Virus record (IMG/VR): IMGVR_UViG_3300023184_003849
Coordinates: 57,847 to 121,846 of that record
Direction: 5' to 3' (one strand)
Source of the DNA: a virus
Length of the DNA: 64,000 bases
Shown here: piece by piece, positions 1 to 64,000 of the stretch
Layout: the number at the start of each line of letters is the position of its first letter
Position numbering within the stretch: the stretch's first letter is position 1
The notes under the pieces: model-generated
What the model was told of the DNA's origin: nothing
Database searches by the model: none
Seen by the model: the letters and a program-made list of their open reading frames with translations, nothing else
Program-made: the position numbers and the translations under genes

Positions 1-956
1 GTTTCAGCCTCGTTTTCACCATTAGATATAAACACAATATCAATTGGAGTTTCGTTTAAGGTAATTTTGGTTTTGTTGATGTGTGGGTAATCATACACCT
101 GTATTTTAATATAATTTTTACACTCTCTAGGCACCACAGCAGTGGCATTTCCTTGACTGAGAGGCATCACTGTTTTAGTACTCTCTTGCCATAGGCTTAT
201 TGTAGGCACGTTATTGCCCAGTGCTATAGTTTGATAGAACTCAACCAATGGAGTGTCAAATTCATGATTCCATACGGCTGTAGCAAGACTGTCATCGGTG
301 TACTTGACCTGAGTCAAAGGCAGTCTTGGTATTGGTCGATCCTCAATAAAGTTTAGAGTTTCAAACCATTCTAATACTTTTAAATTCTTGGTCTTTTCCA
401 AAAAACTAGACACATGTACATAAAACGTATCTCCAAACTTTTGTTCATTGCTTGCAAACACATGTAACATTTCCTGTTGCCATTCGTTAGGGTGCCAAGA
501 GAAATCAAAGTTAACATAATCACAAACATCACTAGTAACCCAACAGTATTCCCATTTGACTTTACTCAAGGCTCTACGCATGGTGCCCAAGTAATCTGAA
601 ACGTACCGAACATTAACATCACCTGCATTTTGGCTACTTAGGGCATGTTTGATATGCAAGCGTGGCACACTGAGTCGTCGTGGCACTATAGGGTGTGATC
701 TATTCACCTGCTCATACTCACGCGGTACCAGTGCGGTTCCACCATTTGCCTGATGCTGACTAGGCCACACATGCATTTGATTGCGTTCCCAAGGCACAGG
801 TTCCCAAAGAAAATCAAACCCAGAATAGTCCGATAAGTAATTTATCCACCAAAAATATCTCGTGCGACTTTGCTTTTGTGCTTGCTCGATCGATTGCACT
901 TGCTTCTCATGTGGAAATACATTGGGCTTGGTGCCAGTATAAAATACATCAAACAT
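1..956 (-). CDS. Conserved phage protein of unknown function, possibly glycan-related (3' end outside window)
   Basis: On the minus strand the frame is open from an ATG at 956-954 down to base 1, so at least 318 residues are coded and the C-terminus lies outside the window. The protein starts MFDVFYTGTKPNVFPHE. It carries two similar motifs, GGTALVPRE near residue 75 and GNATAVVPRE near residue 275, the second followed by IDIVFISNGE at the truncated end. This suggests an internal duplication in which a second domain begins where the window stops. It is rich in Trp, Tyr and His like the neighbouring glycosyltransferase-like proteins. No catalytic motif is certain, so a role in glycan modification is only inferred from its neighbours. 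Its start codon overlaps that of the divergent gene at 955 inside a single CATG. Confidence 0.75.
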   Translation of the reverse strand, partial: MFDVFYTGTKPNVFPHEKQVQSIEQAQKQSRTRYFWWINYLSDYSGFDFLWEPVPWERNQMHVWPSQHQANGGTALVPREYEQVNRSHPIVPRRLSVPRLHIKHALSSQNAGDVNVRYVSDYLGTMRRALSKVKWEYCWVTSDVCDYVNFDFSWHPNEWQQEMLHVFASNEQKFGDTFYVHVSSFLEKTKNLKVLEWFETLNFIEDRPIPRLPLTQVKYTDDSLATAVWNHEFDTPLVEFYQTIALGNNVPTISLWQESTKTVMPLSQGNATAVVPRECKNYIKIQVYDYPHINKTKITLNETPIDIVFISNGENEAE

Positions 957-2067
957 GATTAGAATAGACGAAATTTATGACAATATTTTTTGGGCTTGGA
1001 TCAATAAACATCACCCTGGTTATAAAATGTTTTTTTGTGACCCTTTTGGTCGTAGTGACCCTGAAAGTATTTCGAATTACGGAAGAGAAGATATACATGA
1101 ACATAATTATATATTCTTTTTTGACCAAGAGCCAATACATTTAGACATACATCTCTCAACATTTAATCATATTATTTGGTCTACTTTGTCTATTTACGAA
1201 AGCATGCCAGGTGATATTGGGTATCTAGTGACTAGTGAAAAGAACAGTGAGACAGTGGAACGTGTTTGTAAACATTACAATTGGAAATCTTTGTATTATT
1301 TTTTTCATGGTTGGGCCGCATTAGATTGGTATCGCGGATACGATAGAACATTTTTGATTACTCCTTGGACCGAACGGAAAATTAAAAAGACATTTTTCAG
1401 TGCCAATCGAATCATTGGGGGCAAAAGACAACATCGAGTACTGATGCTATACCACTTTCAACGTCTAGGGCTCATGAACAATTGGATCAGTGCCAGTGCA
1501 GTATGCCCTGTAGAGAATACATCCATTATTGATATTGCAAAATATTATGAACAACAATATCCTGACATTGTAGATGTAATCAGTGGTATAGAATTGCCTA
1601 AACATTTTCCTAATGAAGATTCTCCACGGATGAGTAGTTGTTGGTTGGATCAATTTGACATCTGTGCCGAAAGTCTTATCTATCACGTGAGCGAAACTGT
1701 TTATGTAGGACGTAGACTACATCTAACTGAAAAAACATTTAAACCAATTGCACTGGGCATGCCCTTTGTATTATCAGGTACTGCAGGAAGTTTGGAATAC
1801 TTGCGCAGTTACGGATTTAAAACTTTTGGCAACATCTGGGACGAAAGTTATGATAAGGAAACAGATGATATTCGTCGGGCAGAAAAAGTCGCTGATTTAT
1901 TAAAGAGCATAGATCAGTTGTCAGAAAAACAAAAACAAGAGTTATTCGAACAAACATGGCCAATTATAGAACACAACTGGAATCATTTTTATCGTGGAAA
2001 TTTTGCCGATGTACTTTGGAAAGAACTTGTAAACATGTTGGAACAAATTAAAACATGGTGTGCATAG
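955..2067 (+). CDS. Glycosyltransferase-like protein (TEKxFKPI family), paralog 1
   Basis: 370 residues. The C-terminal half carries the block that defines a five-member family in this window: LTEKTFKPIALGMPFVLSG near residue 260, then GFKTFGNIWDESYD about 35 residues later. A TEK(x)xKP segment followed by a Pro-Phe-Val strand and a Gly-Phe turn resembles the nucleotide-sugar-binding half of fucosyltransferase- and exostosin-type GT-B enzymes. That family link is inference. The N-terminal half (KMFFCDPFG, FFFDQEPI) would be the acceptor side. No signal peptide or membrane segment is evident, so the product should be cytosolic. The next gene starts inside its 3' end with a 13-base overlap, implying translational coupling. 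The start shares a CATG with the leftward gene, leaving no separate leader. Confidence 0.7.
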   Translation: MIRIDEIYDNIFWAWINKHHPGYKMFFCDPFGRSDPESISNYGREDIHEHNYIFFFDQEPIHLDIHLSTFNHIIWSTLSIYESMPGDIGYLVTSEKNSETVERVCKHYNWKSLYYFFHGWAALDWYRGYDRTFLITPWTERKIKKTFFSANRIIGGKRQHRVLMLYHFQRLGLMNNWISASAVCPVENTSIIDIAKYYEQQYPDIVDVISGIELPKHFPNEDSPRMSSCWLDQFDICAESLIYHVSETVYVGRRLHLTEKTFKPIALGMPFVLSGTAGSLEYLRSYGFKTFGNIWDESYDKETDDIRRAEKVADLLKSIDQLSEKQKQELFEQTWPIIEHNWNHFYRGNFADVLWKELVNMLEQIKTWCA

Positions 2068-3287
2068 CAATTGATCATAGAGACCCTGTGTCAGGTAGAC
2101 CCATGCCCAATGGCATTCCATTGGAGCAACATCATTCAATTGAACAAATGGATGGTTATAGGTTAGACTATCCTAGAATCATCTATTATCTGCATGAGTG
2201 CGGAATACCTATGCAGGTGGCAGCCACTGCCGATGCACCCTTAGGCGCCTGGTACCCAGTGGTACTAGGTTGGTTTGATTTTTCAGTAGACTATATAGGC
2301 AGGATAAGTCCTGCCGCATACACACGCATACAACAAAAACACATGTTGTTGGTGTTTACATATCACGAAGGCGATAATCCTGCCAAGATAAGAGCAAGAA
2401 TCAATCAACTGTGTGCTGACCATGCAATAGAACCTGACATGGTTTGGCTGATTAGTGGCAATAGTTCTGCAGATTCAATACAGGGATGCGTTTATTGGCC
2501 TGAACTGGAATTTATGTATTGGCGTACTGTAAATTTATCAGCAGGCGCCAAATATCATCTGCGGCCTAGATCACGTGCATTTACTGGACTGTGTAGAATA
2601 GACAAACTTTGGCGTAAGGTATTCATGAGCGAACTATGGGCAGATGGGTTACACAAGAATGGTTACTTCAGTTATACTCAGTATTTGCTAGGCGGCGAAG
2701 ACGATTATTTTAATTGTGCATTACGCAATAGTTATCTTGCTCATAAACAACATCAAGTTAATCAATTTATAGCAGCCGGACCATTTCATGCGGATGAACT
2801 AGATTTAGATGCACACAACAACTATGCCGTCAACATGACCAACCTTTATGAAGACAGTTACTTCAATATTGTGTTAGAAACCATGATTGATGTTGATGAT
2901 TCAGGCGGACAGTTTATAACAGAAAAAACATTCAAACCCATATTCAACAATCAATTTTTTATTGTGGTTAGTAGTAGTCACCACATGGCACACTTGCGTG
3001 AACTAGGGTACCAGACATTTGGGCGTGTGATAGATGAACACTATGATTCGATAGAAAACAATCAAGAAAGATTTGAGGCTGTGTTGGCGATGACAAAGAG
3101 TTTGTGCACCAAGCCTTTGTCAGAATTACACTCAATCTATCAACAACTTGAACCTGAGATTGTTCATAACTATCAAGTTTTTGTAGCAGGCATGCGACAC
3201 AGGCTTAAAGTAGTGGTTGATCGTATTAACTACAAACCTTTACACCATATAATTTTTCAAAACGATCAGCGTCTGCTCGATCATTGA
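2055..3287 (+). CDS. Glycosyltransferase-like protein (TEKxFKPI family), paralog 2
   Basis: 410 residues. It shares the C-terminal family block of the gene before it: FITEKTFKPIFNNQFFIVVS near residue 290, then GYQTFGRVIDEHYD. The start (MVCIAIDHRDPVSGRPMPNG) lies in the last codons of the upstream gene, so the two form a coupled pair. The N-terminal half is unlike that of paralog 1, as expected for different acceptors. The 3' end runs 62 bases into the 3' end of the convergent carbamoyltransferase gene. Transfer of a sugar from a nucleotide donor is inferred from weak resemblance to GT-B fucosyl/exostosin-type enzymes. Membership of the local paralog family is seen directly. Confidence 0.68.
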   Translation: MVCIAIDHRDPVSGRPMPNGIPLEQHHSIEQMDGYRLDYPRIIYYLHECGIPMQVAATADAPLGAWYPVVLGWFDFSVDYIGRISPAAYTRIQQKHMLLVFTYHEGDNPAKIRARINQLCADHAIEPDMVWLISGNSSADSIQGCVYWPELEFMYWRTVNLSAGAKYHLRPRSRAFTGLCRIDKLWRKVFMSELWADGLHKNGYFSYTQYLLGGEDDYFNCALRNSYLAHKQHQVNQFIAAGPFHADELDLDAHNNYAVNMTNLYEDSYFNIVLETMIDVDDSGGQFITEKTFKPIFNNQFFIVVSSSHHMAHLRELGYQTFGRVIDEHYDSIENNQERFEAVLAMTKSLCTKPLSELHSIYQQLEPEIVHNYQVFVAGMRHRLKVVVDRINYKPLHHIIFQNDQRLLDH

Positions 3288-4707
3288 CCATGGGTTCGCC
3301 GCGTATGTTTAGCGAAGTGTTCAGCAACATGGGACAGCCAGTCAACACGTACCACTTTTCAAGCAGTTGTCGGATTCCTGAACCGTCCTGCGCCACAGTT
3401 TGTACTCGGCTGGTGCCATCAACATGACATACAGCAGGAGTAAGGCTAGGCTGGCGACAACGAGCGACTGACTGCATATAAGGACTATGATGCCAACCGG
3501 CTGGCATATCAAAATAGTCATCAGCCACCTCAGCCAGTATGACCGGGGCAAAAGGTCTAAACTGTTGTCTGCGTTTGATTTCATTTACTTTCTCCTTGAT
3601 CTCGCGGCCTCTAGGGTCTGCAAGGAGGCTACGGTTTCCGAGTGCGCGGGGGCCGAACTCGGCACGTCCTGAGGCGACTCCCACAATTCGTTCAGTAAGA
3701 AGCCGATCCAAAAGGCCATTAACGGGATAAGGGCCAGGAATGTCATACCCCAAAAAAGCGTTTGTCCAGTTAATTCTATATCCAAGAGCCAAAGCGGCAG
3801 CACCAAGGCTACTACCAGCATCACCAGGGCAAGGCATAATCCAAATATTCTCAAAGTACTCTCCCAAAAAACGATTTGCAGTGCAGTTCAAAGCCACTCC
3901 ACCCATATATACCAAGTTTGCACTAAAATCTAATTTTCTAGCACGAATCATGACCTGACGTATAAGATCTTCTGCGACCAACTGTGCCGCTGCCGCAATA
4001 TTTTCTTCACTGGAATGCTGTAAAAATTCAGGGTCCATGCCTGTGTGAAAATTCTTTTTTAATTGTAAATTACGCTCGTCCTCAATCACGTGTTCACGCA
4101 TGTCTTGGTACCACGTGTTACGGCCAAAGGCAGCCATGCCCATGGTGATGTACTCTTCATCCATTGGATGCAGACCAATACGCTTAGTCACTGCACTGTA
4201 AAACAAACCAATTGAATGTGGATAAACTTGCCGCCATAATCTACGATACTGCGCACGGCCCGACTGATTGTATTCGGCACCCCATATACTTATAGTGTCC
4301 CATTCACCAATGGCGTCAACCACTACTACAGTGGCACGTTCAAACGGCGAAGTTTGAAAACCTGCGGCTGCATGGCTTAGATGATGATTGTAGTTTTTTA
4401 TTTTCTTATCACAAGTGACCAATCCAGGCAATTGTTTTTTTAATATTGATGTGACTGACAGTTTATCCCAGTCAATGTTTTGACCTGCATACAGTTGTCG
4501 CAGTTGTTTTGACCAAGGGCGCTCATAGTAGGCAATTGTGTCTATTTCTCGTCCGTATAAGTCTATTACTAATTCAGATGCAATTTCAGCATCGTTTTTT
4601 ATTTTACTATACCGTTCTGAATGCGCGGCAAATAAGATCTCACCATTGGGACTTATGACCGTGGCGGCTGCATCGTGAAAGCCTGCCGAAATACCCAGGA
4701 TATTCAT
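3226..4707 (-). CDS. NodU/CmcH/TobZ-family O-carbamoyltransferase
   Basis: 493 residues. The family transfers a carbamoyl group from carbamoyl phosphate, through carbamoyl-adenylate, to a hydroxyl of a sugar or related metabolite. Seen here are MNILGISAGFHDAAA at the start (ASKHA/Kae1-like fold), HHLSHA at residues 108-113 (metal-binding histidines), GGVALNCTAN, PGDAGSSLGAA, and the C-terminal YrdC-like part with EFGPRALGNRSLLADPR near residue 355 and RPFAPVI. The C-terminal NTSLNIRGEPMV motif is present. It is shorter than the roughly 550-600 residues usual for the family, mainly after that motif. The start codon overlaps the stop of the 33-residue gene upstream (ATGA). Its neighbours are radical SAM and glycosyltransferase-like genes, so a phage- or host-derived glycan is the likely acceptor. 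Confidence 0.88.
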   Translation of the reverse strand: MNILGISAGFHDAAATVISPNGEILFAAHSERYSKIKNDAEIASELVIDLYGREIDTIAYYERPWSKQLRQLYAGQNIDWDKLSVTSILKKQLPGLVTCDKKIKNYNHHLSHAAAGFQTSPFERATVVVVDAIGEWDTISIWGAEYNQSGRAQYRRLWRQVYPHSIGLFYSAVTKRIGLHPMDEEYITMGMAAFGRNTWYQDMREHVIEDERNLQLKKNFHTGMDPEFLQHSSEENIAAAAQLVAEDLIRQVMIRARKLDFSANLVYMGGVALNCTANRFLGEYFENIWIMPCPGDAGSSLGAAALALGYRINWTNAFLGYDIPGPYPVNGLLDRLLTERIVGVASGRAEFGPRALGNRSLLADPRGREIKEKVNEIKRRQQFRPFAPVILAEVADDYFDMPAGWHHSPYMQSVARCRQPSLTPAVCHVDGTSRVQTVAQDGSGIRQLLEKWYVLTGCPMLLNTSLNIRGEPMVNDRADADRFEKLYGVKVCS

Positions 4708-4805
4708 TTGTAGATAAATGGATCGCGTTTGCGGAGTTCTTTTAATTTTTTTCTATACCGTATTTCTAGTGTAATACGATTCCAAAGTCTTTGAATCCAA
4801 TTCAT
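4704..4805 (-). CDS. 33-residue basic conserved small protein
   Basis: A short frame from ATG 4805-4803 to TGA 4706-4704 codes for MNWIQRLWNRITLEIRY followed by a Lys/Arg-rich end finishing in KRDPFIYK. Both ends overlap neighbours by ATGA: its start lies in the stop of the 4802-5839 gene and its stop in the start of the carbamoyltransferase gene. That exact spacing continues the coupled operon and argues that it is translated. The sequence looks like an amphipathic basic helix with an aromatic N-terminus. The function is unknown; a peptide partner, membrane-binding or adaptor role is possible but untested. Confidence 0.6.
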   Translation of the reverse strand: MNWIQRLWNRITLEIRYRKKLKELRKRDPFIYK

Positions 4806-5839
4806 GTTAAATTCCTAATTTGAAGTATATCATAGTCTGGATCACTCCAGCGATAGTCATATGTAGCCCTGGTTGTGCCGGTACGCACTTTATACACATC
4901 CTGGTGCTGACTCAATTGCGAATATATTATTTGCCAGTCTTCTGTACCAAACGTCCTTTTGAGATCAACTTGCCCGATTTGAGGGTGGCCGATTGTAAGA
5001 CCTGGGTCATCTGGGTTGAATCCATTCCGTTCAAGCCACGTTCGAAATTCGGCCAACTGTCGGATTTGCCAGGAGTAAGCACCGGGATCACGGGCCCATT
5101 CAATATCAAAATCAGCAGCCGCTTGAGTCTGAGTACGTAATCCTGAGGTAACCAATTCTGAAATCCTTGAGTCCCTGCCCTCATCTTGAAATACCTCCCA
5201 ATGGTGCTTGCCCACTGCTTTATTTACACCTACATATACACCACCCAATTTTCTATTGATTGTTTCTATACCAAACAATTCTAAATCTGATTCTTCCAAC
5301 TCAAATCGTGGAGCATTAAGCCAGCACATGAGTTGACTAGGTCTACGCCATTCGGGTGCTGTTTGTGCCTTACGTATACTGAGTACCAGGCTTTCAAACT
5401 CGTGGCATAACAAATTCAATTGTCTAATGTGCCAGCGTGTGGAATCATCTGCTTGAGAATAATAAGGACTCATAGCCCCTGCTGTGCCTTGTAAATCTTC
5501 AAAATAACGATGTAGTTGATTAAGATGTTGGTGGTTGGTTCTGCCTTGACTGTCTATGCTGTTGGCAGGTGAGAAGAAATCTTGTATTTTATAATTTAAG
5601 TTGCTTGAATTTATAGCATGGATTGATCTATTGATTTGAGTACACAAATATTCTGGATTGCGAGCACTTTCGGCCCAGCCCAACCAACAGTAATTTTTTT
5701 CTAGGTGTAATTGTTGATCAATAATATTATTCAATGCCGCAAGCCATTTACGGCTGAGACTGTTGTCTTCAACATTTATGTATACCGTAAAAATTTGATT
5801 TTCGGCACTCCGTAGGTCTATTTCAATCAAATCAAGCAA
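4802..5839 (-). CDS. Conserved phage protein of unknown function in modification operon
   Basis: 345 residues, soluble by composition, with many Trp and His residues. Recognisable stretches are YVGVNKAVGKHHWEVFQDEG near residue 205, with a His-His pair, and GHPQIGQVDLKRTFG near residue 290. These look like conserved active-site loops, but I cannot assign a family. The His/Glu/Asp-rich loop could be a metal site (inference only). The gene overlaps the radical SAM gene upstream by 8 bases and the 33-residue gene downstream by ATGA, so it belongs to the same transcript and probably the same pathway. Confidence 0.75.
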   Translation of the reverse strand: MLDLIEIDLRSAENQIFTVYINVEDNSLSRKWLAALNNIIDQQLHLEKNYCWLGWAESARNPEYLCTQINRSIHAINSSNLNYKIQDFFSPANSIDSQGRTNHQHLNQLHRYFEDLQGTAGAMSPYYSQADDSTRWHIRQLNLLCHEFESLVLSIRKAQTAPEWRRPSQLMCWLNAPRFELEESDLELFGIETINRKLGGVYVGVNKAVGKHHWEVFQDEGRDSRISELVTSGLRTQTQAAADFDIEWARDPGAYSWQIRQLAEFRTWLERNGFNPDDPGLTIGHPQIGQVDLKRTFGTEDWQIIYSQLSQHQDVYKVRTGTTRATYDYRWSDPDYDILQIRNLT

Positions 5840-7121
5840 TTTTCATCCACCACTCTGCCACTTCAGGGCGTTGACTTAATATATCTGTCAAGGTCACTGA
5901 TTGTGTTCTTATTTGTTCTAGTTTGAGCACACGAGCCTTGCCTCGACGCAGTCCCTCCTGATATTGATCAGGCCACTGTTCCGCAAACGTGGGCCGGGTT
6001 TTTAATTGTAGCAGTACATCACGCATGGCACCTGCGGAGCGGCCTGCTAGTTCGTCAATCCAAGGGTCCAACAAATGCCTAGGCAGTGCCAAAGGACTCA
6101 AGATTATATCTGGGGAGAAACTGAATATGACCTTGGCCAACAGTTGTACCCCATACTTGTGTGCCAGGTTTTCCATTGCATCTGTTTCAAACATTCCAGG
6201 GAGAGTGAGGGTAAAATCAAGACGCATTTGTCTAGGGTGTTTGGCGTACTGTAAGCCGTGTTCAAAATTACTACAGAACTGTTCATAATTCAGTCCTGTA
6301 CGAATATATTCCCCGATTTTGTCTAATCCATCCAGACTAGCACATATTTGCCAATCTCGTACATGACTGAGGATATCGCCAAAAAGATCCAGGCCTCGAT
6401 AATTAATTCGACTCAAATTAGTATTGTATCGAGCATATAAACGAGGTCCATCTCCTAATTCCACGATTCGTTTCATGTAACGCCAGTGCTGTTCATACAT
6501 TAGCGGCTCTCCGCCAACCCAATATACCTCTTCAACACGGTGTCCTTCAACGGCGGCAGAAAACTCGGCTTCAACCTGATTCTCCTGAAAGTGTGCGATC
6601 TTGCCACGTATATCTGCTCGCATCCAATGATTTTTTGGATCGTGCCAATCAACCATGTCATGAGTTTTTTCTTCACTTTCCCAGGCGCTTGAAAGCATGT
6701 CTCCGCAGGTTCTGCATCGGAAATTGCATAGATTTGAAAACCTATAATCCCACGACACAGGTACCATAGTTGTAGAGCCATCCGCATTAGTGTTATTGTA
6801 AACTTCTTTGATCTTGTGTCCGAATAAATGATCGAAGTAGGTCCTATAGACATCGGTGTTGAGCAGTCGGTCATTGCATACCTCGCATTCTGGTAGTTTT
6901 TCCCCGGCCATCATTCTGCGCCTAACGCTTTTCATGTGTTCTGAATTCCAATGCTGTTCAAGTGTGATGGGAATGTATTGCCCTGTGCCCCGGGCTGTGT
7001 CTATATACTGCTCAAAGTTTTGCGCAGGTTCCCGAGATGCACAGCACATACGTCGTTCTGTTTGCGGACTTAAATATGTATGCACCCAGGGCGCTAGGCA
7101 GAGATTGTTAGGTTTCTGCAT
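5832..7121 (-). CDS. Radical SAM protein with N-terminal SPASM-like domain (copy 1)
   Basis: 429 residues. The radical SAM motif is C132, C136, C139 (CNFRCRTC), which binds the 4Fe-4S cluster that cleaves S-adenosylmethionine. VGGEPLMYE about 70 residues later is the SAM-binding GGE motif. Upstream of the core is a SPASM-like pattern: C8 in LCLAPW, C26 and C27, then C79/C82 in CEVC. Such a domain normally follows the core; here it precedes it. The family usually modifies peptides or small substrates through auxiliary Fe-S clusters. The C-terminus ends RPEVAEWWMKIA, a divergent form of the ending shared by the paralogs. It is a cytosolic enzyme. The substrate is unknown; glycosyltransferase-like and carbamoyltransferase neighbours suggest glycan or glycoprotein tailoring (inference). 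Confidence 0.85.
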   Translation of the reverse strand: MQKPNNLCLAPWVHTYLSPQTERRMCCASREPAQNFEQYIDTARGTGQYIPITLEQHWNSEHMKSVRRRMMAGEKLPECEVCNDRLLNTDVYRTYFDHLFGHKIKEVYNNTNADGSTTMVPVSWDYRFSNLCNFRCRTCGDMLSSAWESEEKTHDMVDWHDPKNHWMRADIRGKIAHFQENQVEAEFSAAVEGHRVEEVYWVGGEPLMYEQHWRYMKRIVELGDGPRLYARYNTNLSRINYRGLDLFGDILSHVRDWQICASLDGLDKIGEYIRTGLNYEQFCSNFEHGLQYAKHPRQMRLDFTLTLPGMFETDAMENLAHKYGVQLLAKVIFSFSPDIILSPLALPRHLLDPWIDELAGRSAGAMRDVLLQLKTRPTFAEQWPDQYQEGLRRGKARVLKLEQIRTQSVTLTDILSQRPEVAEWWMKIA

Positions 7122-8016
7122 ATTCTAACAATGGTTCTACAATTTCATTTATAATACGTTGTTTTACTAATTTTTGATCGAAAAAATGGTTGTGATTATG
7201 TGTCAATTTTTGAAGTGTAAGTATATCATAATGGTCTATCTGAACAGAGTCGATAACATCAAGTATCAATGATAAACGTTGATCAAAAGACTCAAGTTTA
7301 TCATAGGATTCATCAAACAAATTATCAAATGTTTCAAATCCTTGACTTTTTATTGTTTGCAACATTCCTGCGCTGCCTAAGACAACAAACGGATGATAAT
7401 AGGCACAAGGTTTATAAGTTTTTTCGGTTAGGAAACTGCAACGTTCCGGATTAATGCTTGATTCAATGACCAAACTCATCCAGGTGGTGTCATACCAATC
7501 TGGATTGAAAAAACGTTGATAGTTTGGATCATCGCAAGATACATCATCAGGAAGTCGTTTGTCTTTGTAACTCCATATGAAATTTTCTAGTCTTGTCCCT
7601 AGCCGATCAATTATAATGTCTCTTTCTGTCTTTGCACGATTTATTGTCATGAGAGACTTTTTTTTATAGTTTTTCTTAGGAATATAATTGTGATAGCCCA
7701 AAAATTGCCACCATAAACTTTCATTGTACCAAAACCATTGATTGTTTGTTAATTCATAATAATTATTTTTAAATTCTTTATCAGATTGTTCCCATAGATT
7801 GTCAATAACAACTTTATATCCTAAACTTTTTAAATTTTGACTATAACTGTCATTGGCATTACAATGCCATACCACAAAGAGTGTTGAATCAGCATGATAG
7901 AATTTGTCTGTATCAAACCATTCGATATCAAAGTATTGTTTCCAAAATTCTTCAAGATAACAACTGGTGAAACTTGAGAATTCATTTGGTCTCAGTATCA
8001 TTTTTATCTTAGACAT
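7108..8016 (-). CDS. Glycosyltransferase-like protein (TEKxFKPI family), paralog 3
   Basis: 302 residues, the shortest member of the family with the clear motif. FLTEKTYKPCAYYHPFVVLG lies near residue 195 and is followed by GFETFDNLFDESYDKLESFD. The N-terminal part is AT-rich and shortened compared with paralogs 1 and 2. It lies between two radical SAM genes and overlaps both by 8-14 bases, so each enzyme pair would be made together. The local AT content is higher than in the flanking radical SAM genes, consistent with separate acquisition. A glycosyltransfer role is inferred from the shared motif, not shown by a definitive catalytic signature. Confidence 0.7.
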   Translation of the reverse strand: MSKIKMILRPNEFSSFTSCYLEEFWKQYFDIEWFDTDKFYHADSTLFVVWHCNANDSYSQNLKSLGYKVVIDNLWEQSDKEFKNNYYELTNNQWFWYNESLWWQFLGYHNYIPKKNYKKKSLMTINRAKTERDIIIDRLGTRLENFIWSYKDKRLPDDVSCDDPNYQRFFNPDWYDTTWMSLVIESSINPERCSFLTEKTYKPCAYYHPFVVLGSAGMLQTIKSQGFETFDNLFDESYDKLESFDQRLSLILDVIDSVQIDHYDILTLQKLTHNHNHFFDQKLVKQRIINEIVEPLLEYAET

Positions 8017-9208
8017 AGTTTAATAATTTAGCCATTTCAGGTGCAACATTTGTGAAATCTTGATTGCGGCGTTGATCAATTTTTTGTATTTGGCTTAATG
8101 TTTCTTTTCCATCAGTTGACTTGCCACGCATCATAAAATCCACAATACCCTCAAAATCTTTTTGATAACCAGTGTGTGCATTGAGTAAATGTTCAGCAAT
8201 GGCTTGCTTGGTAGTATCGGGCAAGCACCCGATTGAGAAATACCAAGCATCGTGCATGATATTCCAGTACACAAAATCAAAACCCTGTACACTGATCCAG
8301 TGTGCCAGTTGATCAATATAACGCACATTGAAAATGTTTACTGTAGAGCAACATTGCAATTGAATGTTACTATACTGCTGGCGCATTTGACGAAACAGTT
8401 CAAGATTTCGTTGTACATCTGCCCATTTAGCACCTGTACGCTGATATTCAAATCTTTCACAGAGGTCATCAATTGAAAATGCAATCTCTACTGTTTTGAA
8501 ATGTTTCCAAATATGCTCTGCTTGTTCTGGCCATTGTGTGCCATTGGTGTTGTAGTGTATTTCTACTTGTGATGCAATACCACGGTCCACTATGCCTCGT
8601 AACATCGCAAAGTGTTCTTCAATCATAAATGGTTCGCCACCAGTAAATTCGATGTAACGAATATCATTTAACACCGAATCAATTTGATTCCAAAATTGTT
8701 TATTCTCTCTAGGCCAGCGCCCAGCCTTTAACATTTGATAGGGGAAACTTGTTTTACTGTGCTCTTCTACTGAAGTTGCGATTTCTTCCACAGCAAAACT
8801 ACTGCTAGACCAAGATCCACATATACGACATTTCAAGTTGCAGATGTTACCTAGTTTAAGATCCAAAAACATAAGTGGTTTAGCATCTTGAGTCCATCCT
8901 GATGTGATGCCCATGTGTTTGAGTCTATCTAGTGTATGCATACGCTTACTAGTGCGACCAGCATCCTCCTCTTCCCAGCATTTGCGGCAAGTGTGTGGCT
9001 GTTGACCTGCTAAAAATGCTTGTCGCAGTTGATACATGTATTCACTGTTTTGAATATCTTTAAAATCAGCAGACTTCAAGTTAAATTTAACACTATTACT
9101 ATCTACTATTTCATCGTCAGCAAGACAACACGGACGCACAGTACCTATAGGCGTCGCCTCTAGACTAACCCAGGGCAAAACACAAAATTTGTCAGACGGT
9201 AAATTCAT
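8009..9208 (-). CDS. Radical SAM protein with N-terminal SPASM-like domain (copy 2)
   Basis: 399 residues. The SPASM-like N-terminus is C9 in FCVLPW, C27/C28 after GTVRP, and C74/C77 (CRKC). The core is C123, C127, C130 (CNLKCRIC), followed by FTGGEPFMIEEH as the SAM-binding GGE motif. The ending DQRRNQDFTNVAPEMAKLL is the clearest case of a C-terminal motif shared by copies 2, 4 and 5. All three SAM-cluster cysteines are intact, so the enzyme should be active. It overlaps the next radical SAM gene by ATGA and the paralog-3 glycosyltransferase-like gene by 8 bases. The substrate is not evident. Confidence 0.86.
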   Translation of the reverse strand: MNLPSDKFCVLPWVSLEATPIGTVRPCCLADDEIVDSNSVKFNLKSADFKDIQNSEYMYQLRQAFLAGQQPHTCRKCWEEEDAGRTSKRMHTLDRLKHMGITSGWTQDAKPLMFLDLKLGNICNLKCRICGSWSSSSFAVEEIATSVEEHSKTSFPYQMLKAGRWPRENKQFWNQIDSVLNDIRYIEFTGGEPFMIEEHFAMLRGIVDRGIASQVEIHYNTNGTQWPEQAEHIWKHFKTVEIAFSIDDLCERFEYQRTGAKWADVQRNLELFRQMRQQYSNIQLQCCSTVNIFNVRYIDQLAHWISVQGFDFVYWNIMHDAWYFSIGCLPDTTKQAIAEHLLNAHTGYQKDFEGIVDFMMRGKSTDGKETLSQIQKIDQRRNQDFTNVAPEMAKLLNYV

Positions 9209-10467
9209 TTTAATGCTACCAATTCAGGCAATGCATGTTGCCAGGATTCATTTCTAATTTCATCTAACCCGTGTGTTCGGCGCCAGAATGTATCAATCAA
9301 CTGGGTGTTGTCTGTGGCATTCATAAAGGCAATAGCAGATTCAAATCCTTGTGTGGCACGGCCCAATGAGTCTCTATCACTCATCCAGGACAGATGCTTG
9401 CGATACTTTTCTTCTAATCTTTCTTTGTACTCTGCAGGGGCAATATCTATTCTATAATATGCAGGATCTTGTAAAATATTTACATTTAAATCTTGCGGTT
9501 GAATTAGTCCAGCGGCACACCACTCCTTGTGAAATTCTGGCAAGTGCCAAGCATTTAATATGCTTAGTGTGGGTGAGATATAAAAGTCTACCTGGGGACA
9601 CATTGCAATCATTCGGTGACGATTTTGCACAACATCATACCAATTGGTACCTTTGCGTATGTATTCGGCAGGATGACCCATGCCATCTAAACTGGCGCCC
9701 ACTGCCACTGAGTCAAACTGTTGCCAGTATTCAAATACGCTACGGCCTTTCAAGTCTGTGTGCGTGAAGTTGGTATTGTATATTAAACGCACGTCAAAAC
9801 GTTTTCTTTTTACAAGTTCTTCAAGAATGTTATAGTGTTCTTCCATCAACAAGGGTTCACCACCAGCAAAGTATATCTGCTCCACGTAATCCAAATGGGG
9901 CTCCAGTTGCGTCCACATGTCTGTCTCTGTGCGTCCTGCATAGTTTAATACACTATTGCGATCTTTCCATCCTGGCCCGGCCAGTTTTGCCTGGTCTTGA
10001 TACCACTGACTACTAAAGATATGCCCACACGATCTGCATTTTAAGTTACATAAGTTACTGAATCGAATATCCCAATAAGTCATTTCAAAAGGGTTCTCAT
10101 CCAATTTTTTTATCTGATGTCCGTGATGTTTGTTGGCTGATCTGCGTCCTGAAAAGAATCCCGATTCTTCTTGCTCATAACAGCGTGTGCAGGCTGCGTG
10201 TGGAGTTTCGCTCAGCATATCTGCACGTAGACGTTTCATAGGCTCACCAGTCCATATTTCTTCAAGCGTATGAGTTCTACAATTGCCCACCACACCGGGC
10301 TTCATTTCGGCATGGCAACAGGGATATGCTTCACCTGTAGGGTAAGCGTGTAAATGGATCCAGGGATAGATACAAAAGGTCTTTGAATCTTCTAATAAGA
10401 AACGCTCACGTTCTGTTAGTTCTGTGGCACGTACTAGATCTGTGGAGTTATACCGGTATTGCGTCAT
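9205..10467 (-). CDS. Radical SAM protein with N-terminal SPASM-like domain (copy 3)
   Basis: 420 residues and the best textbook SPASM pattern of the five: C32 in FCIYPWIHLHAYPTGEAYPC, C50/C51, C63 after VVGN, THTLEEIWTGE, then C93/C96 (CTRC). The radical SAM core follows with C140, C144, C147 (CNLKCRSC) and FAGGEPLLMEEH. In known SPASM enzymes such as anaerobic sulfatase-maturating enzymes this domain lies after the core, so the order here is reversed. An extra 30 residues precede the SPASM part. The gene is coupled to copy 2 by ATGA and overlaps copy 4 by 20 bases. It probably works in the same modification pathway. Confidence 0.87.
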   Translation of the reverse strand: MTQYRYNSTDLVRATELTERERFLLEDSKTFCIYPWIHLHAYPTGEAYPCCHAEMKPGVVGNCRTHTLEEIWTGEPMKRLRADMLSETPHAACTRCYEQEESGFFSGRRSANKHHGHQIKKLDENPFEMTYWDIRFSNLCNLKCRSCGHIFSSQWYQDQAKLAGPGWKDRNSVLNYAGRTETDMWTQLEPHLDYVEQIYFAGGEPLLMEEHYNILEELVKRKRFDVRLIYNTNFTHTDLKGRSVFEYWQQFDSVAVGASLDGMGHPAEYIRKGTNWYDVVQNRHRMIAMCPQVDFYISPTLSILNAWHLPEFHKEWCAAGLIQPQDLNVNILQDPAYYRIDIAPAEYKERLEEKYRKHLSWMSDRDSLGRATQGFESAIAFMNATDNTQLIDTFWRRTHGLDEIRNESWQHALPELVALK

Positions 10468-11785
10468 ACCATTCTTTTAGTTCGGGGAAGGCAGCGCCAA
10501 AGTCTTTTGATCTACGTTGATCATACTGTGTGTAGAACTGTCGGAAATCATTTAACAGTCGGGGCATTTCAAATGCTTCAGAATGAGGAGTTTTGACCAC
10601 ATCCAAATAATCAATCAAGCGTTGTGTGTGATTGACTTCGTGTTCGTGAATGATATCACTGTCAACCCAGTGCTCTAGCCATGTCTCCAAGCGTTGTCTA
10701 TATACTGTGCGTTGGGCATCAGGTAGCACCAGTGGCGATTGGAAACTAGGAAATCGTAGAATGTTCAATGTAAACGAAACCGCATCTCGGCCATATTCTA
10801 GTTTCCAATTCATTATGCACTCTAACAATTGATCCAAGGTAGTCAAACATAATGCATTAATGGTACACATCACATGTATGCCACGGAACTGCCCTGAGTC
10901 TAGTAGTCTTTCTACGTTGTTGGCCCAGTCGTCCCAGACCAGTCCGTCACGGATATACTCTGCTTGAGTGGAGATCGCCTCATTTGACGTGTATAAATCG
11001 ATTACCATTCCTTGTGTGCTGTCAAGCAATCGGTCAATGTCAACGTCGGTACCCAGGTTACTGTTGATAGCCAAGCGTGTGCTACTCTTGCCCTGATTAT
11101 CTCGAAACCAATCAATGAGTCGCCAGGTGTGGGCGGACATGAGGGGCTCTCCTCCGGTGATTCTAAGTTCTGTAAGAGTGCGATGTAGATCTGACTCCCA
11201 CCATGCAAAAAATGCGCTAATGTAGGCATTATCCTCCGTGATCTTAAACAACTGAGAGTTGTCATGAGTGTGAGTAAAGTGGTTACGACCATCACTGACC
11301 AGGTTGCGATAGGGTCCGTTATTGCGTATGTCTCGAACCCAAGTTGTGCTAAATGCAGGGTTACAGTAACTACAAGCAAACTGACAAGTACGATCGAAAG
11401 CAATTTCCAAGGTACGGAGATTGACGTCTTCAGTGGGTAGTGTATTTCTAGCCTCATGCAATGCCTCTATAGGGTATATCTTACTCTTATACACACGATC
11501 ACTCACAGCATCGCGACCCATGTCTTCAATTTTCCAACAGTATTCACAGCCTGCGGGACGTTCTCCGATGATCATCTTGCGACGATCTTCTTTCTTTTGA
11601 TCAGTGTTGTGCAACAGCCTAGGGTTGGCGCGAACTCGATCAATGTCCACCAAATGGGCTGGAGGGTGGTGACAACTTGTGGTCATACCAGAGCCTAACC
11701 AAATAGTCGCATTGTACCACTTGGCTGCACAAAAACTTTCACTCAACGTGTCTAATACTGTGTGTTTGAATTCTAAATCGTTCAC
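10448..11785 (-). CDS. Radical SAM protein with N-terminal SPASM-like domain (copy 4)
   Basis: 445 residues. The core motif is C134, C138, C141 (CQFACSYC), with RITGGEPLMSAHTW as the GGE motif. The N-terminal cysteine domain is a variant: C19 in FCAAKW, C38 in TSCHHPP, and C80/C83 (CEYC). It has a single Cys where copies 1-3 have Cys-Cys. Copies 4 and 5 share this variant and form a subgroup. The C-terminus YDQRRSKDFGAAFPELKEW carries the shared ending. The gene overlaps the upstream glycosyltransferase-like gene by ATGA. It is a cytosolic Fe-S enzyme with unknown substrate. Confidence 0.86.
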   Translation of the reverse strand: MNDLEFKHTVLDTLSESFCAAKWYNATIWLGSGMTTSCHHPPAHLVDIDRVRANPRLLHNTDQKKEDRRKMIIGERPAGCEYCWKIEDMGRDAVSDRVYKSKIYPIEALHEARNTLPTEDVNLRTLEIAFDRTCQFACSYCNPAFSTTWVRDIRNNGPYRNLVSDGRNHFTHTHDNSQLFKITEDNAYISAFFAWWESDLHRTLTELRITGGEPLMSAHTWRLIDWFRDNQGKSSTRLAINSNLGTDVDIDRLLDSTQGMVIDLYTSNEAISTQAEYIRDGLVWDDWANNVERLLDSGQFRGIHVMCTINALCLTTLDQLLECIMNWKLEYGRDAVSFTLNILRFPSFQSPLVLPDAQRTVYRQRLETWLEHWVDSDIIHEHEVNHTQRLIDYLDVVKTPHSEAFEMPRLLNDFRQFYTQYDQRRSKDFGAAFPELKEWYDAIPV

Positions 11786-12891
11786 AAATTGCTTTGGATA
11801 AAATTAACAAAGCGGTCAGGAAATTCTTGAAAGATTCGGATTCCTTCTGCCGCCAAGTGTTGTTGATTATACTTAGTTACGGCCCGACTTGCAACCAGAA
11901 ATTCCTCCAGATTGCTGTCACACAGGTCTTGTACCACTTGTGCTATCCTGTCTAACCGATCTTGATTGTTGGCTATTAGATCAAATGATTCGTCAATCAA
12001 GTGACCGAATGTCTGGAATCCTGCATTATGTAAGTCGCGATAAAAACCGCAATTGGCCACTGCCACAAACGGATGGCCCATGGCTATGGGTTTGTAGATC
12101 TTTTCACTGCGCAGGCTGTAAGGATAATCAAACACAGTTTCTGACACCAAACTGAAATAGGTATCTATATAAGGTTCAGCACGGATGTACACGTCACCCC
12201 AGGTGTTGTCAAACAATTCGTGTTTGACGAAAGCATGTTGATACCGATCTTTCTGCCCTGCGCGGAATTGTTCTACTTCGTATTCTGTGGGTAATAATCG
12301 TATCTCGCTGGGTCTTTCAAATAGGTCTGTTGAATAAGTGTGATGGTATACAGGAGTGGTGTCCAGATTAGTCCAGAGTGCGTGATCCAACAGGCCAGCA
12401 TCACGCATGCGCTCTATCATGTATTTTCTATGTGGTCTTGTGCGCCCATTTAGAAACAAGAACTTGTAGGGTTTGTGAAACTTACTGTAGATTTCATCTG
12501 CGCGGGTGCCTTGTTCACGATTGCTTTCATAACAGGTTGCTCGATAAGCATAATGGTCGTAGACCATGCAGTTGAGTTCAGGCTCCATGTCTCCACATCC
12601 TACCAACAGCAATCGCTTTTGTTGAATCAAATCTATCAATCCCAGACGTTGGCATTGCAGTTTGAGTGTTTGCGAACCTTCTGAAGGATTGGCCAATACA
12701 GGCAAACAAATGTTGCTAAGTTGTTTTACCCGATCTGCATATCGGTTCACAGTTTGTCTGGCCAGTACAACAACGTCATTGGGTCTGGGTTCGTACTGTT
12801 CAAAATCCCAAAATGTATCATCCACTAGATGTTGTATTTCCGCATATATCTCACAGGAAGTGTCGCATACCAGACTGTGGTTACCTAGCAT
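11782..12891 (-). CDS. Glycosyltransferase-like protein (TEKxFKPI family), paralog 4
   Basis: The frame is open upstream to 13068, but that would overlap the radical SAM gene by 188 bases. The ATG at 12891 (MLGNHSLVCD) gives an 11-base overlap, matches the operon pattern and follows a purine-rich GGTGGGAAG stretch, so I chose it (369 residues). The family block is SLRSEKIYKPIAMGHPFVAV near residue 285, with Ser replacing Thr, then GFQTFGHLIDESFDLIANNQ. Conserved strands upstream include YKFLFLNGRTRPHRKYMIE, a likely GT-B hinge region. It sits between radical SAM copies 5 and 4. The enzymatic role is inferred from the family. Confidence 0.7.
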   Translation of the reverse strand: MLGNHSLVCDTSCEIYAEIQHLVDDTFWDFEQYEPRPNDVVVLARQTVNRYADRVKQLSNICLPVLANPSEGSQTLKLQCQRLGLIDLIQQKRLLLVGCGDMEPELNCMVYDHYAYRATCYESNREQGTRADEIYSKFHKPYKFLFLNGRTRPHRKYMIERMRDAGLLDHALWTNLDTTPVYHHTYSTDLFERPSEIRLLPTEYEVEQFRAGQKDRYQHAFVKHELFDNTWGDVYIRAEPYIDTYFSLVSETVFDYPYSLRSEKIYKPIAMGHPFVAVANCGFYRDLHNAGFQTFGHLIDESFDLIANNQDRLDRIAQVVQDLCDSNLEEFLVASRAVTKYNQQHLAAEGIRIFQEFPDRFVNFIQSNL

Positions 12892-14284
12892 GATACTGAC
12901 ATTCTTCCCACCAAGATCGCATTTCAGGAAATGTTTGTAAAAAGTCTGTGCCGCGTCGACGGTCATGTTCTGCAAAGAATCTGTAAAAGTCTGCACGTGC
13001 CTCGGAATGATCCTGATTTTGAGCACTACGCATCCAGGCAATGTCTCGGTCCAAGCGGGCAACTTCATAGTCCTTGAATCCTTGATGCGGATATCTGGGA
13101 TCTTCCAGGTGTTCTAACATAAATTGTTTGACTTCTTCTAACTTGGCAATATAACTTGCAGGCAAGATTTGCAAACTCTGCCATGTGGGTGTGCGTAGCA
13201 CAGGAGTATCAAACCATATGCGTTGATAGGTTCTACTGTGTGTTCTTCTTAAAAACAATATCCAACCCAGCAAAGATTTTAATCCTGTAACTGAAAGATT
13301 GTTCATGGTAATGATAAATGTAAGACTGTTATAAGCAGGAACTTCTGTCAAATAACGATCAACGTTGTGGAACATTCGCATGTAGTCAAGTCCGTGGCGT
13401 ATGTATTCAGCCTGCGCGGGTATTCCTGAATCCACGCTTACATATTGCATGAAGTGTTCTATACGACCATCGCAGATTTGTTTAACTGAATCTAAGTAGC
13501 GTTTGAACAGTTCAGGCTCTACTGAGAAGTTTGATGTTACATTTAAATGCAGTTTTTTACTAGGATTGGCCATGATATAATCAAATACTCGATAGGTGTT
13601 CCGGTCCATGAGTGGCTCACCGCCAGTCATTCTAAAATGCTCTAGTTCGGGATACAGTGTCGGCCACCACTGCCAAAAGGCATCGACGTAGGGATTAGAC
13701 TCTCGGGCAGGTATTGGTCGTCGAGAAGCAGTAAAGTGTGCCGGATCATTGTGAGGAACAAGGGTGGGAAAAGCACCGTGTCGTTGTACTTCATCAGCCC
13801 ATGAACTGCTAAATTGAGGACTACAATAACTACATTTAAGATTGCAAGCATTGTTGAAGTTGACTTCCACGTAGGATGGAATAATATCATCTTCATCTCC
13901 GGTTGAGTTCTTTATCCGTTCAAAGTCTACCGCGGCCCAAGGCTCGCCCGAACGATAGTGTCTGTCCGATAGTTTGCCTTGATCTTCCATGTTCCAGCAA
14001 TATGAACATTCTGTAGGACGCTCCTGCTGAAGCATTATTTTCCGCTGTGCTTTTTTGTGCCAAGTGTTGTGCAAAGCCGCAGGGTTGGTTTTTATTGCTT
14101 CTGGATCTATCATGTGTAGCGGAGGATGATAACAGGAGTTGTTGAGTCCAGTGGGCAAATGTAAAGAGACTTGCTTCCATTTGGCCAGGCACAGTGCTGG
14201 ACCCAGTTGATCTTTCATTTGTTCTGCTTGATGCATAAATTCTGATTTGGAATTTTTGTCAATGTTGTTTTTTTCAAGCATCAA
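12881..14284 (-). CDS. Radical SAM protein with N-terminal SPASM-like domain (copy 5)
   Basis: 467 residues. The N-terminal cysteine domain is C32 in LCLAKW, C51 in NNSCYHPP, then C93/C96 (CSYC). The core is C147, C151, C154 (CNLKCSYC) with RMTGGEPLMDRNTY. The ending EHDRRRGTDFLQTFPEMRSW is the shared C-terminal motif. It is the closest relative of copy 4 in the window. It overlaps the upstream paralog-5 glycosyltransferase-like gene by 11 bases and the downstream paralog 4 by 11 bases, so the cluster alternates the two enzyme classes. The substrate is not evident. Confidence 0.86.
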   Translation of the reverse strand: MMLEKNNIDKNSKSEFMHQAEQMKDQLGPALCLAKWKQVSLHLPTGLNNSCYHPPLHMIDPEAIKTNPAALHNTWHKKAQRKIMLQQERPTECSYCWNMEDQGKLSDRHYRSGEPWAAVDFERIKNSTGDEDDIIPSYVEVNFNNACNLKCSYCSPQFSSSWADEVQRHGAFPTLVPHNDPAHFTASRRPIPARESNPYVDAFWQWWPTLYPELEHFRMTGGEPLMDRNTYRVFDYIMANPSKKLHLNVTSNFSVEPELFKRYLDSVKQICDGRIEHFMQYVSVDSGIPAQAEYIRHGLDYMRMFHNVDRYLTEVPAYNSLTFIITMNNLSVTGLKSLLGWILFLRRTHSRTYQRIWFDTPVLRTPTWQSLQILPASYIAKLEEVKQFMLEHLEDPRYPHQGFKDYEVARLDRDIAWMRSAQNQDHSEARADFYRFFAEHDRRRGTDFLQTFPEMRSWWEECQYHAR

Positions 14285-15257
14285 AAACTCTTTCTATATC
14301 TTGCTTGGTTAAATCTAGTAATAAGTCTCTGTTATGTCTCAATGTGGGCAACATATCTTGATACATTGACTGTAATTCCCCCAAGGACAACTTGCTCAAA
14401 TGTTCTAAATTGTCAAAAATGCAAGACACTTGACAACCGTCTGGGTCTTCGCTGTAGCCTTCATCCCACCACTGATGAAATGTTTTGAATCCTATCCGTC
14501 TGAAATTTTTAATCCAATTGCTCGGTCCTTGTATCATAATAGGGGTGAGCGCCAGAGTAGGCCGCCATACTTTTTCGTCTATATAAAAGGTTGTTCCTGA
14601 AAAAAATGTAAGGTTGACTATTTCAAGAAAAAACTTTGGATAATATTTGAGTAAGTTTATGTTTGTTGGTTGAAGTATAGGAAAAGTTGTAATCTTATCC
14701 AATTCAATGGGGGCATGTTTGATATGATTGTATGCAGTATCTAGCATAGATTCTGTGACCCCAATGAACATGAGATCTTCAAGACCTATGTATTCTCTAT
14801 GGTACTCCTCAGTTACTTTACAGTGATAACTTTGTAGTGTTTTGTCTGAATATTGAGATTTTAATAAACTACTGGTTTGCAGTCGATATTTGTTACTATG
14901 ACCTATAAAATTTGCAAAATGTTTGAAATCCGAATCAAACTTTTTTTCAAAATTTGGAAATTGTTTACTGTTAATAATTGATCTTTCTAGTTCCCAAAAA
15001 TTGAAATCTTTATGAATATGATATTTTGTATGTGATTCCAACATATTGGAGGTGTAGATATGAATACAACCATGATCAAAATTGAATTTTTTACAAATCT
15101 TATCAATCAGGCAATATAATCCCACATGTTCACAACAAGGCCCTTCTGACATGGTGTTGATATGTGCCTGTCCAGTGGTTTGTATCTCATACACTACGTC
15201 TAAAATAAATTGATCTGTGGCCCTGATTTTGCCATCGTTGGTTAATAATGATATCAT
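14274..15257 (-). CDS. Glycosyltransferase-like protein (TEKxFKPI family), divergent paralog 5
   Basis: 327 residues. The family block is altered: FYIDEKVWRPTLALTPIMIQ near residue 225 in place of TEKxFKPI, then IGFKTFHQWWDEGYSEDPDG. The spacing and the Gly-Phe-x-Thr-Phe turn are kept, so it belongs to the same family. The N-terminus contains a Cys-Cys pair (EGPCCEHVGLYC), not seen in the other paralogs. The sequence is AT-rich. It is coupled by ATGA to the aminotransferase-like gene upstream. A sugar-transfer role is inferred. Confidence 0.62.
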   Translation of the reverse strand: MISLLTNDGKIRATDQFILDVVYEIQTTGQAHINTMSEGPCCEHVGLYCLIDKICKKFNFDHGCIHIYTSNMLESHTKYHIHKDFNFWELERSIINSKQFPNFEKKFDSDFKHFANFIGHSNKYRLQTSSLLKSQYSDKTLQSYHCKVTEEYHREYIGLEDLMFIGVTESMLDTAYNHIKHAPIELDKITTFPILQPTNINLLKYYPKFFLEIVNLTFFSGTTFYIDEKVWRPTLALTPIMIQGPSNWIKNFRRIGFKTFHQWWDEGYSEDPDGCQVSCIFDNLEHLSKLSLGELQSMYQDMLPTLRHNRDLLLDLTKQDIERVFDA

Positions 15258-15850
15258 TTAAATACTGGCATTTCTGGCAAGTAGGGATACTCATCCTGGG
15301 TCCATACCCTTGCTTTTGTGGCACATGCTTGGGGTAATTTTTCAAGTCCCATTTTTGCTGTGTCAATGGTCATGTAGTAATGATATCCAATTGTGTCAAT
15401 GTTTTGTTCTTTCCAGGGTTGAATTGGAATGCGACCATCATGAGTCATTTTTTTGAGAACAATGTAATCATTGTAATTGTCTAGCAATATTGCGCCCCCG
15501 CGTATGAGATTTAGATGTTTCTTATATTGAAAACTCAAACACATAAAAGTATTGGACACATACCCATCTTGTTGCCAGTATGTGGCTGCATCTATAATTT
15601 TGGTATTCCCTATATAGTAATACCCAGCCCAATTTGTATCAACGAACGACCAACTTAATCCTAATTTTTCAAAAGTAAACGGAATAGAAATGTATGTTCT
15701 AGCAGGGCATGTAACGTTGTTATCTTTTGTGTAACGCAGAGCAAGTTCAATTGCATGTGTACAAGAATCTGTGGCAACAGCATAAGGCGCCCCAAAAAAC
15801 TGTGACAATTGTAATTCAAATTCTTCAACCATATTCATGCATATTCCCAA
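15254..15850 (-). CDS. Miniature DegT/DnrJ/EryC1-type aminotransferase-like protein
   Basis: 198 residues, about half the usual 370-400. The N-terminus FELQLSQFFGAPYAVATDSC followed by THAIELAL matches the entry strand and SGTxAL loop of PLP-dependent sugar aminotransferases. Near residue 105, SFQYKKHLNLIRGGAILL corresponds to the segment that carries the PLP-binding lysine (K110 or K111) and GGA. IIDAATYW at 85-92 takes the place of the EDAAHA motif with Asp87. The C-terminal small domain is missing. Family members make amino sugars such as perosamine. Whether this short form is active, pairs with another chain, or is a decaying remnant is unclear. Starts at M1, M5 or M7 are all possible. 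Confidence 0.68.
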   Translation of the reverse strand: MGICMNMVEEFELQLSQFFGAPYAVATDSCTHAIELALRYTKDNNVTCPARTYISIPFTFEKLGLSWSFVDTNWAGYYYIGNTKIIDAATYWQQDGYVSNTFMCLSFQYKKHLNLIRGGAILLDNYNDYIVLKKMTHDGRIPIQPWKEQNIDTIGYHYYMTIDTAKMGLEKLPQACATKARVWTQDEYPYLPEMPVFK

Positions 15851-16584
15851 TTTAGAGTGTCATTCAAAGGCCAGTGTAAACCTCTCCATGTTTGTAATAC
15901 GTTAAACGCTTCTTTTTTATCTATATGTACGTCAAAATAATTTTGTAATTTACCAACCACACTAGTATCATTACCTTCTATTAGCCATTCTAATGGAATA
16001 ATATGGTTTTGATCTATATTTTTGACAATATGATTGCGTCGATTTTCAACTATGCATTTTAAATTTTTTATATTTTCTTTACACCATGCGCCTAATCCGT
16101 AAGTTTTTATAAAATTAGTTTTTTGTTCTTCAATATCAGTTTCAAATGTAAAATTATGCATGATTTCTACGCCTTTTTTTTCACAGTATGCTCTAATTTG
16201 CCATTCTAACCCAAAATCAGTGATTGGCATAACAATAAGGCTAGGCATCTTTCTCAGAAAGGAATAAAAATTATCCAGATCATAAACAAAACTGTGATTG
16301 ATAAAAACAATCGGTTTGTCTGCTGGACGAACGTTTTTCTCATATTGTTCCCAGTCAAGTTCGTGACTCAGATCGATTCCATAATATTCTTTGTAATTCC
16401 CTATTTTACTCTCTAAAAAAATCCATTCCTGTTTATTTGATTTCAATCTTTCTGGATATTGCTTTAAAATTTTTTCAAGTCTTGGTTCTGCAAATGGCCA
16501 ATAAACATCATTACTTAATAGAATGATATTTTTTACTAGATTTGATGCGGCTCCTATATCTCCGCAAACTAAAAAATTTACCAT
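15835..16584 (-). CDS. Protein of unknown function in glycan cluster
   Basis: 249 residues, soluble, rich in Trp, Asn and Tyr. The N-terminus MVNFLVCGDIGAASNLVKNI has a Gly-rich loop after a hydrophobic strand, as in nucleotide-binding folds, but it lacks a full P-loop Lys-Thr/Ser. Further on, IVFINHSFVYDLDNFYSFL and MPSLIVMPITDFGLEWQIRAY look like core strands. A distant sulfotransferase-like or nucleotide-binding fold is possible but not supported by a complete motif. It overlaps both neighbours (16 and 7 bases) in the leftward operon. Confidence 0.7.
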   Translation of the reverse strand: MVNFLVCGDIGAASNLVKNIILLSNDVYWPFAEPRLEKILKQYPERLKSNKQEWIFLESKIGNYKEYYGIDLSHELDWEQYEKNVRPADKPIVFINHSFVYDLDNFYSFLRKMPSLIVMPITDFGLEWQIRAYCEKKGVEIMHNFTFETDIEEQKTNFIKTYGLGAWCKENIKNLKCIVENRRNHIVKNIDQNHIIPLEWLIEGNDTSVVGKLQNYFDVHIDKKEAFNVLQTWRGLHWPLNDTLNWEYA

Positions 16585-17504
16585 CCTTCCTGGCCTCTAA
16601 TCACATCTATCTCTCTAACCATGACACCCTGATTGTGCCAGTTGCTACGATAGTGATGCTTGAAGAATCTGCTGGCCTCTGCTGTGAGCATGTGCATGGG
16701 CAGATCCAATTGTGTAGCCAAGTCATCTGCCAGTCGGTTGGCTATGATTTCAGGTTGATCGTTTCTCACAGTTTCAAACAATTCTGCCAAGGCTGTAAAG
16801 TTTTGTACCTGTAAGTAATCCCAGTTTGTTAGCATGGTCATGTAAGTGCCTTGACGTGCACCAGCAATTGACCAGTATCCATAGTCTACATCACCGCCCA
16901 CATTGTGCCAGATTGTGAGATGATCTAAATTGCGTTGATGCACACGATCACGAAACTCTGCTACACTGGGTCTTGCCCCTCGATTCAAACACATCTTGAC
17001 GCCTTCACGGAATCCGGCACGCCAAGCATGAAAAGCCGATCCATTGGGATATGTTATACTATAACAATCGTTCATGGCCCAGTATAGCGGATCAAAACAA
17101 AACTCTATCTGTGTTTCTGTTGCACCATCTGTATTTTCATGTGTGCGCATGTTTTTTACATGTGTTCGGGTCCACGATGAGAGGCCACCATTGCCATACA
17201 TCAATCCATTGACATGATTACGTGCTCGCCATCTAAACACAGCCTGCTCATAATCACTAGTAGGAAAATCCAGTGTTTGATTAAAAAATGCCGGATCGGG
17301 TAAGTTGTCGCCATCAATGAGAATAAATCTTTCTGTATCACTTGCATCAGCGGCTGCTTTGTGTGCCGCGTCAGATCCGTGTACGCCATCAACTCGTCGG
17401 GCCCAAGGAACCATATTTTTGATCCGGATCCAAAATTCTTCTTTTTGTGGTTCGTCATATGATAGGTAAATACAGTCTAAATCTGCTATGTCAATCTTGC
17501 TCAT
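16578..17504 (-). CDS. Putative GT-A-type glycosyltransferase
   Basis: 308 residues. RFILIDGDNLPDPAFF near residue 80 is a hydrophobic strand followed by Asp-Gly-Asp, as in the DxD metal and nucleotide-sugar site of GT-A glycosyltransferases. The N-terminus (DLDCIYLSYDEP, VPWARRVDGVHGSDAAHKAA) matches a Rossmann-like donor-binding start, and the SDAAHKAA segment precedes the DxD at normal spacing. Donor and acceptor are unknown. The gene overlaps its neighbours by 7 and 14 bases. The fold is more convincing than in the TEKxFKPI family. Confidence 0.72.
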   Translation of the reverse strand: MSKIDIADLDCIYLSYDEPQKEEFWIRIKNMVPWARRVDGVHGSDAAHKAAADASDTERFILIDGDNLPDPAFFNQTLDFPTSDYEQAVFRWRARNHVNGLMYGNGGLSSWTRTHVKNMRTHENTDGATETQIEFCFDPLYWAMNDCYSITYPNGSAFHAWRAGFREGVKMCLNRGARPSVAEFRDRVHQRNLDHLTIWHNVGGDVDYGYWSIAGARQGTYMTMLTNWDYLQVQNFTALAELFETVRNDQPEIIANRLADDLATQLDLPMHMLTAEASRFFKHHYRSNWHNQGVMVREIDVIRGQEGW

Positions 17505-17832
17505 GTAGTTTTAACTTCCATCGTTGGTGTTCTTCTTGTGCGCTCACAACAACAGCAACATCAGTAGGGTGGCATGGTGTTCCAGTGTCACTAGGTACCA
17601 ATTTTGGCGGTACTGGTCGCTTGCGTGGTTTTAACACGCCATCGACTACACGCACTTGCAGGTCTCTTAATGCAAACTGTTCTGGAGTAACGTCGATGTA
17701 CTTACCGGGCTGATCTTCGTGGCTATAAAACAATGGCAGTCCTGAATCATCATAGTAAAGTCTTAGATAAACAGGCTTGATTTCAGGCCATTTGATGTTT
17801 TTCCAAAAGTCTAAAAATTCTTCGTCATTCAC
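17491..17832 (-). CDS. Small protein of unknown function
   Basis: 113 residues, charged and Pro-rich. VYLRLYYDDSGLPLFYSHED near residue 20 and GKYIDVTPEQFALRDLQVRVV suggest a small beta-rich domain. The tail from about residue 65 is Pro/Lys-rich and probably disordered. No known motif is present. It lies between two glycosyltransferase-like genes, overlapping them by 14 and 8 bases. In aquatic T4-like phages similar short proteins sit in tail or structural regions, but I cannot tell whether this one is a virion protein. Confidence 0.65.
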   Translation of the reverse strand: MNDEEFLDFWKNIKWPEIKPVYLRLYYDDSGLPLFYSHEDQPGKYIDVTPEQFALRDLQVRVVDGVLKPRKRPVPPKLVPSDTGTPCHPTDVAVVVSAQEEHQRWKLKLHEQD

Positions 17833-18559
17833 TGCGCCAGTCCTTCACGTGATAATGAACTGCACCCCATTGTGCTACTGTGTTGAATCTTAATGGGTTG
17901 CTTTCCCATACTAGTTCATTTGTCCAATTTGATGTATGAGTTGCGATCATGTGGCGTTTCATATGCACAATTTTTGGATACGAAGCAAACGGCATAGTGA
18001 CCAGTTCTGGCCCAATGATCTGTGCGGCCATTGCATACACTAAATCTGTAGACGGCACATCATCTGGAAACTTTAGTAATGTTCGATATTCAGTCCAGTT
18101 CTCAAAGATGTTGCGCACCAAGCGAAAGAACTCCTGTGCTGTTTGACTCACACGCCAGTAGGTTATGGCATTGTAAACATCGGGCAAATGGTTAGCGTCA
18201 AACACTTTTCTGTAGTATCTACTGGCAGCAGGTTGGTCATAAAAATCTCTAGCACCTGTAGATATCACAAGGTCTCGATGTTCAAACATAGTCCACCAGT
18301 GATCGATTGAACTGGCTATGACCATGTCTGCTTCTAGTTTGATAGTTTGCCTGTAGGGACTGGCCGCAAAGCATTGCCAATCATTGGCAAACCCACCTTG
18401 GTCGCCATTGGGCAACATTTCTCTGGTGAGTATGGTTATGTTGGCTTCAGGATGGTGTTGGCGTATGCTTGCTGCCAACTGTTCAGCACAAGCCACATAG
18501 TTTACTGATTCTGTATCGATGGCCGGTATAAGATAGCCACGTTCAGCAAGTATTGGCAA
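17825..18559 (-). CDS. GT8-like glycosyltransferase (A)
   Basis: 244 residues. It begins with a nucleotide-sugar-binding start (GYLIPAIDTESVNYVACAEQ), and QTIKLEADMVIASSIDHWW near residue 70 has Glu-Ala-Asp in the DxD position. The next gene upstream has the same architecture with Asp-Ala-Asp, so the two are divergent paralogs. The C-terminus GAVHYHVKDW places His residues where GT8 enzymes have their metal-binding His. The Glu in place of the first Asp could weaken metal binding. The donor is unknown. It overlaps its neighbours by 8 and 17 bases. Confidence 0.68.
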   Translation of the reverse strand: MPILAERGYLIPAIDTESVNYVACAEQLAASIRQHHPEANITILTREMLPNGDQGGFANDWQCFAASPYRQTIKLEADMVIASSIDHWWTMFEHRDLVISTGARDFYDQPAASRYYRKVFDANHLPDVYNAITYWRVSQTAQEFFRLVRNIFENWTEYRTLLKFPDDVPSTDLVYAMAAQIIGPELVTMPFASYPKIVHMKRHMIATHTSNWTNELVWESNPLRFNTVAQWGAVHYHVKDWRSE

Positions 18560-19352
18560 TGATATCTCCTAGATGCTTTTTGCCCATGGCATGAAAGTCC
18601 ATGCCATGCCATGCCATGGTTTTGGGTTTCTTGTCCAATCCTGTGTATCCAATTTCAAAGTAGTCTGTGTCGAGTTGTGTAAGACGGTGCTCGGGCATGA
18701 CACTAGCCAGGCCAAATGGTATGTTGTCTACTTGTAGTGTATGCCCGCTTACAATACCCAATGCAATGCTGAGAGCATAGTCGTTACGATAGGTAGGGCC
18801 TGCGATATGATACAAGTCTTTATAGTGGCGCCAGTTTGCACGTATCATACCCATGCAATCAAAGATGTATTGTGCTGTATTGCTCTTGCGAAACATCATC
18901 ACAGTGGCCCACCACATAGGCATGCGATTATGGCCAAAATAGTCAAGACCATCAAAATCATTCATGCTGGTCATATCCCAAGCATATCTGTGACACATAA
19001 AGTCTTGCGGACTGTCAATCACAGTCTTTAACTCATTGCCACACACCACATAGTCAGCGTCTAGTACTAAGGTTTGATCCCAAGGCGTAAGTTGATATGA
19101 ATCAGTTCTACCTGCGTTGTGCCACGACACAGTCGCTTGATAATCCTCAAACCAACGTGTTCCTCCGGAAACTGGCGTCGCATTAATGACTTGATCTGCG
19201 GCAGCCAATCGTCGATCTGTTGGGTCTGCGTCCGTGACAATGGCTGTAGGGATCTTGAGGTGCCTACGAATTCTTCGAGCACTCCAGCCAGCCATAGCAA
19301 CGTAGTCGGTTTGTTCATTGTCAAACGCAAATATCAATGCGCCTGTGGTCAT
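18543..19352 (-). CDS. GT8-like glycosyltransferase (B)
   Basis: 269 residues. FAFDNEQTDYVAMAGWSARR at the N-terminus and QTLVLDADYVVCGNELK near residue 92 supply the donor fold and a proper DxD (Asp-Ala-Asp). PMWWATVMMFRKSNTAQYIF resembles the acceptor loop. The C-terminus AWHGMDFHAMGKKHL has the His-Gly...Lys arrangement typical of GT8. Metal-dependent transfer of a hexose from a nucleotide sugar is therefore likely; the specific sugar cannot be read. It is coupled by ATGA to the 102-residue gene upstream. Confidence 0.75.
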   Translation of the reverse strand: MTTGALIFAFDNEQTDYVAMAGWSARRIRRHLKIPTAIVTDADPTDRRLAAADQVINATPVSGGTRWFEDYQATVSWHNAGRTDSYQLTPWDQTLVLDADYVVCGNELKTVIDSPQDFMCHRYAWDMTSMNDFDGLDYFGHNRMPMWWATVMMFRKSNTAQYIFDCMGMIRANWRHYKDLYHIAGPTYRNDYALSIALGIVSGHTLQVDNIPFGLASVMPEHRLTQLDTDYFEIGYTGLDKKPKTMAWHGMDFHAMGKKHLGDIIANTC

Positions 19353-19657
19353 CGTTTCTTACTTTGCTCATCATATTCTACTAGCCAAGCGTTCATTTGC
19401 TCTTGCCAGTGACCATGTGCCCGAGCAAACAGTTCAGGAACATTTACCCGCACAGGAGTTTCATACAAGTCCAGTAGTACAACATCCTTGTCTTGGGCAC
19501 AACTGAGCAAAGTGCATTGCAAGTCAGGTCCGGCTCGCCACATGCCGCCGGCATGCGCAAATAACATCTTGGCCTCGTATTTTTCTTTCAACACGCGGCG
19601 GGCGGCCACATGATCAAAACGTGCTCGTGCATGAGCAATTAATGTGTCAGTATTCAT
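19349..19657 (-). CDS. Small conserved phage protein of unknown function
   Basis: 102 residues. MLFAHAGGMWRAGPDLQCTL near residue 31 and VVLLDLYETPVRVNVPELFA near residue 59 form a compact alpha/beta pattern that I recognise as typical of T4-like aquatic phage small proteins without a known role. The C-terminus WQEQMNAWLVEYDEQ is helical. It is the first gene of the leftward modification operon and starts only about 10 bases after the U-tract of the tail-block terminator, so its promoter must lie in that short gap or readthrough must supply it. Confidence 0.72.
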   Translation of the reverse strand: MNTDTLIAHARARFDHVAARRVLKEKYEAKMLFAHAGGMWRAGPDLQCTLLSCAQDKDVVLLDLYETPVRVNVPELFARAHGHWQEQMNAWLVEYDEQSKKR

Positions 19658-19667
19658 TGTACAATTA

Positions 19668-19703
19668 TAAAAGAAAAAAGGGCAAAAGTCTACCTTTTGC
19701 CCT
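19668..19703 (-). terminator. Intrinsic terminator closing the leftward tail block
   Basis: A 10-bp perfect stem (19679-19688 with 19694-19703) with a 5-base loop is followed, on the minus strand, by TTTTTTCTTTT (19678-19668). It lies 16 bases after the stop of the tail fibre-like gene at 19719. This is the clearest intrinsic terminator in the window. It separates virion genes from the modification cluster, although both are on the same strand. Confidence 0.88.
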
Positions 19704-19718
19704 GTTTGAGTTTGCCAA

Positions 19719-20714
19719 TTAGGCTACGCTGGCAGCAATTGTGGGTGTTCCCCACGAATTGGTCAAAGTAGCCGAACTTGGTGGAAGATACGTGACCAAT
19801 GTGGTTGGTGCTGTACCTGTGATTGTGGTTGAGGGGCTTGTGGTTGCTGTGCCACCCGAAATGTCAGCAGTGGTACCTGCACCCGTCGATCCATCGCTGA
19901 CCCAAGTTGTGACCAAGGTCAACACAGTGGTTGACGTGGCTGTGGCTGTGGTACGAATATATTCACCAGAGTATGGTGCGGTAGCATTGTTTAACTGGAA
20001 TATGGTAGTGGCCACACCAGTAAGATTGTACCATCCTGTTGTGGTGGCCAGTGTGGTTTGTGTACCTCCTGTGCCGCCAAGACGTGTGGTACCAGTGTAT
20101 GCTTGAGCCGCGATGGTTTGTGAGTTTGAGTTAACGCGACCGGTGAGATTGATCGAACCGCACTGTCCTGCGAAAGTATTCCAGTCTGGATCGTTATCAG
20201 TACCAGTTGAACTTTTGCCATACTTGAGACGTACAATGCCGCCTGCATTCCAGAAATAACGTGCTTGGTCTGCTGATGGAAAGGTCACAGTGTGTGTAAA
20301 TGTAATAGTCCAAGCGGCTTGTCCTGAACCAGTGGCTGTGGTTTTGCTGGTAGTGCCTGTAAAGGTTCCGTATTCAGTACCCGAGGCTATGGCATTGCCA
20401 CGGTTGGTTGTGACGCTGGTAATGTCAGTACTCACGTTGGCCAAGATGCCAATTATGTTTCCAGCAACAGGTGCAGTTCTTGATGTAAGAGTTGTGTTGG
20501 TTTGTGTTCCTGATGTGGCCAAATTATTGACTATTGTAGCCCATTGTGTAGCAGTTACTGTGTTAGTGCCAGCAGTTACTGTGGCAATATCGGTCTGACC
20601 CCATCCGGCATCACCAGATCCTGTGCTCCAAACTCTATTTAAACCAGCGGTGGTATTTCCAGCAAAAGTATTGTAATCAGTTGCTTCTATCAATGATCCT
20701 GATGAATAAGTCAT
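19719..20714 (-). CDS. Virion/tail-associated protein, Thr/Ala/Gly-rich
   Basis: 331 residues made almost entirely of Thr, Ala, Gly, Ser and Asn, with few charged residues, as in phage fibres and decorating proteins. The N-terminus MTYSSGSLIEATDYNTFAGN resembles the start of aquatic-phage structural proteins that assemble on the tail. The middle has FRWNAGG-type phrasing (ARYFWNAGGIVRLKYG). It is the last gene before the terminator and follows the fibre-like gene 20727-21950 with a 12-base gap. A receptor-recognition or fibre-accessory role is inferred from position and composition. Confidence 0.7.
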   Translation of the reverse strand: MTYSSGSLIEATDYNTFAGNTTAGLNRVWSTGSGDAGWGQTDIATVTAGTNTVTATQWATIVNNLATSGTQTNTTLTSRTAPVAGNIIGILANVSTDITSVTTNRGNAIASGTEYGTFTGTTSKTTATGSGQAAWTITFTHTVTFPSADQARYFWNAGGIVRLKYGKSSTGTDNDPDWNTFAGQCGSINLTGRVNSNSQTIAAQAYTGTTRLGGTGGTQTTLATTTGWYNLTGVATTIFQLNNATAPYSGEYIRTTATATSTTVLTLVTTWVSDGSTGAGTTADISGGTATTSPSTTITGTAPTTLVTYLPPSSATLTNSWGTPTIAASVA

Positions 20715-20726
20715 TGCTGTTCCTTC

Positions 20727-21950
20727 TTATTTGATTGTGACAATGGCTTCTACTGTGCCAAGTCCTGTATCTAATTTATCTGCCAATGCGCGACCAATGA
20801 CATTAAATGCTGTGGCTTCTTCAGGCTGAGCAGATCTAGCAATCCCATCACCTGCTGACACCAACCGATCACCTTTACGTACGGCACCTGTTACACGTAC
20901 AGGAACCCGACCTGTCATGGCCACTGGCGGGTGCGTATCATTTTCACCTGCGCCACCGTTCATGGTAAATGCAGGGCGGGTAGAAATTACACCAAACACA
21001 TTGTTACTGGCATCTGTTCGGACCATGGTAATTTCAGCCGACCCACCTAGTTCAACCACAGTACCTGGTGTGTAGATTTCGTCTGCGGCAAAGCGTTCTG
21101 CTACGTCAGCATACAATGCTGTGGTGGCTGTGGCAAAAATTGTGTTAAAGTAACTGCCCGAACTACCGATATTTCCAATAGCATTGCCGGCACCATTGGT
21201 GATAGCAGTGGCAGCACCGCCGGTGTTTATGGTTATGGCACCAGTGACGTTCAGTGTGCCTCCAGTTACAAGATTGCCGCCAGTTACAGTACCAGCGGCA
21301 GACACAGTACCCGAGGCTGCAAGATTGGTTCCTGTGACATTGCCATAAACAGCGTTGTTGGCAATGCCAGTGGCCAATGTAAGACCAGGACTGACGGTTT
21401 GTACACCCCATCCACCTGCCACTGAACTGCCTGGGGTAAAGGTTTGATCCTTGCTGATCATGCCAACAATGGTATTAGCCGCATAGAGTTCAATTACACT
21501 GTGTGTTACTGCTGTGTTGTCAGTGATGGTAGCAACAATAGCACCTGTGGTACCTGTGCCTGGCGTGTAAGCAGGTCCTACCACAATCCAAGCAGAACCA
21601 GTCCAAACATTCAGTTGTTGGTTGACAGTATCGTACCACAAATCACCTGTTACATTGTTACTTGGAGCACTAGATGCCGAAGTAGCACCACCAAGGGTTT
21701 TAAATCCAGTACCGTTGTACACTTGCATGGTTCCAGTGGTCTTGTTAAACCAAAGTTGACCAGTAAGTGGTGCTCCAGGTGCGCTGGTATTGGCACCATT
21801 TTCTAGCAATCGAATAAAGTTATCGTCTAGAAATTGTCCATAGCCGGCCCAGTTTTTGCCTACCAAAGTCATGCTGGACGCAGTGTTTACAGTTCCGTCC
21901 GCTATGGTAGCAAAAATTGCGCCATCAGTTAGTGTAATTGTATATGCCAT
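20727..21950 (-). CDS. Tail fibre-like protein
   Basis: 407 residues. The N-terminal part has repeated short beta units typical of phage fibres (APGAPLTGQLWFNKTTGTMQ near residue 55, then GDLWYDTVNQQLNVWTGSAW). A Gly/Thr/Ala-rich shaft follows (VSAAGTVTGGNLVTGGTLNV). The C-terminus ALYADVAERFAADEIYTPGT with GVISTRPAFTMNG is a terminal domain common in tail fibres of T4-like aquatic phages; in some fibres related domains act as intramolecular chaperones. It should be a virion component used in host recognition. Start ATG 21950; it follows the 21978 gene by 27 bases. Confidence 0.78.
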   Translation of the reverse strand: MAYTITLTDGAIFATIADGTVNTASSMTLVGKNWAGYGQFLDDNFIRLLENGANTSAPGAPLTGQLWFNKTTGTMQVYNGTGFKTLGGATSASSAPSNNVTGDLWYDTVNQQLNVWTGSAWIVVGPAYTPGTGTTGAIVATITDNTAVTHSVIELYAANTIVGMISKDQTFTPGSSVAGGWGVQTVSPGLTLATGIANNAVYGNVTGTNLAASGTVSAAGTVTGGNLVTGGTLNVTGAITINTGGAATAITNGAGNAIGNIGSSGSYFNTIFATATTALYADVAERFAADEIYTPGTVVELGGSAEITMVRTDASNNVFGVISTRPAFTMNGGAGENDTHPPVAMTGRVPVRVTGAVRKGDRLVSAGDGIARSAQPEEATAFNVIGRALADKLDTGLGTVEAIVTIK

Positions 21951-21977
21951 TTGTTACTCCGAATACTCTATCTCTAT

Positions 21978-22592
21978 TTATGCTACGCTCAAGTTGGTTA
22001 GAGTCTGTATACGCACAGTGTAATCGATTTGTATTTGGCGATTTAGACTCTTTTGCACAGGGTGAAAAATCACATGGGTCAGCAGTCGATCTGCTGTGGT
22101 TCCTGTCCATGCTTTCAACCCCAATTCATCAAACACATATTCACCATTAAAATTGGTTGAATTATCAAATGCTTGCTGTCCTGGAGGCTCTCCATAATCC
22201 AGTAAACATGTGACCAAAATGTCAGTGTAAACCTTGCCAGACGTATGCAACACAGTCATTTTGTTGTTGGTAGGATCTGTATCGGCTGCTGAGTTGTCAT
22301 CAACAACTTTGGCATAGGTTTGATTGTAGAGATCTGCATTGATGCCAGTGGTATTTGGGGGCAAATATGTAATGATTCCAGTGGGATCTACACTGCTTCC
22401 ACCATTGCCAAATGCCATTTCATAAATCCAGCCACCGCCCTGTGCGCTGGTTCTATTGCTGAGAGTTTCAGCCAGGCTAATGCTCATGTTTTCGTAATGA
22501 ATTGCATTCTTCTTGTCAACAAATACTTCTTTGGAATTTGGATCAAATATCTTTACAAATCCCTCGATTTTTACCATGCCAGGAGAAATCAT
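21978..22592 (-). CDS. Baseplate/tail-associated structural protein, unknown
   Basis: 204 residues. KIEGFVKIFDPNSKEVFVDK at the N-terminus is followed by KNAIHYENMSISLAETLSNR and GGGWIYEMAFGNGGSSVDPT, a pattern seen in T4-like phage structural proteins of the tail region with no assigned T4 number. The C-terminal part (FDELGLKAWTG, HVIFHPVQKSLNRQIQIDYT) is beta-rich. Its start overlaps the stop of the 48-residue gene by ATGA. That small upstream protein repeats this N-terminus. A virion location is inferred from the operon. Confidence 0.72.
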   Translation of the reverse strand: MISPGMVKIEGFVKIFDPNSKEVFVDKKNAIHYENMSISLAETLSNRTSAQGGGWIYEMAFGNGGSSVDPTGIITYLPPNTTGINADLYNQTYAKVVDDNSAADTDPTNNKMTVLHTSGKVYTDILVTCLLDYGEPPGQQAFDNSTNFNGEYVFDELGLKAWTGTTADRLLTHVIFHPVQKSLNRQIQIDYTVRIQTLTNLSVA

Positions 22593-22735
22593 GCTCTAGT
22601 CTCCACAAAAATTTGTTTGGTTTTGGGATCAAAAATCTTCACAAATCCTGTAACCGAAACTGATCCCTGTTCATTAGGGCGTTTGGGTTGAGAGTCGGTT
22701 TTTTGTTTGACAGATTGTTGATTATTTTGCATCAT
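22589..22735 (-). CDS. 48-residue protein repeating the N-terminus of the next gene
   Basis: A short frame from ATG 22735-22733 to TGA 22591-22589. The N-terminal half is polar (Gln/Asn/Lys-rich), then GSVSVTGFVKIFDPKTKQIF, which lines up with GMVKIEGFVKIFDPNSKEVF of the following 204-residue protein. It starts 19 bases after the stop of the giant gene, with AAGG upstream as a plausible ribosome-binding site, and its stop overlaps the next start (ATGA). It is probably a partial duplication or a stand-alone copy of the N-terminal segment. The function is unknown. Confidence 0.62.
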   Translation of the reverse strand: MMQNNQQSVKQKTDSQPKRPNEQGSVSVTGFVKIFDPKTKQIFVETRA

Positions 22736-22754
22736 GTTTTATTTACCTTGTTCT

Positions 22755-25700
22755 TTAGCCTCTAAAAAACTCGGCGGCTTCAGTGTTGGTATATTCCAAA
22801 CCCACACCATCGTAAGCAGTGGTCGAACCCGCACCGTACCAACTGAGTCCTTGACGTACTTGAATTGTGACCTGATAACCTGCTGTGGGTGCTGTGGTAA
22901 ATTGTACTGTGACTGGGTTGTCTCCAGTGACTGAGTACCCACTGGTTTGCAGAAGTCCGCCTACATAAACCAAAACAGCCTGCTCGTCAAAAGTGGAATC
23001 TTCTTGGCTTAGATCTACATCTGCTGTGAAGATAGTGGTAGTTCCGTCTGCCAAGGTGTTAGATCCTTCATAATGATCTTGATATTCTACCGGTGCTAAA
23101 TTGTCTCGGTTGAGATTGTATACAGTGTCACCTGTTGAGTGCAATGTCACAGCAGTGCCTGCCGTACCTCTCAACAGACTGCTCACTGTGTTGGTGATTG
23201 TATCGCGTTGACGATACATGATGCGCTCGCCATTGACTGTTAGAACTCCCCATATGTTATTGGCAAGATCAGGTTCCGCAAGTGCACCTGCATCGTTGAC
23301 ATATATTGTGTCCTGGTCAGCATACAATGTTTGAACCAATTCAGTGGTGGTTGCTGATGTCATTCTATATGTGGCCTGAACGCCACGCATGTCTTGGAAA
23401 ATACGCAATTCCAAACCAGTTATTGGATCACTTTCAAGCACCACAATGACAGAGCCATTGGCTGGCGCAGTATTGAAAGTTACTTCGGCCACTGTGCTGT
23501 CACTGCTGACTGTGTATTGATCTGGAGATATTACCACATTGTTCACTGCTACCTCAACGTCCAATGAAGCAGTGGGTGCATAGTAAGGCCCAGTTGTGGA
23601 GCCGTCCCCATAAGAAAGGTTGAATTGTCTAGAGTACACACGGAAGTCCAAGGTGTCAAAGACAGCACCAGGAACAAGTTCTTCTGGAGCATGACTTTCA
23701 TATGGACCAACAAATTGGCCGCCATCAACATTGATATCTGTGGCTCTGGTTCCCAAGTAGGGATCTAAAAAACTGCTTTCGTAGATGGCATCAAGTATGG
23801 CCGGATCATATGTGGGACGCCCCTCAGGTCCATAACTGATGTTGTCAAAAGGATTTATGTCAAAATTCCCTACATCAAATCCAGTGTTTTGTGAAAATGT
23901 GGGTGCCAACACCTGCACCCCGGGATAGGCAATTCCATCAATCAACAACGGTAAATCCAGTCCTGGTTCATTGGGTCCTGGCACATAGTAACCCATGGTG
24001 CGATCAACGCCACTTAGAGCACTGGCTGGAATCAACAGCCAATTGTCAGGATCAAATTCGGCAGATTGCACAGGCGTACTGTCACCGCTGTTGGCTTGCC
24101 ATACTCTGTTGTCATAGCGCACTTGAACGCCGTTGTCATAAGCCACGTTGGCTTGCCAAGTTTCAATTGTCGTGGTGTATTGATAACGATCGTACCGGAT
24201 AGTGGTGTTGATGCTACGAACCAAATCGTTGCCCATGACAGCCACGATCCGTCCTCCTGTACCGTTACCACCCGAAACAGTTATGATGGCTGTTGAGGTA
24301 TAACCTGACCCTGGGTCAGTTATAGTAACAGAACTGATCACGCCTGCGCTGTTGACAGTGGCTGTCATTGTGGCCTGAGACACACAGTCTCCTGTGACAG
24401 TAAGTTCAGGTGCAACTGTGTAGCCACTGCCGCCGTCGGCAATGACCACATCCTGAATGCTGAGAGTGTAGTTTTCAAACCAAAAACTGTAAGGTTGAGT
24501 TTGCCATAAAGCACTGTCAGGATCAACGTCACTGTAGGTACTGGGATGGCCTGTTCCTGTGGCTGTACTCAAAGTATAAGGAGTCAACACAGGACTCATG
24601 TACTGATTGGGCACTTGTGTGGTATTGTAAAATGCTGGCAAATCAAAGTCAGCCAGAGTACCTTGATACACATCAAGACCGTTATAGATCAAATTGAATT
24701 CACGTATTTGCACATGATAGGGTTTGACTTCTTGAATATAGTTCAACACAAAATCTTGATTGTCTCTTTGATATGTTTGATAAGGAATCAACTGACGAAT
24801 TTTGTGGTCAACGTCAATCAAACTGGTCTTGGTCAGCCACTCAGGTGCTTCAAATTCGCTCAGCACAAAGTTGAACATAAGGATCAATGCACGGTTGCGT
24901 TCGATCAGTAGATCTCCAATCAACAACTGCTCGTTGATTGCCTGTATAATCTTCCTGGTTTCTGTCACAGGCTCTTGATCAAAGTGCTGTGCATCAAAAA
25001 CCTCAACATCAAATCCATAACGACCCAGAGCATAATCCCACAGTTCGGCTAGGAACTGTATGGTTCCGTCCTGTAAACCCACTCGATCCCATCCTGTGTT
25101 GGTTCTCAAGTATATTTCAAATTTGCCTTGACTGTTGGCAGTAACTTTGACACTACTGCCCACAGGAGCCGCTGTCAGACTTAGAGTGTTGAGAGTGGCC
25201 ACATTGGACACTTCAGCAATGATCTTGACACTTGAATTGTAGCCCGGCAAATACCATGTGACATATTCCCAATAGTTCCTAGTGTCATAATTTTGCACAC
25301 GACTCAAGAACAGAGTAGCAAAAGTCTTGGGAGTGGTTACTGTGTAAATGGTCCACAAACCGTTTTGAGTGCTGTCGCTGACCACCAGATACTTGTAGCC
25401 TACTGGTACTTGAACTAGATCCTGATAACTGAGTTCTTCGATGTTGGCCACACGCTTGTTCCAGGCTCCAGTGCCTGTTTGAGGTTCTGGTTCACTGCTG
25501 TTCAACAAATTAAAACTGCGAATTTCTGATATGGGATACTGTAGCAACACTGCATTCACGTACTGCAAATAATTTTGCAGAGCCAAAAATCTGTTGTCAA
25601 ACATGCTTTGTCTAGGGCGGAACTGCACACCATAGCGTTGTGCAGGACTCAACCCAGGATCAGGCACAAGAGCCCCCAATGGATCTGCACCACATAAACT

Positions 25701-28700
25701 GTCTTGTAATTTTTGATAGAGGTTGTCTGGCAAAAATCCATCAGCACGATCTTGAGGCAACAGATCATACTGTACATGCACATTGTTGTCTGTAAATTGT
25801 CTGTCAAATTCGATGCTGATCACAGTGTCGCTGGCACTGAGTTGATCCTGCGCATTGTATATCGCTGTGGCACTGGGACTTACAAATGCCACATAAGGAA
25901 TACCACTGCTACGGGGATCAGCAATGTATCGTGCAATACCAGATGGGCTGAGAGTTTTGCCTATGGTGGTATTGATTGTGGTGATATTTTTGACCCAAAA
26001 ATAATAGGTGGTTGCAAATACCCCAGCGGTATTCAAACCAGTGGTAACACTGTAATTGACTGTGTTTTTGGGCACTCCAGGGCCTGCATAGTTGGCAGGT
26101 GGCACTGAACTGGCTGTCCATTGGTATACATCAACACTTGATCCAGGGAACGTTTGTCCCCAGCGTCGTGCCGCATACACAATGTCATCTTGGTTGGGAT
26201 CAATAAATCTCACTGAATTAGTATCCCACCAAATTTGACCCACATAGGAAGTTGCCCAAATTCTTCCATTGTTGTTTTTTGCGCCCACATTGTAGGCAGC
26301 AGGATCGACAGCACCAATATAATCGATATTTTGTCGTGCCGCACCCAATATTTTGCCTTGTAAAGGATCAAAGAAATCCAAAAATGCTGTTTTTGCGCTG
26401 GTAATTCTATCATAAGTGAACACACCATTGATCAAAGAAACATCTACCACCGGCTGTTGTAGGTTGGTCACCCGCCAGGATGGAGAAAGATCAGGATTGT
26501 TAAATATGCTCACAGCACCATAATTTTGTGCTATCAATGTGCTGTCACCAAGGTCATCACCGGGACTGCCCGCCAACAAAATACCATTGGTATAATCAAC
26601 CGCGGTTCCATAACGGTCCAATTCGCTCACTGTTTGATCATAAATCTGTAGACCAAATGCAAATTTGCCGGGTGTGGCCGCTGAATCAGTTGCGCTGGCA
26701 AAATAATCATATGTGTAAACTGCACCGCTCTGTACCAATGGTCCGACAAATGCTGTGGTCTTGCTGTCAAAATAAGTGTTGCCACTGTCAAAAGTTGTGG
26801 GTCTATACAAATTGCCACGTGGTGCCCCCACTGTGAGTGTGAGGGCACTGGTATCAATATTCACAGCACTTCCAAATCCAGCATAGGCCACTGGATACGG
26901 GCTCACAATTGTTTGAGTGTAGACAAAAGTTTCAAACACCATGCTGTCAAAAATGTTGCCAATCAGGCCAGGAAGCACAGTCAACTTGTTGCCAGACACT
27001 GCCGCATCGGTATTTTCAACGCTGATTGTGAGCAAACCAAACCCTTGTGTTCCAGGCACTGAACCAGCATAGGCAATCACATTGGGTACAGTGCTGTTGT
27101 TGATATCCTGTGCCAGTACTGCGGCCCAACTACTGGGTGTCCAGTAGTTGGTATCATTCAAAGATGTACCCACTGGCACAGTCTGCACAGCAATCCAAAG
27201 ACCTTGGTTGTATTCTACTATGGTATCTACAGCAAAAGTCAGCGCACTGTTCCAAGACACAGGAGCACTCAGTGCCACTTCCATGTTGTTTATTCTAATG
27301 GTGTTGCCAGGGTTCAATCTGGCATTGATGGTTGAGGTTGTGACTCCATACACACGACTTTGATTTACTTGTCTTTCTACCGCGCCTGCTTGTGGCAGAA
27401 TACTACCATCTTGCGGAGCACCTGCATAAAGGCTACAGTTGTATCTACAAAGATCAACAGCCTGCCCATAATTTGCATTTTCAAAGGCAGCATTGGATCC
27501 AATGATTTGTAGCAGACTAAATGTGTTTATTTCAATTTCCAGTATGTCTCCTACTGCGGCAGGAGATGCCAGTGTGATCTCGTTGGCACCTGTAACTGTA
27601 TATTCACTAGATGTACTTCCTGCTGTGTCTGACAAAAATTCATTGTTGAGTATGACTGAGGTAGGAGACACCAGTGGTGCATCAGTGGTGTATACTGTTT
27701 GTGTATTACTGGTCACAATGAATCTTTGCACCGACCTGTCATACACATATACTGCTCCTGCGCCAGACACACTGTTATAAGAATCGCCAGAACAGCCCAC
27801 AATCACTTGCCTGCCATCTGTTGAGCAACTGACTGATTGACCAAATCTTGCATTGGCTGCTAGGCCTTGTGGTGCCAATGCGTCAACATAAGTGTAGTAA
27901 CTTTGTGTAATCACATCCACCGTGCCAGTTGGTGCAACAGTAAAGGTTATGTTTCTGGTGGCAGTGTCAAAAGAGTAATCTATATTAGGCCGTTGAATCG
28001 TGCCATTTACTGTGACTTTGAAACTGTAAATATTTTTGGCACTGTACAAGTATTCATTCAAAGAAAATGTCAAAGTTACACCGTTGCCTGTGAATGTTTT
28101 TTCAACTCTTCGACCAATTTTTAACACAAGATCTTGAACTGGAATAGAATTTAACACCACCGTGGTGTCTGTCACAGTGTAATCGGTGCTGTAGGTCAAC
28201 AGTTGATTGTTGAGGACCACAAACAGTTGTTGATACTCTCCTGAATCTATTATGACATCATTGTTGTATTGAAACACAAATTGTGTGCCATTTGTTGTGT
28301 ATTGTACCAGTTGATTTTGTACCTCAACAAGGCTGTAGGCAAACACCTGATTGATACCCGGAGCCCCAATGTACATCCAGTGTTCATCAGCACTGACCAC
28401 AACACTGGTACCAAATTCACTGCCAGAATCTATGTAGGTGTCATCGGGCACGGTCAACAGATTTGACAACAAGAAAGTGGGACTATTGGGGAATCTATAA
28501 ATTATGCCCACATACCCAGAATTGGCACTTGAGTCTGATCCAATGCTGTCAGGTGCACCCACTGCGGCCCATGTTTGACTGCCAATGCTGACGCAGGACC
28601 CAAAACCGTATGTGCCAGGATTATCACATTCAATTCTGCTGTTTTGAGTAAAGGGGTTGCCTGATGTTCTGACAAAAGTGTATACTGCCCCTGACTGTGT

Positions 28701-31700
28701 GTCTCCGTAACTGGGAGCCCCCACAATAGCATAGACATTTTCGTGTGCTTGATCAACAGCCGCGCCAAAATCACTATTGGCCACAGGGGAATCTACTGTG
28801 ATTTGTCCTGTGGTTTGAAATACCTGTTGCTTTTGAACCACTTGCCACAAACCACCACCATTGTCATCTATCCAAACATAGTCGCCAACAAGCAAATTAT
28901 TAGCATAAGGAAGATCAACAATATCGCTGCCTTGTGCCACTCGTTGACTTTGCAGAGTAAATGCTGTGCCTGTTCCTGTGGCCACAATTTGATCTATCTG
29001 TAAGAAACTGAAAGCAATTGTGACTTGAAAAATATTTGGTACATTTATTACTCGATAAACACCATCTACGCCCGAGCCAAAATACTTGATCAACAAAATA
29101 TTGTCCACTGTCAAACCATGTGCCTGACTGAACGTGACCACCGCAGTGCCATTGAGATTGCTATTGACCTGTGTGACTTTGCCTTGTGCTTGTGCAGTTC
29201 TATAGATGCCCCAGTCATAGTCATTGATCTTGGCAACCCAAACTATGGATCCCACGTTGACATTGTTTAGGTCAGCAGCCAGCGACGCAGTATTGTCAAT
29301 GTTGAACACTGTGATGTCAACATCGTCAATGTTGACGTATCCAGCACTGGGCAACACAGTGTCAGTTTTTTTGACCAAAGTGGTGGTTAAAATATCAGGA
29401 CTGGTTATTTTGTAACTTTGATTCCAGATATCGTTTACTAAAACTGTTTGTTCTGCCTGGCTGGTTTCTCCAGGCACGACCACTTGTACCAAACTTGGGT
29501 TTGAAGTCAATAAGGCTTCATTCAGTCGTATTTCATAGAAACTTCTGTTGGCGTTGGCACCATATACACCACGTTGCACTGCCCAGTTTTCATAGATCTG
29601 ATACTCGTTGACTCCACGACCGAGATCAGCAAATGTAAAAATTTCAGCGGCACGCACAGTGCCTTTGGTGCCAAGAAATTGACGATACAGATTCACTTGA
29701 CTGGTACTGTCAAGATTAAGGGCAACCATATACTCTCTAGGTTTGAATCCAATCAAGTTATAGGCAAACAGGTCTTGGTTGAGTTCAAGATTGGCTTGGT
29801 ACACATTGTATGTGTTGGCCAATTGGTCGCTCTTGTTGGGCAGGTTAGGTAACAGACCCTGTTGAATCAGAGTGTAGTCACTGCGTGTCCAGTTGTTGAA
29901 ATCAAACTTGGGTTTGGGCTGTACAATATCAACTGCACTGTAATAAAAGTTTTTGTACAACACAATTTCACCACGAGCATATTTGCGTAGTGGTTCCCAT
30001 TCTTTTACATTGTCTTGATTTAATATAAAACCAGGTGCATTGAGTTGACCATTCCAGTCTTGTGTAACTGATCCAATCAATCTTATTCTACTTTGTCTAG
30101 CACCAGTAGCAGGATAGTAAATTAAATCAGCAAATATGCTTTGATTGTCCAACACAACCATGTTTTCATAAGATGTAAATTTAATGTGGAAATAGTTTAT
30201 GGTATCAGCAGTGAGACTTCTCAGAGTAAATGTGTTGTCCAGCCTTTCAACCACTAGATCTCGCGTGGCAAATGGAGTACGATCAGCATTGAGAACCATG
30301 TTTTCTGTTGTTTGTAATGCAATGCTGTCAACTATGGCCTCAGGTCTTTCCACAATTATCTGTGTGGCGCCTGGATTCAAATTTATAATGCTTCCTTCGG
30401 CCCACCCTTGACCACTCCAGTACAGAAATTCGCTGACCATTTGATTCCAGTCAAGCACGTAGCCATTTTCCATTTGATTGAATACCAATCCCTGTTCTTG
30501 TAGTAGGGCTCCATAACTCAGTAAGAAATCTGCTACCAAGGTTCTGTTGGTGAATGTGTATCCATAAGGTACCTGGACCACTTGGTCGCTGTAACTCACT
30601 GGCACACGCACTTCAAACCCGCCAGCACTTATTGTACTCAACACCCCGTTTACCTTGCTGACCAAGATGTCAAAGTAAGGTTGTATGGTGCTATAGCCGT
30701 ATACTGCCCACCCATTTGCCGTTGACTGCACAATGATACTGCTGTAGGTCAACTGATCAAAAGGTACGTTCTTGTAAAACAACAGGTTGTAACTTTCATC
30801 GGGCAACAGCAAACTTGAGTTTAGACTGTTGGGGCTGGATTTTTCAGTATAAATTTCTAGTAGATTTTTGCCTGTAAAAGCAGCCATTCTGTAGCACAAA
30901 CGCACGTCAAGATTTTTTAGATCTGCTGTGAGTGCGTCGGTGGAATTGATTCCACTTACTCGATTGAAGTCCACAATCCAGTCAATGTAACTGGCCTTGC
31001 TGACGCCGTTGCCATAGACTTCAATGCCATTGGCATCCAGTCTGTAACGACCGTTGTAGAGATATTGACCCAGTTCTGCATTATAGCGATAAAGATCACG
31101 ATCTGCAAACAGGCTGAAGAATTCTGCTGGACGTGTGAGGGCCAACAGGCGCATGATGGCAAATGGATATGCACTACTGGTTCTCCAGGCGTTCTCTACA
31201 GGAGCATCGTCACCAACCGCCCAATTTCTCTGGAAGTTGTTGCTGTTGAAATTACCAACCACTGTTTCAATGGGCGGTAGTAACGCACCTTCGCTGCCGG
31301 ATGGAATCACCTGTGTAAGTTGAGGTCTTGCATATTGAGGCAACACGTAAGGTGCCACAGGGTCTCGCACTAGACCTGCTGCCAAGTCATCCCACAACAC
31401 CAAGTTGCCTGACGTGTAAGGTGCAGGACCGTATTCTGCTTCCCACCAAGAAGGCATTACACTGAAACCCAGCATTTCCCAAGGTCTTGTGTTGGGACTT
31501 ATTGTGTCATAAAAATAGTTATAGATGCCGCGCCAGGCGCCTACGGCCAATGGTTGATTGGCAGTCAACTTGTTGCTGGCTGTGCTGTAATTCCAGGTGA
31601 AACCATTGTTGGGCAGGTAGTCCTGTGACTTGTAGTCCAATTTGTTCCAGCCAACCCAGGTCAAAAAGTCTTGACTTTCTATGCCGGTGATTTCCTCCAG

Positions 31701-34700
31701 GGTATAATCTGTTGTGCGGAACTGTCCAGGCATAACTTCAGTGGCCACGAGGGGCACAGGATTACCATCCAGTTTCAAATTGTTGTATATTCTGGTTTCA
31801 AATTCCAACAACACTTGATCACGCAAGTCACCAAAAGCCACAGTGATACTTCCATCGTGGCCGCGTATGACTCTTCTGGGCGTGACATAAGTGGTATCAA
31901 TATAGGTCTCGGGCACAAACGCAGGATACAAACCCAGTTTGGTTGGAGTATTGGGTACAAATGTACCGTATGTGTCAGCATATTCCTGTATCACCACTGT
32001 GTCGCCCACTGCTAGTGGTATGGTAATGGTCAACGTTGGTGCATCTGTTGCCACCACATATTCAATACCTCTTGTGAGCAGTCGGTCATTCACATACACA
32101 GATAATCCCAAATAGTTGGCAGAAGTGTAGTTGTATACTTGTGCAAGGTCAAAAGTATCTGTGGTAATAAAACTGATCACTGTTGAAGATTGTGTGTACA
32201 CATTGCTGGCAGGCAACATGTCACTCCAATAAAATGGATTTGCACTGGTACGTCCAGCCACAAGATCAGTCACTACAGCAGTGAGTATTTCAGGCACAGT
32301 CATATTCACATAATCGCCAGACACAGCGGCATTCAACAATTGTGCTTTGTACTTTTCGTATTCTCTTGAATTAAATTCAAGACTGGCAAATATATTGTAG
32401 TTGGCACTGCGCAAAAAATAACCTGCCAATGTCATTGGTGCGCTTTGTTGTAGTATGTTCAAGCCAAATGGTATGATATTGCCAAGGTCGCGTGAATTGT
32501 TGGCTCCATTTATTTTTCCTGTCAAGCCAATCAAGTTTTGTCCAATGGTATCGTAGTGGGTCCGTATAGTGCCTAGTGTGAGATTGGCAGCATTCTCATT
32601 CAAGGGATTGTTTTCAAGATTGACAGGAACTTGGTAAAAACCCACAGCACTGACTTGGTCACTCAAGACCAACACTTCAATTATTTGTCCTGGCACAATT
32701 AGGGTGGTAGTAGGAAATGTGATAGTGGTAGTATTAGTTGTTGTTGTATAGGTATAAGAGCCTGGATCCTGGAACTCACTGTCCACATAGATCTTGATAG
32801 ACGGAACTGTGTCTACTGGCAAGGCTGCCACATCCAACAACAAAGGTGTGTTAGAGGCGTAAGTAAAACTAAACTGCTGATAGATCTTGCTCTTGACTGC
32901 GGCCGTTTGCCAACCTATTTCTTTGGTATAAACAGTGCGATTGGCATACTGTCTTACAAATCCAATGCTGATATTTTTGGTATAACTTATGTCATTTTGC
33001 ACATAAAGAAATGTGTCAGCATAGAGGTTGTTGTCAAAAACAATATCACCTATGTTGTTGAGACTGAGATACCGTAGAGGAAAACCCAACACAGTATCGT
33101 CTAGACCCGGCCCTAAAGCATAACTAAACAATTTGCTGCCTGCAAATGTACTGCTAGGATAGGCCACAGGATTGCCAAGACTGTAGCCATTGGTGTCAAA
33201 TACATCAAACAACGGTGCTTGATTTACTCCAGTTTTTTGTTGTGCCCGAATCCATTGCACACCATCATAATAAAAACTTATACCTTGCAAGGTGATGCCG
33301 CTGAGACAGACCACTGTTTGGTCAACCAGCACATCAGCATCTGAGGCAGGAACCAGATTGATCACTGGATATGAGAATGAACTGCCATCGTCACTGAAAG
33401 TAACAAATTCTACCACATAAATTTTGTTTCTTACGTCTGGATCGGTGTCACCAGCAAATATAACTCTAGTTCCCTCAACAAAAGTGTATCCATCTACACC
33501 ATAACCCACTGTGCCATTTATGGTGCTGAGAGCATCTGTTGTGGCAAAATCAATGATGTCCACAGGTTGTTTGCCTTGTGTGCCCATGTGCCATAATCTA
33601 GTTCCACCGCGGAATTCCAAAATAGGTCGCTTGGCCCTGTAGGCATTGTCAAGCACAGGTATTGTGTTATTGTAAGTGGCTGCGGCTGAAATTACGTCAA
33701 CATGAAACCAACGATTGCTACGGCTCCAGGCATTCAAGTCTGGTGAGTCCAATGCCATGGTAAGGTAGTCAGGCACCAAAGGCTGATTCAAACTGGCATC
33801 AAAATTACCCACGTCATAAGGTACAGAATCAAAAGGCACGGTGGCACTTTGAGTGTAGGTTTCAGGTGTGACATAATTGGTGACTGGCAATAATTGAATT
33901 GCTGTGCCAACTCCTGACACGTAGTATTCTTGATTGGTATAACTGCTGGGCACAACCGGAGCAAGAAATTGCACTTTGAGATTGTTGGTAAACACCACAC
34001 CATTGGGGCTGGTGTAATTTTTCTTGCCCAAGATATCTGTTGCAACATTGATAGTGGAACTGTCCGCTTGATCCACTAATCTAATTTGTCCAAAGATGTC
34101 TGGATTGGTGCCATCTTGATACCATAACACATCTTTGATTGCAGTCAATAGCGGAACCTGAGAGATCACACTGCTGGCATCATTGTACCAAGTGGTACTG
34201 GCCCACTGTGTGCCAAACAACACGTCAAATTTTGTCAATGTGCTCAGTGTAGAAATAGGCAACAAGTTTACAATAGGCAAATTGTTGATGTCATAGGAGT
34301 ATTGAATCTGCCAAACGTTGTTGGTTGGAAATGTTGGACTGGTTGTGAATACCAATGTTTTGTTGTTGAGATTGGTTATGCCATCTATGCCACCATAGTC
34401 AGCAATGATGTCGCTGAGATACATGCCGTTCAACTGATCATAACTCAAATCACTCAGCAGGTCTACATTACCTATGCTGACAAGATCATAATAGAACTGT
34501 TGTGCATTTTTGAATGGCACATAAAAAGTCACTGTGCCTAGATCTTCGCCATTGTTGGTCACTCCCATCACACTTCTACTGCTGATGTTAGGTGCATAAG
34601 GCAATTGACCATTGATGCCAGGATCAGTTTGAATCCAGAATGGATTTCCAGTCTGGCTCACTTCAAAAGTGTAATTGCCCCCACGTACCAGCGTTATGGT

Positions 34701-35222
34701 AGGATTATTGCCTATTGCTCCACTGAACGTGTATGAGTTGGTACCACGAACAACTGAGAAATTGTCTGTCAAAGGTATTGCTGTGGCAAACACATTTACA
34801 GCATCAGGTCCTGCCGGTAACCAATAGTACTGACTGTAGTTTACAAACTTGTCAAAACTTACAAAGGGATCCCAGGTATAATAATCACTGGTATACAGTC
34901 GATCACTGTTGTTGGTCACTGCACCTTGTATTGCCAGAGAGTCTGTGATACCTGGATAAGTGATGGCATCTTGTATCTCTTCAGTGTCGGGTTTGAGACT
35001 GATAACACCAGGCTCCAATTGATAGTTGGCTCGAGTGGCATTGGGTTCTAGCACATAGTAATCATTGGGGTTGACCCCCGGACCAACCCTGCGTCCAACA
35101 TAACCCTGTACTTTTTCAAATGCAGGTTCTTGAACCAACTGATCAAGCGTGGCATTTAAAAATTGTTTGTTAGGAACAGTCTGAAATATTTCAGGTAAAA
35201 AATCAACAGTGCGTATGGCCAT
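22755..35222 (-). CDS. Giant baseplate-region virion protein with seven FG-GAP-like segments (gp7 position)
   Basis: 4155 residues in one open frame, next to gp6 in the place where T4 has gp7 (1032 residues). The N-terminus (VDFLPEIFQTVPNKQFLNAT) and the C-terminal SHAPEELVPGAVFDTLDFRV phrase are typical of large structural proteins of aquatic T4-like phages. Near residues 2147, 2204, 2267, 2457, 2584, 2781 and 2871 are FG-GAP-like segments, for example FGAAVD...VGAPS, YGTAVD...AGSPGDD. Seven such units would fit a beta-propeller with long insertions. About seven copies of a short beta module (VYVNG..L....Y....ITF..AP) occur near 807, 1042, 2334, 2404, 2526, 3889 and 4086. Likely a baseplate or side-fibre scaffold. 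The stop of gp6 and this start are adjacent, implying co-translation. Confidence 0.85.
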   Translation of the reverse strand: MAIRTVDFLPEIFQTVPNKQFLNATLDQLVQEPAFEKVQGYVGRRVGPGVNPNDYYVLEPNATRANYQLEPGVISLKPDTEEIQDAITYPGITDSLAIQGAVTNNSDRLYTSDYYTWDPFVSFDKFVNYSQYYWLPAGPDAVNVFATAIPLTDNFSVVRGTNSYTFSGAIGNNPTITLVRGGNYTFEVSQTGNPFWIQTDPGINGQLPYAPNISSRSVMGVTNNGEDLGTVTFYVPFKNAQQFYYDLVSIGNVDLLSDLSYDQLNGMYLSDIIADYGGIDGITNLNNKTLVFTTSPTFPTNNVWQIQYSYDINNLPIVNLLPISTLSTLTKFDVLFGTQWASTTWYNDASSVISQVPLLTAIKDVLWYQDGTNPDIFGQIRLVDQADSSTINVATDILGKKNYTSPNGVVFTNNLKVQFLAPVVPSSYTNQEYYVSGVGTAIQLLPVTNYVTPETYTQSATVPFDSVPYDVGNFDASLNQPLVPDYLTMALDSPDLNAWSRSNRWFHVDVISAAATYNNTIPVLDNAYRAKRPILEFRGGTRLWHMGTQGKQPVDIIDFATTDALSTINGTVGYGVDGYTFVEGTRVIFAGDTDPDVRNKIYVVEFVTFSDDGSSFSYPVINLVPASDADVLVDQTVVCLSGITLQGISFYYDGVQWIRAQQKTGVNQAPLFDVFDTNGYSLGNPVAYPSSTFAGSKLFSYALGPGLDDTVLGFPLRYLSLNNIGDIVFDNNLYADTFLYVQNDISYTKNISIGFVRQYANRTVYTKEIGWQTAAVKSKIYQQFSFTYASNTPLLLDVAALPVDTVPSIKIYVDSEFQDPGSYTYTTTTNTTTITFPTTTLIVPGQIIEVLVLSDQVSAVGFYQVPVNLENNPLNENAANLTLGTIRTHYDTIGQNLIGLTGKINGANNSRDLGNIIPFGLNILQQSAPMTLAGYFLRSANYNIFASLEFNSREYEKYKAQLLNAAVSGDYVNMTVPEILTAVVTDLVAGRTSANPFYWSDMLPASNVYTQSSTVISFITTDTFDLAQVYNYTSANYLGLSVYVNDRLLTRGIEYVVATDAPTLTITIPLAVGDTVVIQEYADTYGTFVPNTPTKLGLYPAFVPETYIDTTYVTPRRVIRGHDGSITVAFGDLRDQVLLEFETRIYNNLKLDGNPVPLVATEVMPGQFRTTDYTLEEITGIESQDFLTWVGWNKLDYKSQDYLPNNGFTWNYSTASNKLTANQPLAVGAWRGIYNYFYDTISPNTRPWEMLGFSVMPSWWEAEYGPAPYTSGNLVLWDDLAAGLVRDPVAPYVLPQYARPQLTQVIPSGSEGALLPPIETVVGNFNSNNFQRNWAVGDDAPVENAWRTSSAYPFAIMRLLALTRPAEFFSLFADRDLYRYNAELGQYLYNGRYRLDANGIEVYGNGVSKASYIDWIVDFNRVSGINSTDALTADLKNLDVRLCYRMAAFTGKNLLEIYTEKSSPNSLNSSLLLPDESYNLLFYKNVPFDQLTYSSIIVQSTANGWAVYGYSTIQPYFDILVSKVNGVLSTISAGGFEVRVPVSYSDQVVQVPYGYTFTNRTLVADFLLSYGALLQEQGLVFNQMENGYVLDWNQMVSEFLYWSGQGWAEGSIINLNPGATQIIVERPEAIVDSIALQTTENMVLNADRTPFATRDLVVERLDNTFTLRSLTADTINYFHIKFTSYENMVVLDNQSIFADLIYYPATGARQSRIRLIGSVTQDWNGQLNAPGFILNQDNVKEWEPLRKYARGEIVLYKNFYYSAVDIVQPKPKFDFNNWTRSDYTLIQQGLLPNLPNKSDQLANTYNVYQANLELNQDLFAYNLIGFKPREYMVALNLDSTSQVNLYRQFLGTKGTVRAAEIFTFADLGRGVNEYQIYENWAVQRGVYGANANRSFYEIRLNEALLTSNPSLVQVVVPGETSQAEQTVLVNDIWNQSYKITSPDILTTTLVKKTDTVLPSAGYVNIDDVDITVFNIDNTASLAADLNNVNVGSIVWVAKINDYDWGIYRTAQAQGKVTQVNSNLNGTAVVTFSQAHGLTVDNILLIKYFGSGVDGVYRVINVPNIFQVTIAFSFLQIDQIVATGTGTAFTLQSQRVAQGSDIVDLPYANNLLVGDYVWIDDNGGGLWQVVQKQQVFQTTGQITVDSPVANSDFGAAVDQAHENVYAIVGAPSYGDTQSGAVYTFVRTSGNPFTQNSRIECDNPGTYGFGSCVSIGSQTWAAVGAPDSIGSDSSANSGYVGIIYRFPNSPTFLLSNLLTVPDDTYIDSGSEFGTSVVVSADEHWMYIGAPGINQVFAYSLVEVQNQLVQYTTNGTQFVFQYNNDVIIDSGEYQQLFVVLNNQLLTYSTDYTVTDTTVVLNSIPVQDLVLKIGRRVEKTFTGNGVTLTFSLNEYLYSAKNIYSFKVTVNGTIQRPNIDYSFDTATRNITFTVAPTGTVDVITQSYYTYVDALAPQGLAANARFGQSVSCSTDGRQVIVGCSGDSYNSVSGAGAVYVYDRSVQRFIVTSNTQTVYTTDAPLVSPTSVILNNEFLSDTAGSTSSEYTVTGANEITLASPAAVGDILEIEINTFSLLQIIGSNAAFENANYGQAVDLCRYNCSLYAGAPQDGSILPQAGAVERQVNQSRVYGVTTSTINARLNPGNTIRINNMEVALSAPVSWNSALTFAVDTIVEYNQGLWIAVQTVPVGTSLNDTNYWTPSSWAAVLAQDINNSTVPNVIAYAGSVPGTQGFGLLTISVENTDAAVSGNKLTVLPGLIGNIFDSMVFETFVYTQTIVSPYPVAYAGFGSAVNIDTSALTLTVGAPRGNLYRPTTFDSGNTYFDSKTTAFVGPLVQSGAVYTYDYFASATDSAATPGKFAFGLQIYDQTVSELDRYGTAVDYTNGILLAGSPGDDLGDSTLIAQNYGAVSIFNNPDLSPSWRVTNLQQPVVDVSLINGVFTYDRITSAKTAFLDFFDPLQGKILGAARQNIDYIGAVDPAAYNVGAKNNNGRIWATSYVGQIWWDTNSVRFIDPNQDDIVYAARRWGQTFPGSSVDVYQWTASSVPPANYAGPGVPKNTVNYSVTTGLNTAGVFATTYYFWVKNITTINTTIGKTLSPSGIARYIADPRSSGIPYVAFVSPSATAIYNAQDQLSASDTVISIEFDRQFTDNNVHVQYDLLPQDRADGFLPDNLYQKLQDSLCGADPLGALVPDPGLSPAQRYGVQFRPRQSMFDNRFLALQNYLQYVNAVLLQYPISEIRSFNLLNSSEPEPQTGTGAWNKRVANIEELSYQDLVQVPVGYKYLVVSDSTQNGLWTIYTVTTPKTFATLFLSRVQNYDTRNYWEYVTWYLPGYNSSVKIIAEVSNVATLNTLSLTAAPVGSSVKVTANSQGKFEIYLRTNTGWDRVGLQDGTIQFLAELWDYALGRYGFDVEVFDAQHFDQEPVTETRKIIQAINEQLLIGDLLIERNRALILMFNFVLSEFEAPEWLTKTSLIDVDHKIRQLIPYQTYQRDNQDFVLNYIQEVKPYHVQIREFNLIYNGLDVYQGTLADFDLPAFYNTTQVPNQYMSPVLTPYTLSTATGTGHPSTYSDVDPDSALWQTQPYSFWFENYTLSIQDVVIADGGSGYTVAPELTVTGDCVSQATMTATVNSAGVISSVTITDPGSGYTSTAIITVSGGNGTGGRIVAVMGNDLVRSINTTIRYDRYQYTTTIETWQANVAYDNGVQVRYDNRVWQANSGDSTPVQSAEFDPDNWLLIPASALSGVDRTMGYYVPGPNEPGLDLPLLIDGIAYPGVQVLAPTFSQNTGFDVGNFDINPFDNISYGPEGRPTYDPAILDAIYESSFLDPYLGTRATDINVDGGQFVGPYESHAPEELVPGAVFDTLDFRVYSRQFNLSYGDGSTTGPYYAPTASLDVEVAVNNVVISPDQYTVSSDSTVAEVTFNTAPANGSVIVVLESDPITGLELRIFQDMRGVQATYRMTSATTTELVQTLYADQDTIYVNDAGALAEPDLANNIWGVLTVNGERIMYRQRDTITNTVSSLLRGTAGTAVTLHSTGDTVYNLNRDNLAPVEYQDHYEGSNTLADGTTTIFTADVDLSQEDSTFDEQAVLVYVGGLLQTSGYSVTGDNPVTVQFTTAPTAGYQVTIQVRQGLSWYGAGSTTAYDGVGLEYTNTEAAEFFRG

Positions 35223-38200
35223 TAGATCACTCCACTGCCAGGAGCAGTTCTAATATTTGTGCTGGTCAATGCTGTAATTACTTCTACACTTGAAACTCCG
35301 GCACCATTCACAAATATTTCACTAGGCGCACTGCGTATTTCATACAAATCACCAAAACTCTTTAAAGGGTCCAAAGGAACCAATACCACTGAACTGACCA
35401 CTCCGCCCATGTTGGAATGAATATAGGCCGCCAGTTCTGAAAAATAAAACGTTTGTCCAAAATCCCATTTGTCAATACTGAAATAAGTGTTGAGATTGGC
35501 TATCACTAGATTTTTTATTTCACTTTCGCTGGCTGTGCTGTCGGCAGCACGAATTACCTTGATTGTGGCTTGCAGTTCTTTGGCTGCTTTGGGACCAAAC
35601 AAGGGTTTGAATACCACGCTGTTCACAATCACATTGTCGCTGATCATCTTGTAGTCATTGAGTCCCTGATAGGCCGTGCTGAGTTCGTCTATGGTAGGCA
35701 CAGGAGGTTTGGGCACTGTGTTGGTGGTGTCCTTGATCCAGTTTTGATAGGCAAAATAATAGGCTTGATTGACCACATACAGATCAATTATGTTGGTTGT
35801 GCCTGGGTCAATTCTACTGGTCAGTGGCGCATTGTGTCTGTATTGATAGTAGAGACTTTGACGACCGGTTCTGGCCAGCCATTCGTTGCTGACTTCTAGC
35901 AAACTGCGCACACCTGTGCCGCTGATGATCAGTTGATAAAAAGCACCCACTTGACCGGCCAAGGGTCCAATGCCAATGGTTTGGTTGTAGGCATAGAAAA
36001 TCTGTCCGGGCACAAACTGTGTCATGACCACTTCTATATCATCTTTGGTAGCATATTCTGAAACCACGCGGCCTGGTTCAACCAACAAATAACGTTGCAG
36101 ATTGTCAAAGTCCACGGTCTTTTCAAAGAAAACAAGTTTGGTGGTGGGATTTACAGTGGGTGCCACTATTTCATCAAAGAAGTCAGGATCATCTGGAACG
36201 CCATCTGAATCTGAGTCTTGATAACTCACAAACACCTGATAGTCATCCACAAAACCGTCGCTCTCAACTGGTTGTCCCACAATAGCCAATTTGATATCTC
36301 CGGGCAAGGGCACATTGGTATCGGGTTGTGAATTGGTTTTGAGAACATTTACAAAATCAGAGATCACAGTGCCGGTACGGCTATCATATATGCGTTGGTT
36401 GGTTTCAAAGAAAAATCTGGTTTGAATCACTGATCCAAACAAATAAAACAGCGCACGACTGGTTACTGAATAGGTGGTTCCGTTGCTGACAAATTGTATC
36501 AACCAAGAAGCATCTTGATTGGTACCAGATGTTGATTGTGCATTGGTCAAACTGAATGTGGCATCCACTGCTAGATTTGTGCTTGTGATCACATACCACG
36601 TGGCAGTGGTATTGTTGTAGCCAAGACCAAAATTGCGATTCAACAATATCTGATTGGTTATATCAGTGATATTGGTTGTGGTGAAATCTGTCACGAACAA
36701 CGGAATCACTGCTACAGGTATGGCACCAGTAGGCACAAAATTATTCAAAGTCACTGGGCCTGTGCCATCAGCAAAATTGCCTTGACCTTGATTGGTTCCG
36801 TCCAGCACTATGGCTGTGGGACTGGCCCACAGTATCAGTTTGTCATTGTCTTGACTGGGCGTGCCTAGTTTGAGTCTGTTGTTGCCGTCAAAATAGTAAC
36901 CAGTGGGAGGTGCAAACTGTACCAAAGCACCAACTTGTATGTATTTGCTTGCTGTACTGCTGAATGTGCCAATGGCAGCAGGATTACCTAGAGAATTGAC
37001 AAAATAACCAGTGGTCTCGTTGGCCAGTGTAGTACTCTGATTCCAGGTAAAATTCAAAACTGTTAGATTGGGTCTTGGAAAATTTGCGTAGTAGAATTGA
37101 TCCAGACCAGTGGACACCAACAGAGGTTGTACACTGTCAGTTATCACTGTGGCAATGTCATTGCGTGTTAGCCATGTGAAGTCAAATGTTGGCAGTTGAT
37201 TTTCTTGCCACAAGGCACCGTCACTGCCAAAAGAATTGGTACTGGAATACTTGCCTGTGTTGTCTACTAGATCAAGATATCGTGAAGTGCCAATTGAGGC
37301 TCGGTTTAGAGCCTTGCTTTTGATAATTGAATTGTACAAGGTAAACGGAAAGTTGTTGTAGTCTTCACCGTTGACCATGCGGTTCTGTGTGTAGTATCTA
37401 GCCGGCGCACGTTGTTTGATTTCGTCTAGAGTCTCTCTAGGTTGTGCATTGCTCACAGGCTGTGTGATACCGCAAGTGAAAGTGATTGTTTCCAATTGCC
37501 CTGTACGACTCACATAACTGATGGGTATGACCACACTCTGCATTTCTTCTGGATTGATAATGTAGGCCAAACCGTTTGAGGCTCGAACATAGGCACGGAA
37601 CGTGCCCACAGGAATAGTACTGAATACTCCATCTCCGAATGTCAATGTGATTTGATCATTGGTTCTGCTGACCACTGAAAAAAGTTTTCTTTGATCAGGT
37701 GCCAGTTGTTCTGCGGCTGCCGCATACACACTCTGCACATACTGCCATTCAAATTGCACATTTCCCACTGTGTCCAGTTGATACAGCCAACGATCTTCGT
37801 TGTTGACACCTTCTATGTTGATGTTTACTGTGCGATTGGCAATGCGTTCGCCAAGATTGAAATCTTGATTTTGCAACACGCCCTGTTTGAAGTAAAAGAA
37901 GTATCCGGTGTTGGCACTGGCAAAGCCCAGTTGATCATTGCGGAACAAGAGGTTGAAAATACCGTTGGGCAAGGGACTGGGTTCATACACATAGTCTCGC
38001 CCCACAGAAGTGGAACTCACTGCCTCAAATGGCATGTTGATGCCGTCTACTGTGGCTGTGTAAGGAATTACTGGCAAGTAACCAGGCACCAGGTTGATGC
38101 TGTATTCAGATGTGTCAACTCCCACAATGGTTTGTTTGGCGCCAGGACGGCCCACACGTTGTGTGTCCACCAAGGCAGCATTCAAAACCGCAGTAAACTG

Positions 38201-38662
38201 TTCTACCCAGTTGAAGTTTGTGGGATCATTCCAGTTTATGGTTACATTGGCTAGATTAACACCGTTGAAGTCAGTGACATTTTCAGTAGTTTGCACCGAA
38301 AACACTTTGAGATAACCTTGTGCGGCTTGATTGCGCTTGGGAGTATAACTTACCAGTTCTGCCAGTTTGACCACGCTGTCTCTGCGCTCGGCTGTGCCTA
38401 GATAGTTTTCTCTGGTGTTGAGATCATTGCGGAAACTCATGGCTTGACCCATGAACGCAATCACATCCAGCATGGCAATAAATTCTGAACTTTCAATGTA
38501 GTCATTGAAACTTTCAGGATAATACTGACGTATGTAATCTACAAAACTCTTGCGCAGGGTTTCAAAGTCATAACTTTGAAAGTCTGCTTCGCGGTAGGTT
38601 TGATAGATTCGCTTCCAATCTTCAACGCCAAATACAACTGTTTGTCTTGTGGTACGTGCCAT
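35222..38662 (-). CDS. 6: Baseplate wedge subunit gp6
   Basis: 1146 residues, against about 660 in T4. The N-terminus has the conserved gp6 region: ADFQSYDFETLRKSFVDYIR, SFNDYIESSEFIAMLDVIAF and RENYLGTAERRDSVVKLAEL. The C-terminal third (KPLFGPKAAKELQATIKVIR, STASESEIKNLVIANLNTYF, FYFSELAAYIHSNMGGVVSS) matches the gp6/gpJ-like ending. The extra length is a central insertion of about 400 residues with beta-rich, Asn/Thr-rich sequence (roughly 480-900). In T4, gp6 dimers link neighbouring wedges around the hub. It follows gp25 as in other aquatic T4-like phages, and a late-promoter-like AATAAATA lies 17 bases before its start. Confidence 0.9.
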   Translation of the reverse strand: MARTTRQTVVFGVEDWKRIYQTYREADFQSYDFETLRKSFVDYIRQYYPESFNDYIESSEFIAMLDVIAFMGQAMSFRNDLNTRENYLGTAERRDSVVKLAELVSYTPKRNQAAQGYLKVFSVQTTENVTDFNGVNLANVTINWNDPTNFNWVEQFTAVLNAALVDTQRVGRPGAKQTIVGVDTSEYSINLVPGYLPVIPYTATVDGINMPFEAVSSTSVGRDYVYEPSPLPNGIFNLLFRNDQLGFASANTGYFFYFKQGVLQNQDFNLGERIANRTVNINIEGVNNEDRWLYQLDTVGNVQFEWQYVQSVYAAAAEQLAPDQRKLFSVVSRTNDQITLTFGDGVFSTIPVGTFRAYVRASNGLAYIINPEEMQSVVIPISYVSRTGQLETITFTCGITQPVSNAQPRETLDEIKQRAPARYYTQNRMVNGEDYNNFPFTLYNSIIKSKALNRASIGTSRYLDLVDNTGKYSSTNSFGSDGALWQENQLPTFDFTWLTRNDIATVITDSVQPLLVSTGLDQFYYANFPRPNLTVLNFTWNQSTTLANETTGYFVNSLGNPAAIGTFSSTASKYIQVGALVQFAPPTGYYFDGNNRLKLGTPSQDNDKLILWASPTAIVLDGTNQGQGNFADGTGPVTLNNFVPTGAIPVAVIPLFVTDFTTTNITDITNQILLNRNFGLGYNNTTATWYVITSTNLAVDATFSLTNAQSTSGTNQDASWLIQFVSNGTTYSVTSRALFYLFGSVIQTRFFFETNQRIYDSRTGTVISDFVNVLKTNSQPDTNVPLPGDIKLAIVGQPVESDGFVDDYQVFVSYQDSDSDGVPDDPDFFDEIVAPTVNPTTKLVFFEKTVDFDNLQRYLLVEPGRVVSEYATKDDIEVVMTQFVPGQIFYAYNQTIGIGPLAGQVGAFYQLIISGTGVRSLLEVSNEWLARTGRQSLYYQYRHNAPLTSRIDPGTTNIIDLYVVNQAYYFAYQNWIKDTTNTVPKPPVPTIDELSTAYQGLNDYKMISDNVIVNSVVFKPLFGPKAAKELQATIKVIRAADSTASESEIKNLVIANLNTYFSIDKWDFGQTFYFSELAAYIHSNMGGVVSSVVLVPLDPLKSFGDLYEIRSAPSEIFVNGAGVSSVEVITALTSTNIRTAPGSGVI

Positions 38663-38678
38663 AATGTTCCGTTTCTTT

Positions 38679-38686
38679 TATTTATT
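38679..38686 (-). promoter_or_regulatory. Late-promoter-like box before gp6
   Basis: On the minus strand this reads AATAAATA, one base from the T4 late consensus TATAAATA. It lies 17 bases upstream of the gp6 start, with ACGGAA between box and ATG as a weak ribosome-binding site. It would be read by gp55-bearing RNA polymerase. Confidence 0.4.
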
Positions 38687-38705
38687 GCAAAAATAAACGG
38701 CGTAG

Positions 38706-39080
38706 TTATACGTAACTGGCTCGTCTTGTTTCTTGATCAAAAAATATGCTCAGTTGTTCTGCTGTGGTACCTGGCACTATTTGCACTTGCAATTCTATCA
38801 AGACTCCGTTTTGCTGGGGATAATAATTTATATCGCTAAGGTATACTCTTGGGTCACCGCCGGCTATGCGCTGTATTTCAGCAATTGTGGCCTGTTCAGT
38901 TGTGATGTCTTGATTTTCAAACACATAGTCCAGCAGTGTTGATCCATAATCAGGTCGGCCAGGCAGTGTGCCTTGGCGGATGTTGAATGCATTCAAGAGA
39001 TCACGTTTGACCAATTCACCATCTGTTAGTGTGAATTTTTTGTATTGATTGATGGTGCTGTATCCTATAAATGTGGCCAT
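38706..39080 (-). CDS. 25: Baseplate wedge subunit gp25
   Basis: 124 residues, close to T4 gp25 (132). The family signature is seen in FTLTDGELVKRDLLNAFNIR, then GRPDYGSTLLDYVFENQD and a final beta hairpin (LIELQVQIVPGTTAEQLSIF). gp25 is the lysozyme-like-fold sheath initiator of contractile tails and part of the wedge core with gp6 and gp53. It precedes gp6 with a 43-base gap. A perfect TATAAATA lies 4 bases upstream of this ATG, so the late transcript may carry almost no leader. Confidence 0.92.
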   Translation of the reverse strand: MATFIGYSTINQYKKFTLTDGELVKRDLLNAFNIRQGTLPGRPDYGSTLLDYVFENQDITTEQATIAEIQRIAGGDPRVYLSDINYYPQQNGVLIELQVQIVPGTTAEQLSIFFDQETRRASYV

Positions 39081-39084
39081 ACAG

Positions 39085-39092
39085 TATTTATA
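39085..39092 (-). promoter_or_regulatory. Perfect late-promoter box TATAAATA before gp25
   Basis: On the minus strand the eight bases are TATAAATA, the exact T4 late consensus, normally spanning about -13 to -6. Only CTGT separates it from the gp25 ATG. If used at normal spacing, transcription would start at or inside the start codon, giving a leaderless message. Confidence 0.6.
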
Positions 39093-39101
39093 TTTTTCAA
39101 A

Positions 39102-40556
39102 TTACCAGAAACTGGCAATAGCCTCAAAGGCTTCTGCGGCATACTCTTGTGCAATCTCAATGACTTCTTCTGCGTTTTCCAGCAAAGCAGACGCATCAAA
39201 GTCGGTGATTGCCGTGATGTCTAGTCCCAAGGCATCAAGCCCTTCTGAGAATATTGCTGTTCCATATTCTTGAAGTCCTGCTAAAACTTCTCCTGACCCA
39301 GGAATGTCTTTCAGCAAATCGCCAACTCCAGGTAAATTTTTTGCTTTATCCAGCAGACCAGCGGCGCCTTTTATTTCGCTCACTAGCCCTTGTCCTGATT
39401 TGAGCAGGCTCATGATGCTGTTTGTGCCCGGTATCTGACTCAGCGCAGCCACGCCTGCCGCTGTTGATGCCAACTGTGTGAGCAAGATTGACGCAGATTG
39501 GTTGATAGCACCCAGTTGTTGTGGTTGTGTTCTTATGTCAATTCCCAACGCAGGATTGGCAAAAATGTTTTTGGGTATTTTGTCATTGCCTATTATGCTG
39601 TTGAAAGCAGAGTCTATCACTGAACGATTTGCAGTGTTAGAATAGCCTTTGGGAGTTTGAACACCGGTTTGTAAAGGATTGCCACCACCGCTGACAGATT
39701 GATTGGCTTGACCAAAGTTGATGCCAAACACAGATTGAATAGCAGATGTGGTCAGTTTACCAATATCACTGCCGCCCACAGTATTGTTCAACCATGCGGT
39801 GGTGGCACTGATACCATAGTTGGCGGCATTGTTGACCACAGCACCAAGGTCAGTAGTGGAGCCAAATATGTTGTTTTTTGTGTTGGACACCACGCCTAGT
39901 TCGGTCAATTGATTGTAACTGCTGATCAAGGTACTCTGTTGTGCAACGCTTTGCAGTGTGGGATTGGCCAGCACAGAATCTAAATTTTCTGCGCCGCCCT
40001 GTCCGGTCCACACTGTGGGACTGCTGAGTATGTCAACAGTATTGGCAGGATCTTGATTGATCAATTCAGCCGTGCCCGGCTTGATCAAGCCTGCCTGTTG
40101 CAGTTGATCTGCTGTGAGACCATAAGTGCCCAGACCTTTTTCATTTGTGATTTCAGTGGCTGGTTGGTTCACTGCGGCGGCTGTGCTGGACAACAGTCCT
40201 TGTATCTGTGTGGCAGATAATGGCCCAACTGTGCCACTTGCCAACACTGGAGTGTTGACAAAGGTTGAGATTGTGGTGGGATTTTGAACAGGAAGATTTG
40301 GTATCTGGGTTATGGCCGCGCCAATTTGAGATACAGTGCTGGGTGTGACAGATCCTGTGACCTGGGCCAACGCAGTGGCCAGTCCGCCTCGAGCCTGTAC
40401 TAGACTGTTGAGAATATCACCTGCCTTAAGTCCGGTTAGGCTGCCAGTTGCATACTGTTTGTTAAAGATGGCCAGGGCTTGATCATAGGTGGAGCCGGCT
40501 GGTCCTGTGACTTCAATGGGTTGACCTAATGGAGTGACAAACTTGAATACGTTCAT
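39102..40556 (-). CDS. Putative baseplate/tail structural protein, unknown
   Basis: The frame is open to 40574, but the ATG at 40556 (MNVFKFVTPLGQPIEV) overlaps the gp5-like stop by ATGA and is the better start (484 residues). The N-terminus contains a LysM- or hub-like short unit (GQPIEVTGPAGSTYDQALAI, FNKQYATGSLTGLKAGDILN). The rest is Ala/Gln/Thr-rich, low in charge and probably helical and filamentous, ending EEVIEIAQEYAAEAFEAIAS. It lies between the spike gene and gp25. I do not recognise a T4 counterpart. A structural role in the hub or spike is inferred from position. Confidence 0.7.
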   Translation of the reverse strand: MNVFKFVTPLGQPIEVTGPAGSTYDQALAIFNKQYATGSLTGLKAGDILNSLVQARGGLATALAQVTGSVTPSTVSQIGAAITQIPNLPVQNPTTISTFVNTPVLASGTVGPLSATQIQGLLSSTAAAVNQPATEITNEKGLGTYGLTADQLQQAGLIKPGTAELINQDPANTVDILSSPTVWTGQGGAENLDSVLANPTLQSVAQQSTLISSYNQLTELGVVSNTKNNIFGSTTDLGAVVNNAANYGISATTAWLNNTVGGSDIGKLTTSAIQSVFGINFGQANQSVSGGGNPLQTGVQTPKGYSNTANRSVIDSAFNSIIGNDKIPKNIFANPALGIDIRTQPQQLGAINQSASILLTQLASTAAGVAALSQIPGTNSIMSLLKSGQGLVSEIKGAAGLLDKAKNLPGVGDLLKDIPGSGEVLAGLQEYGTAIFSEGLDALGLDITAITDFDASALLENAEEVIEIAQEYAAEAFEAIASFW

Positions 40557-42061
40557 TTGACTTGAAAATTCCATCCTTCAGGCACTGGCTCAGCAGTGGG
40601 CGGTGGAGTGGGCGGTCCGTCAACAAAATCAACTACCACGCTGACACCTTGATTGTGGTATTTATAGGGCTCATGTGTGGGTGCTCGTGTCACAATACTT
40701 TCTAGTGCACCAGCCTTGACTTGCCAACCTGTGCTGTTGTTGAACACAGTATCATCCAAGGTGCGTTTTGGATATAACTTTGGAGGAGTCACTGTTTTGG
40801 CCGACCCGCCATTGAGATCAATCCTGCCTGCTTTGAGTGCCAGTTTTGTTCCGCCGTTCCAAGAACCTGACTGACTTTGCAAACTGAGACTGCCGTCACT
40901 GCGCACTCCCAGTGCGGCTGTGCTGTACAAGGTCATGCCTGCTTCGGCTGCTAGATTCATGGTGGTCACTGCACCTATGTTGGTGGCTGCGCCGCTCTTC
41001 ATACTGATGTTGCCGCCAGCATACATGTTGATGTCTCGGTCAGCATGCAAGTTTATTGTGCCTTCTGTTCGCACGTTTACTGAGTTGGTAGAGTACACAT
41101 CTACAGTGCCTTCTACTCCCAGTTCAATCCAGGTCTGACCGTTTGCATGAGCAATGTAGATGAAATCGTTGGAGTCATTCATCATGATTTGATGGCCTTT
41201 AGCAGATCTCAAACGAAACAAAGCATTGTTGCTGTCAAGATCGCCATCGTCCATGACCAAGGTATGTCCACCATAACGACCAATCACTTGAACGTCTTGT
41301 GGTTTTACTGAACCTTCACTTAGTTGTTTGCGAATGGTGTTGGGATCCTGGCCCCCGGCGTACACTGGCAGTCCTGGAGTTGATATCCCATACACAGTGC
41401 TGGGACTTTCTCTCTGTGCGCTTGATCCAATGGGACCACGTTCAGGATCATTGCTGAGTCCTTGTTGAAAATATATAGCAGCCTGTACCGAGTGTACTGG
41501 TTTGGGTTGATCGTAGAACTTGGGATTTTTATCAATCTGTTCATTTTCATTATTGATTTCGGTCACTGGCAACTGTGGAGCCTTGGCAAAATATGCTGCC
41601 TGTGCTTTGTTACCAGACACATATTGACTCTTGGGCACAGCACCAATGGCTGGTATCATGCGATTCACGCCAGGATCGGGTATGCACCCAATGTAGTAGC
41701 CAAGGTTAGGATCACCATTCACAAACAAACACAAAACTCGTGTGCCTATGTCAGGTGGTGTGAACCACATGCCATAACTTTGTTGGTTGCCAGGATATGA
41801 ACCCACTCCTGTACTGGCACTGTTTTTTTCTGTAACACCATAAAAAGGCGGCAGGTAGTTGACCAAGCGCCAGCCTGCAGGATTGTCTTCAGGATTGTCT
41901 CCACTGAACTGCTGGATGTAGACCCATAGCCTACCAGATCTAATGCTGTCTATGTTGTTTTTGACCACGCCCACAAAAGGGCCCACGTCGGCAATTTGCC
42001 CGCCGCGATCAAATTTGAAATTGTCTGCTCTTCCTGAACTGCGTTCTAGATTTTCTGCCAT
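40553..42061 (-). CDS. 5: Baseplate hub spike protein gp5-like (no lysozyme domain seen)
   Basis: 502 residues. The N-terminal OB-fold domain is visible in VGVVKNNIDSIRSGRLWVYI, WRLVNYLPPFYGVTEK and PDIGTRVLCLFVNGD. The C-terminal half is the repeated beta-helix of the spike (VDVYSTNSVNVRTEGTINLH, DINMYAGGNISMKSGAATNI, MTLYSTAALGVRSDGSLSLQ). A Pro-rich tail follows. T4 gp5 has a lysozyme domain between these parts; here that segment holds no lysozyme-like motif. It forms the trimeric needle at the tail tip that pierces the outer membrane. It follows the 556-residue hub protein by 9 bases. Confidence 0.85.
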   Translation of the reverse strand: MAENLERSSGRADNFKFDRGGQIADVGPFVGVVKNNIDSIRSGRLWVYIQQFSGDNPEDNPAGWRLVNYLPPFYGVTEKNSASTGVGSYPGNQQSYGMWFTPPDIGTRVLCLFVNGDPNLGYYIGCIPDPGVNRMIPAIGAVPKSQYVSGNKAQAAYFAKAPQLPVTEINNENEQIDKNPKFYDQPKPVHSVQAAIYFQQGLSNDPERGPIGSSAQRESPSTVYGISTPGLPVYAGGQDPNTIRKQLSEGSVKPQDVQVIGRYGGHTLVMDDGDLDSNNALFRLRSAKGHQIMMNDSNDFIYIAHANGQTWIELGVEGTVDVYSTNSVNVRTEGTINLHADRDINMYAGGNISMKSGAATNIGAVTTMNLAAEAGMTLYSTAALGVRSDGSLSLQSQSGSWNGGTKLALKAGRIDLNGGSAKTVTPPKLYPKRTLDDTVFNNSTGWQVKAGALESIVTRAPTHEPYKYHNQGVSVVVDFVDGPPTPPPTAEPVPEGWNFQVK

Positions 42062-42070
42062 TGTTTTTCC

Positions 42071-43741
42071 TTATCCTGGATTGCCGTCTTTGACTATGGG
42101 CTGTGGTCCTGTACGTATGCCAGGTAATGCAGTGCCTTGATAATTGTTTGTTCCGGCTGCCGATGCGGCTCGTGCAATCTCCAAAGCCTGAACATCGTTC
42201 TTGCCAGCCTTGCGAGCCTCAATATAAGCAGGCGATCCACGCAACTCAGCGTTGCTGGCAGTGGGTGGCACATCAACTGGATTCAAAATTTGTTGCACAC
42301 CTTTGGCCACACTGGATTGTTGACTTGCCACTGCGCGGTTTTGTGTTTCTTGCTGTTGTTGACGTTGTCTGGCCGCTCGGTCAACAGGCGCTTTGGTTTC
42401 TCTTGCTACTGATGAAGGTGCATTTACTTGAGCACTTGCATTGTAGGTGATCCATTGTCCTTCCAATTCCTGGGTGAACTTGCCCCCTTTAAACACATGA
42501 GTGGCCTTGCTGGCAACGTAAAGTGTTGAAACTGTGTTGCTTCCTCCAGGTTGGCTGGGTGCTGTGGAGGCATCTATCAATCCTGTTTGTAGATTGTAAT
42601 CTGCAGGTGTGTTGAATGTGATTTCAAAATAAGATCCGCTGACCATGGAGTTGATAGAGCCATCAGCCAAAAAAGGTTTTGCGCTGAACATTTCAGGCGA
42701 CACATACTGTGTGAGATGACTGGGTAGCCAGGCAGGATCCCCCACTATGGTTATTTTTGCTTTGGCAAGATCCGATGAGTACAAAAAGTCTGCGGCATTG
42801 GCCCCGGGTTCCATGGTATTTTGTTCGCCGCCTTGATTGCTCTGGCCGCTGGCAGGAAACACATTGGTTTTCCAGGTCTCTTGATAGTTAGGGTTGGTTT
42901 GAAAATTGGCCTTTTGTACTCGAACTTCTGGCACAGTATTGCCGGTGATGGCCTGGGTCCATTGATTGTTGAATGACTGTTCAAAACTCAGTACCGAACT
43001 ATTTTCGCCCGTGAACCAGTACTTGTAGGATTTGTGAACGCCTCGATATTTGCCTGAATTGAAATATGTGCTCAACACAGGAGTTTCAAAAGGCACTATA
43101 TAAAACTTCATGCGATAGGCATGGTCTTTTCTTTTGAAATCATAGCCCAGCATGGTTATGTTGCATAGAACATGAAACCATGCAAACTGATCAGACAGTT
43201 TTGAAGACCTTGGTTCCCAAATCTCTTTGGTTTGATTCCATATTATTTTAGACTGATCTTGGATGTAGTTGCTGCCTCTAATGACCTGATCAATAAATTG
43301 AACAATTTGCTGGCCTGCTGAACATGCGCGAGCACGAGATTTGGGATCCATGCTTTGCCGAGATGGGTCCAGTTGTTGTGCGGCAGTGCCGCCTTTGGAT
43401 CCCACTGCTAGTGATTTGTCTAGGCCGCCTGGTGGCACAACCACAGCATCACTGATGATTTTGTCTGAAAATTCAATCTCATATATGTCCTCAATTTCAA
43501 TCTGTCCATTTTTTTTCAAATTCAATTGATAGGCATTCAAGGCTGCTATGAGCCCGGTACCCACTGTGTCAGTTGAAGGCTTGGGTGCCGCACTGGCCTT
43601 GGGCGGTGCTTGAGTGGTGGGGGTGGAAAGACCCAAGAATGCAGGAGGCTGTGCTGTACTGCCTGGACCAAAAACTGTGTTGGCAGGTTTGATAGGAACA
43701 GTGTTGGGTATTATTCCTAATGATTGAAAAGGATCAGCCAT
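42071..43741 (-). CDS. Baseplate hub protein (gp27-like by position)
   Basis: 556 residues. The core from about residue 80 to 400 contains IEIEDIYEIEFSDKIISDAV, FAWFHVLCNITMLGYDFKRK and YRMKFYIVPFETPVLSTYFN, with HKSYKYWFTGENSSVLSFEQ. These phrases are typical of hub proteins that pair with the gp5 spike in aquatic T4-like phages. Both termini are Pro/Gln/Ala-rich linkers, and there is a QRQQQQETQ stretch near residue 470. It is one base from the upstream structural gene (TAATG) and 9 from the spike gene. gp27 is the most likely counterpart, but the assignment rests mostly on position. Confidence 0.7.
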   Translation of the reverse strand: MADPFQSLGIIPNTVPIKPANTVFGPGSTAQPPAFLGLSTPTTQAPPKASAAPKPSTDTVGTGLIAALNAYQLNLKKNGQIEIEDIYEIEFSDKIISDAVVVPPGGLDKSLAVGSKGGTAAQQLDPSRQSMDPKSRARACSAGQQIVQFIDQVIRGSNYIQDQSKIIWNQTKEIWEPRSSKLSDQFAWFHVLCNITMLGYDFKRKDHAYRMKFYIVPFETPVLSTYFNSGKYRGVHKSYKYWFTGENSSVLSFEQSFNNQWTQAITGNTVPEVRVQKANFQTNPNYQETWKTNVFPASGQSNQGGEQNTMEPGANAADFLYSSDLAKAKITIVGDPAWLPSHLTQYVSPEMFSAKPFLADGSINSMVSGSYFEITFNTPADYNLQTGLIDASTAPSQPGGSNTVSTLYVASKATHVFKGGKFTQELEGQWITYNASAQVNAPSSVARETKAPVDRAARQRQQQQETQNRAVASQQSSVAKGVQQILNPVDVPPTASNAELRGSPAYIEARKAGKNDVQALEIARAASAAGTNNYQGTALPGIRTGPQPIVKDGNPG

Positions 43742-45303
43742 TATAATCCTCCGCCACCAAAGGCCATGCCTTGATCATTTATTGTGTTTGGATCTGTTCC
43801 TGTGGCTGCTACAACAGGAGGAACAGAAGAAATTGGCACATCATTTCTGGTGTTATCACCTGCGGCTTGACTGGCTGTTTGTTGTTTGATTTGACCAACC
43901 AGGATATCTTTCACTGTGGTTCCTGTAAACTGCATGTTGAAAGGTATACTGCCTCGGTTGATACTGAATCCAATATTGGTACTGGGCACAGCACCAGTAA
44001 TTCTATATTCTGTCAACTTGCTACTGACTGAATAATTCAAACTGGTCTGTTGATAAAATATAAATTTTTCCACAGCCGCATTGGGATCTGTGCTGCCAAT
44101 GTTGTTGGTTATGGGTTGAACCAATTGTCCTGCTTCATTATACCCATAGAATCTTATGGCCAAACAATACATCACTGATGAATAATTGATAAAACTGCCT
44201 GTGGCAGAACTTTTTGTATCGGTTTGGCTGTAAATTTCGTTTACAGCACGATAAAGATTGAGTGGCAGTGTGACTCCATTGGGTTCGCTTATGGTAAATG
44301 ACACATTCACGTAGGCCATTGGCCCACCAGAGTCAAGGCCGGCTGGATAAGCAGTCTCCATTGTGAGATTGTCAATGTAGTAATCCAAATTGAAATACTG
44401 ATTGCGTGAGGCTCCAACCACTGTGGTTCCTGGAACAGTGTCAAGATATGTTTTGTTGTATGTTGGAACAGTGACATCGATTGGAGTGCTGACTCTTGTG
44501 CCTGGTGCTGTGCCTGCTCCACCACTTTGTGCCAACAGGTAATAACCACTGAGTTCAGGATTTTTCATTCTTATGATGTTTGAATTGTATGATGTTGGCG
44601 TGGCCAGGTACCAACTGATAGAGTAGGTGTAACTGGCATAATTATCCAATACATTTGGCTTTTCGAATATAGGATTTTTTTCCGCAGAGTACAAGTCATT
44701 CAAAGTGTTGGCAACTACGTTGGGTGTCTGTGGTGTGTTGTCATCTCTAGGACCGCCGGCTCCTGGTCCACCTAGATCTGTACGTCTAGGATCACGAGAG
44801 GCAAAATCAGCAGTGCTTTGTCCTGCACCTGCGCCGGCTGTGGCACGATTGCTGGCATTGTTGATGGCCTGTGTTTGCGAAGTGGGTCGCAAATTGGCAT
44901 TGGTTCCGTCGGTGGGTGTGTTTTCCGAGGTAGGAGTTGGGTTGGCATTGGTGCCTGACCTAGGTTCCACTTGTTCAATGCGTTTGTCTGGAGTGAGCAC
45001 TTGTGACCCTATTACGGGTCGAGAGGCATTGGCATTTTCATCTCTGGCCTGATTGGCATTGCCTACGATAGCACCCGAACTGGCCACAGGTTGTTGGGCA
45101 AAGTTGTTGTACTCAATCAACACGATGTCAAGTCGTTGTTGCAATTCTGCCAAATAAGATCTTGCACTTTCAATTTGTTGTTGCAATCTTGTGTTGCCAG
45201 GTGCTTGAGCCAAGATGGCTTCATCTCTAGCAATAATTGCTTGTTGTTGCTTGATTTCGGCTTGAATTCTTGCTAGTTCGGCAGCCCAGGGATTTGTTGC
45301 CAT
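43741..45303 (-). CDS. Baseplate structural protein with N-terminal coiled coil
   Basis: The start at 45303 (MATNPWAAELARIQAE) lies just after the gp53 stop. A longer reading to 45426 would run into gp53, so I set the start here (520 residues). The N-terminal 60 residues form a heptad-rich coiled coil (QAEIKQQQAIIARDEAILAQ, QQIESARSYLAELQQRLDIV). A disordered Asn/Thr/Pro-rich linker of about 130 residues follows. The C-terminal part has the beta-rich structure of baseplate proteins (YTYSISWYLATPTSYNSNII, AYVNVSFTISEPNGVTLPLN, TEYRITGAVPSTNIGFSINR). The T4 counterpart is uncertain, perhaps a hub- or cap-related protein. Confidence 0.7.
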   Translation of the reverse strand: MATNPWAAELARIQAEIKQQQAIIARDEAILAQAPGNTRLQQQIESARSYLAELQQRLDIVLIEYNNFAQQPVASSGAIVGNANQARDENANASRPVIGSQVLTPDKRIEQVEPRSGTNANPTPTSENTPTDGTNANLRPTSQTQAINNASNRATAGAGAGQSTADFASRDPRRTDLGGPGAGGPRDDNTPQTPNVVANTLNDLYSAEKNPIFEKPNVLDNYASYTYSISWYLATPTSYNSNIIRMKNPELSGYYLLAQSGGAGTAPGTRVSTPIDVTVPTYNKTYLDTVPGTTVVGASRNQYFNLDYYIDNLTMETAYPAGLDSGGPMAYVNVSFTISEPNGVTLPLNLYRAVNEIYSQTDTKSSATGSFINYSSVMYCLAIRFYGYNEAGQLVQPITNNIGSTDPNAAVEKFIFYQQTSLNYSVSSKLTEYRITGAVPSTNIGFSINRGSIPFNMQFTGTTVKDILVGQIKQQTASQAAGDNTRNDVPISSVPPVVAATGTDPNTINDQGMAFGGGGL

Positions 45304-45305
45304 GT

Positions 45306-45605
45306 TTAGAATCCTAACACGTTGCGTAGTGTGCTGAGTTTGGGCAGATAGATTTGAGTACCTGCCCGGAAGTCTAGTGGTGGTGCTTGTAGTGTGTTGG
45401 GATTGCGTTGGTAGAACACCCACCACAAGGCCGCAGTTGAATACAAGTCATAGGCCAACAAATCAGGTCTGTACTGATAGGTTTGATTGATCAACATTAT
45501 GGTATCGTCTGTTTCTTTGGGTATGGGCCGATTGGTCATGGTATCCAAAAAGAACTGACTGTATCCAGTGGCAAAATAAGGACTGGTTGCGTTGTAGGTG
45601 GCCAT
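45306..45605 (-). CDS. 53: Baseplate wedge subunit gp53
   Basis: 99 residues. YQYRPDLLAYDLYSTAALWW with FYQRNPNTLQAPPLDFRAGT and QIYLPKLSTL is the signature of T4-like gp53, which carries a LysM-like C-terminal fold. It is shorter than T4 gp53 (196 residues), as in other aquatic T4-like phages. In T4 it joins gp25 and gp6 in completing the wedge. Its start overlaps the stop of the 697-residue gene upstream by one base, and its stop is 3 bases before the next start. Confidence 0.88.
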   Translation of the reverse strand: MATYNATSPYFATGYSQFFLDTMTNRPIPKETDDTIMLINQTYQYRPDLLAYDLYSTAALWWVFYQRNPNTLQAPPLDFRAGTQIYLPKLSTLRNVLGF

Positions 45606-47698
45606 TACCAGAATCCTCCTTTGAGCAAGTTGCCATTGGCATAGTCTCTCACACTGAACTGTTTGGTAACTTGATTGCGTGACTGTACAGGCAGTAGACT
45701 TATGGTTAGGTCAATTTTGGTAGGTACATAAGTGGGTTGATTCTGACCTAGATTTGGCGGTGGCGGTCTGCAGATTTCTGCGCCATAACTGATGCCTTGA
45801 CCACTGAACAAGTTCTGTAGTCTGGCCACAGCACCTGATATGGGATTGGTTGGTAAGTCTTGTCTGTTTCTGCGTGTGAGCATGTTGGTACCATTGATGT
45901 TGGTGGATCTAGCACGTATGTAGTCAACGTCACTGGGCAGGTTGTAATTAAAACTGGTTACCACGCAGGGGTGCCGGGAGAACTGATATTCGCCCAGACC
46001 AGACAAATACACCAAAGGCGGTGGCGCACCATGTTGCGGGTCTTGACCATAAAACATCTTGGTTACTGAACGGAAAAAATGTATCACTGCCAAGAGATAG
46101 TTGGCTTCAGTGGTGTCTTGAGCAGTAAATGTGGCTGTGATACCCACTTGGTCTGTGTAACTGCTTTTGTAAAAGTAACCTTTGTAGTTGCTGTGAGTTA
46201 GCGCATAAGCATCGTAATCGGCCTTGTAACTCATTTCAATCTTGGGTGTGTAGGGGAATACCACTCCACCGGTAAGGGCCAATGGTGCCAGTATGCCCGG
46301 TCCACCACCATTGCGATCAGTTGGTGCGTTGTACAAATAGTTTGCGCCAGGTGCCAGACTCAGTCGCACACGCCAGTCACCTTTGTTGACTGTTTTCTGC
46401 TGTGCGGCATTGACTGCCTGTTGCTGGGCCAACTGTCGGCCTATTTCTACCTGTGCGGCTTCATCTGCAACTGCATCATTGGCACTTTGTAAAAGACGAC
46501 CTTGTGCGATTTGTTCGGCGTCGCTTACATAACCAGTGTTGACAGGGTCGACTGGTGAGGCTGCTGTTGTTGGATTGGTTATCACAGCGGCTGTGGCATT
46601 TTGTGCGGCAATGTTTACATTAGGATCAACTGTGATTGGAACTGTGGTTGAGACTGCAGGATTAGTTGTGTCTCTATAGGCTGCGGCATTGTCATTGATG
46701 CTTGCTTCGTTAAATTGTATTGTGTCTTGTGTGTTGGCAATGTAGGCTTGATTTTCATTTATGCTTTGTGTTTGGTCAAATATGTTTTGCACCTGCTCAG
46801 CATTGTTGGCTTCTAGTACTGCTCGCCGTTCTGCACTAATGTTAGGATCAGCCAGTTCAGCATTTTGCTGGGCAATGATACTTTCACTGTCTGCAATATT
46901 TTGTTGTGCTGACTTGATATTTTGCGTGGCTGTGGCTATACCTGCTTGGCCTTTGGCAATCTCTGTACCTGCCTGTTCGATGTTTGTCAAATAAGGATTT
47001 GGAAACTCTGATTGAGCATTGAGTCTGGCCGCGTCAACTGCTGTTTGGCGAGTTTCTGTGTATGGCGATTCCGTGGCCACAGGTGTGGGAGAAGTATTCA
47101 CAACATACTTTGGATTTGGCTGCCAGTCGCCATTGGCGTCTTTGATAAAGGTGTCTGATGGTCCAGCAAGGTTGCTTTGCCCTGGGTTTACTGCTGTGGC
47201 AGATATTATTGGTTGTTGATTGAATGTGTTGATTCTGTTCTGTGCCGCTGGGTCAATCGATGCTGCCACATCAGCGGGTATTATTTGTTTGCCTGTTGTC
47301 CGGTCAACAGGATATGACAATCCAGTTGCTGAATTAAATACAACCCCATTTGAATCAACATACACTGGCGCATTTGTAGCAGATGTGTTTACTGCATTTT
47401 TAACAGTTTGTGCAGTTGGTGTGTTAGGATCAACTAGATTATTAATAAACGCAGGATTGATGTTTCTTGTGAGTTGTTGTGTTTCGGCCGCACTTAGGAT
47501 ATTGAGCCCATACGCATCCTGTGTAGGGCTATCAGCGGCGTTTGTGGTTTGCCCAGGATAATTTTCATCCCACCAAGAGGCATTACCGGCTTCGTCAGCA
47601 ACCTGTTCACCAGTGTAGGTTTCAGTTACCTCTCCGTCGATTTGTATCTCTGCAGGCACATCTTCAGGTGCGCTCCAGAAAAAGTTTTCTTCATCCAT
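45605..47698 (-). CDS. Baseplate/tail-tube-associated protein (gp48/gp54-like C-terminal domain)
   Basis: 697 residues. Residues 1-420 are a low-complexity, Ala/Asn/Gln-rich region with a coiled-coil stretch near 225-330 (QAGIATATQNIKSAQQNIAD, SESIIAQQNAELADPNISAE). The C-terminal domain from about 420 is well ordered: VRLSLAPGANYLYNAPTDRN, VVFPYTPKIEMSYKADYDAY, TEANYLLAVIHFFRSVTKMF. This resembles the tube-cap/hub domain of aquatic T4-like phages, so gp48 or gp54 are the candidates, without certainty. It is the first gene of the leftward tail block, and a TTAAATA box lies upstream. Confidence 0.7.
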   Translation of the reverse strand: MDEENFFWSAPEDVPAEIQIDGEVTETYTGEQVADEAGNASWWDENYPGQTTNAADSPTQDAYGLNILSAAETQQLTRNINPAFINNLVDPNTPTAQTVKNAVNTSATNAPVYVDSNGVVFNSATGLSYPVDRTTGKQIIPADVAASIDPAAQNRINTFNQQPIISATAVNPGQSNLAGPSDTFIKDANGDWQPNPKYVVNTSPTPVATESPYTETRQTAVDAARLNAQSEFPNPYLTNIEQAGTEIAKGQAGIATATQNIKSAQQNIADSESIIAQQNAELADPNISAERRAVLEANNAEQVQNIFDQTQSINENQAYIANTQDTIQFNEASINDNAAAYRDTTNPAVSTTVPITVDPNVNIAAQNATAAVITNPTTAASPVDPVNTGYVSDAEQIAQGRLLQSANDAVADEAAQVEIGRQLAQQQAVNAAQQKTVNKGDWRVRLSLAPGANYLYNAPTDRNGGGPGILAPLALTGGVVFPYTPKIEMSYKADYDAYALTHSNYKGYFYKSSYTDQVGITATFTAQDTTEANYLLAVIHFFRSVTKMFYGQDPQHGAPPPLVYLSGLGEYQFSRHPCVVTSFNYNLPSDVDYIRARSTNINGTNMLTRRNRQDLPTNPISGAVARLQNLFSGQGISYGAEICRPPPPNLGQNQPTYVPTKIDLTISLLPVQSRNQVTKQFSVRDYANGNLLKGGFW

Positions 47699-47715
47699 GT
47701 TTGTTCCTTGCCCTG

Positions 47716-47722
47716 TATTTAA
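47716..47722 (-). promoter_or_regulatory. Possible late promoter for the leftward tail block
   Basis: The minus strand reads TTAAATA, one base short of TATAAATA, followed by CAGGGCAAGGAACAAAC and the ATG at 47698. AAGGA is a good ribosome-binding site. It is the only late-like box before the first gene of the block. Confidence 0.4.
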
Positions 47723-47753
47723 CCAAAAAATAAAGTGCTCAGTTTAAGAAAGG

Positions 47754-47781
47754 TTGACAAGTACTAAGAATGTGTTACAAT
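47754..47781 (+). promoter_or_regulatory. Sigma70-like promoter before gp55
   Basis: TTGACA at 47754-47759 is the exact -35 consensus. TACAAT at 47776-47781 is a good -10, and the 16-base spacing is normal. The transcript would start near 47788 and run into gp55, gp47 and gp46. This is a host-type promoter, suiting genes made before late transcription. Ribosome-binding site AAAGGA is at 47794-47799. Confidence 0.8.
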
Positions 47782-47789
47782 AAGTACTA
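47759..47789. repeat. Paired AAGTACTA repeats around the gp55 promoter
   Basis: AAGTACTA occurs at 47759-47766 and again at 47782-47789, start-to-start distance 23 bases. Each contains the palindrome AGTACT. The first overlaps the end of the -35 and the second sits at the expected transcription start, so a protein binding both would block the promoter. Candidate operator; the regulator is unknown. Confidence 0.55.
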
Positions 47790-47810
47790 TTCGAAAGGAA
47801 TCCCCAGTCA

Positions 47811-48704
47811 ATGACTGCCACTATCCGTGCTACACCCAAAACCAACTATCTCAACAATAGAGATATTCTCAAAGAGATTCATCTAAGCAAAAATACCTAC
47901 TGCTCTTTTCGAGATCCAGCCGTCGATCATCAATTTGATATAATCTTGCCCTCTGTGAGCAAGATCAATCAAAAGACCATAGCCGAAGCACGACGCAATC
48001 GTGCTGACCGTCTCAAACGCGAAGGTATCATAGTTGACCCAAAGAAAATACCCAACACTGACTGTGTGTTTCGAGTCACTTGTTGGGATCACATACCCAT
48101 GGCACCCAAGAAAGTCACCAAAGCCGAAGCCAAAAAACGGAAATTAGAGGACTTGTTGGAACTGGATGATGTTGCAGAAGATCCACTAGCGGACCTTGTA
48201 GAAGAGCCTATCCTAGATCCCACACACATGCGAGTGAACTTTCCTCCGTTCTGGCATTACCGAATTGACGACAATAAGGTGCCTTTTGTGGTGGGCAAAA
48301 GCCATTGGCGGGGTACCTTAGATGGGGGCGAGTTCTGTAAAGATCATGGCAAAATGACCCGAACTTTGGCCAACATGTTTATGAAATTATGCGAAAGATA
48401 TGCTACAAGGAGTAACTGGCGTGGATACACCTACAATGAAGAAATGCGGGGGCAAGCCCTTCTACAACTGTCTCAAATCGGATTGCAATTTGACGAGTCA
48501 AAATCGCAGAACCCTTTTGCGTATTATACTGCCGCTATCACTAATAGTTTCACTCGTATCCTAAATATTGAAAAGAAAAATCAAAACATTCGAGACGATA
48601 TTTTAGAGATGAACGGACTCAATCCTTCATGGACTAGACAGAATTCTGGCAAGTACTCAATGGCTGCCATGTCCGGACCGGTTGTTTCTAGCCTTGATGA
48701 GTAG
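47811..48704 (+). CDS. 55: Late-transcription sigma factor gp55
   Basis: 297 residues, longer than T4 gp55 (185). The C-terminal half has the gp55/sigma region: YNEEMRGQALLQLSQIGLQF, SQNPFAYYTAAITNSFTRIL, NIEKKNQNIRDDILEMNGLN. This corresponds to the region 2-like helices that bind RNA polymerase and read TATAAATA. The N-terminal 110 residues are an extension with a charged segment (KRKLEDLLELDDVAEDP). It directs host core polymerase to late promoters of the head and tail genes. It is first in its operon behind a sigma70-like promoter and is followed 12 bases later by gp47. Confidence 0.93.
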   Translation: MTATIRATPKTNYLNNRDILKEIHLSKNTYCSFRDPAVDHQFDIILPSVSKINQKTIAEARRNRADRLKREGIIVDPKKIPNTDCVFRVTCWDHIPMAPKKVTKAEAKKRKLEDLLELDDVAEDPLADLVEEPILDPTHMRVNFPPFWHYRIDDNKVPFVVGKSHWRGTLDGGEFCKDHGKMTRTLANMFMKLCERYATRSNWRGYTYNEEMRGQALLQLSQIGLQFDESKSQNPFAYYTAAITNSFTRILNIEKKNQNIRDDILEMNGLNPSWTRQNSGKYSMAAMSGPVVSSLDE

Positions 48705-48716
48705 TATACTAACAGG

Positions 48717-49733
48717 ATGACTAATCTATTCCGGAAGGCCGCGGTCTTTACAGACATTCACTTTGGCTTGAAAAGCAACAGCACTCAGCACAACGAGGAC
48801 TGCATGAACTTTGTGCGATGGGCATGTGCCAAAGCAAAAGAGGAAGGTTGCGAAACCTGTTTGTTCCTGGGCGACTGGCACAATAACCGTGCTAGCCTGA
48901 ACATTGTTACACTAAACTACAGCCTGCGGGCACTGGAGCACATGAATGATAATTTTGAAAACGTGTATTTCATTCCTGGTAATCATGATTTGTATTATCG
49001 AGATAAGCGCGACATACAAAGTGTGGAATGGGCAAAGCATCTCCCCCGTGTACAGATATGCAACGATTGGTTTAGCAGTGGAGACGTGGTTATTGCTCCT
49101 TGGCTTGTAGCCGATGACCACAAGCGTATTCCCAAACTAACGGGCAAATACATGTTTGGGCACTTTGAACTGCCCGGTTACTTGATGAACGCCATGGTAG
49201 AAATGCCAGATCACGGTGAAGTGCGCAGAGAAGACTTCACAAATTTTGAACATGTATTTACTGGACACTTTCACAAGCGACAGACCAAAAAGAATATCAC
49301 ATACATTGGCAATTGCTTTCCACACAATTATGCCGATGCAGGCGACGATGATCGTGGCATGATGATTTTGGAATGGGGTAAAGAACCAGAGTTTCATGCT
49401 TGGCCTGATCAGCCACGTTATCGTGTGCTGGGACTGGCCAATATTATAGACAATGCACCAAATTTACTGGCCAAGGACATGCATGTGCGTGTGCAGTTGG
49501 ACATTGAAATATCGTATGAGGAAGCCAACTTCATCAAAGAAACGTATATTAAAGATTACAGTTTGAGAGAAATGGCCTTGATACCCAACAAGAACAGTTC
49601 AGTAGACACTGACATGGCCCCCGGCGAAGTCAAGTTTGAAAGTGTAGATCAAATTGTCACAGACCAGATTACTAACATTGAATCAGAGTTTTACGACAAC
49701 AAATTGTTACTGAAAATTTACCAAACTCTATGA
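48717..49733 (+). CDS. 47: Recombination endonuclease subunit gp47 (Mre11-like)
   Basis: 338 residues, matching T4 gp47 (339). The metallophosphoesterase motifs are intact: D13 and H15 in FTDIHFG, GDWHNN at 52-57, GNHD at 88-91, GHFELPGY near 147 and TGHFHKR near 182. With gp46 it forms the Mre11/Rad50-type complex that resects DNA ends for recombination-dependent replication. The ending overlaps the gp46 start by 4 bases (ATGA), giving stoichiometric production. Confidence 0.95.
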   Translation: MTNLFRKAAVFTDIHFGLKSNSTQHNEDCMNFVRWACAKAKEEGCETCLFLGDWHNNRASLNIVTLNYSLRALEHMNDNFENVYFIPGNHDLYYRDKRDIQSVEWAKHLPRVQICNDWFSSGDVVIAPWLVADDHKRIPKLTGKYMFGHFELPGYLMNAMVEMPDHGEVRREDFTNFEHVFTGHFHKRQTKKNITYIGNCFPHNYADAGDDDRGMMILEWGKEPEFHAWPDQPRYRVLGLANIIDNAPNLLAKDMHVRVQLDIEISYEEANFIKETYIKDYSLREMALIPNKNSSVDTDMAPGEVKFESVDQIVTDQITNIESEFYDNKLLLKIYQTL

Positions 49734-51493
49734 TAAGCATAAAGAATTTGACCGTTAAAAATTTCATGAGTGTGGGAGCGGCCACACAAGGTATTGACTT
49801 TGACCGCAACGACTTGACTTTGGTACTAGGCGAAAACTTAGACCTTGGCGGAGATGGATCACGCAACGGCACAGGCAAAACCACAATTATCAACGCACTA
49901 AGTTACGCCTTGTATGGCCAAGCACTCAGCAACATCCGCAAAGACAATCTGGTAAACAAGACCAATGGCCGGAACATGCTGGTCAGTCTAGACTTTTCAG
50001 TCAACGGTCAAGAATATAGAATTGAACGTGGGCGCAAACCCAATGTGCTGAAATTTTACGTAAATAACGAACAAAAAACAGCCGAGGACGAGGCACAGGG
50101 CGACAGTCGTGAAACACAAGACGCCATAGAACGTGTGATGAACATGAGTCATGACATGTTCAAGCATGTTTTGGCCTTGAACACTTATACCGAACCATTC
50201 TTGAGTTTAAAAGCCAATGACCAACGAACTATCATTGAGCAGTTGTTGGGGATTACTTTGCTATCAGAACGTGCTGATGCTATCAAAGAACTCAATCGTC
50301 AGACCAAAGATGCTATTCAACAAGAAGAATTTCGCATACGTGCTGTGCAAGAAGCCAACCGGCGCATAGAAGAACAGATTGAAAGTCTACGCAAACGTCA
50401 GCGGCTTTGGACAACCAAACGTGATGAAGATGTGGCCAAACTAGAACAAGCCATTGGGGATCTTGAACACATTGATATTGATGGTGAAGTGCAGGCACAC
50501 AGAGACTTGGACACATTTCATGAGCGCAAAAAAGCCACGGACGATGCCAACAGATACATCCGGCAGATTGCCGCAGATGATGTTCGGCTACAAAAGATCT
50601 TAGACAAACTCCGAACTGAAATTGCGGCGTTGGACAATCACAAGTGTCATTCATGCGGTCAAGACTTGCATGATAACAAACAGGAAGAGTTAAAACAAGC
50701 CAAAGAAGAACTGGTGCGTGAAACTGCATTGCAACTTTTGGCCAACGACACGCAACGTCAAAGACACCAAGACACACTGACCCAGATTGGTGAGTTGGTT
50801 TCTGCACCCACGGTGTTTTACGATTCACTGGAACAGGCTTTAAATCATCGCAATACTGTGGAAACCTTGCGCAAAGATTTGACCACACGATCTGCAGATG
50901 TAGATCCATACGAAGAACAAATCACAGACATGCAGGGTCAGGCTCTTCAGGTTGTTACTTACGACGCATTAAACGAACTGACAAGATTACAGGATCACCA
51001 AGATTTCTTGCTCAAACTGTTGACATCCAAGGATTCATTTGTTCGCAAGAAGATTATTGATCAAAATTTAAGTTATCTAAACGCACGACTCACACACTAC
51101 TTGGATCGCATTGGATTGCCACACACTGTGAAGTTCCAAAACGATCTCACAGTGAGTATCGAAGAACTAGGCCGAGAACTAGACTTTGATAACTTGAGTC
51201 GTGGTGAGCGCAATCGTTTAATATTAAGTATGAGTTGGGCATTCCGTGATGTTTGGGAAAGTTTGTACTCACCTATCAACTTGTTGTTTATTGACGAGTT
51301 GATTGACAATGGTTTGGACACACAAGGTGTAGAGAATGCTCTAGCCTTGCTGAAAAAGATGAGCCGAGAGCGTCACAAATCAATCTGGCTGGTTTCACAT
51401 AGAGACGAACTGGCCGGTCGTGTGGAGAACATTCTCAAAGTTGTAAAAGAGAATGGTTTTACCACTTACAACACGGATGTTGATCTAGCATAA
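49730..51493 (+). CDS. 46: Recombination endonuclease subunit gp46 (Rad50-like ATPase)
   Basis: 587 residues, close to T4 gp46 (560). Walker A is at 43-52 (GSRNGTGKTT). Coiled-coil arms (residues about 190-290 and 310-420) flank a zinc hook with C305 and C308 in CHSCGQDL. The ABC signature LSRGERNRLILSMSW is near 489 and Walker B FIDELIDNGLD near 520. It is an ATP-driven partner of gp47 in DNA-end processing. The stop overlaps the next start (TAATG), so the accessory radical SAM gene behind it is co-translated. Confidence 0.95.
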   Translation: MISIKNLTVKNFMSVGAATQGIDFDRNDLTLVLGENLDLGGDGSRNGTGKTTIINALSYALYGQALSNIRKDNLVNKTNGRNMLVSLDFSVNGQEYRIERGRKPNVLKFYVNNEQKTAEDEAQGDSRETQDAIERVMNMSHDMFKHVLALNTYTEPFLSLKANDQRTIIEQLLGITLLSERADAIKELNRQTKDAIQQEEFRIRAVQEANRRIEEQIESLRKRQRLWTTKRDEDVAKLEQAIGDLEHIDIDGEVQAHRDLDTFHERKKATDDANRYIRQIAADDVRLQKILDKLRTEIAALDNHKCHSCGQDLHDNKQEELKQAKEELVRETALQLLANDTQRQRHQDTLTQIGELVSAPTVFYDSLEQALNHRNTVETLRKDLTTRSADVDPYEEQITDMQGQALQVVTYDALNELTRLQDHQDFLLKLLTSKDSFVRKKIIDQNLSYLNARLTHYLDRIGLPHTVKFQNDLTVSIEELGRELDFDNLSRGERNRLILSMSWAFRDVWESLYSPINLLFIDELIDNGLDTQGVENALALLKKMSRERHKSIWLVSHRDELAGRVENILKVVKENGFTTYNTDVDLA

Positions 51494-52449
51494 TGTTCAA
51501 TCTTGCAACCAAAACTATACTTCAAATAGAACCAACCACAGTATGCGGACTAGAGTGCCCTCAATGTGCTAGATACTTTGACAATCAAATAAATCCACTC
51601 ATGCAATCTGCTGAACTAACATTAGAAGATGTGCAACAACTATGTCCAGTTGAATGGGTACAAGGTTTAGAAAAAATGTTCATGTGCGGCACTTACGGCG
51701 AACCAGCGGCTGCTCATGACTGTTTGGAAATTTTTCGTTGGTTTAGAAAAATTAATCCTAATATTACATTGGGCATGAATACCAGTGGTAGTTTGCGTAA
51801 CATAGAGTGGTGGCAAGAACTTGGAACTATTTTGAATCAACCACTAGATTATGTTGTTTTTAGTATCGACGGACTAGAAGATACTAATCATGTTTATAGA
51901 CGCAACAGTAATTGGAATAAAATCATGAACAGCGTTCAAGCATACATTACAGCAGGTGGTCATGCTCATTGGGACATGTTGGTATTTGAGCACAATAAAC
52001 ACCAAATTGATCAAGCCAAAGAATTAGCCACACATATGGGATTCTCTTGGTTTCGTACCAAGTACACAGACCGCCCAATAACAAAAAATATACAATGGTT
52101 AAAAAAAGTACCGGAGGCTATTGAAAATTCTACTAAAAGCGATCAAATAATCTGCCATTATGAAACTACTAACCAGGCTTATCTTAGCGCACAAGGACAA
52201 TGGTTTCCTTGTTGTTACATTGGTGGAAAAATACATTACCCAGACACAAGCGGTCAAGAATTACGAGGAATTTTTAATAGCCAGGACCTGCCTCAGGATT
52301 TTAAGACAGTTCATCACAGCGGTGCCTGGACCACTGTTTGGAAAAGTTGGAACCATCGACCATTATCAGTGTGTTTAGACCATTGTGCTGCCAGTAGAGA
52401 ACAACCAAAAGTTTTAAATAAATGGAAACAAGAAATTCAACTGCACTAG
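51493..52449 (+). CDS. Radical SAM protein with C-terminal SPASM domain
   Basis: 318 residues. The core motif is C18, C22, C25 (CGLECPQC). CGTYGEPAAAHDCL replaces the usual GGEP segment, as in many SPASM-type enzymes. The C-terminal SPASM cysteines follow LSAQGQWFPCCYIGG near residue 240, with CLDHC near 297. The order is the usual one (core then SPASM), unlike the five leftward copies. Such enzymes commonly modify peptides or activate partner enzymes. It is fused to the gp46 operon by TAATG overlap. An SDR and a second radical SAM follow, suggesting one pathway. The substrate is unknown. Confidence 0.85.
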   Translation: MFNLATKTILQIEPTTVCGLECPQCARYFDNQINPLMQSAELTLEDVQQLCPVEWVQGLEKMFMCGTYGEPAAAHDCLEIFRWFRKINPNITLGMNTSGSLRNIEWWQELGTILNQPLDYVVFSIDGLEDTNHVYRRNSNWNKIMNSVQAYITAGGHAHWDMLVFEHNKHQIDQAKELATHMGFSWFRTKYTDRPITKNIQWLKKVPEAIENSTKSDQIICHYETTNQAYLSAQGQWFPCCYIGGKIHYPDTSGQELRGIFNSQDLPQDFKTVHHSGAWTTVWKSWNHRPLSVCLDHCAASREQPKVLNKWKQEIQLH

Positions 52450-52450
52450 T

Positions 52451-53053
52451 ATGAAAATATTAATTACCGGTACATCAAGTGGATTAGGCCAAGAATTAGT
52501 CAGCCGTTTGCATCATCATAACGTTGTTGCACTAACTAGACAACTGCTAGATTTGTCAGACATTAAATCTGTTGTTAACTATGACCCAGGATTTTGCGAT
52601 ATTTTGATAAACTGTGCTGGCACAGATCTTGGTGGTAAAATTGATTTTGTAAATCATCGAACCCAGCACGTGGTTAATATTTTAAATACAAATCTTATTG
52701 CGCCTATATTGTTGAGCAAACAGGCATTGTCAACCAATTCTAAATGTAAAATTGTAAACATCACTAGTACCAACAATAACAGATACCATGCCAATAACTT
52801 GTGTTATAGTTTGAGCAAAAAGGCATTGGCAGAATTTGGGGCAATGTTAAAAGTTGAGTATCCAGATGTTGATTACTTAGAAATTAAACTGGGTCTTGTC
52901 AAGACCGAATTTAATCGCAACAGATATAAATATGAACCTGATCGATTTTCTGATATCTATCAACTCCCATATTTGACTGTGAGTCAGGCTGCCGACATAA
53001 TTGTACCTGCTATACTCAACTCTTCAATTAAATCTATCGAAGTTGCACCATGA
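52451..53053 (+). CDS. Short-chain dehydrogenase/reductase
   Basis: 200 residues, short for an SDR (about 250). TGTSSGLG at residues 6-13 is the NAD(P)-binding Gly motif, NCAG at 54-57 the structural motif, S106 in the ITST strand, and Y119-x3-K123 the catalytic pair. A complete catalytic triad is therefore visible. It oxidises or reduces a hydroxyl/carbonyl substrate using NAD(P). Only one base separates it from the upstream gene, and it overlaps the next by ATGA. Sugar or metabolite processing together with the radical SAM proteins is likely but inferred. Confidence 0.88.
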   Translation: MKILITGTSSGLGQELVSRLHHHNVVALTRQLLDLSDIKSVVNYDPGFCDILINCAGTDLGGKIDFVNHRTQHVVNILNTNLIAPILLSKQALSTNSKCKIVNITSTNNNRYHANNLCYSLSKKALAEFGAMLKVEYPDVDYLEIKLGLVKTEFNRNRYKYEPDRFSDIYQLPYLTVSQAADIIVPAILNSSIKSIEVAP

Positions 53054-54147
53054 AGTATCCTTGGCAATTATATCATTGGCATTTTGAAGTCAGCGGCAAA
53101 TGTACACTCAAATGCCCTCGTTGTCCTCGCAATGATACCGCCCCAGTTGCTTGGATTAACAAAGAACTTGATCTTGAATTTTTTAAGAAAACTCTAACAC
53201 CAGACTTGTTGAAAAACACAGTGAAACGTGTTACAATGTGTGGAGATGTTGGTGATCCTATCTATGCTAGTGAATTTTTAGAGATTGTTGAGTATGTTAA
53301 ACAAAACAATCCAAAAATTCATGTGTATACTATTACCAATGGAAGTTATAGGAAGCCTGATTGGTGGAAAAAGTTTGCTAGTATCAGTAACGAATACGAT
53401 ACTATAAATTTCAGTATTGATGGGTACGATAATCAGTCTAACAATTTATATCGTATCGGCAGCGATTGGAAATCAATCATGACTGGTATGGATATCATGT
53501 GCAAAGAAAGTTCTGCGTTTGTGTATTGGGCTACTATATTGTTTTCGTTTAACCAAGATCATAGAGATAGCATATTGACGCAGGCAAAAAATATTGGGTG
53601 CGACGGTGTTCAGTTTACCTATAGCACAAAGTTTGGCAGTAAATACGGCGAAGCATATGGTGGTGCTACAGATCCATTGGAGCCACGTAATGAGTTTATT
53701 AGTCAAACTCATCGATACGAAAGAGAATTAATAGGTCTGAGCGACCGTTTGCCGTTAAACAACTCTTATCTTGATCATAACAAACAAAAGTATATTGAAA
53801 TTAAACAAAAACACAATTCTTTTGTTACTCCTATGTGTAGCATAGGCAATCGAGGTCTTTATGTAAGTGCAGATGGTGTATTACATCCTTGCAGTTGGGT
53901 GAGTTTTCCTTATGTGTCTATGTCAACTGATCGTAAAACTATAAATTTTAAAGACAGTTTCCACCAGACCTATAGAGATCAACTAGACCTTACACAACAC
54001 ACTTTGCATAATGTATTAGATAATGACATTTGGGCTAAACTATTTGATTCTTTTGACGATGCTGGCCGTGCCTGGGTCGAGTGTGAACAAAAATGCAACT
54101 GCAATCTAGTCAATGAAGAGTACGCTGTGGGATGGTTGACAAATTAG
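53050..54147 (+). CDS. Radical SAM protein with C-terminal SPASM domain, paralog of 51493
   Basis: 365 residues. The core motif is C18, C22, C25 (CTLKCPRC), the same positions as the 51493 protein. MCGDVGDPIYASEF corresponds to the GGEP segment, and TITNGSYRKPDWW matches NTSGSLRNIEWW of the paralog, so the two share recent ancestry. C-terminal SPASM cysteines are seen in PMCSIGNRGLYVSADGVLHP with CSW, and CEQKCNC near the end. It overlaps the SDR gene by ATGA. The substrate is unknown. Confidence 0.85.
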   Translation: MKYPWQLYHWHFEVSGKCTLKCPRCPRNDTAPVAWINKELDLEFFKKTLTPDLLKNTVKRVTMCGDVGDPIYASEFLEIVEYVKQNNPKIHVYTITNGSYRKPDWWKKFASISNEYDTINFSIDGYDNQSNNLYRIGSDWKSIMTGMDIMCKESSAFVYWATILFSFNQDHRDSILTQAKNIGCDGVQFTYSTKFGSKYGEAYGGATDPLEPRNEFISQTHRYERELIGLSDRLPLNNSYLDHNKQKYIEIKQKHNSFVTPMCSIGNRGLYVSADGVLHPCSWVSFPYVSMSTDRKTINFKDSFHQTYRDQLDLTQHTLHNVLDNDIWAKLFDSFDDAGRAWVECEQKCNCNLVNEEYAVGWLTN

Positions 54148-54148
54148 T

Positions 54149-54688
54149 ATGAATCAATTTAAAATTGAAACTCATGCCAGTTGGGGACGAACTGCTCCGC
54201 AAATATGTGTAAACAATCAAATACTAACCATTCCTGTAGGTACAAGTTTAGTTGAACTACCGGCACAAGATTTAGAAACATTGACTATAGATTTTTTTAG
54301 TAAAAAAGAGTCTGACACTATTATAGATGAATCAGGGCAAATCGTGGCAGATACAGAATGGCGTATAACTACTATTTGGTGCGACCAAATACGCCTAGAG
54401 TCTTGGTTTCGAAACGATGCAATTTATCGCCCAAAATATTTTTCTGGATTTTTAAAAAATAATCCTGATGCGCCAACAGAGATTACGGCTCCGTATCAAT
54501 TTAACTTTTGCGGAACTATCAATTGGCAATGGCAAGGAGATTTCTGGGAATGGTACTTCCATGAAAAAAACAAAAGAGAAGTTATTAATTTTTTAGACAA
54601 AGATCCCGACCGTGTTTGGAAGTTTCGTGGCAATACAGAATCTTGCGATGATCTTGTGACTGGTATTCGAAACATATTAAATTTATGA
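54149..54688 (+). CDS. Conserved phage protein of unknown function, beta-rich
   Basis: 179 residues. ELPAQDLETLTIDFFSKKES, then DTEWRITTIWCDQIRLESWF and YQFNFCGTINWQWQGDFWEW describe a Trp-rich beta-sandwich such as a carbohydrate-binding or ligand-binding module. The C-terminus KNKREVINFLDKDPDRVWKF is helical. No catalytic motif is seen. It lies between the second and third radical SAM genes, one base after the first and overlapping the next by ATGA. It may bind the substrate or product of those enzymes (inference). Confidence 0.7.
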   Translation: MNQFKIETHASWGRTAPQICVNNQILTIPVGTSLVELPAQDLETLTIDFFSKKESDTIIDESGQIVADTEWRITTIWCDQIRLESWFRNDAIYRPKYFSGFLKNNPDAPTEITAPYQFNFCGTINWQWQGDFWEWYFHEKNKREVINFLDKDPDRVWKFRGNTESCDDLVTGIRNILNL

Positions 54689-56256
54689 AACATTTTGCAT
54701 TTATTAATACTCCCAGTGTAGAACTAGAGCGCCCGCCTGCGGCAGCCGCGGTGATCTCTGCATGTGCAAAATCAGTAGGATGGACTTGTGATCAGTTTGA
54801 TTTTAATCTTTACTTGAATCATGCTGTTGATTCAGACACTTGGCAAGAACTAGAGCAATACTGGAGATGTAAGAGACTAGAGTTAACTGCTGCCACCAAA
54901 AAAAAATTAGATCGAGTTCTAGGCGACTTTATAGACAGTATAGTATATACCAACCCTGATATGATAGGTGTTACTGTGTTTAGCCGTATGAGTGTAATGG
55001 CAGCATGGATAGTATTGCAAGCATTACGTGACAAATACAAAGGCAAGATTGTGATAGGTGGTAGTGGAAGTTATGCATGGCCCGGTAGTTTACCTAGTAT
55101 GGATGCCAACAGTTTAGATTCGTCTACATTTGCTGATTATGCTCACAAAGTTGGATTAGTTGATTATTTTATACAAGGTGATGGAGAAGAGGCATTTGTT
55201 GAATTACTCAATGGTAACGAAATGTATCCAGGTATTAATGGCCAACCTCCTAAGCAAATTGAAAATTTAAACACACTACCTCTTCCTGATTACACTGGAA
55301 TTGAACCAGGAAAATATTTTTACACCCACGAACCAGGCATCTATGTTACTGCAAGTCGCGGATGTGTTCGTAAATGTTCATTCTGTAATATCCCCGAAAT
55401 GTGGCCAAAATTTAAAAACCGCACTGCTGATAATGTTATTCAGGAAATTATAAACGGTAAAAAAAAATTTGGGGTTAACCTGTTTCATTTTACTGACAGT
55501 CTTCTTAACGGCAATATGAAAGTATGGAGAGAAATCAATCATCAATTGAAAGAACTTAGACAGTCAGATCCAGATTTTAAAAACATCAAATATATGGGAC
55601 AGTTTATTTGTCGTACTAGACTTGATCAAACAGAAAGTGATTGGGAATTGATGGCGGCTGCTGGAGCCAATCTGTTTGTAACTGGCATTGAGAGTTTTAG
55701 TTATCGTGTTAGAAAACACATGGGCAAAAATTACAGCGATGCTGATATAGATTTTCACTTCAAGATGAGCGCCTGGCACGGTATTAAAAATATTAGCCTG
55801 ATGTTTATTGGCTATCCTACAGAAACGTTAGAGGACCATGAGTGTAATATAGAGTTTTTGCATCGGTATCGCAAATATGCCCTCAGTGGAGTTATCCATG
55901 CAGTTCGTTGGGGATATACTGGTATGTTCAGAGAAAGTGACAAACTGGAAAAATTTGGTGATGTAAAAATTATTACAGATCCAGATTTTTCCAAAAGATT
56001 TAGCAACTTGCCTCAAGGCATTAGAGACATCGCATTGGGTTTTGGTTGGATCAATAAACTCAATCCAACCTTAGATCTGCGAGAGCGCATTCGTCGACGA
56101 CTTGAATTACACGAAGTTAGTGTAAAATTAGGATGGCCACAAACACGAAGCAGAGAAGAATTACAAATACTTTATAATATTTTAGAAAATTTGAATCGTA
56201 ATCAGGTAGATGGACAAGATTTTGAAGAACTAGAAACATTGTTAGATTTTCATTAA
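54685..56256 (+). CDS. Cobalamin-type (B12-binding) radical SAM protein
   Basis: 523 residues. The N-terminal 150 residues resemble a B12-binding Rossmann domain (DMIGVTVFSRMSVMAAWIVL, KGKIVIGGSGSYAWPG), but the DxHxxG lower-ligand motif is not present, as in many class B enzymes. The radical SAM core has C227, C231, C234 (CVRKCSFC), followed by FHFTDSLLNGN and FVTGIESFSYRVRKHMG. Class B enzymes often methylate unactivated carbons or rearrange substrates. A helical C-terminal extension of about 90 residues is present (LELHEVSVKLGWPQTRSREE). It ends the accessory cassette behind gp46. The substrate is unknown. Confidence 0.82.
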   Translation: MKHFAFINTPSVELERPPAAAAVISACAKSVGWTCDQFDFNLYLNHAVDSDTWQELEQYWRCKRLELTAATKKKLDRVLGDFIDSIVYTNPDMIGVTVFSRMSVMAAWIVLQALRDKYKGKIVIGGSGSYAWPGSLPSMDANSLDSSTFADYAHKVGLVDYFIQGDGEEAFVELLNGNEMYPGINGQPPKQIENLNTLPLPDYTGIEPGKYFYTHEPGIYVTASRGCVRKCSFCNIPEMWPKFKNRTADNVIQEIINGKKKFGVNLFHFTDSLLNGNMKVWREINHQLKELRQSDPDFKNIKYMGQFICRTRLDQTESDWELMAAAGANLFVTGIESFSYRVRKHMGKNYSDADIDFHFKMSAWHGIKNISLMFIGYPTETLEDHECNIEFLHRYRKYALSGVIHAVRWGYTGMFRESDKLEKFGDVKIITDPDFSKRFSNLPQGIRDIALGFGWINKLNPTLDLRERIRRRLELHEVSVKLGWPQTRSREELQILYNILENLNRNQVDGQDFEELETLLDFH

Positions 56257-56267
56257 AATTCACAGTA

Positions 56268-56280
56268 AGGCAGCAAAAGA
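56268..56280 (+). repeat. 13-nt direct repeat, copy 1
   Basis: AGGCAGCAAAAGA lies 36 bases before the GIY-YIG start. An identical copy follows the gene (56747-56759). The two copies bracket the nuclease gene and suggest insertion or a shared RNA element. Confidence 0.8.
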
Positions 56281-56316
56281 GATAACTACAACGCAAGGAT
56301 AAATCGCACACGACAC

Positions 56317-56745
56317 ATGACATGGCTATATCAAGACACTCCAGTTGAGACGTTGCCCGAAGAATGTGTTGGATTTGTTTACTTGATCACAAACAATCTC
56401 ACTGGACGCAAGTACATAGGCAAAAAATTAGCAAAATTCGCAAAAACAACATACCGGACTGTAAAACAACGAAACGGCACAAAAAAGCGGAAACGGATAC
56501 GCTCTAAAATCGATTCAGATTGGAGAGAGTACTATGGGTCAAGCCCAGAATTAACCGCAGACGTAAACACACTAGGCACCGAAAACTTCACCAGAGAAAT
56601 ACTTTACTATTGCCGATCCAAGTCTGAATGCTCATACATCGAGGCTAGAGAACAATTCGCAAGACGAGTATTGGAATCACGAGATTATTACAATGGCCAC
56701 ATCCAGGTCAGGGTGCATGGCTCACACATACTAAACAAAATTTAA
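56317..56745 (+). CDS. GIY-YIG endonuclease-like protein
   Basis: 142 residues. CVGFVYLITNNLTGRKYIGK is the GIY-YIG motif in its Phe-Val-Tyr/Lys-Tyr-Ile-Gly form. A basic segment follows (KRKRIRSKIDSDWREYYGSS), then LGTENFTREILYYC and SYIEAREQFARRVL, the catalytic-Glu helix. It is a single-domain protein. Similar stand-alone GIY-YIG proteins are widespread in T4-like aquatic phages near the terminase and hub genes; some homing enzymes share the fold. Identical 13-nt repeats flank the gene, and a structured non-coding stretch follows it. It may act on DNA or in homing; no host gene is interrupted here. Confidence 0.85.
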   Translation: MTWLYQDTPVETLPEECVGFVYLITNNLTGRKYIGKKLAKFAKTTYRTVKQRNGTKKRKRIRSKIDSDWREYYGSSPELTADVNTLGTENFTREILYYCRSKSECSYIEAREQFARRVLESRDYYNGHIQVRVHGSHILNKI

Positions 56746-56746
56746 C

Positions 56747-56759
56747 AGGCAGCAAAAGA
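56747..56759 (+). repeat. 13-nt direct repeat, copy 2
   Basis: AGGCAGCAAAAGA, identical to 56268-56280 and two bases after the GIY-YIG stop. A second shared stretch, TGACATGGC, follows each copy: at 56318-56326 (spanning the GIY-YIG start) and at 56772-56780 (inside the RNA candidate). Confidence 0.8.
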
Positions 56760-57114
56760 CACAGTGGTAGGTGACATGGCCTACCCCCATTGAGGAACGG
56801 TGAGATACCCGGTCTGGACTTGGGCGTCAAAGGCAATTGCTAACTTAAGGCAACAAAGGATCGGGGCTCTGTGAAACAGATACAACCCTGGCTTATAGGA
56901 CTTGGATCTATCTCGGGTCACTAGGGTTCCGTTGATATGTGAAGCGTGAGTAGGGGGTACCGGTCAACCGCCTCCGTGTGTGCAAACACAATCTCATTAG
57001 TATAGATGACTGCTGTCACTCGGATGATGCGCTCTCATTTTTTCACCGTGCATACGGTGAATTATGACCACAGTATCTGGATGATACTACAAAACAATAT
57101 TTAGAAAACAATCC

Positions 57115-57156
57115 ATTGATGAACGAAGTGAATCAATAGACTTGCGTAGCAAGTCT
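57115..57156. terminator. Double hairpin between convergent transcripts
   Basis: ATTGAT/ATCAAT (57115-57120/57132-57137) and AGACTTGC-GTA-GCAAGTCT (57138-57156, 8-bp stem) sit where rightward and leftward transcripts meet. There is no U-run on either strand, so termination is possible but not typical. They may instead be the 3' end of the RNA candidate. Confidence 0.35.
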
Positions 57157-57172
57157 CGAAAGCAAATAATGA

Positions 57173-57349
57173 TTAGAAAAAGGGTAGGCCTGACTTTTTC
57201 GTTGTCTCCAAGTTCTCTTTGATTAAATCACCAATTGCTTCTCGATCACTGGAACTCAAGGCCATGGCTTGGTCATAGGTCAATCCTCCCCGCATGTACC
57301 AACTGAATTTTATTGCCTCTTGTTTGATCTGTTGACATTCCTTGTCCAT
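57173..57349 (-). CDS. 51: Baseplate hub assembly protein gp51-like
   Basis: The frame reaches up to 57454, but the conserved part starts near MDKECQQIKQEAIKFSWYMR (ATG 57349), giving 58 residues. A start a few codons earlier at a TTG is also possible, and the longer reading would overlap gp26 by 67 bases. WYMRGGLTYDQAMALSSSDR and ENLETTKKSGLPFF are the ending I recognise in gp51-like proteins beside gp26 in aquatic T4-like phages. T4 gp51 is far longer (249 residues), so the equivalence is positional. In T4, gp51 helps hub assembly. It follows gp26 in the same leftward unit. Confidence 0.65.
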   Translation of the reverse strand: MDKECQQIKQEAIKFSWYMRGGLTYDQAMALSSSDREAIGDLIKENLETTKKSGLPFF

Positions 57350-57387
57350 GGTCTCTATCAACTGATTGATTTCCTGGGGATTTGAGA

Positions 57388-58227
57388 TCAGGAGGCGTCC
57401 CCGAAAAAACTTGCCATGTCCAAGGTAAAGGGCTGTGCGTACTGGTGACTGCATTCTGTGCAGGTCAACTCAACTGGTTTGATCTCACTGGCCTGTTTGA
57501 GACTGATGGCATGATCTCTCAGTTGAGCAAATGTTCTGCTGTCACAGTTGCGTAAGAATTCCAAAATGTGATCAACTTCAGTCACCAGTGCATCTGGTGT
57601 CTTGATGGCGCCAATGCTTTGAGCAATGGTTTTGAGCGTGAGTTCATTGATGATCTTCATACTCCGGTTCAACTGCTCCAGTTTAGCAGTTTCTTCGATT
57701 TGATCACTGTCAATGCTTCTCAAGGCCTGTTGCTGTTCAAACTGTGTTTGATTGTTTTGATTGACGTCTCGGTAGTTGATGGGTCGGAAATAAAATTCAA
57801 GATTGCCCAAGGCCAGGCTCTTGTCATAGTCTCCAGGACGTATTTGATCATTGATGGCTCGTAGATCTAGTGTGAGATCTTCGGTGTGATTGCAACTGGG
57901 GCAGGTGCTGGCAATGTCCATGCCATGGCCAAAACTGGCAATTCTTATGGCCACCAACACAGCGTCAATGTCAGTGCTGGGCATGGCCCAAGGGTCTCTA
58001 ATGCTGGGCACACAACTCTGGATCACACTCACAATGGCTGATCCGTTGAACAAGGCATCAGGTGTGCGATAGGTTATTTCATCTACTGCTGTCATGGGCA
58101 ATACAGGCAATTCGCCATTGGGCGGCATGTTTAAACTGCCTGTAGGGTAGAATTTGCCTCCTGAAGGCAGTCTAATGTGTATTGCAGGTTGTCTAAAGTA
58201 CTGACTGAGGGGGTTTGGTTGTTGCAT
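57388..58227 (-). CDS. 26: Baseplate hub subunit gp26
   Basis: 279 residues (T4 gp26 is 208). The N-terminus PAIHIRLPSGGKFYPTGSLN and AVDEITYRTPDALFNGSAIV, then CVPSIRDPWAMPSTDIDAVL, are the conserved gp26 block. Two CxxC pairs (CPSCNHTEDL near residue 113 and CTECSHQYAQPF near 260) could form a zinc ribbon, which T4 gp26 lacks as far as I recall. In T4 it works with gp27, gp28, gp29 and gp51 in hub assembly. It starts 23 bases from the divergent tape-measure-like gene, and GGAG precedes its start. Confidence 0.88.
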   Translation of the reverse strand: MQQPNPLSQYFRQPAIHIRLPSGGKFYPTGSLNMPPNGELPVLPMTAVDEITYRTPDALFNGSAIVSVIQSCVPSIRDPWAMPSTDIDAVLVAIRIASFGHGMDIASTCPSCNHTEDLTLDLRAINDQIRPGDYDKSLALGNLEFYFRPINYRDVNQNNQTQFEQQQALRSIDSDQIEETAKLEQLNRSMKIINELTLKTIAQSIGAIKTPDALVTEVDHILEFLRNCDSRTFAQLRDHAISLKQASEIKPVELTCTECSHQYAQPFTLDMASFFGDAS

Positions 58228-58250
58228 ATTTTTCTCCGGTAAATATAATT
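58228..58250. promoter_or_regulatory. 23-base divergent region between gp26 and the tape-measure-like gene
   Basis: The plus strand reads GGTAAATATAATT before the ATG at 58251, a late-promoter-like TAAATA. The minus strand offers CCGGAGAAAAAT before the gp26 ATG. Both genes must share or embed their signals here or in each other's coding region. Confidence 0.35.
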
Positions 58251-60392
58251 ATGGCCACATCCTTAACCCCAGAAGAAATTCAAGCCGCATTTGATCAATT
58301 CAATACAGAATTCAATCGAACTGGCAAAGTCAGTAAAGAAACAGCAGAAGCCTTTGCTGATGCCAAAGCCGGCATCAAAAACTACACCTATCAACTGAAT
58401 CTCAGCCTAAAACAACTGGGCACTTCAATGTTGAACTTTGGCGAGGCCCTGAAAGACGGCAAACAAGGTGCATCGGTCTACAACGACAGTATCAAAGCAG
58501 GTGCCGACGCAATTGATGCATTTGCCGCCAAATTTGGTATCTTGGGCAGGATCATTGGTGCCGTGGCCACAGCCGGTGCTAGATATGTGGTAGAAGTCAA
58601 CAAGCAAAGTGACAAACTGTTCGAAAGTTATCAGTCACTCAGCAAGTTTGGTGCTGCCAGTGCTTCGGGCATGAGTGGTGTGTTCCAAAGCATGCAGGAC
58701 TTTGGCTACAATATTGAACAACTGGGCGACTTTGGTAATCTTATCAAACAAAATGCAGAGTCATTGGCCTTGATGAGTGGAACAGTAAATCAAGGCACTC
58801 AAGCATTTACCAATGTAGCCAAAGGAATTCAAAGAAGCGGCCTGCAAACAGAATTCCTGCGCATGGGCATGACTGTGAATGATATCAATTCGGGCATGGG
58901 CGGGTATCTTAGAATACAAACACTCACAGGAGCCGCACAGCGCAAGACCACAGGCGAACTCACACAAGGTGCCGCAGAGTATATCAAAAATCTGGATCTG
59001 TTGTCTAAACTCACAGGCAAAAACGCAGAAACAATTCAACAAGAACGCGAAGCCAGAATGATGGAACAGCGATTTGTTGCTGTGCAAATGGAACTAGAAG
59101 ACAAAGCCGCACAGGCCAGACTTGCTGGTAATGAGGCACAGGCCAAGGCATTTGAAACACAAAAAGCATTAAATGATCAACTAATAGACAGGGCACCAAC
59201 ACAAGAACTGAAAACAGCGATTATAGGTGCTATGACCGGATTTGCAGGCACCAACAAAGAAGCAGAAAAACTTTTGAGAACTGCACCAGGTGCATTTCAA
59301 GCAATAGCCAGACAAAGTGGCGAGGCACCGGGTGCAATACTTGACATGATTGCCACAGAAGGAGAACAAAGAAGGCGCGAATTTACAGGATTGGCCAAAG
59401 TTGGTGGATTTGACGAAGTGTTTACGCAATTGGGATCAATTAACAAACTTCGCAAAGACAATCTTGAGCAAGAAAAGATAGCCGCAGAAGAGGCAAAAGA
59501 TCAAAGGAAAAATTTAGACAAGGCCACTGAAGCACAAGTGGGACTGCGTCAGGAACAGATGGAAGCAACTCGTGCGCTTCAGACCTTTATAAATCAAGGT
59601 GTAAATCGTACCACCAGGGCTATGTCAAATCTCAGTGGTGCTATTGAAACTGTAACTAGCAAAATACCCGGCACAGGTCCTACCACAGGCACCACGGGCA
59701 CTGGACGGGGTAACGAAGCAGTGGGTGGCACAGCCAGCATGGTCAATCAGACCACTACCATACTGAATCAGGCTGGTCAAGTGGTGGAACAGCGTCAAGG
59801 TGGCAACCGCAACTGGCGCAACAACAATCCGGGCAATATTGAATATGGACCTTTTGCGATCAGCATGGGTGCCACTGGCAGTGATGGCAGATTTGCCATA
59901 TTCCCTACCATGGACATGGGATACAAAGCCGCTGATGCACTCATGAAAGGCAAGAACTATCAAAATCTCAGCATTGCTGATGCTATCAAACGCTGGGCTC
60001 CTCCTAATGAAAATGACACCAGAGCCTATCAACAGAGATTCCAGGCAGCAGGATTTGATCTAAACAAACGCTACAGTGACCTTTCTCCAGTAGAACAACG
60101 CAGATATTTAGAAACCAAGATGATGGTAGAAGGGGGCAAAGCCGGCACAGTCACAGCAGGCCCTGGAGGCACAATGTCGGGACCTGTTGACCGTTATGCA
60201 TCTTCGTTGAGAAACGTGGACACCAATATAGCCAGTGCCCAAGCCTCAACTGAAACTTCATCTGCAATCAACAATGCTAGAAATCAAAATGATCTAATTG
60301 TGATACAAATAGCCAAAATGGATGAACTGATTGGGCTTATGAAAGCCAATAATTCTATCAACAGCAAGATACTGCAACGAGCACGTAACTAA
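58251..60392 (+). CDS. Tape-measure/hub protein (gp29-like by position) with hydrolase-like segment
   Basis: The frame runs from 58215, but the ATG at 58251 (MATSLTPEEIQAAFDQ) avoids overlap with gp26 and is the better start (713 residues). The N-terminal 420 residues are helical and tape-measure-like: FGILGRIIGAVATAGARYVV is a short hydrophobic segment, and long amphipathic helices follow (QQEREARMMEQRFVAVQMEL). Near residues 515-590, NRNWRNNNPGNIEYGPFAIS, TGSDGRFAIFPTMDMGYKAA and ADAIKRWAPPNENDTRAYQQ match a lysozyme/transglycosylase-like domain found in phage tails. This fits the absence of a lysozyme domain in the gp5-like spike. It precedes the portal by 16 bases. Confidence 0.75.
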   Translation: MATSLTPEEIQAAFDQFNTEFNRTGKVSKETAEAFADAKAGIKNYTYQLNLSLKQLGTSMLNFGEALKDGKQGASVYNDSIKAGADAIDAFAAKFGILGRIIGAVATAGARYVVEVNKQSDKLFESYQSLSKFGAASASGMSGVFQSMQDFGYNIEQLGDFGNLIKQNAESLALMSGTVNQGTQAFTNVAKGIQRSGLQTEFLRMGMTVNDINSGMGGYLRIQTLTGAAQRKTTGELTQGAAEYIKNLDLLSKLTGKNAETIQQEREARMMEQRFVAVQMELEDKAAQARLAGNEAQAKAFETQKALNDQLIDRAPTQELKTAIIGAMTGFAGTNKEAEKLLRTAPGAFQAIARQSGEAPGAILDMIATEGEQRRREFTGLAKVGGFDEVFTQLGSINKLRKDNLEQEKIAAEEAKDQRKNLDKATEAQVGLRQEQMEATRALQTFINQGVNRTTRAMSNLSGAIETVTSKIPGTGPTTGTTGTGRGNEAVGGTASMVNQTTTILNQAGQVVEQRQGGNRNWRNNNPGNIEYGPFAISMGATGSDGRFAIFPTMDMGYKAADALMKGKNYQNLSIADAIKRWAPPNENDTRAYQQRFQAAGFDLNKRYSDLSPVEQRRYLETKMMVEGGKAGTVTAGPGGTMSGPVDRYASSLRNVDTNIASAQASTETSSAINNARNQNDLIVIQIAKMDELIGLMKANNSINSKILQRARN

Positions 60393-60394
60393 CA

Positions 60395-60401
60395 CTAAAT
60401 A
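60395..60401 (+). promoter_or_regulatory. Late-promoter-like CTAAATA before the portal
   Basis: CTAAATA lies 7 bases before the portal ATG. It resembles the late consensus but lacks its first T. Support is weak. Confidence 0.25.
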
Positions 60402-60408
60402 ACACACT

Positions 60409-62187
60409 ATGGCTGGATGGCGAAAATATTTCAAAGTGGCTGACCTCTCAGGTCAAATGAGCCCAATTTCGGGCGGCAGAGATTCAGGACTGCCGGGTTA
60501 TCCCCGCAACGATGGCCGCGGAACCAATCTGGCGCAGACAGATTTTGCGTTTCGCAACTATGCAAGTCGATTGCCTGAAGTGTATTCAGGACACCCAAAT
60601 CGTATTGAACGTTACAATCAGTACGAAAACATGGATGCAGACTCAGAAGTCAATGCCTGTTTAGACATCATTGCTGAGTTCTCCACACAACTCAGTGAAG
60701 ACAACAACACACCTTTTGAAATTGTCTACAACGACGAGCCCACTGATCACGAAATAGAAATCATCCGCAAGCAGATGCAACAGTGGACCAAACTCAACAA
60801 ACTGGATCAGCGCATATTCAAACTGTTCCGCAACACCATCAAGTACGGTGATCAAGTGTTTGTGCGTGACCCAGAAACATTTGAAATGTACTGGGTAGAC
60901 ATGAGCAAGGTCAGCCGAGTGATTGTGAACGAATCAGAAGGCAAACGCCCTGAACAGTACATCATTCGTGATATCAATCCCAACTTTCAAAACTTGACTG
61001 TGGCAGCCAAGACCACTACAGACTTCATGGTCAACCCACCCACCGGCGGTGGCTACAATCAAGGTTCAGGCTATACCATGCCCAACACTGCCATGACAGG
61101 TACCAGCAGATTCAGTCGTGCTGTGAACGAGACCTGTATTGATGCCAAGCACGTGGTACATCTAAGCATGAACGAAGGCTTAGACACATTCTGGCCTTTT
61201 GGTAAAAGTATCCTGGAAAACATTTTCAAAGTATTCAAGCAAAAAGAACTCTTAGAAGATGCCCTGTTGATCTATCGTGTGCAACGTGCTCCAGAGCGCA
61301 GAGTTTTCAAGATTGACGTGGGCAACATGCCCAGCCACTTGGCCATGGCCTTTGTGGAGCGGGTGAAAAATGAAATGCACCAGCGCAGAATTCCCACATT
61401 TGGTGGCGGCGGTGGCAACATCATGGATTCAAGTTACAATCCACTGAGCATCAACGAAGACTTCTTTTTCCCCACAGGTGCAGACGGACGTGGATCGTCA
61501 GTGGACGTGTTGCCCGGCGGTCAAAATCTAGGCGAAATCGACGATTTAAAGTACTTCAACAACAAAATGGCACGTGGTCTACGTGTGCCTTCAAGTTATT
61601 TGCCCACTGCTCCTGATGATTCTGAGCGCACCATGCAGGACGGCAAAGTGGGCACTGCCTTGATACAAGAATACAGATTCAACCAGTATTGCGAGCGACT
61701 ACAAGCCCTGATCATGCAGAAACTAGACGATGAATTCAAGATGTTTCTGCGCTGGAGAGGCTTTAACATCGACGCTGGCCTGTTCCAACTGAAATTTAAT
61801 CCACCACAAAACTTTGCTAGTTATCGTCAAGCAGAGATGGACACAGCACGTATCAGCAGTTTTACCAGTCTAGAAGCCTTGCCCTACATGTCAAAACGCT
61901 TTATGCTGGAACGTTTCTTGGGTCTCAGCAAGGACGAAATTGAAAAGAACGAAACCATGTGGCGTGAAGAGCGTGATCAACCCGAACTGCAAACCACACA
62001 GGGACAGGATCTGCGTTCAATCGGTATCACACCAGCCGGCATGGAAACTGACATTGCCACCGGAGAAGAAATGGCCAATTTACAGGCACCTGGCGCTGAA
62101 GGAGCAGTACCAGCAGCCCCTGCTGGCGCTGTGGGTGGCACTGTTCCTGGCGTTCAAGCACCCGCTGCCACACCCGCAGGATTATAA
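60409..62187 (+). CDS. 20: Portal vertex protein gp20
   Basis: 592 residues (T4 524). The characteristic stretches are MDADSEVNACLDIIAEFSTQ, KYGDQVFVRDPETFEMYWVD, HLSMNEGLDTFWPFGKSILE, LEDALLIYRVQRAPERRVFK and MARGLRVPSSYLPTAPDDSE. The C-terminal 60 residues are Ala/Pro/Gly-rich and probably flexible. It forms the 12-mer through which DNA enters and leaves the head and nucleates prohead assembly. The stop codon is inside the TATAAATA box that serves the next genes. Confidence 0.96.
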   Translation: MAGWRKYFKVADLSGQMSPISGGRDSGLPGYPRNDGRGTNLAQTDFAFRNYASRLPEVYSGHPNRIERYNQYENMDADSEVNACLDIIAEFSTQLSEDNNTPFEIVYNDEPTDHEIEIIRKQMQQWTKLNKLDQRIFKLFRNTIKYGDQVFVRDPETFEMYWVDMSKVSRVIVNESEGKRPEQYIIRDINPNFQNLTVAAKTTTDFMVNPPTGGGYNQGSGYTMPNTAMTGTSRFSRAVNETCIDAKHVVHLSMNEGLDTFWPFGKSILENIFKVFKQKELLEDALLIYRVQRAPERRVFKIDVGNMPSHLAMAFVERVKNEMHQRRIPTFGGGGGNIMDSSYNPLSINEDFFFPTGADGRGSSVDVLPGGQNLGEIDDLKYFNNKMARGLRVPSSYLPTAPDDSERTMQDGKVGTALIQEYRFNQYCERLQALIMQKLDDEFKMFLRWRGFNIDAGLFQLKFNPPQNFASYRQAEMDTARISSFTSLEALPYMSKRFMLERFLGLSKDEIEKNETMWREERDQPELQTTQGQDLRSIGITPAGMETDIATGEEMANLQAPGAEGAVPAAPAGAVGGTVPGVQAPAATPAGL

Positions 62188-62190
62188 ATA
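62183..62190 (+). promoter_or_regulatory. Perfect late-promoter box TATAAATA at the end of gp20
   Basis: TATAAATA overlaps the portal stop (TAA at 62185-62187) and lies 4 bases before the next ATG (62195). It is the exact late consensus and would drive the prohead genes. As at gp25, the short distance implies a leaderless transcript for the first gene. Confidence 0.55.
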
Positions 62191-62194
62191 CACC

Positions 62195-62413
62195 ATGATC
62201 CTGAATGAAATTTACGAGCGTGCGCCCCAAGGCTACCAAGATGTTGCAGCCGACAACACACAGCCTCACCTGGGCCAACTGCGTAAAACCAAACTCACTC
62301 TCAAGCAGTTGAACAAACTGCGCCGCATGCAAGATACTCGCACCTACGAGTACGCAGAAAAACTCAAATTGATACGCAAACAGTATGCACCGCCAGCACA
62401 GCCTGCGATGTAA
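62195..62413 (+). CDS. Small conserved basic protein between portal and prohead core
   Basis: 72 residues. LNEIYERAPQGYQDVAADNT is followed by a basic helix (LRKTKLTLKQLNKLRRMQDT) and KLKLIRKQY. I recognise this layout as a conserved protein downstream of the portal in aquatic T4-like phages, but its role is unknown. It is positively charged, unlike the acidic core protein after it. A prohead or packaging accessory role is possible. Confidence 0.78.
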   Translation: MILNEIYERAPQGYQDVAADNTQPHLGQLRKTKLTLKQLNKLRRMQDTRTYEYAEKLKLIRKQYAPPAQPAM

Positions 62414-62470
62414 AAAAACTGTCATTTATCCTAAAAAACCCACCATAAACCGCTTAGTTTTTGCCTCTTA

Positions 62471-62529
62471 AGTAAATATAGGTATAGATCTGCCATGCGG
62501 GCAGAACTACCCAACACACCCTTTAGGAG
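62471..62529 (+). promoter_or_regulatory. Leader of the prohead core gene: late-like box, hairpin and strong ribosome-binding site
   Basis: The 121-base gap 62414-62534 holds AGTAAATATAG (62471-62481, late-promoter-like), a hairpin TCTGCC-ATGCG-GGCAGA (62489-62505) and AGGAG at 62525-62529, 5 bases before the ATG. This is the best ribosome-binding site in the right part of the window, fitting an abundant scaffold protein. Confidence 0.5.
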
Positions 62530-62534
62530 ACATT

Positions 62535-63368
62535 ATGAGCAAGAACCGTTTTGAACAATTGATCGAATACGTGATCAATGATGAAGAAGCCAAGGCCAAA
62601 GAACTTTTCCACCAAATTGTTGTGGAAAAAAGCCGCGCTATCTATGAAGACCTCATGGACGAAGAAGCCAAAGAGGAACAAGAAGAAAGTGTAGAAGAAG
62701 ATCTTGAAGAAGACAACGCTATGGGCATGGAGCCCACCGAGGTTGACACAGATGTAAGTGAAACCATGGGCGGCAGTCAAGCGCAAGACATGATCGATGA
62801 CGTTCAAGCCGAAGAACAAGGCATGAGCGAAGATGACAGCGAGTTTGATGACGAGGCTGAAAAAGCCGGCAAAGACCTCACACACGACATTGAAGACGAA
62901 CATGACGACGGTGATCTAGAAAATCGCGTGGTTGATCTAGAAGACAAACTAGACGAACTCATGGCAGAATTTGAAGCCATGATGGACGGTGACGGTGGTG
63001 ACATGGGCGACACACCCGACATGACCGACATTGAAGTACAAGACGATGAGTTTGAAACAGAAGGCGCCATGCCCATGGAAGAGGCCATCAACCTCAAGCA
63101 AGTACACCCAAAAACCACAACCAGTGAAGAAGGTAACGGCAAAGCAGGTCCTGTGGCATTCAACAGCGGCAAGACAGGCATGGCAGGTGCTCCAGTCAAA
63201 ATGACCGGTGACACAGCACAAGGTCGTCCTGCACCAACAACCAAGGACTTGATCGGCAAAGTAGGCAACACACCTGCTCAAGGCACACAAGATCCCAAGG
63301 CAGCACCCAAGCCAGTTACTGGTCAAGCCGCAGGCGTGAACACACGTTCACCATTGCCAAAGGCCTAA
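62535..63368 (+). CDS. 67: Prohead core/scaffold protein, gp67-like N-terminus
   Basis: 277 residues, very acidic in the middle third. The N-terminus KNRFEQLIEYVINDEEAKAK, ELFHQIVVEKSRAIYEDLMD aligns with the short T4 gp67 core protein (80 residues) and the gp67 of aquatic T4-like phages. The acidic stretch (DLEEDNAMGMEPTEVD, DDSEFDDEAEKAGKD) and a Pro/Gly/Thr/Lys-rich tail (TGDTAQGRPAPTTKD) extend it. Such proteins form the inner scaffold around which the prohead builds and are cleaved by gp21. It is 6 bases from gp21. Confidence 0.75.
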   Translation: MSKNRFEQLIEYVINDEEAKAKELFHQIVVEKSRAIYEDLMDEEAKEEQEESVEEDLEEDNAMGMEPTEVDTDVSETMGGSQAQDMIDDVQAEEQGMSEDDSEFDDEAEKAGKDLTHDIEDEHDDGDLENRVVDLEDKLDELMAEFEAMMDGDGGDMGDTPDMTDIEVQDDEFETEGAMPMEEAINLKQVHPKTTTSEEGNGKAGPVAFNSGKTGMAGAPVKMTGDTAQGRPAPTTKDLIGKVGNTPAQGTQDPKAAPKPVTGQAAGVNTRSPLPKA

Positions 63369-63374
63369 ACTGCG

Positions 63375-64000
63375 ATGAGATACTTACAAGAGCATTTGAA
63401 CTTTAATCAGGCCAAGATTCGCGTCTTGGTCGAAGATGCTCCTGACGGCAAAGGCCCATTCAACGGAAAAAACCTGTACATGGAGGGTATCTGTATCGAA
63501 GGCGGAGTAAAAAACGCCAACGAACGTGTGTACCCTGTGCATGAAATTGCCAAGGCTGTGGACACCATCAACAAACAAGTTATGGAAGGCTACAGCGTCA
63601 TGGGCGAAGTTGATCACCCTGAAGATCTCAAAATCAACTTGGATCGTGTGAGTCATACCATTGACAAAATGTGGATGGATGGCCCTTGCGGTTATGGCAA
63701 GTTGAGAATTATTCCAACACCCATGGGACAACTGGTCAAGACCATGTTGGATTCGGGTGTCAAACTCGGAGTTTCGAGCCGTGGTTCCGGCAACGTGAAC
63801 GACGGCAACGGACATGTCAGTGACTTTGAAATTGTCACTGTTGATGTTGTTGCTCAACCCAGTGCACCACATGCTTATCCCAAGGCCATCTATGAAGGAC
63901 TTCTCAACATGAAGTACGGACACAGAATCCTGGAAGTGGCAAGAGACGCTGGCAAGGACAGCAAGGTACAGAGATATTTGCAGAACGAGGTCACTCGTTT
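63375..64000 (+). CDS. 21: Prohead core protease gp21 (3' end outside window)
   Basis: At least 208 residues (T4 gp21 is 212), cut by the window edge. The S77-type motifs are visible: H81 in GEVDHPED and the catalytic Ser in LGVSSRGSG (S134 or S135). FNGKNLYMEGICIEGGVKNA and DFEIVTVDVVAQPSAP complete the family signature. It cleaves core and capsid proteins during head maturation. The ATG at 63375 is the first in the frame, just after the stop of the core protein. Confidence 0.95.
   Translation, partial: MRYLQEHLNFNQAKIRVLVEDAPDGKGPFNGKNLYMEGICIEGGVKNANERVYPVHEIAKAVDTINKQVMEGYSVMGEVDHPEDLKINLDRVSHTIDKMWMDGPCGYGKLRIIPTPMGQLVKTMLDSGVKLGVSSRGSGNVNDGNGHVSDFEIVTVDVVAQPSAPHAYPKAIYEGLLNMKYGHRILEVARDAGKDSKVQRYLQNEVTR

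Follow-up and report, generated by a model that had tools for sequence, protein, structure and literature searches.

The question raised by this locus is what a virus does with five radical SAM enzymes encoded in one operon, each with a set of cysteines placed in front of the catalytic core. The genes (R1-R5) span positions 5832-14284 on the minus strand of the window, the whole 64,000-nucleotide stretch of viral DNA analyzed here. All five open reading frames are present where the initial annotation had put them:

5832-7121, minus: R1, N_Twi_rSAM, 429 aa (NF033640, 283 bits)
8009-9208, minus: R2, N_Twi_rSAM, 399 aa (NF033640, 340 bits; Radical_SAM, 6.6e-10)
9205-10467, minus: R3, N_Twi_rSAM, 420 aa (NF033640, 396 bits; AlphaFold2 model)
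10448-11785, minus: R4, N_Twi_rSAM, 445 aa, 'CHHPP' subgroup (NF033640, 283 bits)
12881-14284, minus: R5, N_Twi_rSAM, 467 aa counted from TTG (NF033640, 315 bits)

Every one of these proteins exceeds the curated cut-off of the NCBIfam model NF033640 'N_Twi_rSAM' (170 bits) and aligns over almost the whole model. Read from the sequence, an ATG at 14281 is a likelier start for R5 than the TTG. The count of five in the initial annotation holds for the operon; the whole virus record (121.8 kb) contains more, with seven N_Twi_rSAM proteins above the cut-off and 12 radical SAM matches.

Membership of one family and one operon would fit a set of recent tandem duplicates with redundant functions, which we consider the least probable of the readings weighed here, as R1, R2, R4 and R5 are only 18-27% identical to R3. 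Recent duplication was rejected because the tree groups the copies by gene, each with its own phage and bacterial orthologs, and not by genome. R1-R5 are five distinct orthologous groups.

The auxiliary domain is a Twitch that precedes the core

In each of R1-R5, four N-terminal cysteines (C-x18-C ... CxxC) are followed by the CxxxCxxC core. The initial annotation had described SPASM-like cysteines ahead of the core, and this order is borne out by the full pattern in 299/299 distinct phage R1-R5 sequences, with a gap of 18 residues between the first and second cysteines in 294 of the 299. When the N-terminal parts were shuffled with their composition kept, this spacing arose in 280/20,000. The domains are located as follows:

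6873-7100, minus: Twitch domain of R1, residues 8-83 (PF13186 sub-threshold, 0.006; profile alignment to R2, 2E-12)
8975-9184, minus: Twitch domain of R2, residues 9-78 (whole PF13186 profile, 5.5e-7)
10177-10374, minus: Twitch domain of R3, residues 32-97 (PF13186 profile 1-67, E 2.4e-12)
11537-11731, minus: Twitch domain of R4, Cys19 to Cys83 (invariant cysteines; profile alignment to R2, 1.7E-8)
13997-14191, minus: Twitch domain of R5, Cys32 to Cys96 (profile alignment to R2, 6.3E-10)

The ligand cysteines of R3, taken from conserved columns, are 32, 51, 93 and 96. The published SPASM motif is CX9-15GX4C-gap-CX2C, the first half of which is the Twitch set that is fully ligated in BtrN (PMC6231123), and the ligand order of R1-R5 is that of this first half. 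The second auxiliary cysteine set of a full SPASM domain was not found in R1-R5, whose only conserved auxiliary cysteines are the four at the N-terminus. Because these ligands number four, the auxiliary domain is, as judged from its sequence, the truncated Twitch form and not a seven-cysteine SPASM; its earlier description as SPASM-like is right as to kinship and too broad as to type. The Twitch set (C-x-G-x4-C-gap-CxxC) supplies four cysteines in all five proteins, although the glycine that the initial annotation had placed before the second site is missing in R1, which reads SPQTERRMCC there. The proposed division into a 'CC' group and a single-cysteine group agrees with the tree, in which R4 and R5 split from the other three with 100% SH-aLRT. 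Only the second cysteine of the pair is a conserved ligand, so both subgroups supply four.

A zinc-binding or merely structural role for these cysteines, in a domain unrelated to SPASM/Twitch, was the outcome that the initial annotation had named as counting against it. R4 and R5 have no direct Pfam SPASM (PF13186) match, and R5 gives a weak zinc-finger match (0.0052, below cut-off); this match covers residues 150-169 and so falls in the core rather than the N-terminal domain. The domain-level searches that had been suggested for the N-terminal parts returned SPASM over the whole profile in R2 and R3, and all five domains align with one another, profile against profile, with E-values from 4.8e-42 to 2.4e-5, compared with 0.3-0.7 for shuffled controls. 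Together with the name twitch in NF033640 and the four-ligand spacing in every phage sequence, these matches make the zinc reading highly improbable.

Relation to known enzymes and phages

The domain order had been taken as undescribed, which does not hold: NF033640 has the same Twitch-before-core order and matches all five proteins at 283-396 bits, and such proteins from Vibrio phage KVP40 and its relatives are already in GenBank as 'moaA/nifB/pqqE family'. The order is thus known from a named, functionally uncharacterised subfamily, and the new part appears to be the system of five genes. In the material found, NF033640 is named with no operon, pathway or function attached, whereas the five genes here form an operon. 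Our literature search found no paper naming NF033640 and none on an N-terminal SPASM domain. No family member with a known reaction came to light, and for enzymes with the auxiliary cluster before the core we found neither an established reaction nor a solved structure that matches over the full length.

BtrN, MoaA, SkfB, anSME, PqqE and CteB share with R1-R5 the core and, with its four cysteines, the first half of the SPASM motif, but carry the auxiliary domain behind the core. The AlphaFold2 model of R3 (pLDDT 85.6, pTM 0.85) matches other viral models in fold over its full length (TM about 0.6-0.9), and in the PDB it matches, at the level of the core, SPASM/Twitch enzymes that include CteB, anSME, SkfB and BlsE. 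Since the C-terminal Twitch strand of SkfB packs alongside core strand beta-1 (PMC6231123), a circular permutation of Twitch and core would be geometrically plausible.

The KVP40-type proteins match the R3 model over its full length, but they are highly divergent (related K566 proteins, 22-25% identity) and their gene order is unlike that of this operon. Annotated phages gave no DNA match to window positions 1-25000; at the protein level, R2 and R3 found matches nowhere but in Vibrio phages and in a single marine single-cell record. The closest parallel in setting is the host recognition cluster of pelagimyophages, likewise a hypervariable tail-fiber region of aquatic T4-like phages, in which glycosyltransferases and 'radical SAM' genes are described (PMC7029224). 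That paper, however, treats its radical SAM genes as variable cassettes and reports none from the freshwater genomes of that group (PMC7029224). In the present loci, by contrast, the invariant core consists of five orthologous enzymes.

An invariant core with variable cassettes

R1-R5 lie in a tightly packed operon whose other genes, listed with the adjoining fiber-like genes and all on the minus strand, are:

3226-4707, minus: carbamoyltransferase (NodU/CmcH type) at the end of the conserved core (PF16861, 2.6e-49; PF02543, 1.7e-36)
4802-5839, minus: g345, conserved protein between carbamoyltransferase and R1 (71/80 loci)
7108-8016, minus: GTa, variable, putative GT-like protein of an 'EKxxKP' family (shared domain; no Pfam match)
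11782-13068, minus: GTb, putative GT-like protein, same 'EKxxKP' family as GTa (the ATG at 12891 is the likely start)
14274-15257, minus: GTc, variable, putative, same family (shared domain)
15254-15850, minus: DegT-type aminotransferase, short form, variable cassette (PF01041, 2.2e-14)
15835-16584, minus: g249, variable cassette (no profile matches)
16578-17504, minus: GTd, most conserved partner, putative, GT-A-like DGD motif (74/80 and 75/80 loci)
17491-17832, minus: g113, small conserved protein (70/80 loci)
17825-18559, minus: GTe, putative, GT-A-like, DxD-type motif (70/80 loci)
18543-19352, minus: GTf, putative, GT-A-like, DxD-type motif (67/80 loci)
19349-19657, minus: g102, small conserved protein (58/80 loci)
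19719-20714, minus: fib1, inferred tail-fiber-like structural protein adjoining the operon (55/80 and 71/80 loci; no PHROG match)
20727-21950, minus: fib2, virion structural or fiber-like (PHROG 14394, virion structural)

All five R groups occur together in 75/80 viral loci in a first scan and in 66/80 in a second; a single joint alignment of R1-R5 was too divergent to serve as the query. In the first scan R1 orthologs (at least 50% identity) were present in 78/80 loci and R2 in 80/80. Gene order is near-constant, alongside tail-fiber-like genes, and the conserved partners are GTd, GTe, GTf and the carbamoyltransferase (69/80 and 59/80 loci in the two scans). Among the genes of the variable cassettes are some of the epimerase/GDP-mannose dehydratase, DegT, hexapeptide transferase, AMP-binding, methyltransferase and GDSL types. 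The carriers belong to a lake and ocean T4-like group, and T4-type baseplate genes are present (T4_baseplate PF12322, 1.6e-15; baseplate wedge, PHROG 10646). The g345 model is confident (pLDDT 83.8), yet nothing in the PDB matched its fold at an E below 0.6.

The earlier picture of radical SAM genes alternating with glycosyltransferase-like genes needs amending, as R2, R3 and R4 are contiguous. GT-A-like motifs of the DxD type are seen in GTd, GTe and GTf, but GTa-GTf have no significant match among Pfam, PHROGs or PDB profiles, which weakens the case for a glycan substrate; so does the position of the KVP40 copies, mostly distant from annotated glycosyltransferases.

Relatives in Bdellovibrionota and other cells

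Phage and Bdellovibrionota proteins fall together in one clade for each of R1, R2, R4 and R5 (support 99-100; 94 for R3), and R1 groups with Bacteriovoracaceae members at 100. R4 is 43-52% identical to its Bdellovibrionota orthologs, and R4/R5-type enzymes occur in 72/291 Bdellovibrionota genomes. One Bacteriovoracaceae bacterium, of predatory type, has a chromosomal cluster of eight N_Twi genes that includes all five R types, lacking the phage GT-like and carbamoyltransferase genes. Because the same five enzymes co-occur in a bacterium, a shared multi-step pathway for R1-R5 is well supported, although many cellular R3-like genes are solitary.

Partner genes recur as well. In Bdellovibrionota a GTd homolog (31%, 5e-36) lies immediately upstream of an R5-type gene, a g345 homolog (29%, 6e-30) overlaps one, and carbamoyltransferase homologs lie beside or near bacterial N_Twi genes. 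GT1 genes are found near the Bdellovibrionota copies, and inspection of these surroundings adds ABC-2 exporters as well as GT2 and Glf-like genes.

Some of the Bdellovibrionota clusters examined place N_Twi genes near glycan genes, PqqD or LanB/LanC. An R4 ortholog adjoins a PqqD-domain protein in genome G087 (PF05402, 3.9e-9), PqqD-like homologs, close or weaker, lie near R4 in G060 and G173, and another R4 ortholog sits within a LanB/LanC cluster. These R4 neighborhoods favor a peptide substrate, and the target of R1-R5 could be a ribosomal peptide or a protein of the virion, for instance one of the fiber proteins encoded next door, modified in a RiPP-like manner, with the GT-like enzymes glycosylating the same protein. 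SPASM/Twitch enzymes frequently target peptides or proteins (PMC6231123) and fiber genes adjoin the phage operon; yet no RRE/PqqD gene, RRE domain or precursor peptide was recognised in that operon, and its tight packing leaves scant space for a precursor gene. A resemblance between the 'DY..AG..WPSYDD' extension of the accessory enzymes and the fib1 N-terminus was rejected (hhalign probability 4.6%), so this link to a fiber substrate is not significant. We regard peptide or protein modification as a serious but doubtful alternative.

A Paenibacillus N_Twi gene lies, by inspection, among ACP-, ketosynthase- and acyl-ligase-like genes. This setting, the AMP-binding enzymes of some variable cassettes and a weak core similarity of the five enzymes to MoaA, QueE and viperin profiles would suit a pathway that makes or alters not a surface polymer but a small molecule, for which a nucleotide, a cofactor or a polyketide-like compound comes into question. 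Those profile scores are far under the cut-offs, and a surface product fits the tail-fiber position and the cassette content better, leaving the small-molecule route unlikely.

Proposed function

We infer cluster occupancy, substrate, chemistry and the destination of the product. Each of R1-R5 is predicted to hold two clusters: in the core the [4Fe-4S] cluster that cleaves SAM, and in the N-terminal domain a single auxiliary Fe-S cluster that is fully ligated. All five would cooperate, whether in successive steps of a single pathway or on a common substrate, from the tail-fiber-adjacent operon that also holds GTd, GTe, GTf and the carbamoyltransferase. An invariant scaffold may be built by radical chemistry, be it oxidation, epimerisation, deoxygenation or cross-linking, and then be decorated by the variable cassette genes; the product would probably alter the surface of virion fibers or of the infected cell.

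The chances are about even that R1-R5 act together on one substrate, for which a glycan or glycopeptide of the surface is the likeliest candidate, and that this substrate is then decorated; taken by itself, its assignment to that class is likewise roughly a balanced call. A glycan flavor is most likely in view of the variable cassette content and the GT1, ABC-2, GT2 and Glf-like genes near the Bdellovibrionota copies. More tentatively, the permuted-order five common to aquatic T4-like phages and Bdellovibrionota could constitute a conserved multi-step radical pathway, with decorating genes that can be exchanged, to a new glycan or glycopeptide on fibers or on the surface of the host. Five orthologous groups in a tail-fiber-adjacent operon do look like the uncharacterised phage modification system first proposed.

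If this is true, a phage module of five such enzymes would be an unusually rich radical-chemistry pathway for a virus. The operon would then open a way of testing what the N_Twi subfamily as a whole does, for which the Bdellovibrionota copies provide cellular relatives in which the same enzymes can be studied, and solving it would show what the hypervariable tail-fiber islands of aquatic phages produce.

Auxiliary-domain-first architecture of R1–R5

Several lines of evidence indicate that the five adjacent radical SAM enzymes of the window operon (R1–R5) carry their auxiliary cysteines ahead of the CxxxCxxC core, as the initial annotation had claimed. All five exceed the cut-off of NF033640 (N_Twi_rSAM), the NCBIfam family of Twitch-domain radical SAM proteins (its members here called N_Twi), in a profile search. 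Ahead of the core, R3 and R2 each match the full length of the Pfam SPASM profile, and the N-terminal domains of R1, R4 and R5 are linked to those of R2 and R3 by profile comparison. Apart from the CxxxCxxC triad, the only cysteines that are invariant or nearly so across the alignment are four in the N-terminal part. R3 was modelled with AlphaFold2 (pLDDT 85.6); the model aligns end to end with other viral models, KVP40 Q6WHP4 among them, and matches SPASM/Twitch enzymes in the PDB chiefly via the core, a pattern that would be expected of a permuted protein. The auxiliary-domain-first order is already recognised. The cysteine spacing, C-x18-C followed by CxxC, agrees with the opening half of the SPASM motif (CX9-15GX4C-gap-CX2C); this half is the Twitch form, which binds one cluster (PMC6231123). 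Cluster occupancy in R1–R5, like their substrate and chemistry, is inferred.

A second radical SAM cluster lies at 51493-56256 on the plus strand. Alongside a short-chain dehydrogenase and another radical SAM protein, whose B12-binding match is weak, it holds two core-first proteins:

51493-52449, plus strand: core-first radical SAM protein, followed by Twitch-like cysteines (by inspection of the sequence)
53050-54147, plus strand: core-first radical SAM protein, followed by Twitch-like cysteines (by inspection)

Because of these cysteines behind the core, one phage seems to carry both domain orders, Twitch before the core and Twitch after it. Nearby, at 56317-56745, a small protein has a GIY-YIG-like start (by inspection) and is possibly a homing-type endonuclease.

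Organization of the operon and its variable cassettes

R1–R5 lie in a single compact run of genes, overlapping in most cases, that also includes glycosyltransferase-like genes of unproven identity (GTa–GTf), proteins without assigned function (g345, g249, g113, g102) and, adjoining the operon, a tail-fibre-like protein gene (fib1); variable cassettes are bracketed:

3226-20714, minus strand: fib1, g102, GTf, GTe, g113, GTd, [g249, DegT, GTc], R5, GTb, R4, R3, R2, [GTa], R1, g345, carbamoyltransferase

The virus record that holds the window is 121.8 kb and comes from a T4-like phage, judged by its T4-type baseplate genes. A 4155-aa virion structural protein is encoded at 22755-35222 (PHROG 10938, 1007 bits).

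Two gaps of the phage loci hold 181 variable ORFs, which fall into 78 clusters; among the families represented are epimerase/GDP-mannose dehydratase, DegT, AMP-binding, methyltransferase, hexapeptide and GDSL. Some accessory N_Twi paralogues (in loci L046, L051, L061, L070, L012, L081 and L068) bear an N-terminal motif of ~50 aa, 'DY..AG..WPsYddyl.G', present in two copies in L070 and in L012; among the proteins of the loci searched, no copy of it was seen outside these paralogues.

Conservation of five distinct enzymes in related viruses

Among 80 related viral loci, R2 and R3 were found in all, R1 and R4 in 78 each and R5 in 77; the complete set is present in 75, in near-constant order. A second scan, seeded with R4 of a phage-like contig binned in a Pelagibacter MAG, returned at least 598 viral stretches, and the best 80 of these include 66 with all five genes. 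Among these 80, one lineage has R1 and R2 swapped, and GTb and g345 are mostly absent. Both samples were picked by R3 or R4 similarity and so describe this phage group rather than phages generally; the majority of loci are metagenomic, and gene calls in fetched loci were mechanical. The invariant core is GTf-GTe-GTd-R5-R4-R3-(R1,R2)-carbamoyltransferase, adjoining fibre-like genes. R1–R5 are five enzymes rather than the expansion of one family.

Cellular relatives

A genome scan for cellular relatives gave 78 loci, many of which, in Bacteroidota and other phyla, consist of one R3-like gene alone. In Bacteriovoracaceae UBA6144 (L099), R4, R1, an R2-like gene, R3, R2, R5, R4 and an R5-like gene lie within 12 kb, adjoining rplU, rpmA and obgE (by inspection); the phage GT-like genes, the carbamoyltransferase and g345 are all absent from this cluster. 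Phage and Bdellovibrionota proteins group together in the tree for each of R1, R2, R4 and R5 with support of 99-100, and for R3 with 94 (SH-aLRT values from a quick search, midpoint-rooted). Of 291 Bdellovibrionota genomes, 72 encode proteins of the R4/R5 type (E <= 1e-60). In a Paenibacillus sp. (L130), an N_Twi gene sits amid ACP-, ketosynthase-, ketoreductase- and acyl-ligase-like genes (by inspection).

Partner genes in Bdellovibrionota, taken as examples from hand-picked clusters and not as statistical enrichment, include a GTd homologue immediately preceding an R5-type gene (L206) and a g345 homologue overlapping one (L215). In the L216 cluster R4 is accompanied by a carbamoyltransferase, a PqqD-like gene and, by inspection, a DegT-like gene; it lies close to PqqD and GT1 in L197 and, by similarity and inspection, in L198; and in L196 (genome G076) it falls inside a LanB/LanC gene cluster. 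A PqqD-like match was found in only 4 of the 32 clusters scanned. A protein of ~305-320 aa recurs next to R4/R5-type genes in this phylum (L197, L198, L200, L217-L220); by inspection it has a nucleotidyltransferase-like 'SDiDLT' motif.

Proposed pathway and substrate

That five non-redundant enzymes are found together as a conserved set, both in phages and in a bacterium, is evidence for a pathway or substrate in common. PqqD and LanB/LanC near some Bdellovibrionota R4 genes suggest a peptide, and a pure peptide or protein substrate is possible on this evidence, if rather doubtful. The carbamoyltransferase, DegT and the cassette genes point to a glycan, and a glycopeptide would accommodate both sets of hints. 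From this gene context we place the chance that R1–R5 act on a glycan or glycopeptide at about even.

Follow-up and report, generated by a model that had tools for sequence, protein, structure and literature searches.

Introduction

The closest described systems come from aminoglycoside chemistry and from other phages. AprD4 is a radical SAM (rSAM) enzyme that acts as a 1,2-diol dehydratase on an aminoglycoside, with the NADPH reductase AprD3 as its partner (PMC5461906). The Campylobacter phages CP220 and CPt10 encode 11 and 12 rSAM proteins, respectively, and a cluster of five rSAM genes has been proposed to be an interchangeable module in these phages (PMC2853527). Closely related pelagimyophages differ by gains and losses of rSAM cassettes in their host recognition clusters (PMC7029224). 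For years, rSAM genes have been recognized in phages with no function assigned to them.

We analysed a stretch of 64,000 nucleotides (the window) that makes up the right half of a phage contig from IMG/VR; the contig is 121.8 kb long and carries a T4-like set of replication and structural genes. Five open reading frames (ORFs) follow gp46 at positions 51493–56256, three of which encode rSAM proteins. Comparison with related loci indicates, with a probability of about 0.9, that three rSAM units, each inherited separately, make up this stretch, and that they occupy an exchange slot bordered by gp46 and a SegE-type endonuclease gene. The units are rSAM1, an obligate pair of SDR and rSAM2, and an obligate pair of UNK and a cobalamin-type rSAM protein.

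Results

Organization of the genes after gp46

The left border of the slot is gp46 (49730–51493, + strand), an SbcC-like gene matching PHROG 77 (E 3e-101) that lies downstream of gp47 (from 48717). It is followed on the same strand by rSAM1 (51493–52449), encoding a SPASM-like rSAM protein with the motif CGLECPQC at residue 18 (PF04055, 36.4 bits); a short SDR of 200 aa (52451–53053; PF00106, E 1.5e-16; motifs TGTSSGLG and YSLSK); a second SPASM-like protein, rSAM2 (53050–54147; PF04055, 37.8 bits); UNK, of 179 aa (54149–54688); and the 523-aa cobalamin-type rSAM (54685–56256; PF04055, 62.7 bits), with the core motif CVRKCSFC. A SegE-type GIY-YIG endonuclease gene (56317–56745, + strand; PF19835, 115.8 bits), 60 nt downstream of the last rSAM gene, forms the right border. 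All three cassette rSAM genes have both a CX3CX2C motif and a Pfam Radical_SAM (PF04055) match above cut-off.

A first-pass annotation of the window had described the rSAM genes as translationally coupled to gp46 and as overlapping or abutting one another, and both descriptions hold. The stop codon of gp46 and the start codon of rSAM1 overlap in TAATG, and the coupled set is real and conserved; rSAM1 and SDR, like rSAM2 and UNK, are separated by 1 nt, and the SDR/rSAM2 and UNK/cobalamin-type rSAM junctions are overlaps of 4 nt. The same annotation listed the correct genes but placed two SPASM genes ahead of the SDR, which in fact lies between them, and the paralogy that it assigned to rSAM1 and rSAM2 extends over the core only (29% identity over 188 aa). 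Scans for promoters and terminators returned site numbers no higher than those in shuffled sequences.

Eight rSAM genes with a CX3CX2C motif are present in the window, as had been counted before, and at least 13 in the contig, 5 of them outside the window; this load, earlier called unusual, is high but has a precedent in CP220 and CPt10. Five of the eight form a cluster at the left (5832–14284, − strand), all of them N_Twi_rSAM twitch-domain proteins (NF033640, 283–396 bits against a cut-off of 170) that represent another family and lie outside the slot. rSAM1 scored 33.1 bits against NF033640, under the curated cut-off of 170, and 15.0 bits against SPASM (PF13186), below the cut-off of 21.5. 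rSAM2 was absent among the NF033640 matches listed and gave no PF13186 match in the Pfam search.

GC content is 0.353–0.385 in the cassette genes, 0.438 in gp46 and 0.434 in the contig as a whole. The difference suggests that the cassette genes were acquired from a source outside the genomic core. ORFs were called mechanically, both in the window and in its relatives. The cassette ORFs are not chance occurrences, since other phages carry conserved versions of them, at dN/dS of 0.04–0.17: values were approximately 0.04–0.14 for rSAM2, UNK and the cobalamin-type rSAM (window versus relatives at 68–87% identity) and 0.17 for the SDR, for which a single pair was unsaturated. These values bear on the idea that the genes are neutral passenger cargo next to a homing endonuclease, with no selected function. 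Low GC and a GIY-YIG gene alongside a hypervariable slot would fit such cargo, but the range of dN/dS, strict pairing across distant phages and invariant catalytic residues make it very improbable, and we regard it as close to refuted.

Three units are inherited separately

The five genes had been annotated as one cassette. A single five-gene cassette is rejected by comparison with related loci (designated by L numbers), in which the genes fall into three separable units and distances are uncorrelated between the two pairs. Occurrence of individual genes in unrelated contexts, named in the annotation as evidence against a cassette, was found for rSAM1 and for neither pair. The relatives are mostly metagenomic contigs, some of them redundant, and pairing was counted on clusters at 90% identity.

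rSAM1 is often a stand-alone unit linked to gp46: it lies alone directly after gp46 in many contigs, and 86 related stretches were found in IMG/VR. SDR and rSAM2 are the only genes between gp46 and SegE in most of the 78 rSAM2 loci, and UNK with the cobalamin-type rSAM (B12 below) occupies the slot alone in L120–L126, with PLP-like genes also present in L125. Where both pairs are present, their order varies. SDR-rSAM2-UNK-B12 was found in L084–L086, L106–L109, L111 and L112, and the CBM-like gene corresponding to UNK leads in the order CBM-B12-SDR-rSAM2 (L248, L250 and L255). The four-gene set is accompanied by rSAM1, placed first or last, in the window, L228 and L210. A second lineage has the order B12-CBM-rSAM3-SDR (L007, L089 and L103), and in L127, L130, L136 and L139 the B12-CBM pair lies in the opposite orientation to the adjacent genes. 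A SegE-type gene follows the slot in most relatives.

Within the pairs, the partners are rarely parted. The SDR lies directly upstream of rSAM2 in all 47 clusters, one locus (L211) having the SDR reduced to a fragment at the contig end. A CBM-like gene adjoins the cobalamin-type rSAM in 22 of 26 clusters (homologues of at least 250 bits), a set that includes jumbo phages with contigs of > 300 kb; no such neighbour was detected in the other four. Conversely, 57 of 60 CBM-like proteins are encoded beside a cobalamin-type rSAM, and the remaining three between PLP-like genes. The pair loci were fetched with the pair genes themselves, and loci fetched with rSAM1 served as an independent control: among 80 of these, a CBM-like gene was present in exactly the two that also have a cobalamin-type rSAM.

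Distance correlations agree with this division. Within pairs they were 0.73–0.76 for SDR–rSAM2 and 0.75–0.76 for CBM–B12, compared with 0.76 for the control gp46–gp47. Between the two pairs they were −0.04 to 0.20, and 0.03 for gp46–CBM. The flanking genes gp46 and SegE correlated at about 0.55, and either flank correlated less with the slot contents (0.03–0.42). L103 is discordant in the same manner, with gp46 at 76% and SegE at 85% identity, yet it carries the cassette of the other lineage (B12 at 37%). From the permuted orders, the discordant identities of flanks and cassettes, and the low cassette GC, we infer that modules have been exchanged between the conserved flanking genes; the endonuclease may assist in this.

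In L087 and L125, SDR and rSAM2 are replaced by two PLP-like genes. Enzymes of the rSAM and PLP types are known to take part in thymidine hypermodification in phages, and the presence of PLP-like enzymes in place of part of the cassette, together with QueD- and QueE-like genes in the contig, raises the question of whether the units alter a base or sugar of the phage DNA against host restriction. We consider this improbable. A thymidylate-synthase-type hydroxymethylase (PF00303) was not found in the contig, which may be incomplete; location beside gp46 is accounted for by the exchange slot, and a CBM-like partner fits DNA modification poorly.

The SDR–rSAM2 pair

The SDR has the motifs of short-chain dehydrogenases/reductases, TGxxxGxG and Ser-Tyr-x-x-x-Lys, and the triad S106, Y119 and K123 is invariant in all 54 homologues. 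In rSAM2, four C-terminal cysteines (C263, C281, C345 and C349) are invariant in 8 homologues. Its best PDB sequence matches are viperin-like enzymes (E 1e-5), confined to the rSAM core. Viperin-like enzymes make nucleotide chain terminators, and the match would be consistent with a small diffusible compound, whether antiviral, signalling or cofactor-like, that helps the phage against competitors. However, the resemblance ends with the core, viperin has no SPASM-like tail, and there was no indication of a nucleotide substrate; such a product therefore seems improbable to us.

UNK and the cobalamin-type rSAM

UNK was modelled with AlphaFold (pLDDT 84.5), and residues 1–140 of the model fold like the calcium-dependent carbohydrate-binding modules CBM36/60, followed by a helical tail. 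The models were built from shallow alignments (10 sequences), and the helical tail of UNK is of low confidence. The closest structures were 2xhh (Z 8.9, 109 residues, 3.2 Å) and 2xfd (Z 8.7, 101 residues, 2.7 Å), the next unrelated chain having a Z of 4.2; Foldseek matches to CBM36/60 had E values of 2e-4 and 9e-4. Similar uncharacterized proteins from uncultured phages were found in BFVD. By sequence, UNK gave nothing useful against PDB and Pfam, no CBM model in Pfam matched the 10 family members tested, and a pattern scan of the GTDB genome collection returned no relatives.

Within the UNK family, K52, D68 and G122 are invariant in all 35 members and W135 in 34. In a manual motif alignment with 2xfd, the CBM60 motif FTND..RD, whose Asp residues we take to be calcium ligands, corresponds to FFSK52..D68 of UNK. 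Because the invariant K52 replaces one putative ligand Asp, calcium binding by UNK is doubtful, and calcium-dependent sugar binding may have been lost. The HMM was seeded with three CBM-like subfamilies at once, and their mutual homology rests on later independent hits and common position. Profile comparison on its own links UNK weakly to the small protein of the L007 type (probability 16%), a link that comes from the iterated HMM finding independent members and from common position; the 159-aa protein of L087 matched UNK with a probability of 93%.

The cobalamin-type rSAM is predicted to have an N-terminal Rossmann-like domain, an rSAM core and C-terminal helices (model pLDDT 79.3). The nearest solved structure to the model is AprD4 with the pseudodisaccharide paromamine (6fd2; Z 24.0, 384 residues, 3.3 Å), followed by TsrM (Z 21.7), MgmA (21.6), OxsB (21.2), CysS (18.9) and TokK (18.2). 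TsrM, MgmA and OxsB can be aligned with the entire model, which places a cobalamin-binding-type domain before the rSAM core; the PF02310 match was below cut-off. PDB sequence matches with E values of 0.01 or lower did not include 6fd2, and NF033070 (AprD4) was not among the best 25 of 26 NCBIfam matches. Judged by sequence alone, the methyltransferase families are favoured, with all curated cut-offs missed. Nor does the SDR behave as a dedicated reductase for an AprD4-like enzyme: in four-gene loci, the SDR–B12 correlation was 0.20 compared with 0.73 for SDR–rSAM2. GTDB relatives of the cobalamin-type rSAM were at most 27% identical and lay in other gene contexts.

The first-pass annotation had also raised a polypeptide as the target, and RiPP-like modification, with UNK or a protein of the virion or host as the substrate of the rSAM proteins, must be weighed here. 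SPASM-like and TIGR03975-like cobalamin rSAM proteins, to which NCBIfam gave partial matches, are often peptide modifiers, and UNK is an obligate neighbour and as such a possible substrate. Nevertheless, the PqqD/RRE domain (PF05402) is absent from the contig, although control genomes were positive; gaps of 1, 1 and 60 nt leave no room in the cassette for a precursor gene (an argument that applies to linked precursors); and all curated RiPP-maturase cut-offs were missed by far. K52, D68, G122 and W135 of UNK resemble a site in a folded domain rather than a core peptide. With UNK having a carbohydrate-binding-module fold, no RRE and no space for a precursor, a polypeptide target becomes less likely, and we hold peptide or protein modification to be unlikely.

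Discussion

A composite of three exchangeable units accounts for the genes between gp46 and SegE, and raises the question of what these units do. We propose that they tailor a saccharide or sugar-like metabolite, a reading to which we give slightly less than even odds. A sugar-like substrate is suggested because UNK has a CBM fold, the cobalamin-type rSAM resembles AprD4, and two NAD epimerase genes and a DegT-type gene directly adjoin a paralogue of rSAM1 and rSAM2 elsewhere in the contig. A specific dehydration or epimerization step is offered more tentatively. rSAM2 would abstract a hydrogen beside a hydroxyl, leaving a carbonyl that the SDR would reduce with NAD(P)H, resulting in epimerization or deoxygenation. 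UNK, as a CBM-like subunit, would hold the sugar for its rSAM partner, which would methylate it if cobalamin is bound, or dehydrate it if the enzyme works like AprD4. The host would supply SAM, Fe-S clusters, cobalamin and reductant, and a surface glycan or sugar of the host or virion would end up decorated.

Several observations weigh against sugar tailoring. The likeness of the UNK model to CBM36/60 is one of fold, which does not imply function; the altered calcium motif also speaks against the reading, as does an SDR that is not inherited with the AprD4-like enzyme. There is no glycosyltransferase in the slot itself.

Swapping of units would alter the chemistry of the product. It is possible, though doubtful, that the slot is a combinatorial chemistry locus in which obligate two-component radical enzymes are shuffled, varying a sugar of the host or virion, with the CBM-fold protein as the substrate-presenting subunit. 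The two-component sets in such a scheme are the SDR with a SPASM-like rSAM, the CBM-fold carrier with the cobalamin-type rSAM, and the PLP-type pairs. If this is true, the CBM-fold protein is a subunit of a new kind, one that presents the substrate to an rSAM enzyme.

Whatever the substrate, a confusing run of five genes is resolved into two inseparable, recurrent enzyme–partner pairs that can be directly expressed and assayed, and the CBM fold of one rSAM partner points to a substrate class. The gp46–SegE slot is a place to seek more units, given that relatives of rSAM2 number in the hundreds in viral contigs.

Comparison with known systems

The AprD4/AprD3 system, responsible for C3′ deoxygenation in apramycin, resembles the phage locus in joining an rSAM enzyme to a dedicated NADPH reductase and in providing the closest solved fold. 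It differs in that the phage SDR is inherited with rSAM2 rather than with the AprD4-like enzyme, and the phage system is phage-borne, has an extra CBM-like partner and does not recover AprD4 by sequence. The cobalamin-dependent rSAM methyltransferases TsrM, MgmA, OxsB, CysS and TokK share the domain layout of the phage enzyme (Z 17–22), and the KedN5, PhpK and TIGR03975 families gave partial NCBIfam matches to it; unlike these methyltransferases, the phage enzyme has an obligate small partner, and its use of cobalamin is predicted.

Among phages, CP220 and CPt10 have matches to rSAM1 and rSAM2 at 22–29% identity and none to UNK or the cobalamin-type rSAM. More generally, the isolated-phage collection contained no match to UNK, the second CBM-like family or the cobalamin-type rSAM. 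In Mosig, an rSAM1/2-like gene lies among carbamoyltransferase and aminotransferase genes, and the pelagimyophage cassettes lie beside tail fibres, at a locus other than the gp46 slot. The left-cluster five belong to the NF033640 twitch-domain family, for which rSAM1 is far below cut-off.

Clusters of rSAM genes in phages are already known. Neither the isolated-phage collection nor the literature searched yielded the gp46–SegE slot, the CBM-fold partner or either obligate pair. Nor did we find an earlier case of a cobalamin-type rSAM with a CBM-fold partner. UNK shares a common fold with CBM36 and CBM60 at 7–8% identity; unlike them, it is a free-standing phage protein with a helical tail, in which a putative calcium ligand has become an invariant Lys.

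Partner genes in the exchange slot and at related loci

In two related viral loci (L087, 4887-7412, and L125), the pair formed by the short dehydrogenase/reductase (SDR) and the SPASM-like radical SAM protein rSAM2 is replaced in the slot between gp46 and the SegE-type gene by two tandem PLP-enzyme-like genes, with a CBM-like gene enclosed between them. A gene similar to these comes after rSAM1 in a third locus, L012. The SegE-type GIY-YIG protein itself (window 56317-56745) is matched by the PHROG 447 profile, and the label of that family, NAD synthetase, looks like an annotation error.

More distant phage cobalamin-type radical SAM genes are directly preceded by a gene of 140-200 aa, with a 4- or 28-nt overlap (L164, L165, L166, L169-L173, L181, L182 and L184). 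Judged by eye, the upstream genes of L164 and L165 show sulfotransferase and 2OG hydroxylase likeness, which suggests that partner types beyond the CBM-like protein may exist for the cobalamin-type enzyme. Phage locus L061, also inspected by eye, contains many radical SAM genes and small SDRs throughout, together with 2OG-type hydroxylase-like and UDP-sugar-dehydrogenase-like genes and one HemC-like gene.

Sugar-type and radical SAM genes elsewhere in the phage

The same phage carries a sugar-type operon at L001:9691-12997 (contig 9691-12997): a gene resembling rSAM1 and rSAM2, which overlaps two genes for NAD epimerases and one DegT-like gene. The product of the latter (L001:12401-12997) is one of two half-length DegT/DnrJ/EryC1-like proteins, located in two clusters of this phage (the other at window 15254-15850); at 198 aa, neither is long enough to be a full aminotransferase. 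The contig has a further radical SAM gene at L002:497-2443, whose product is a cobalamin radical SAM protein of KedN5-like type (233 bits against a cut-off of 700). A QueD-like gene lies at L001:17529-18026, and a QueE-like protein (L002:3972-4904) has CNFTCGGFGMPRGE where CX3CX2C is usual, the third cluster Cys being absent. A carbamoyltransferase gene (window 3226-4707) adjoins the left radical SAM cluster; in Pelagibacter phage Mosig, a carbamoyltransferase gene also occurs among the radical SAM genes.
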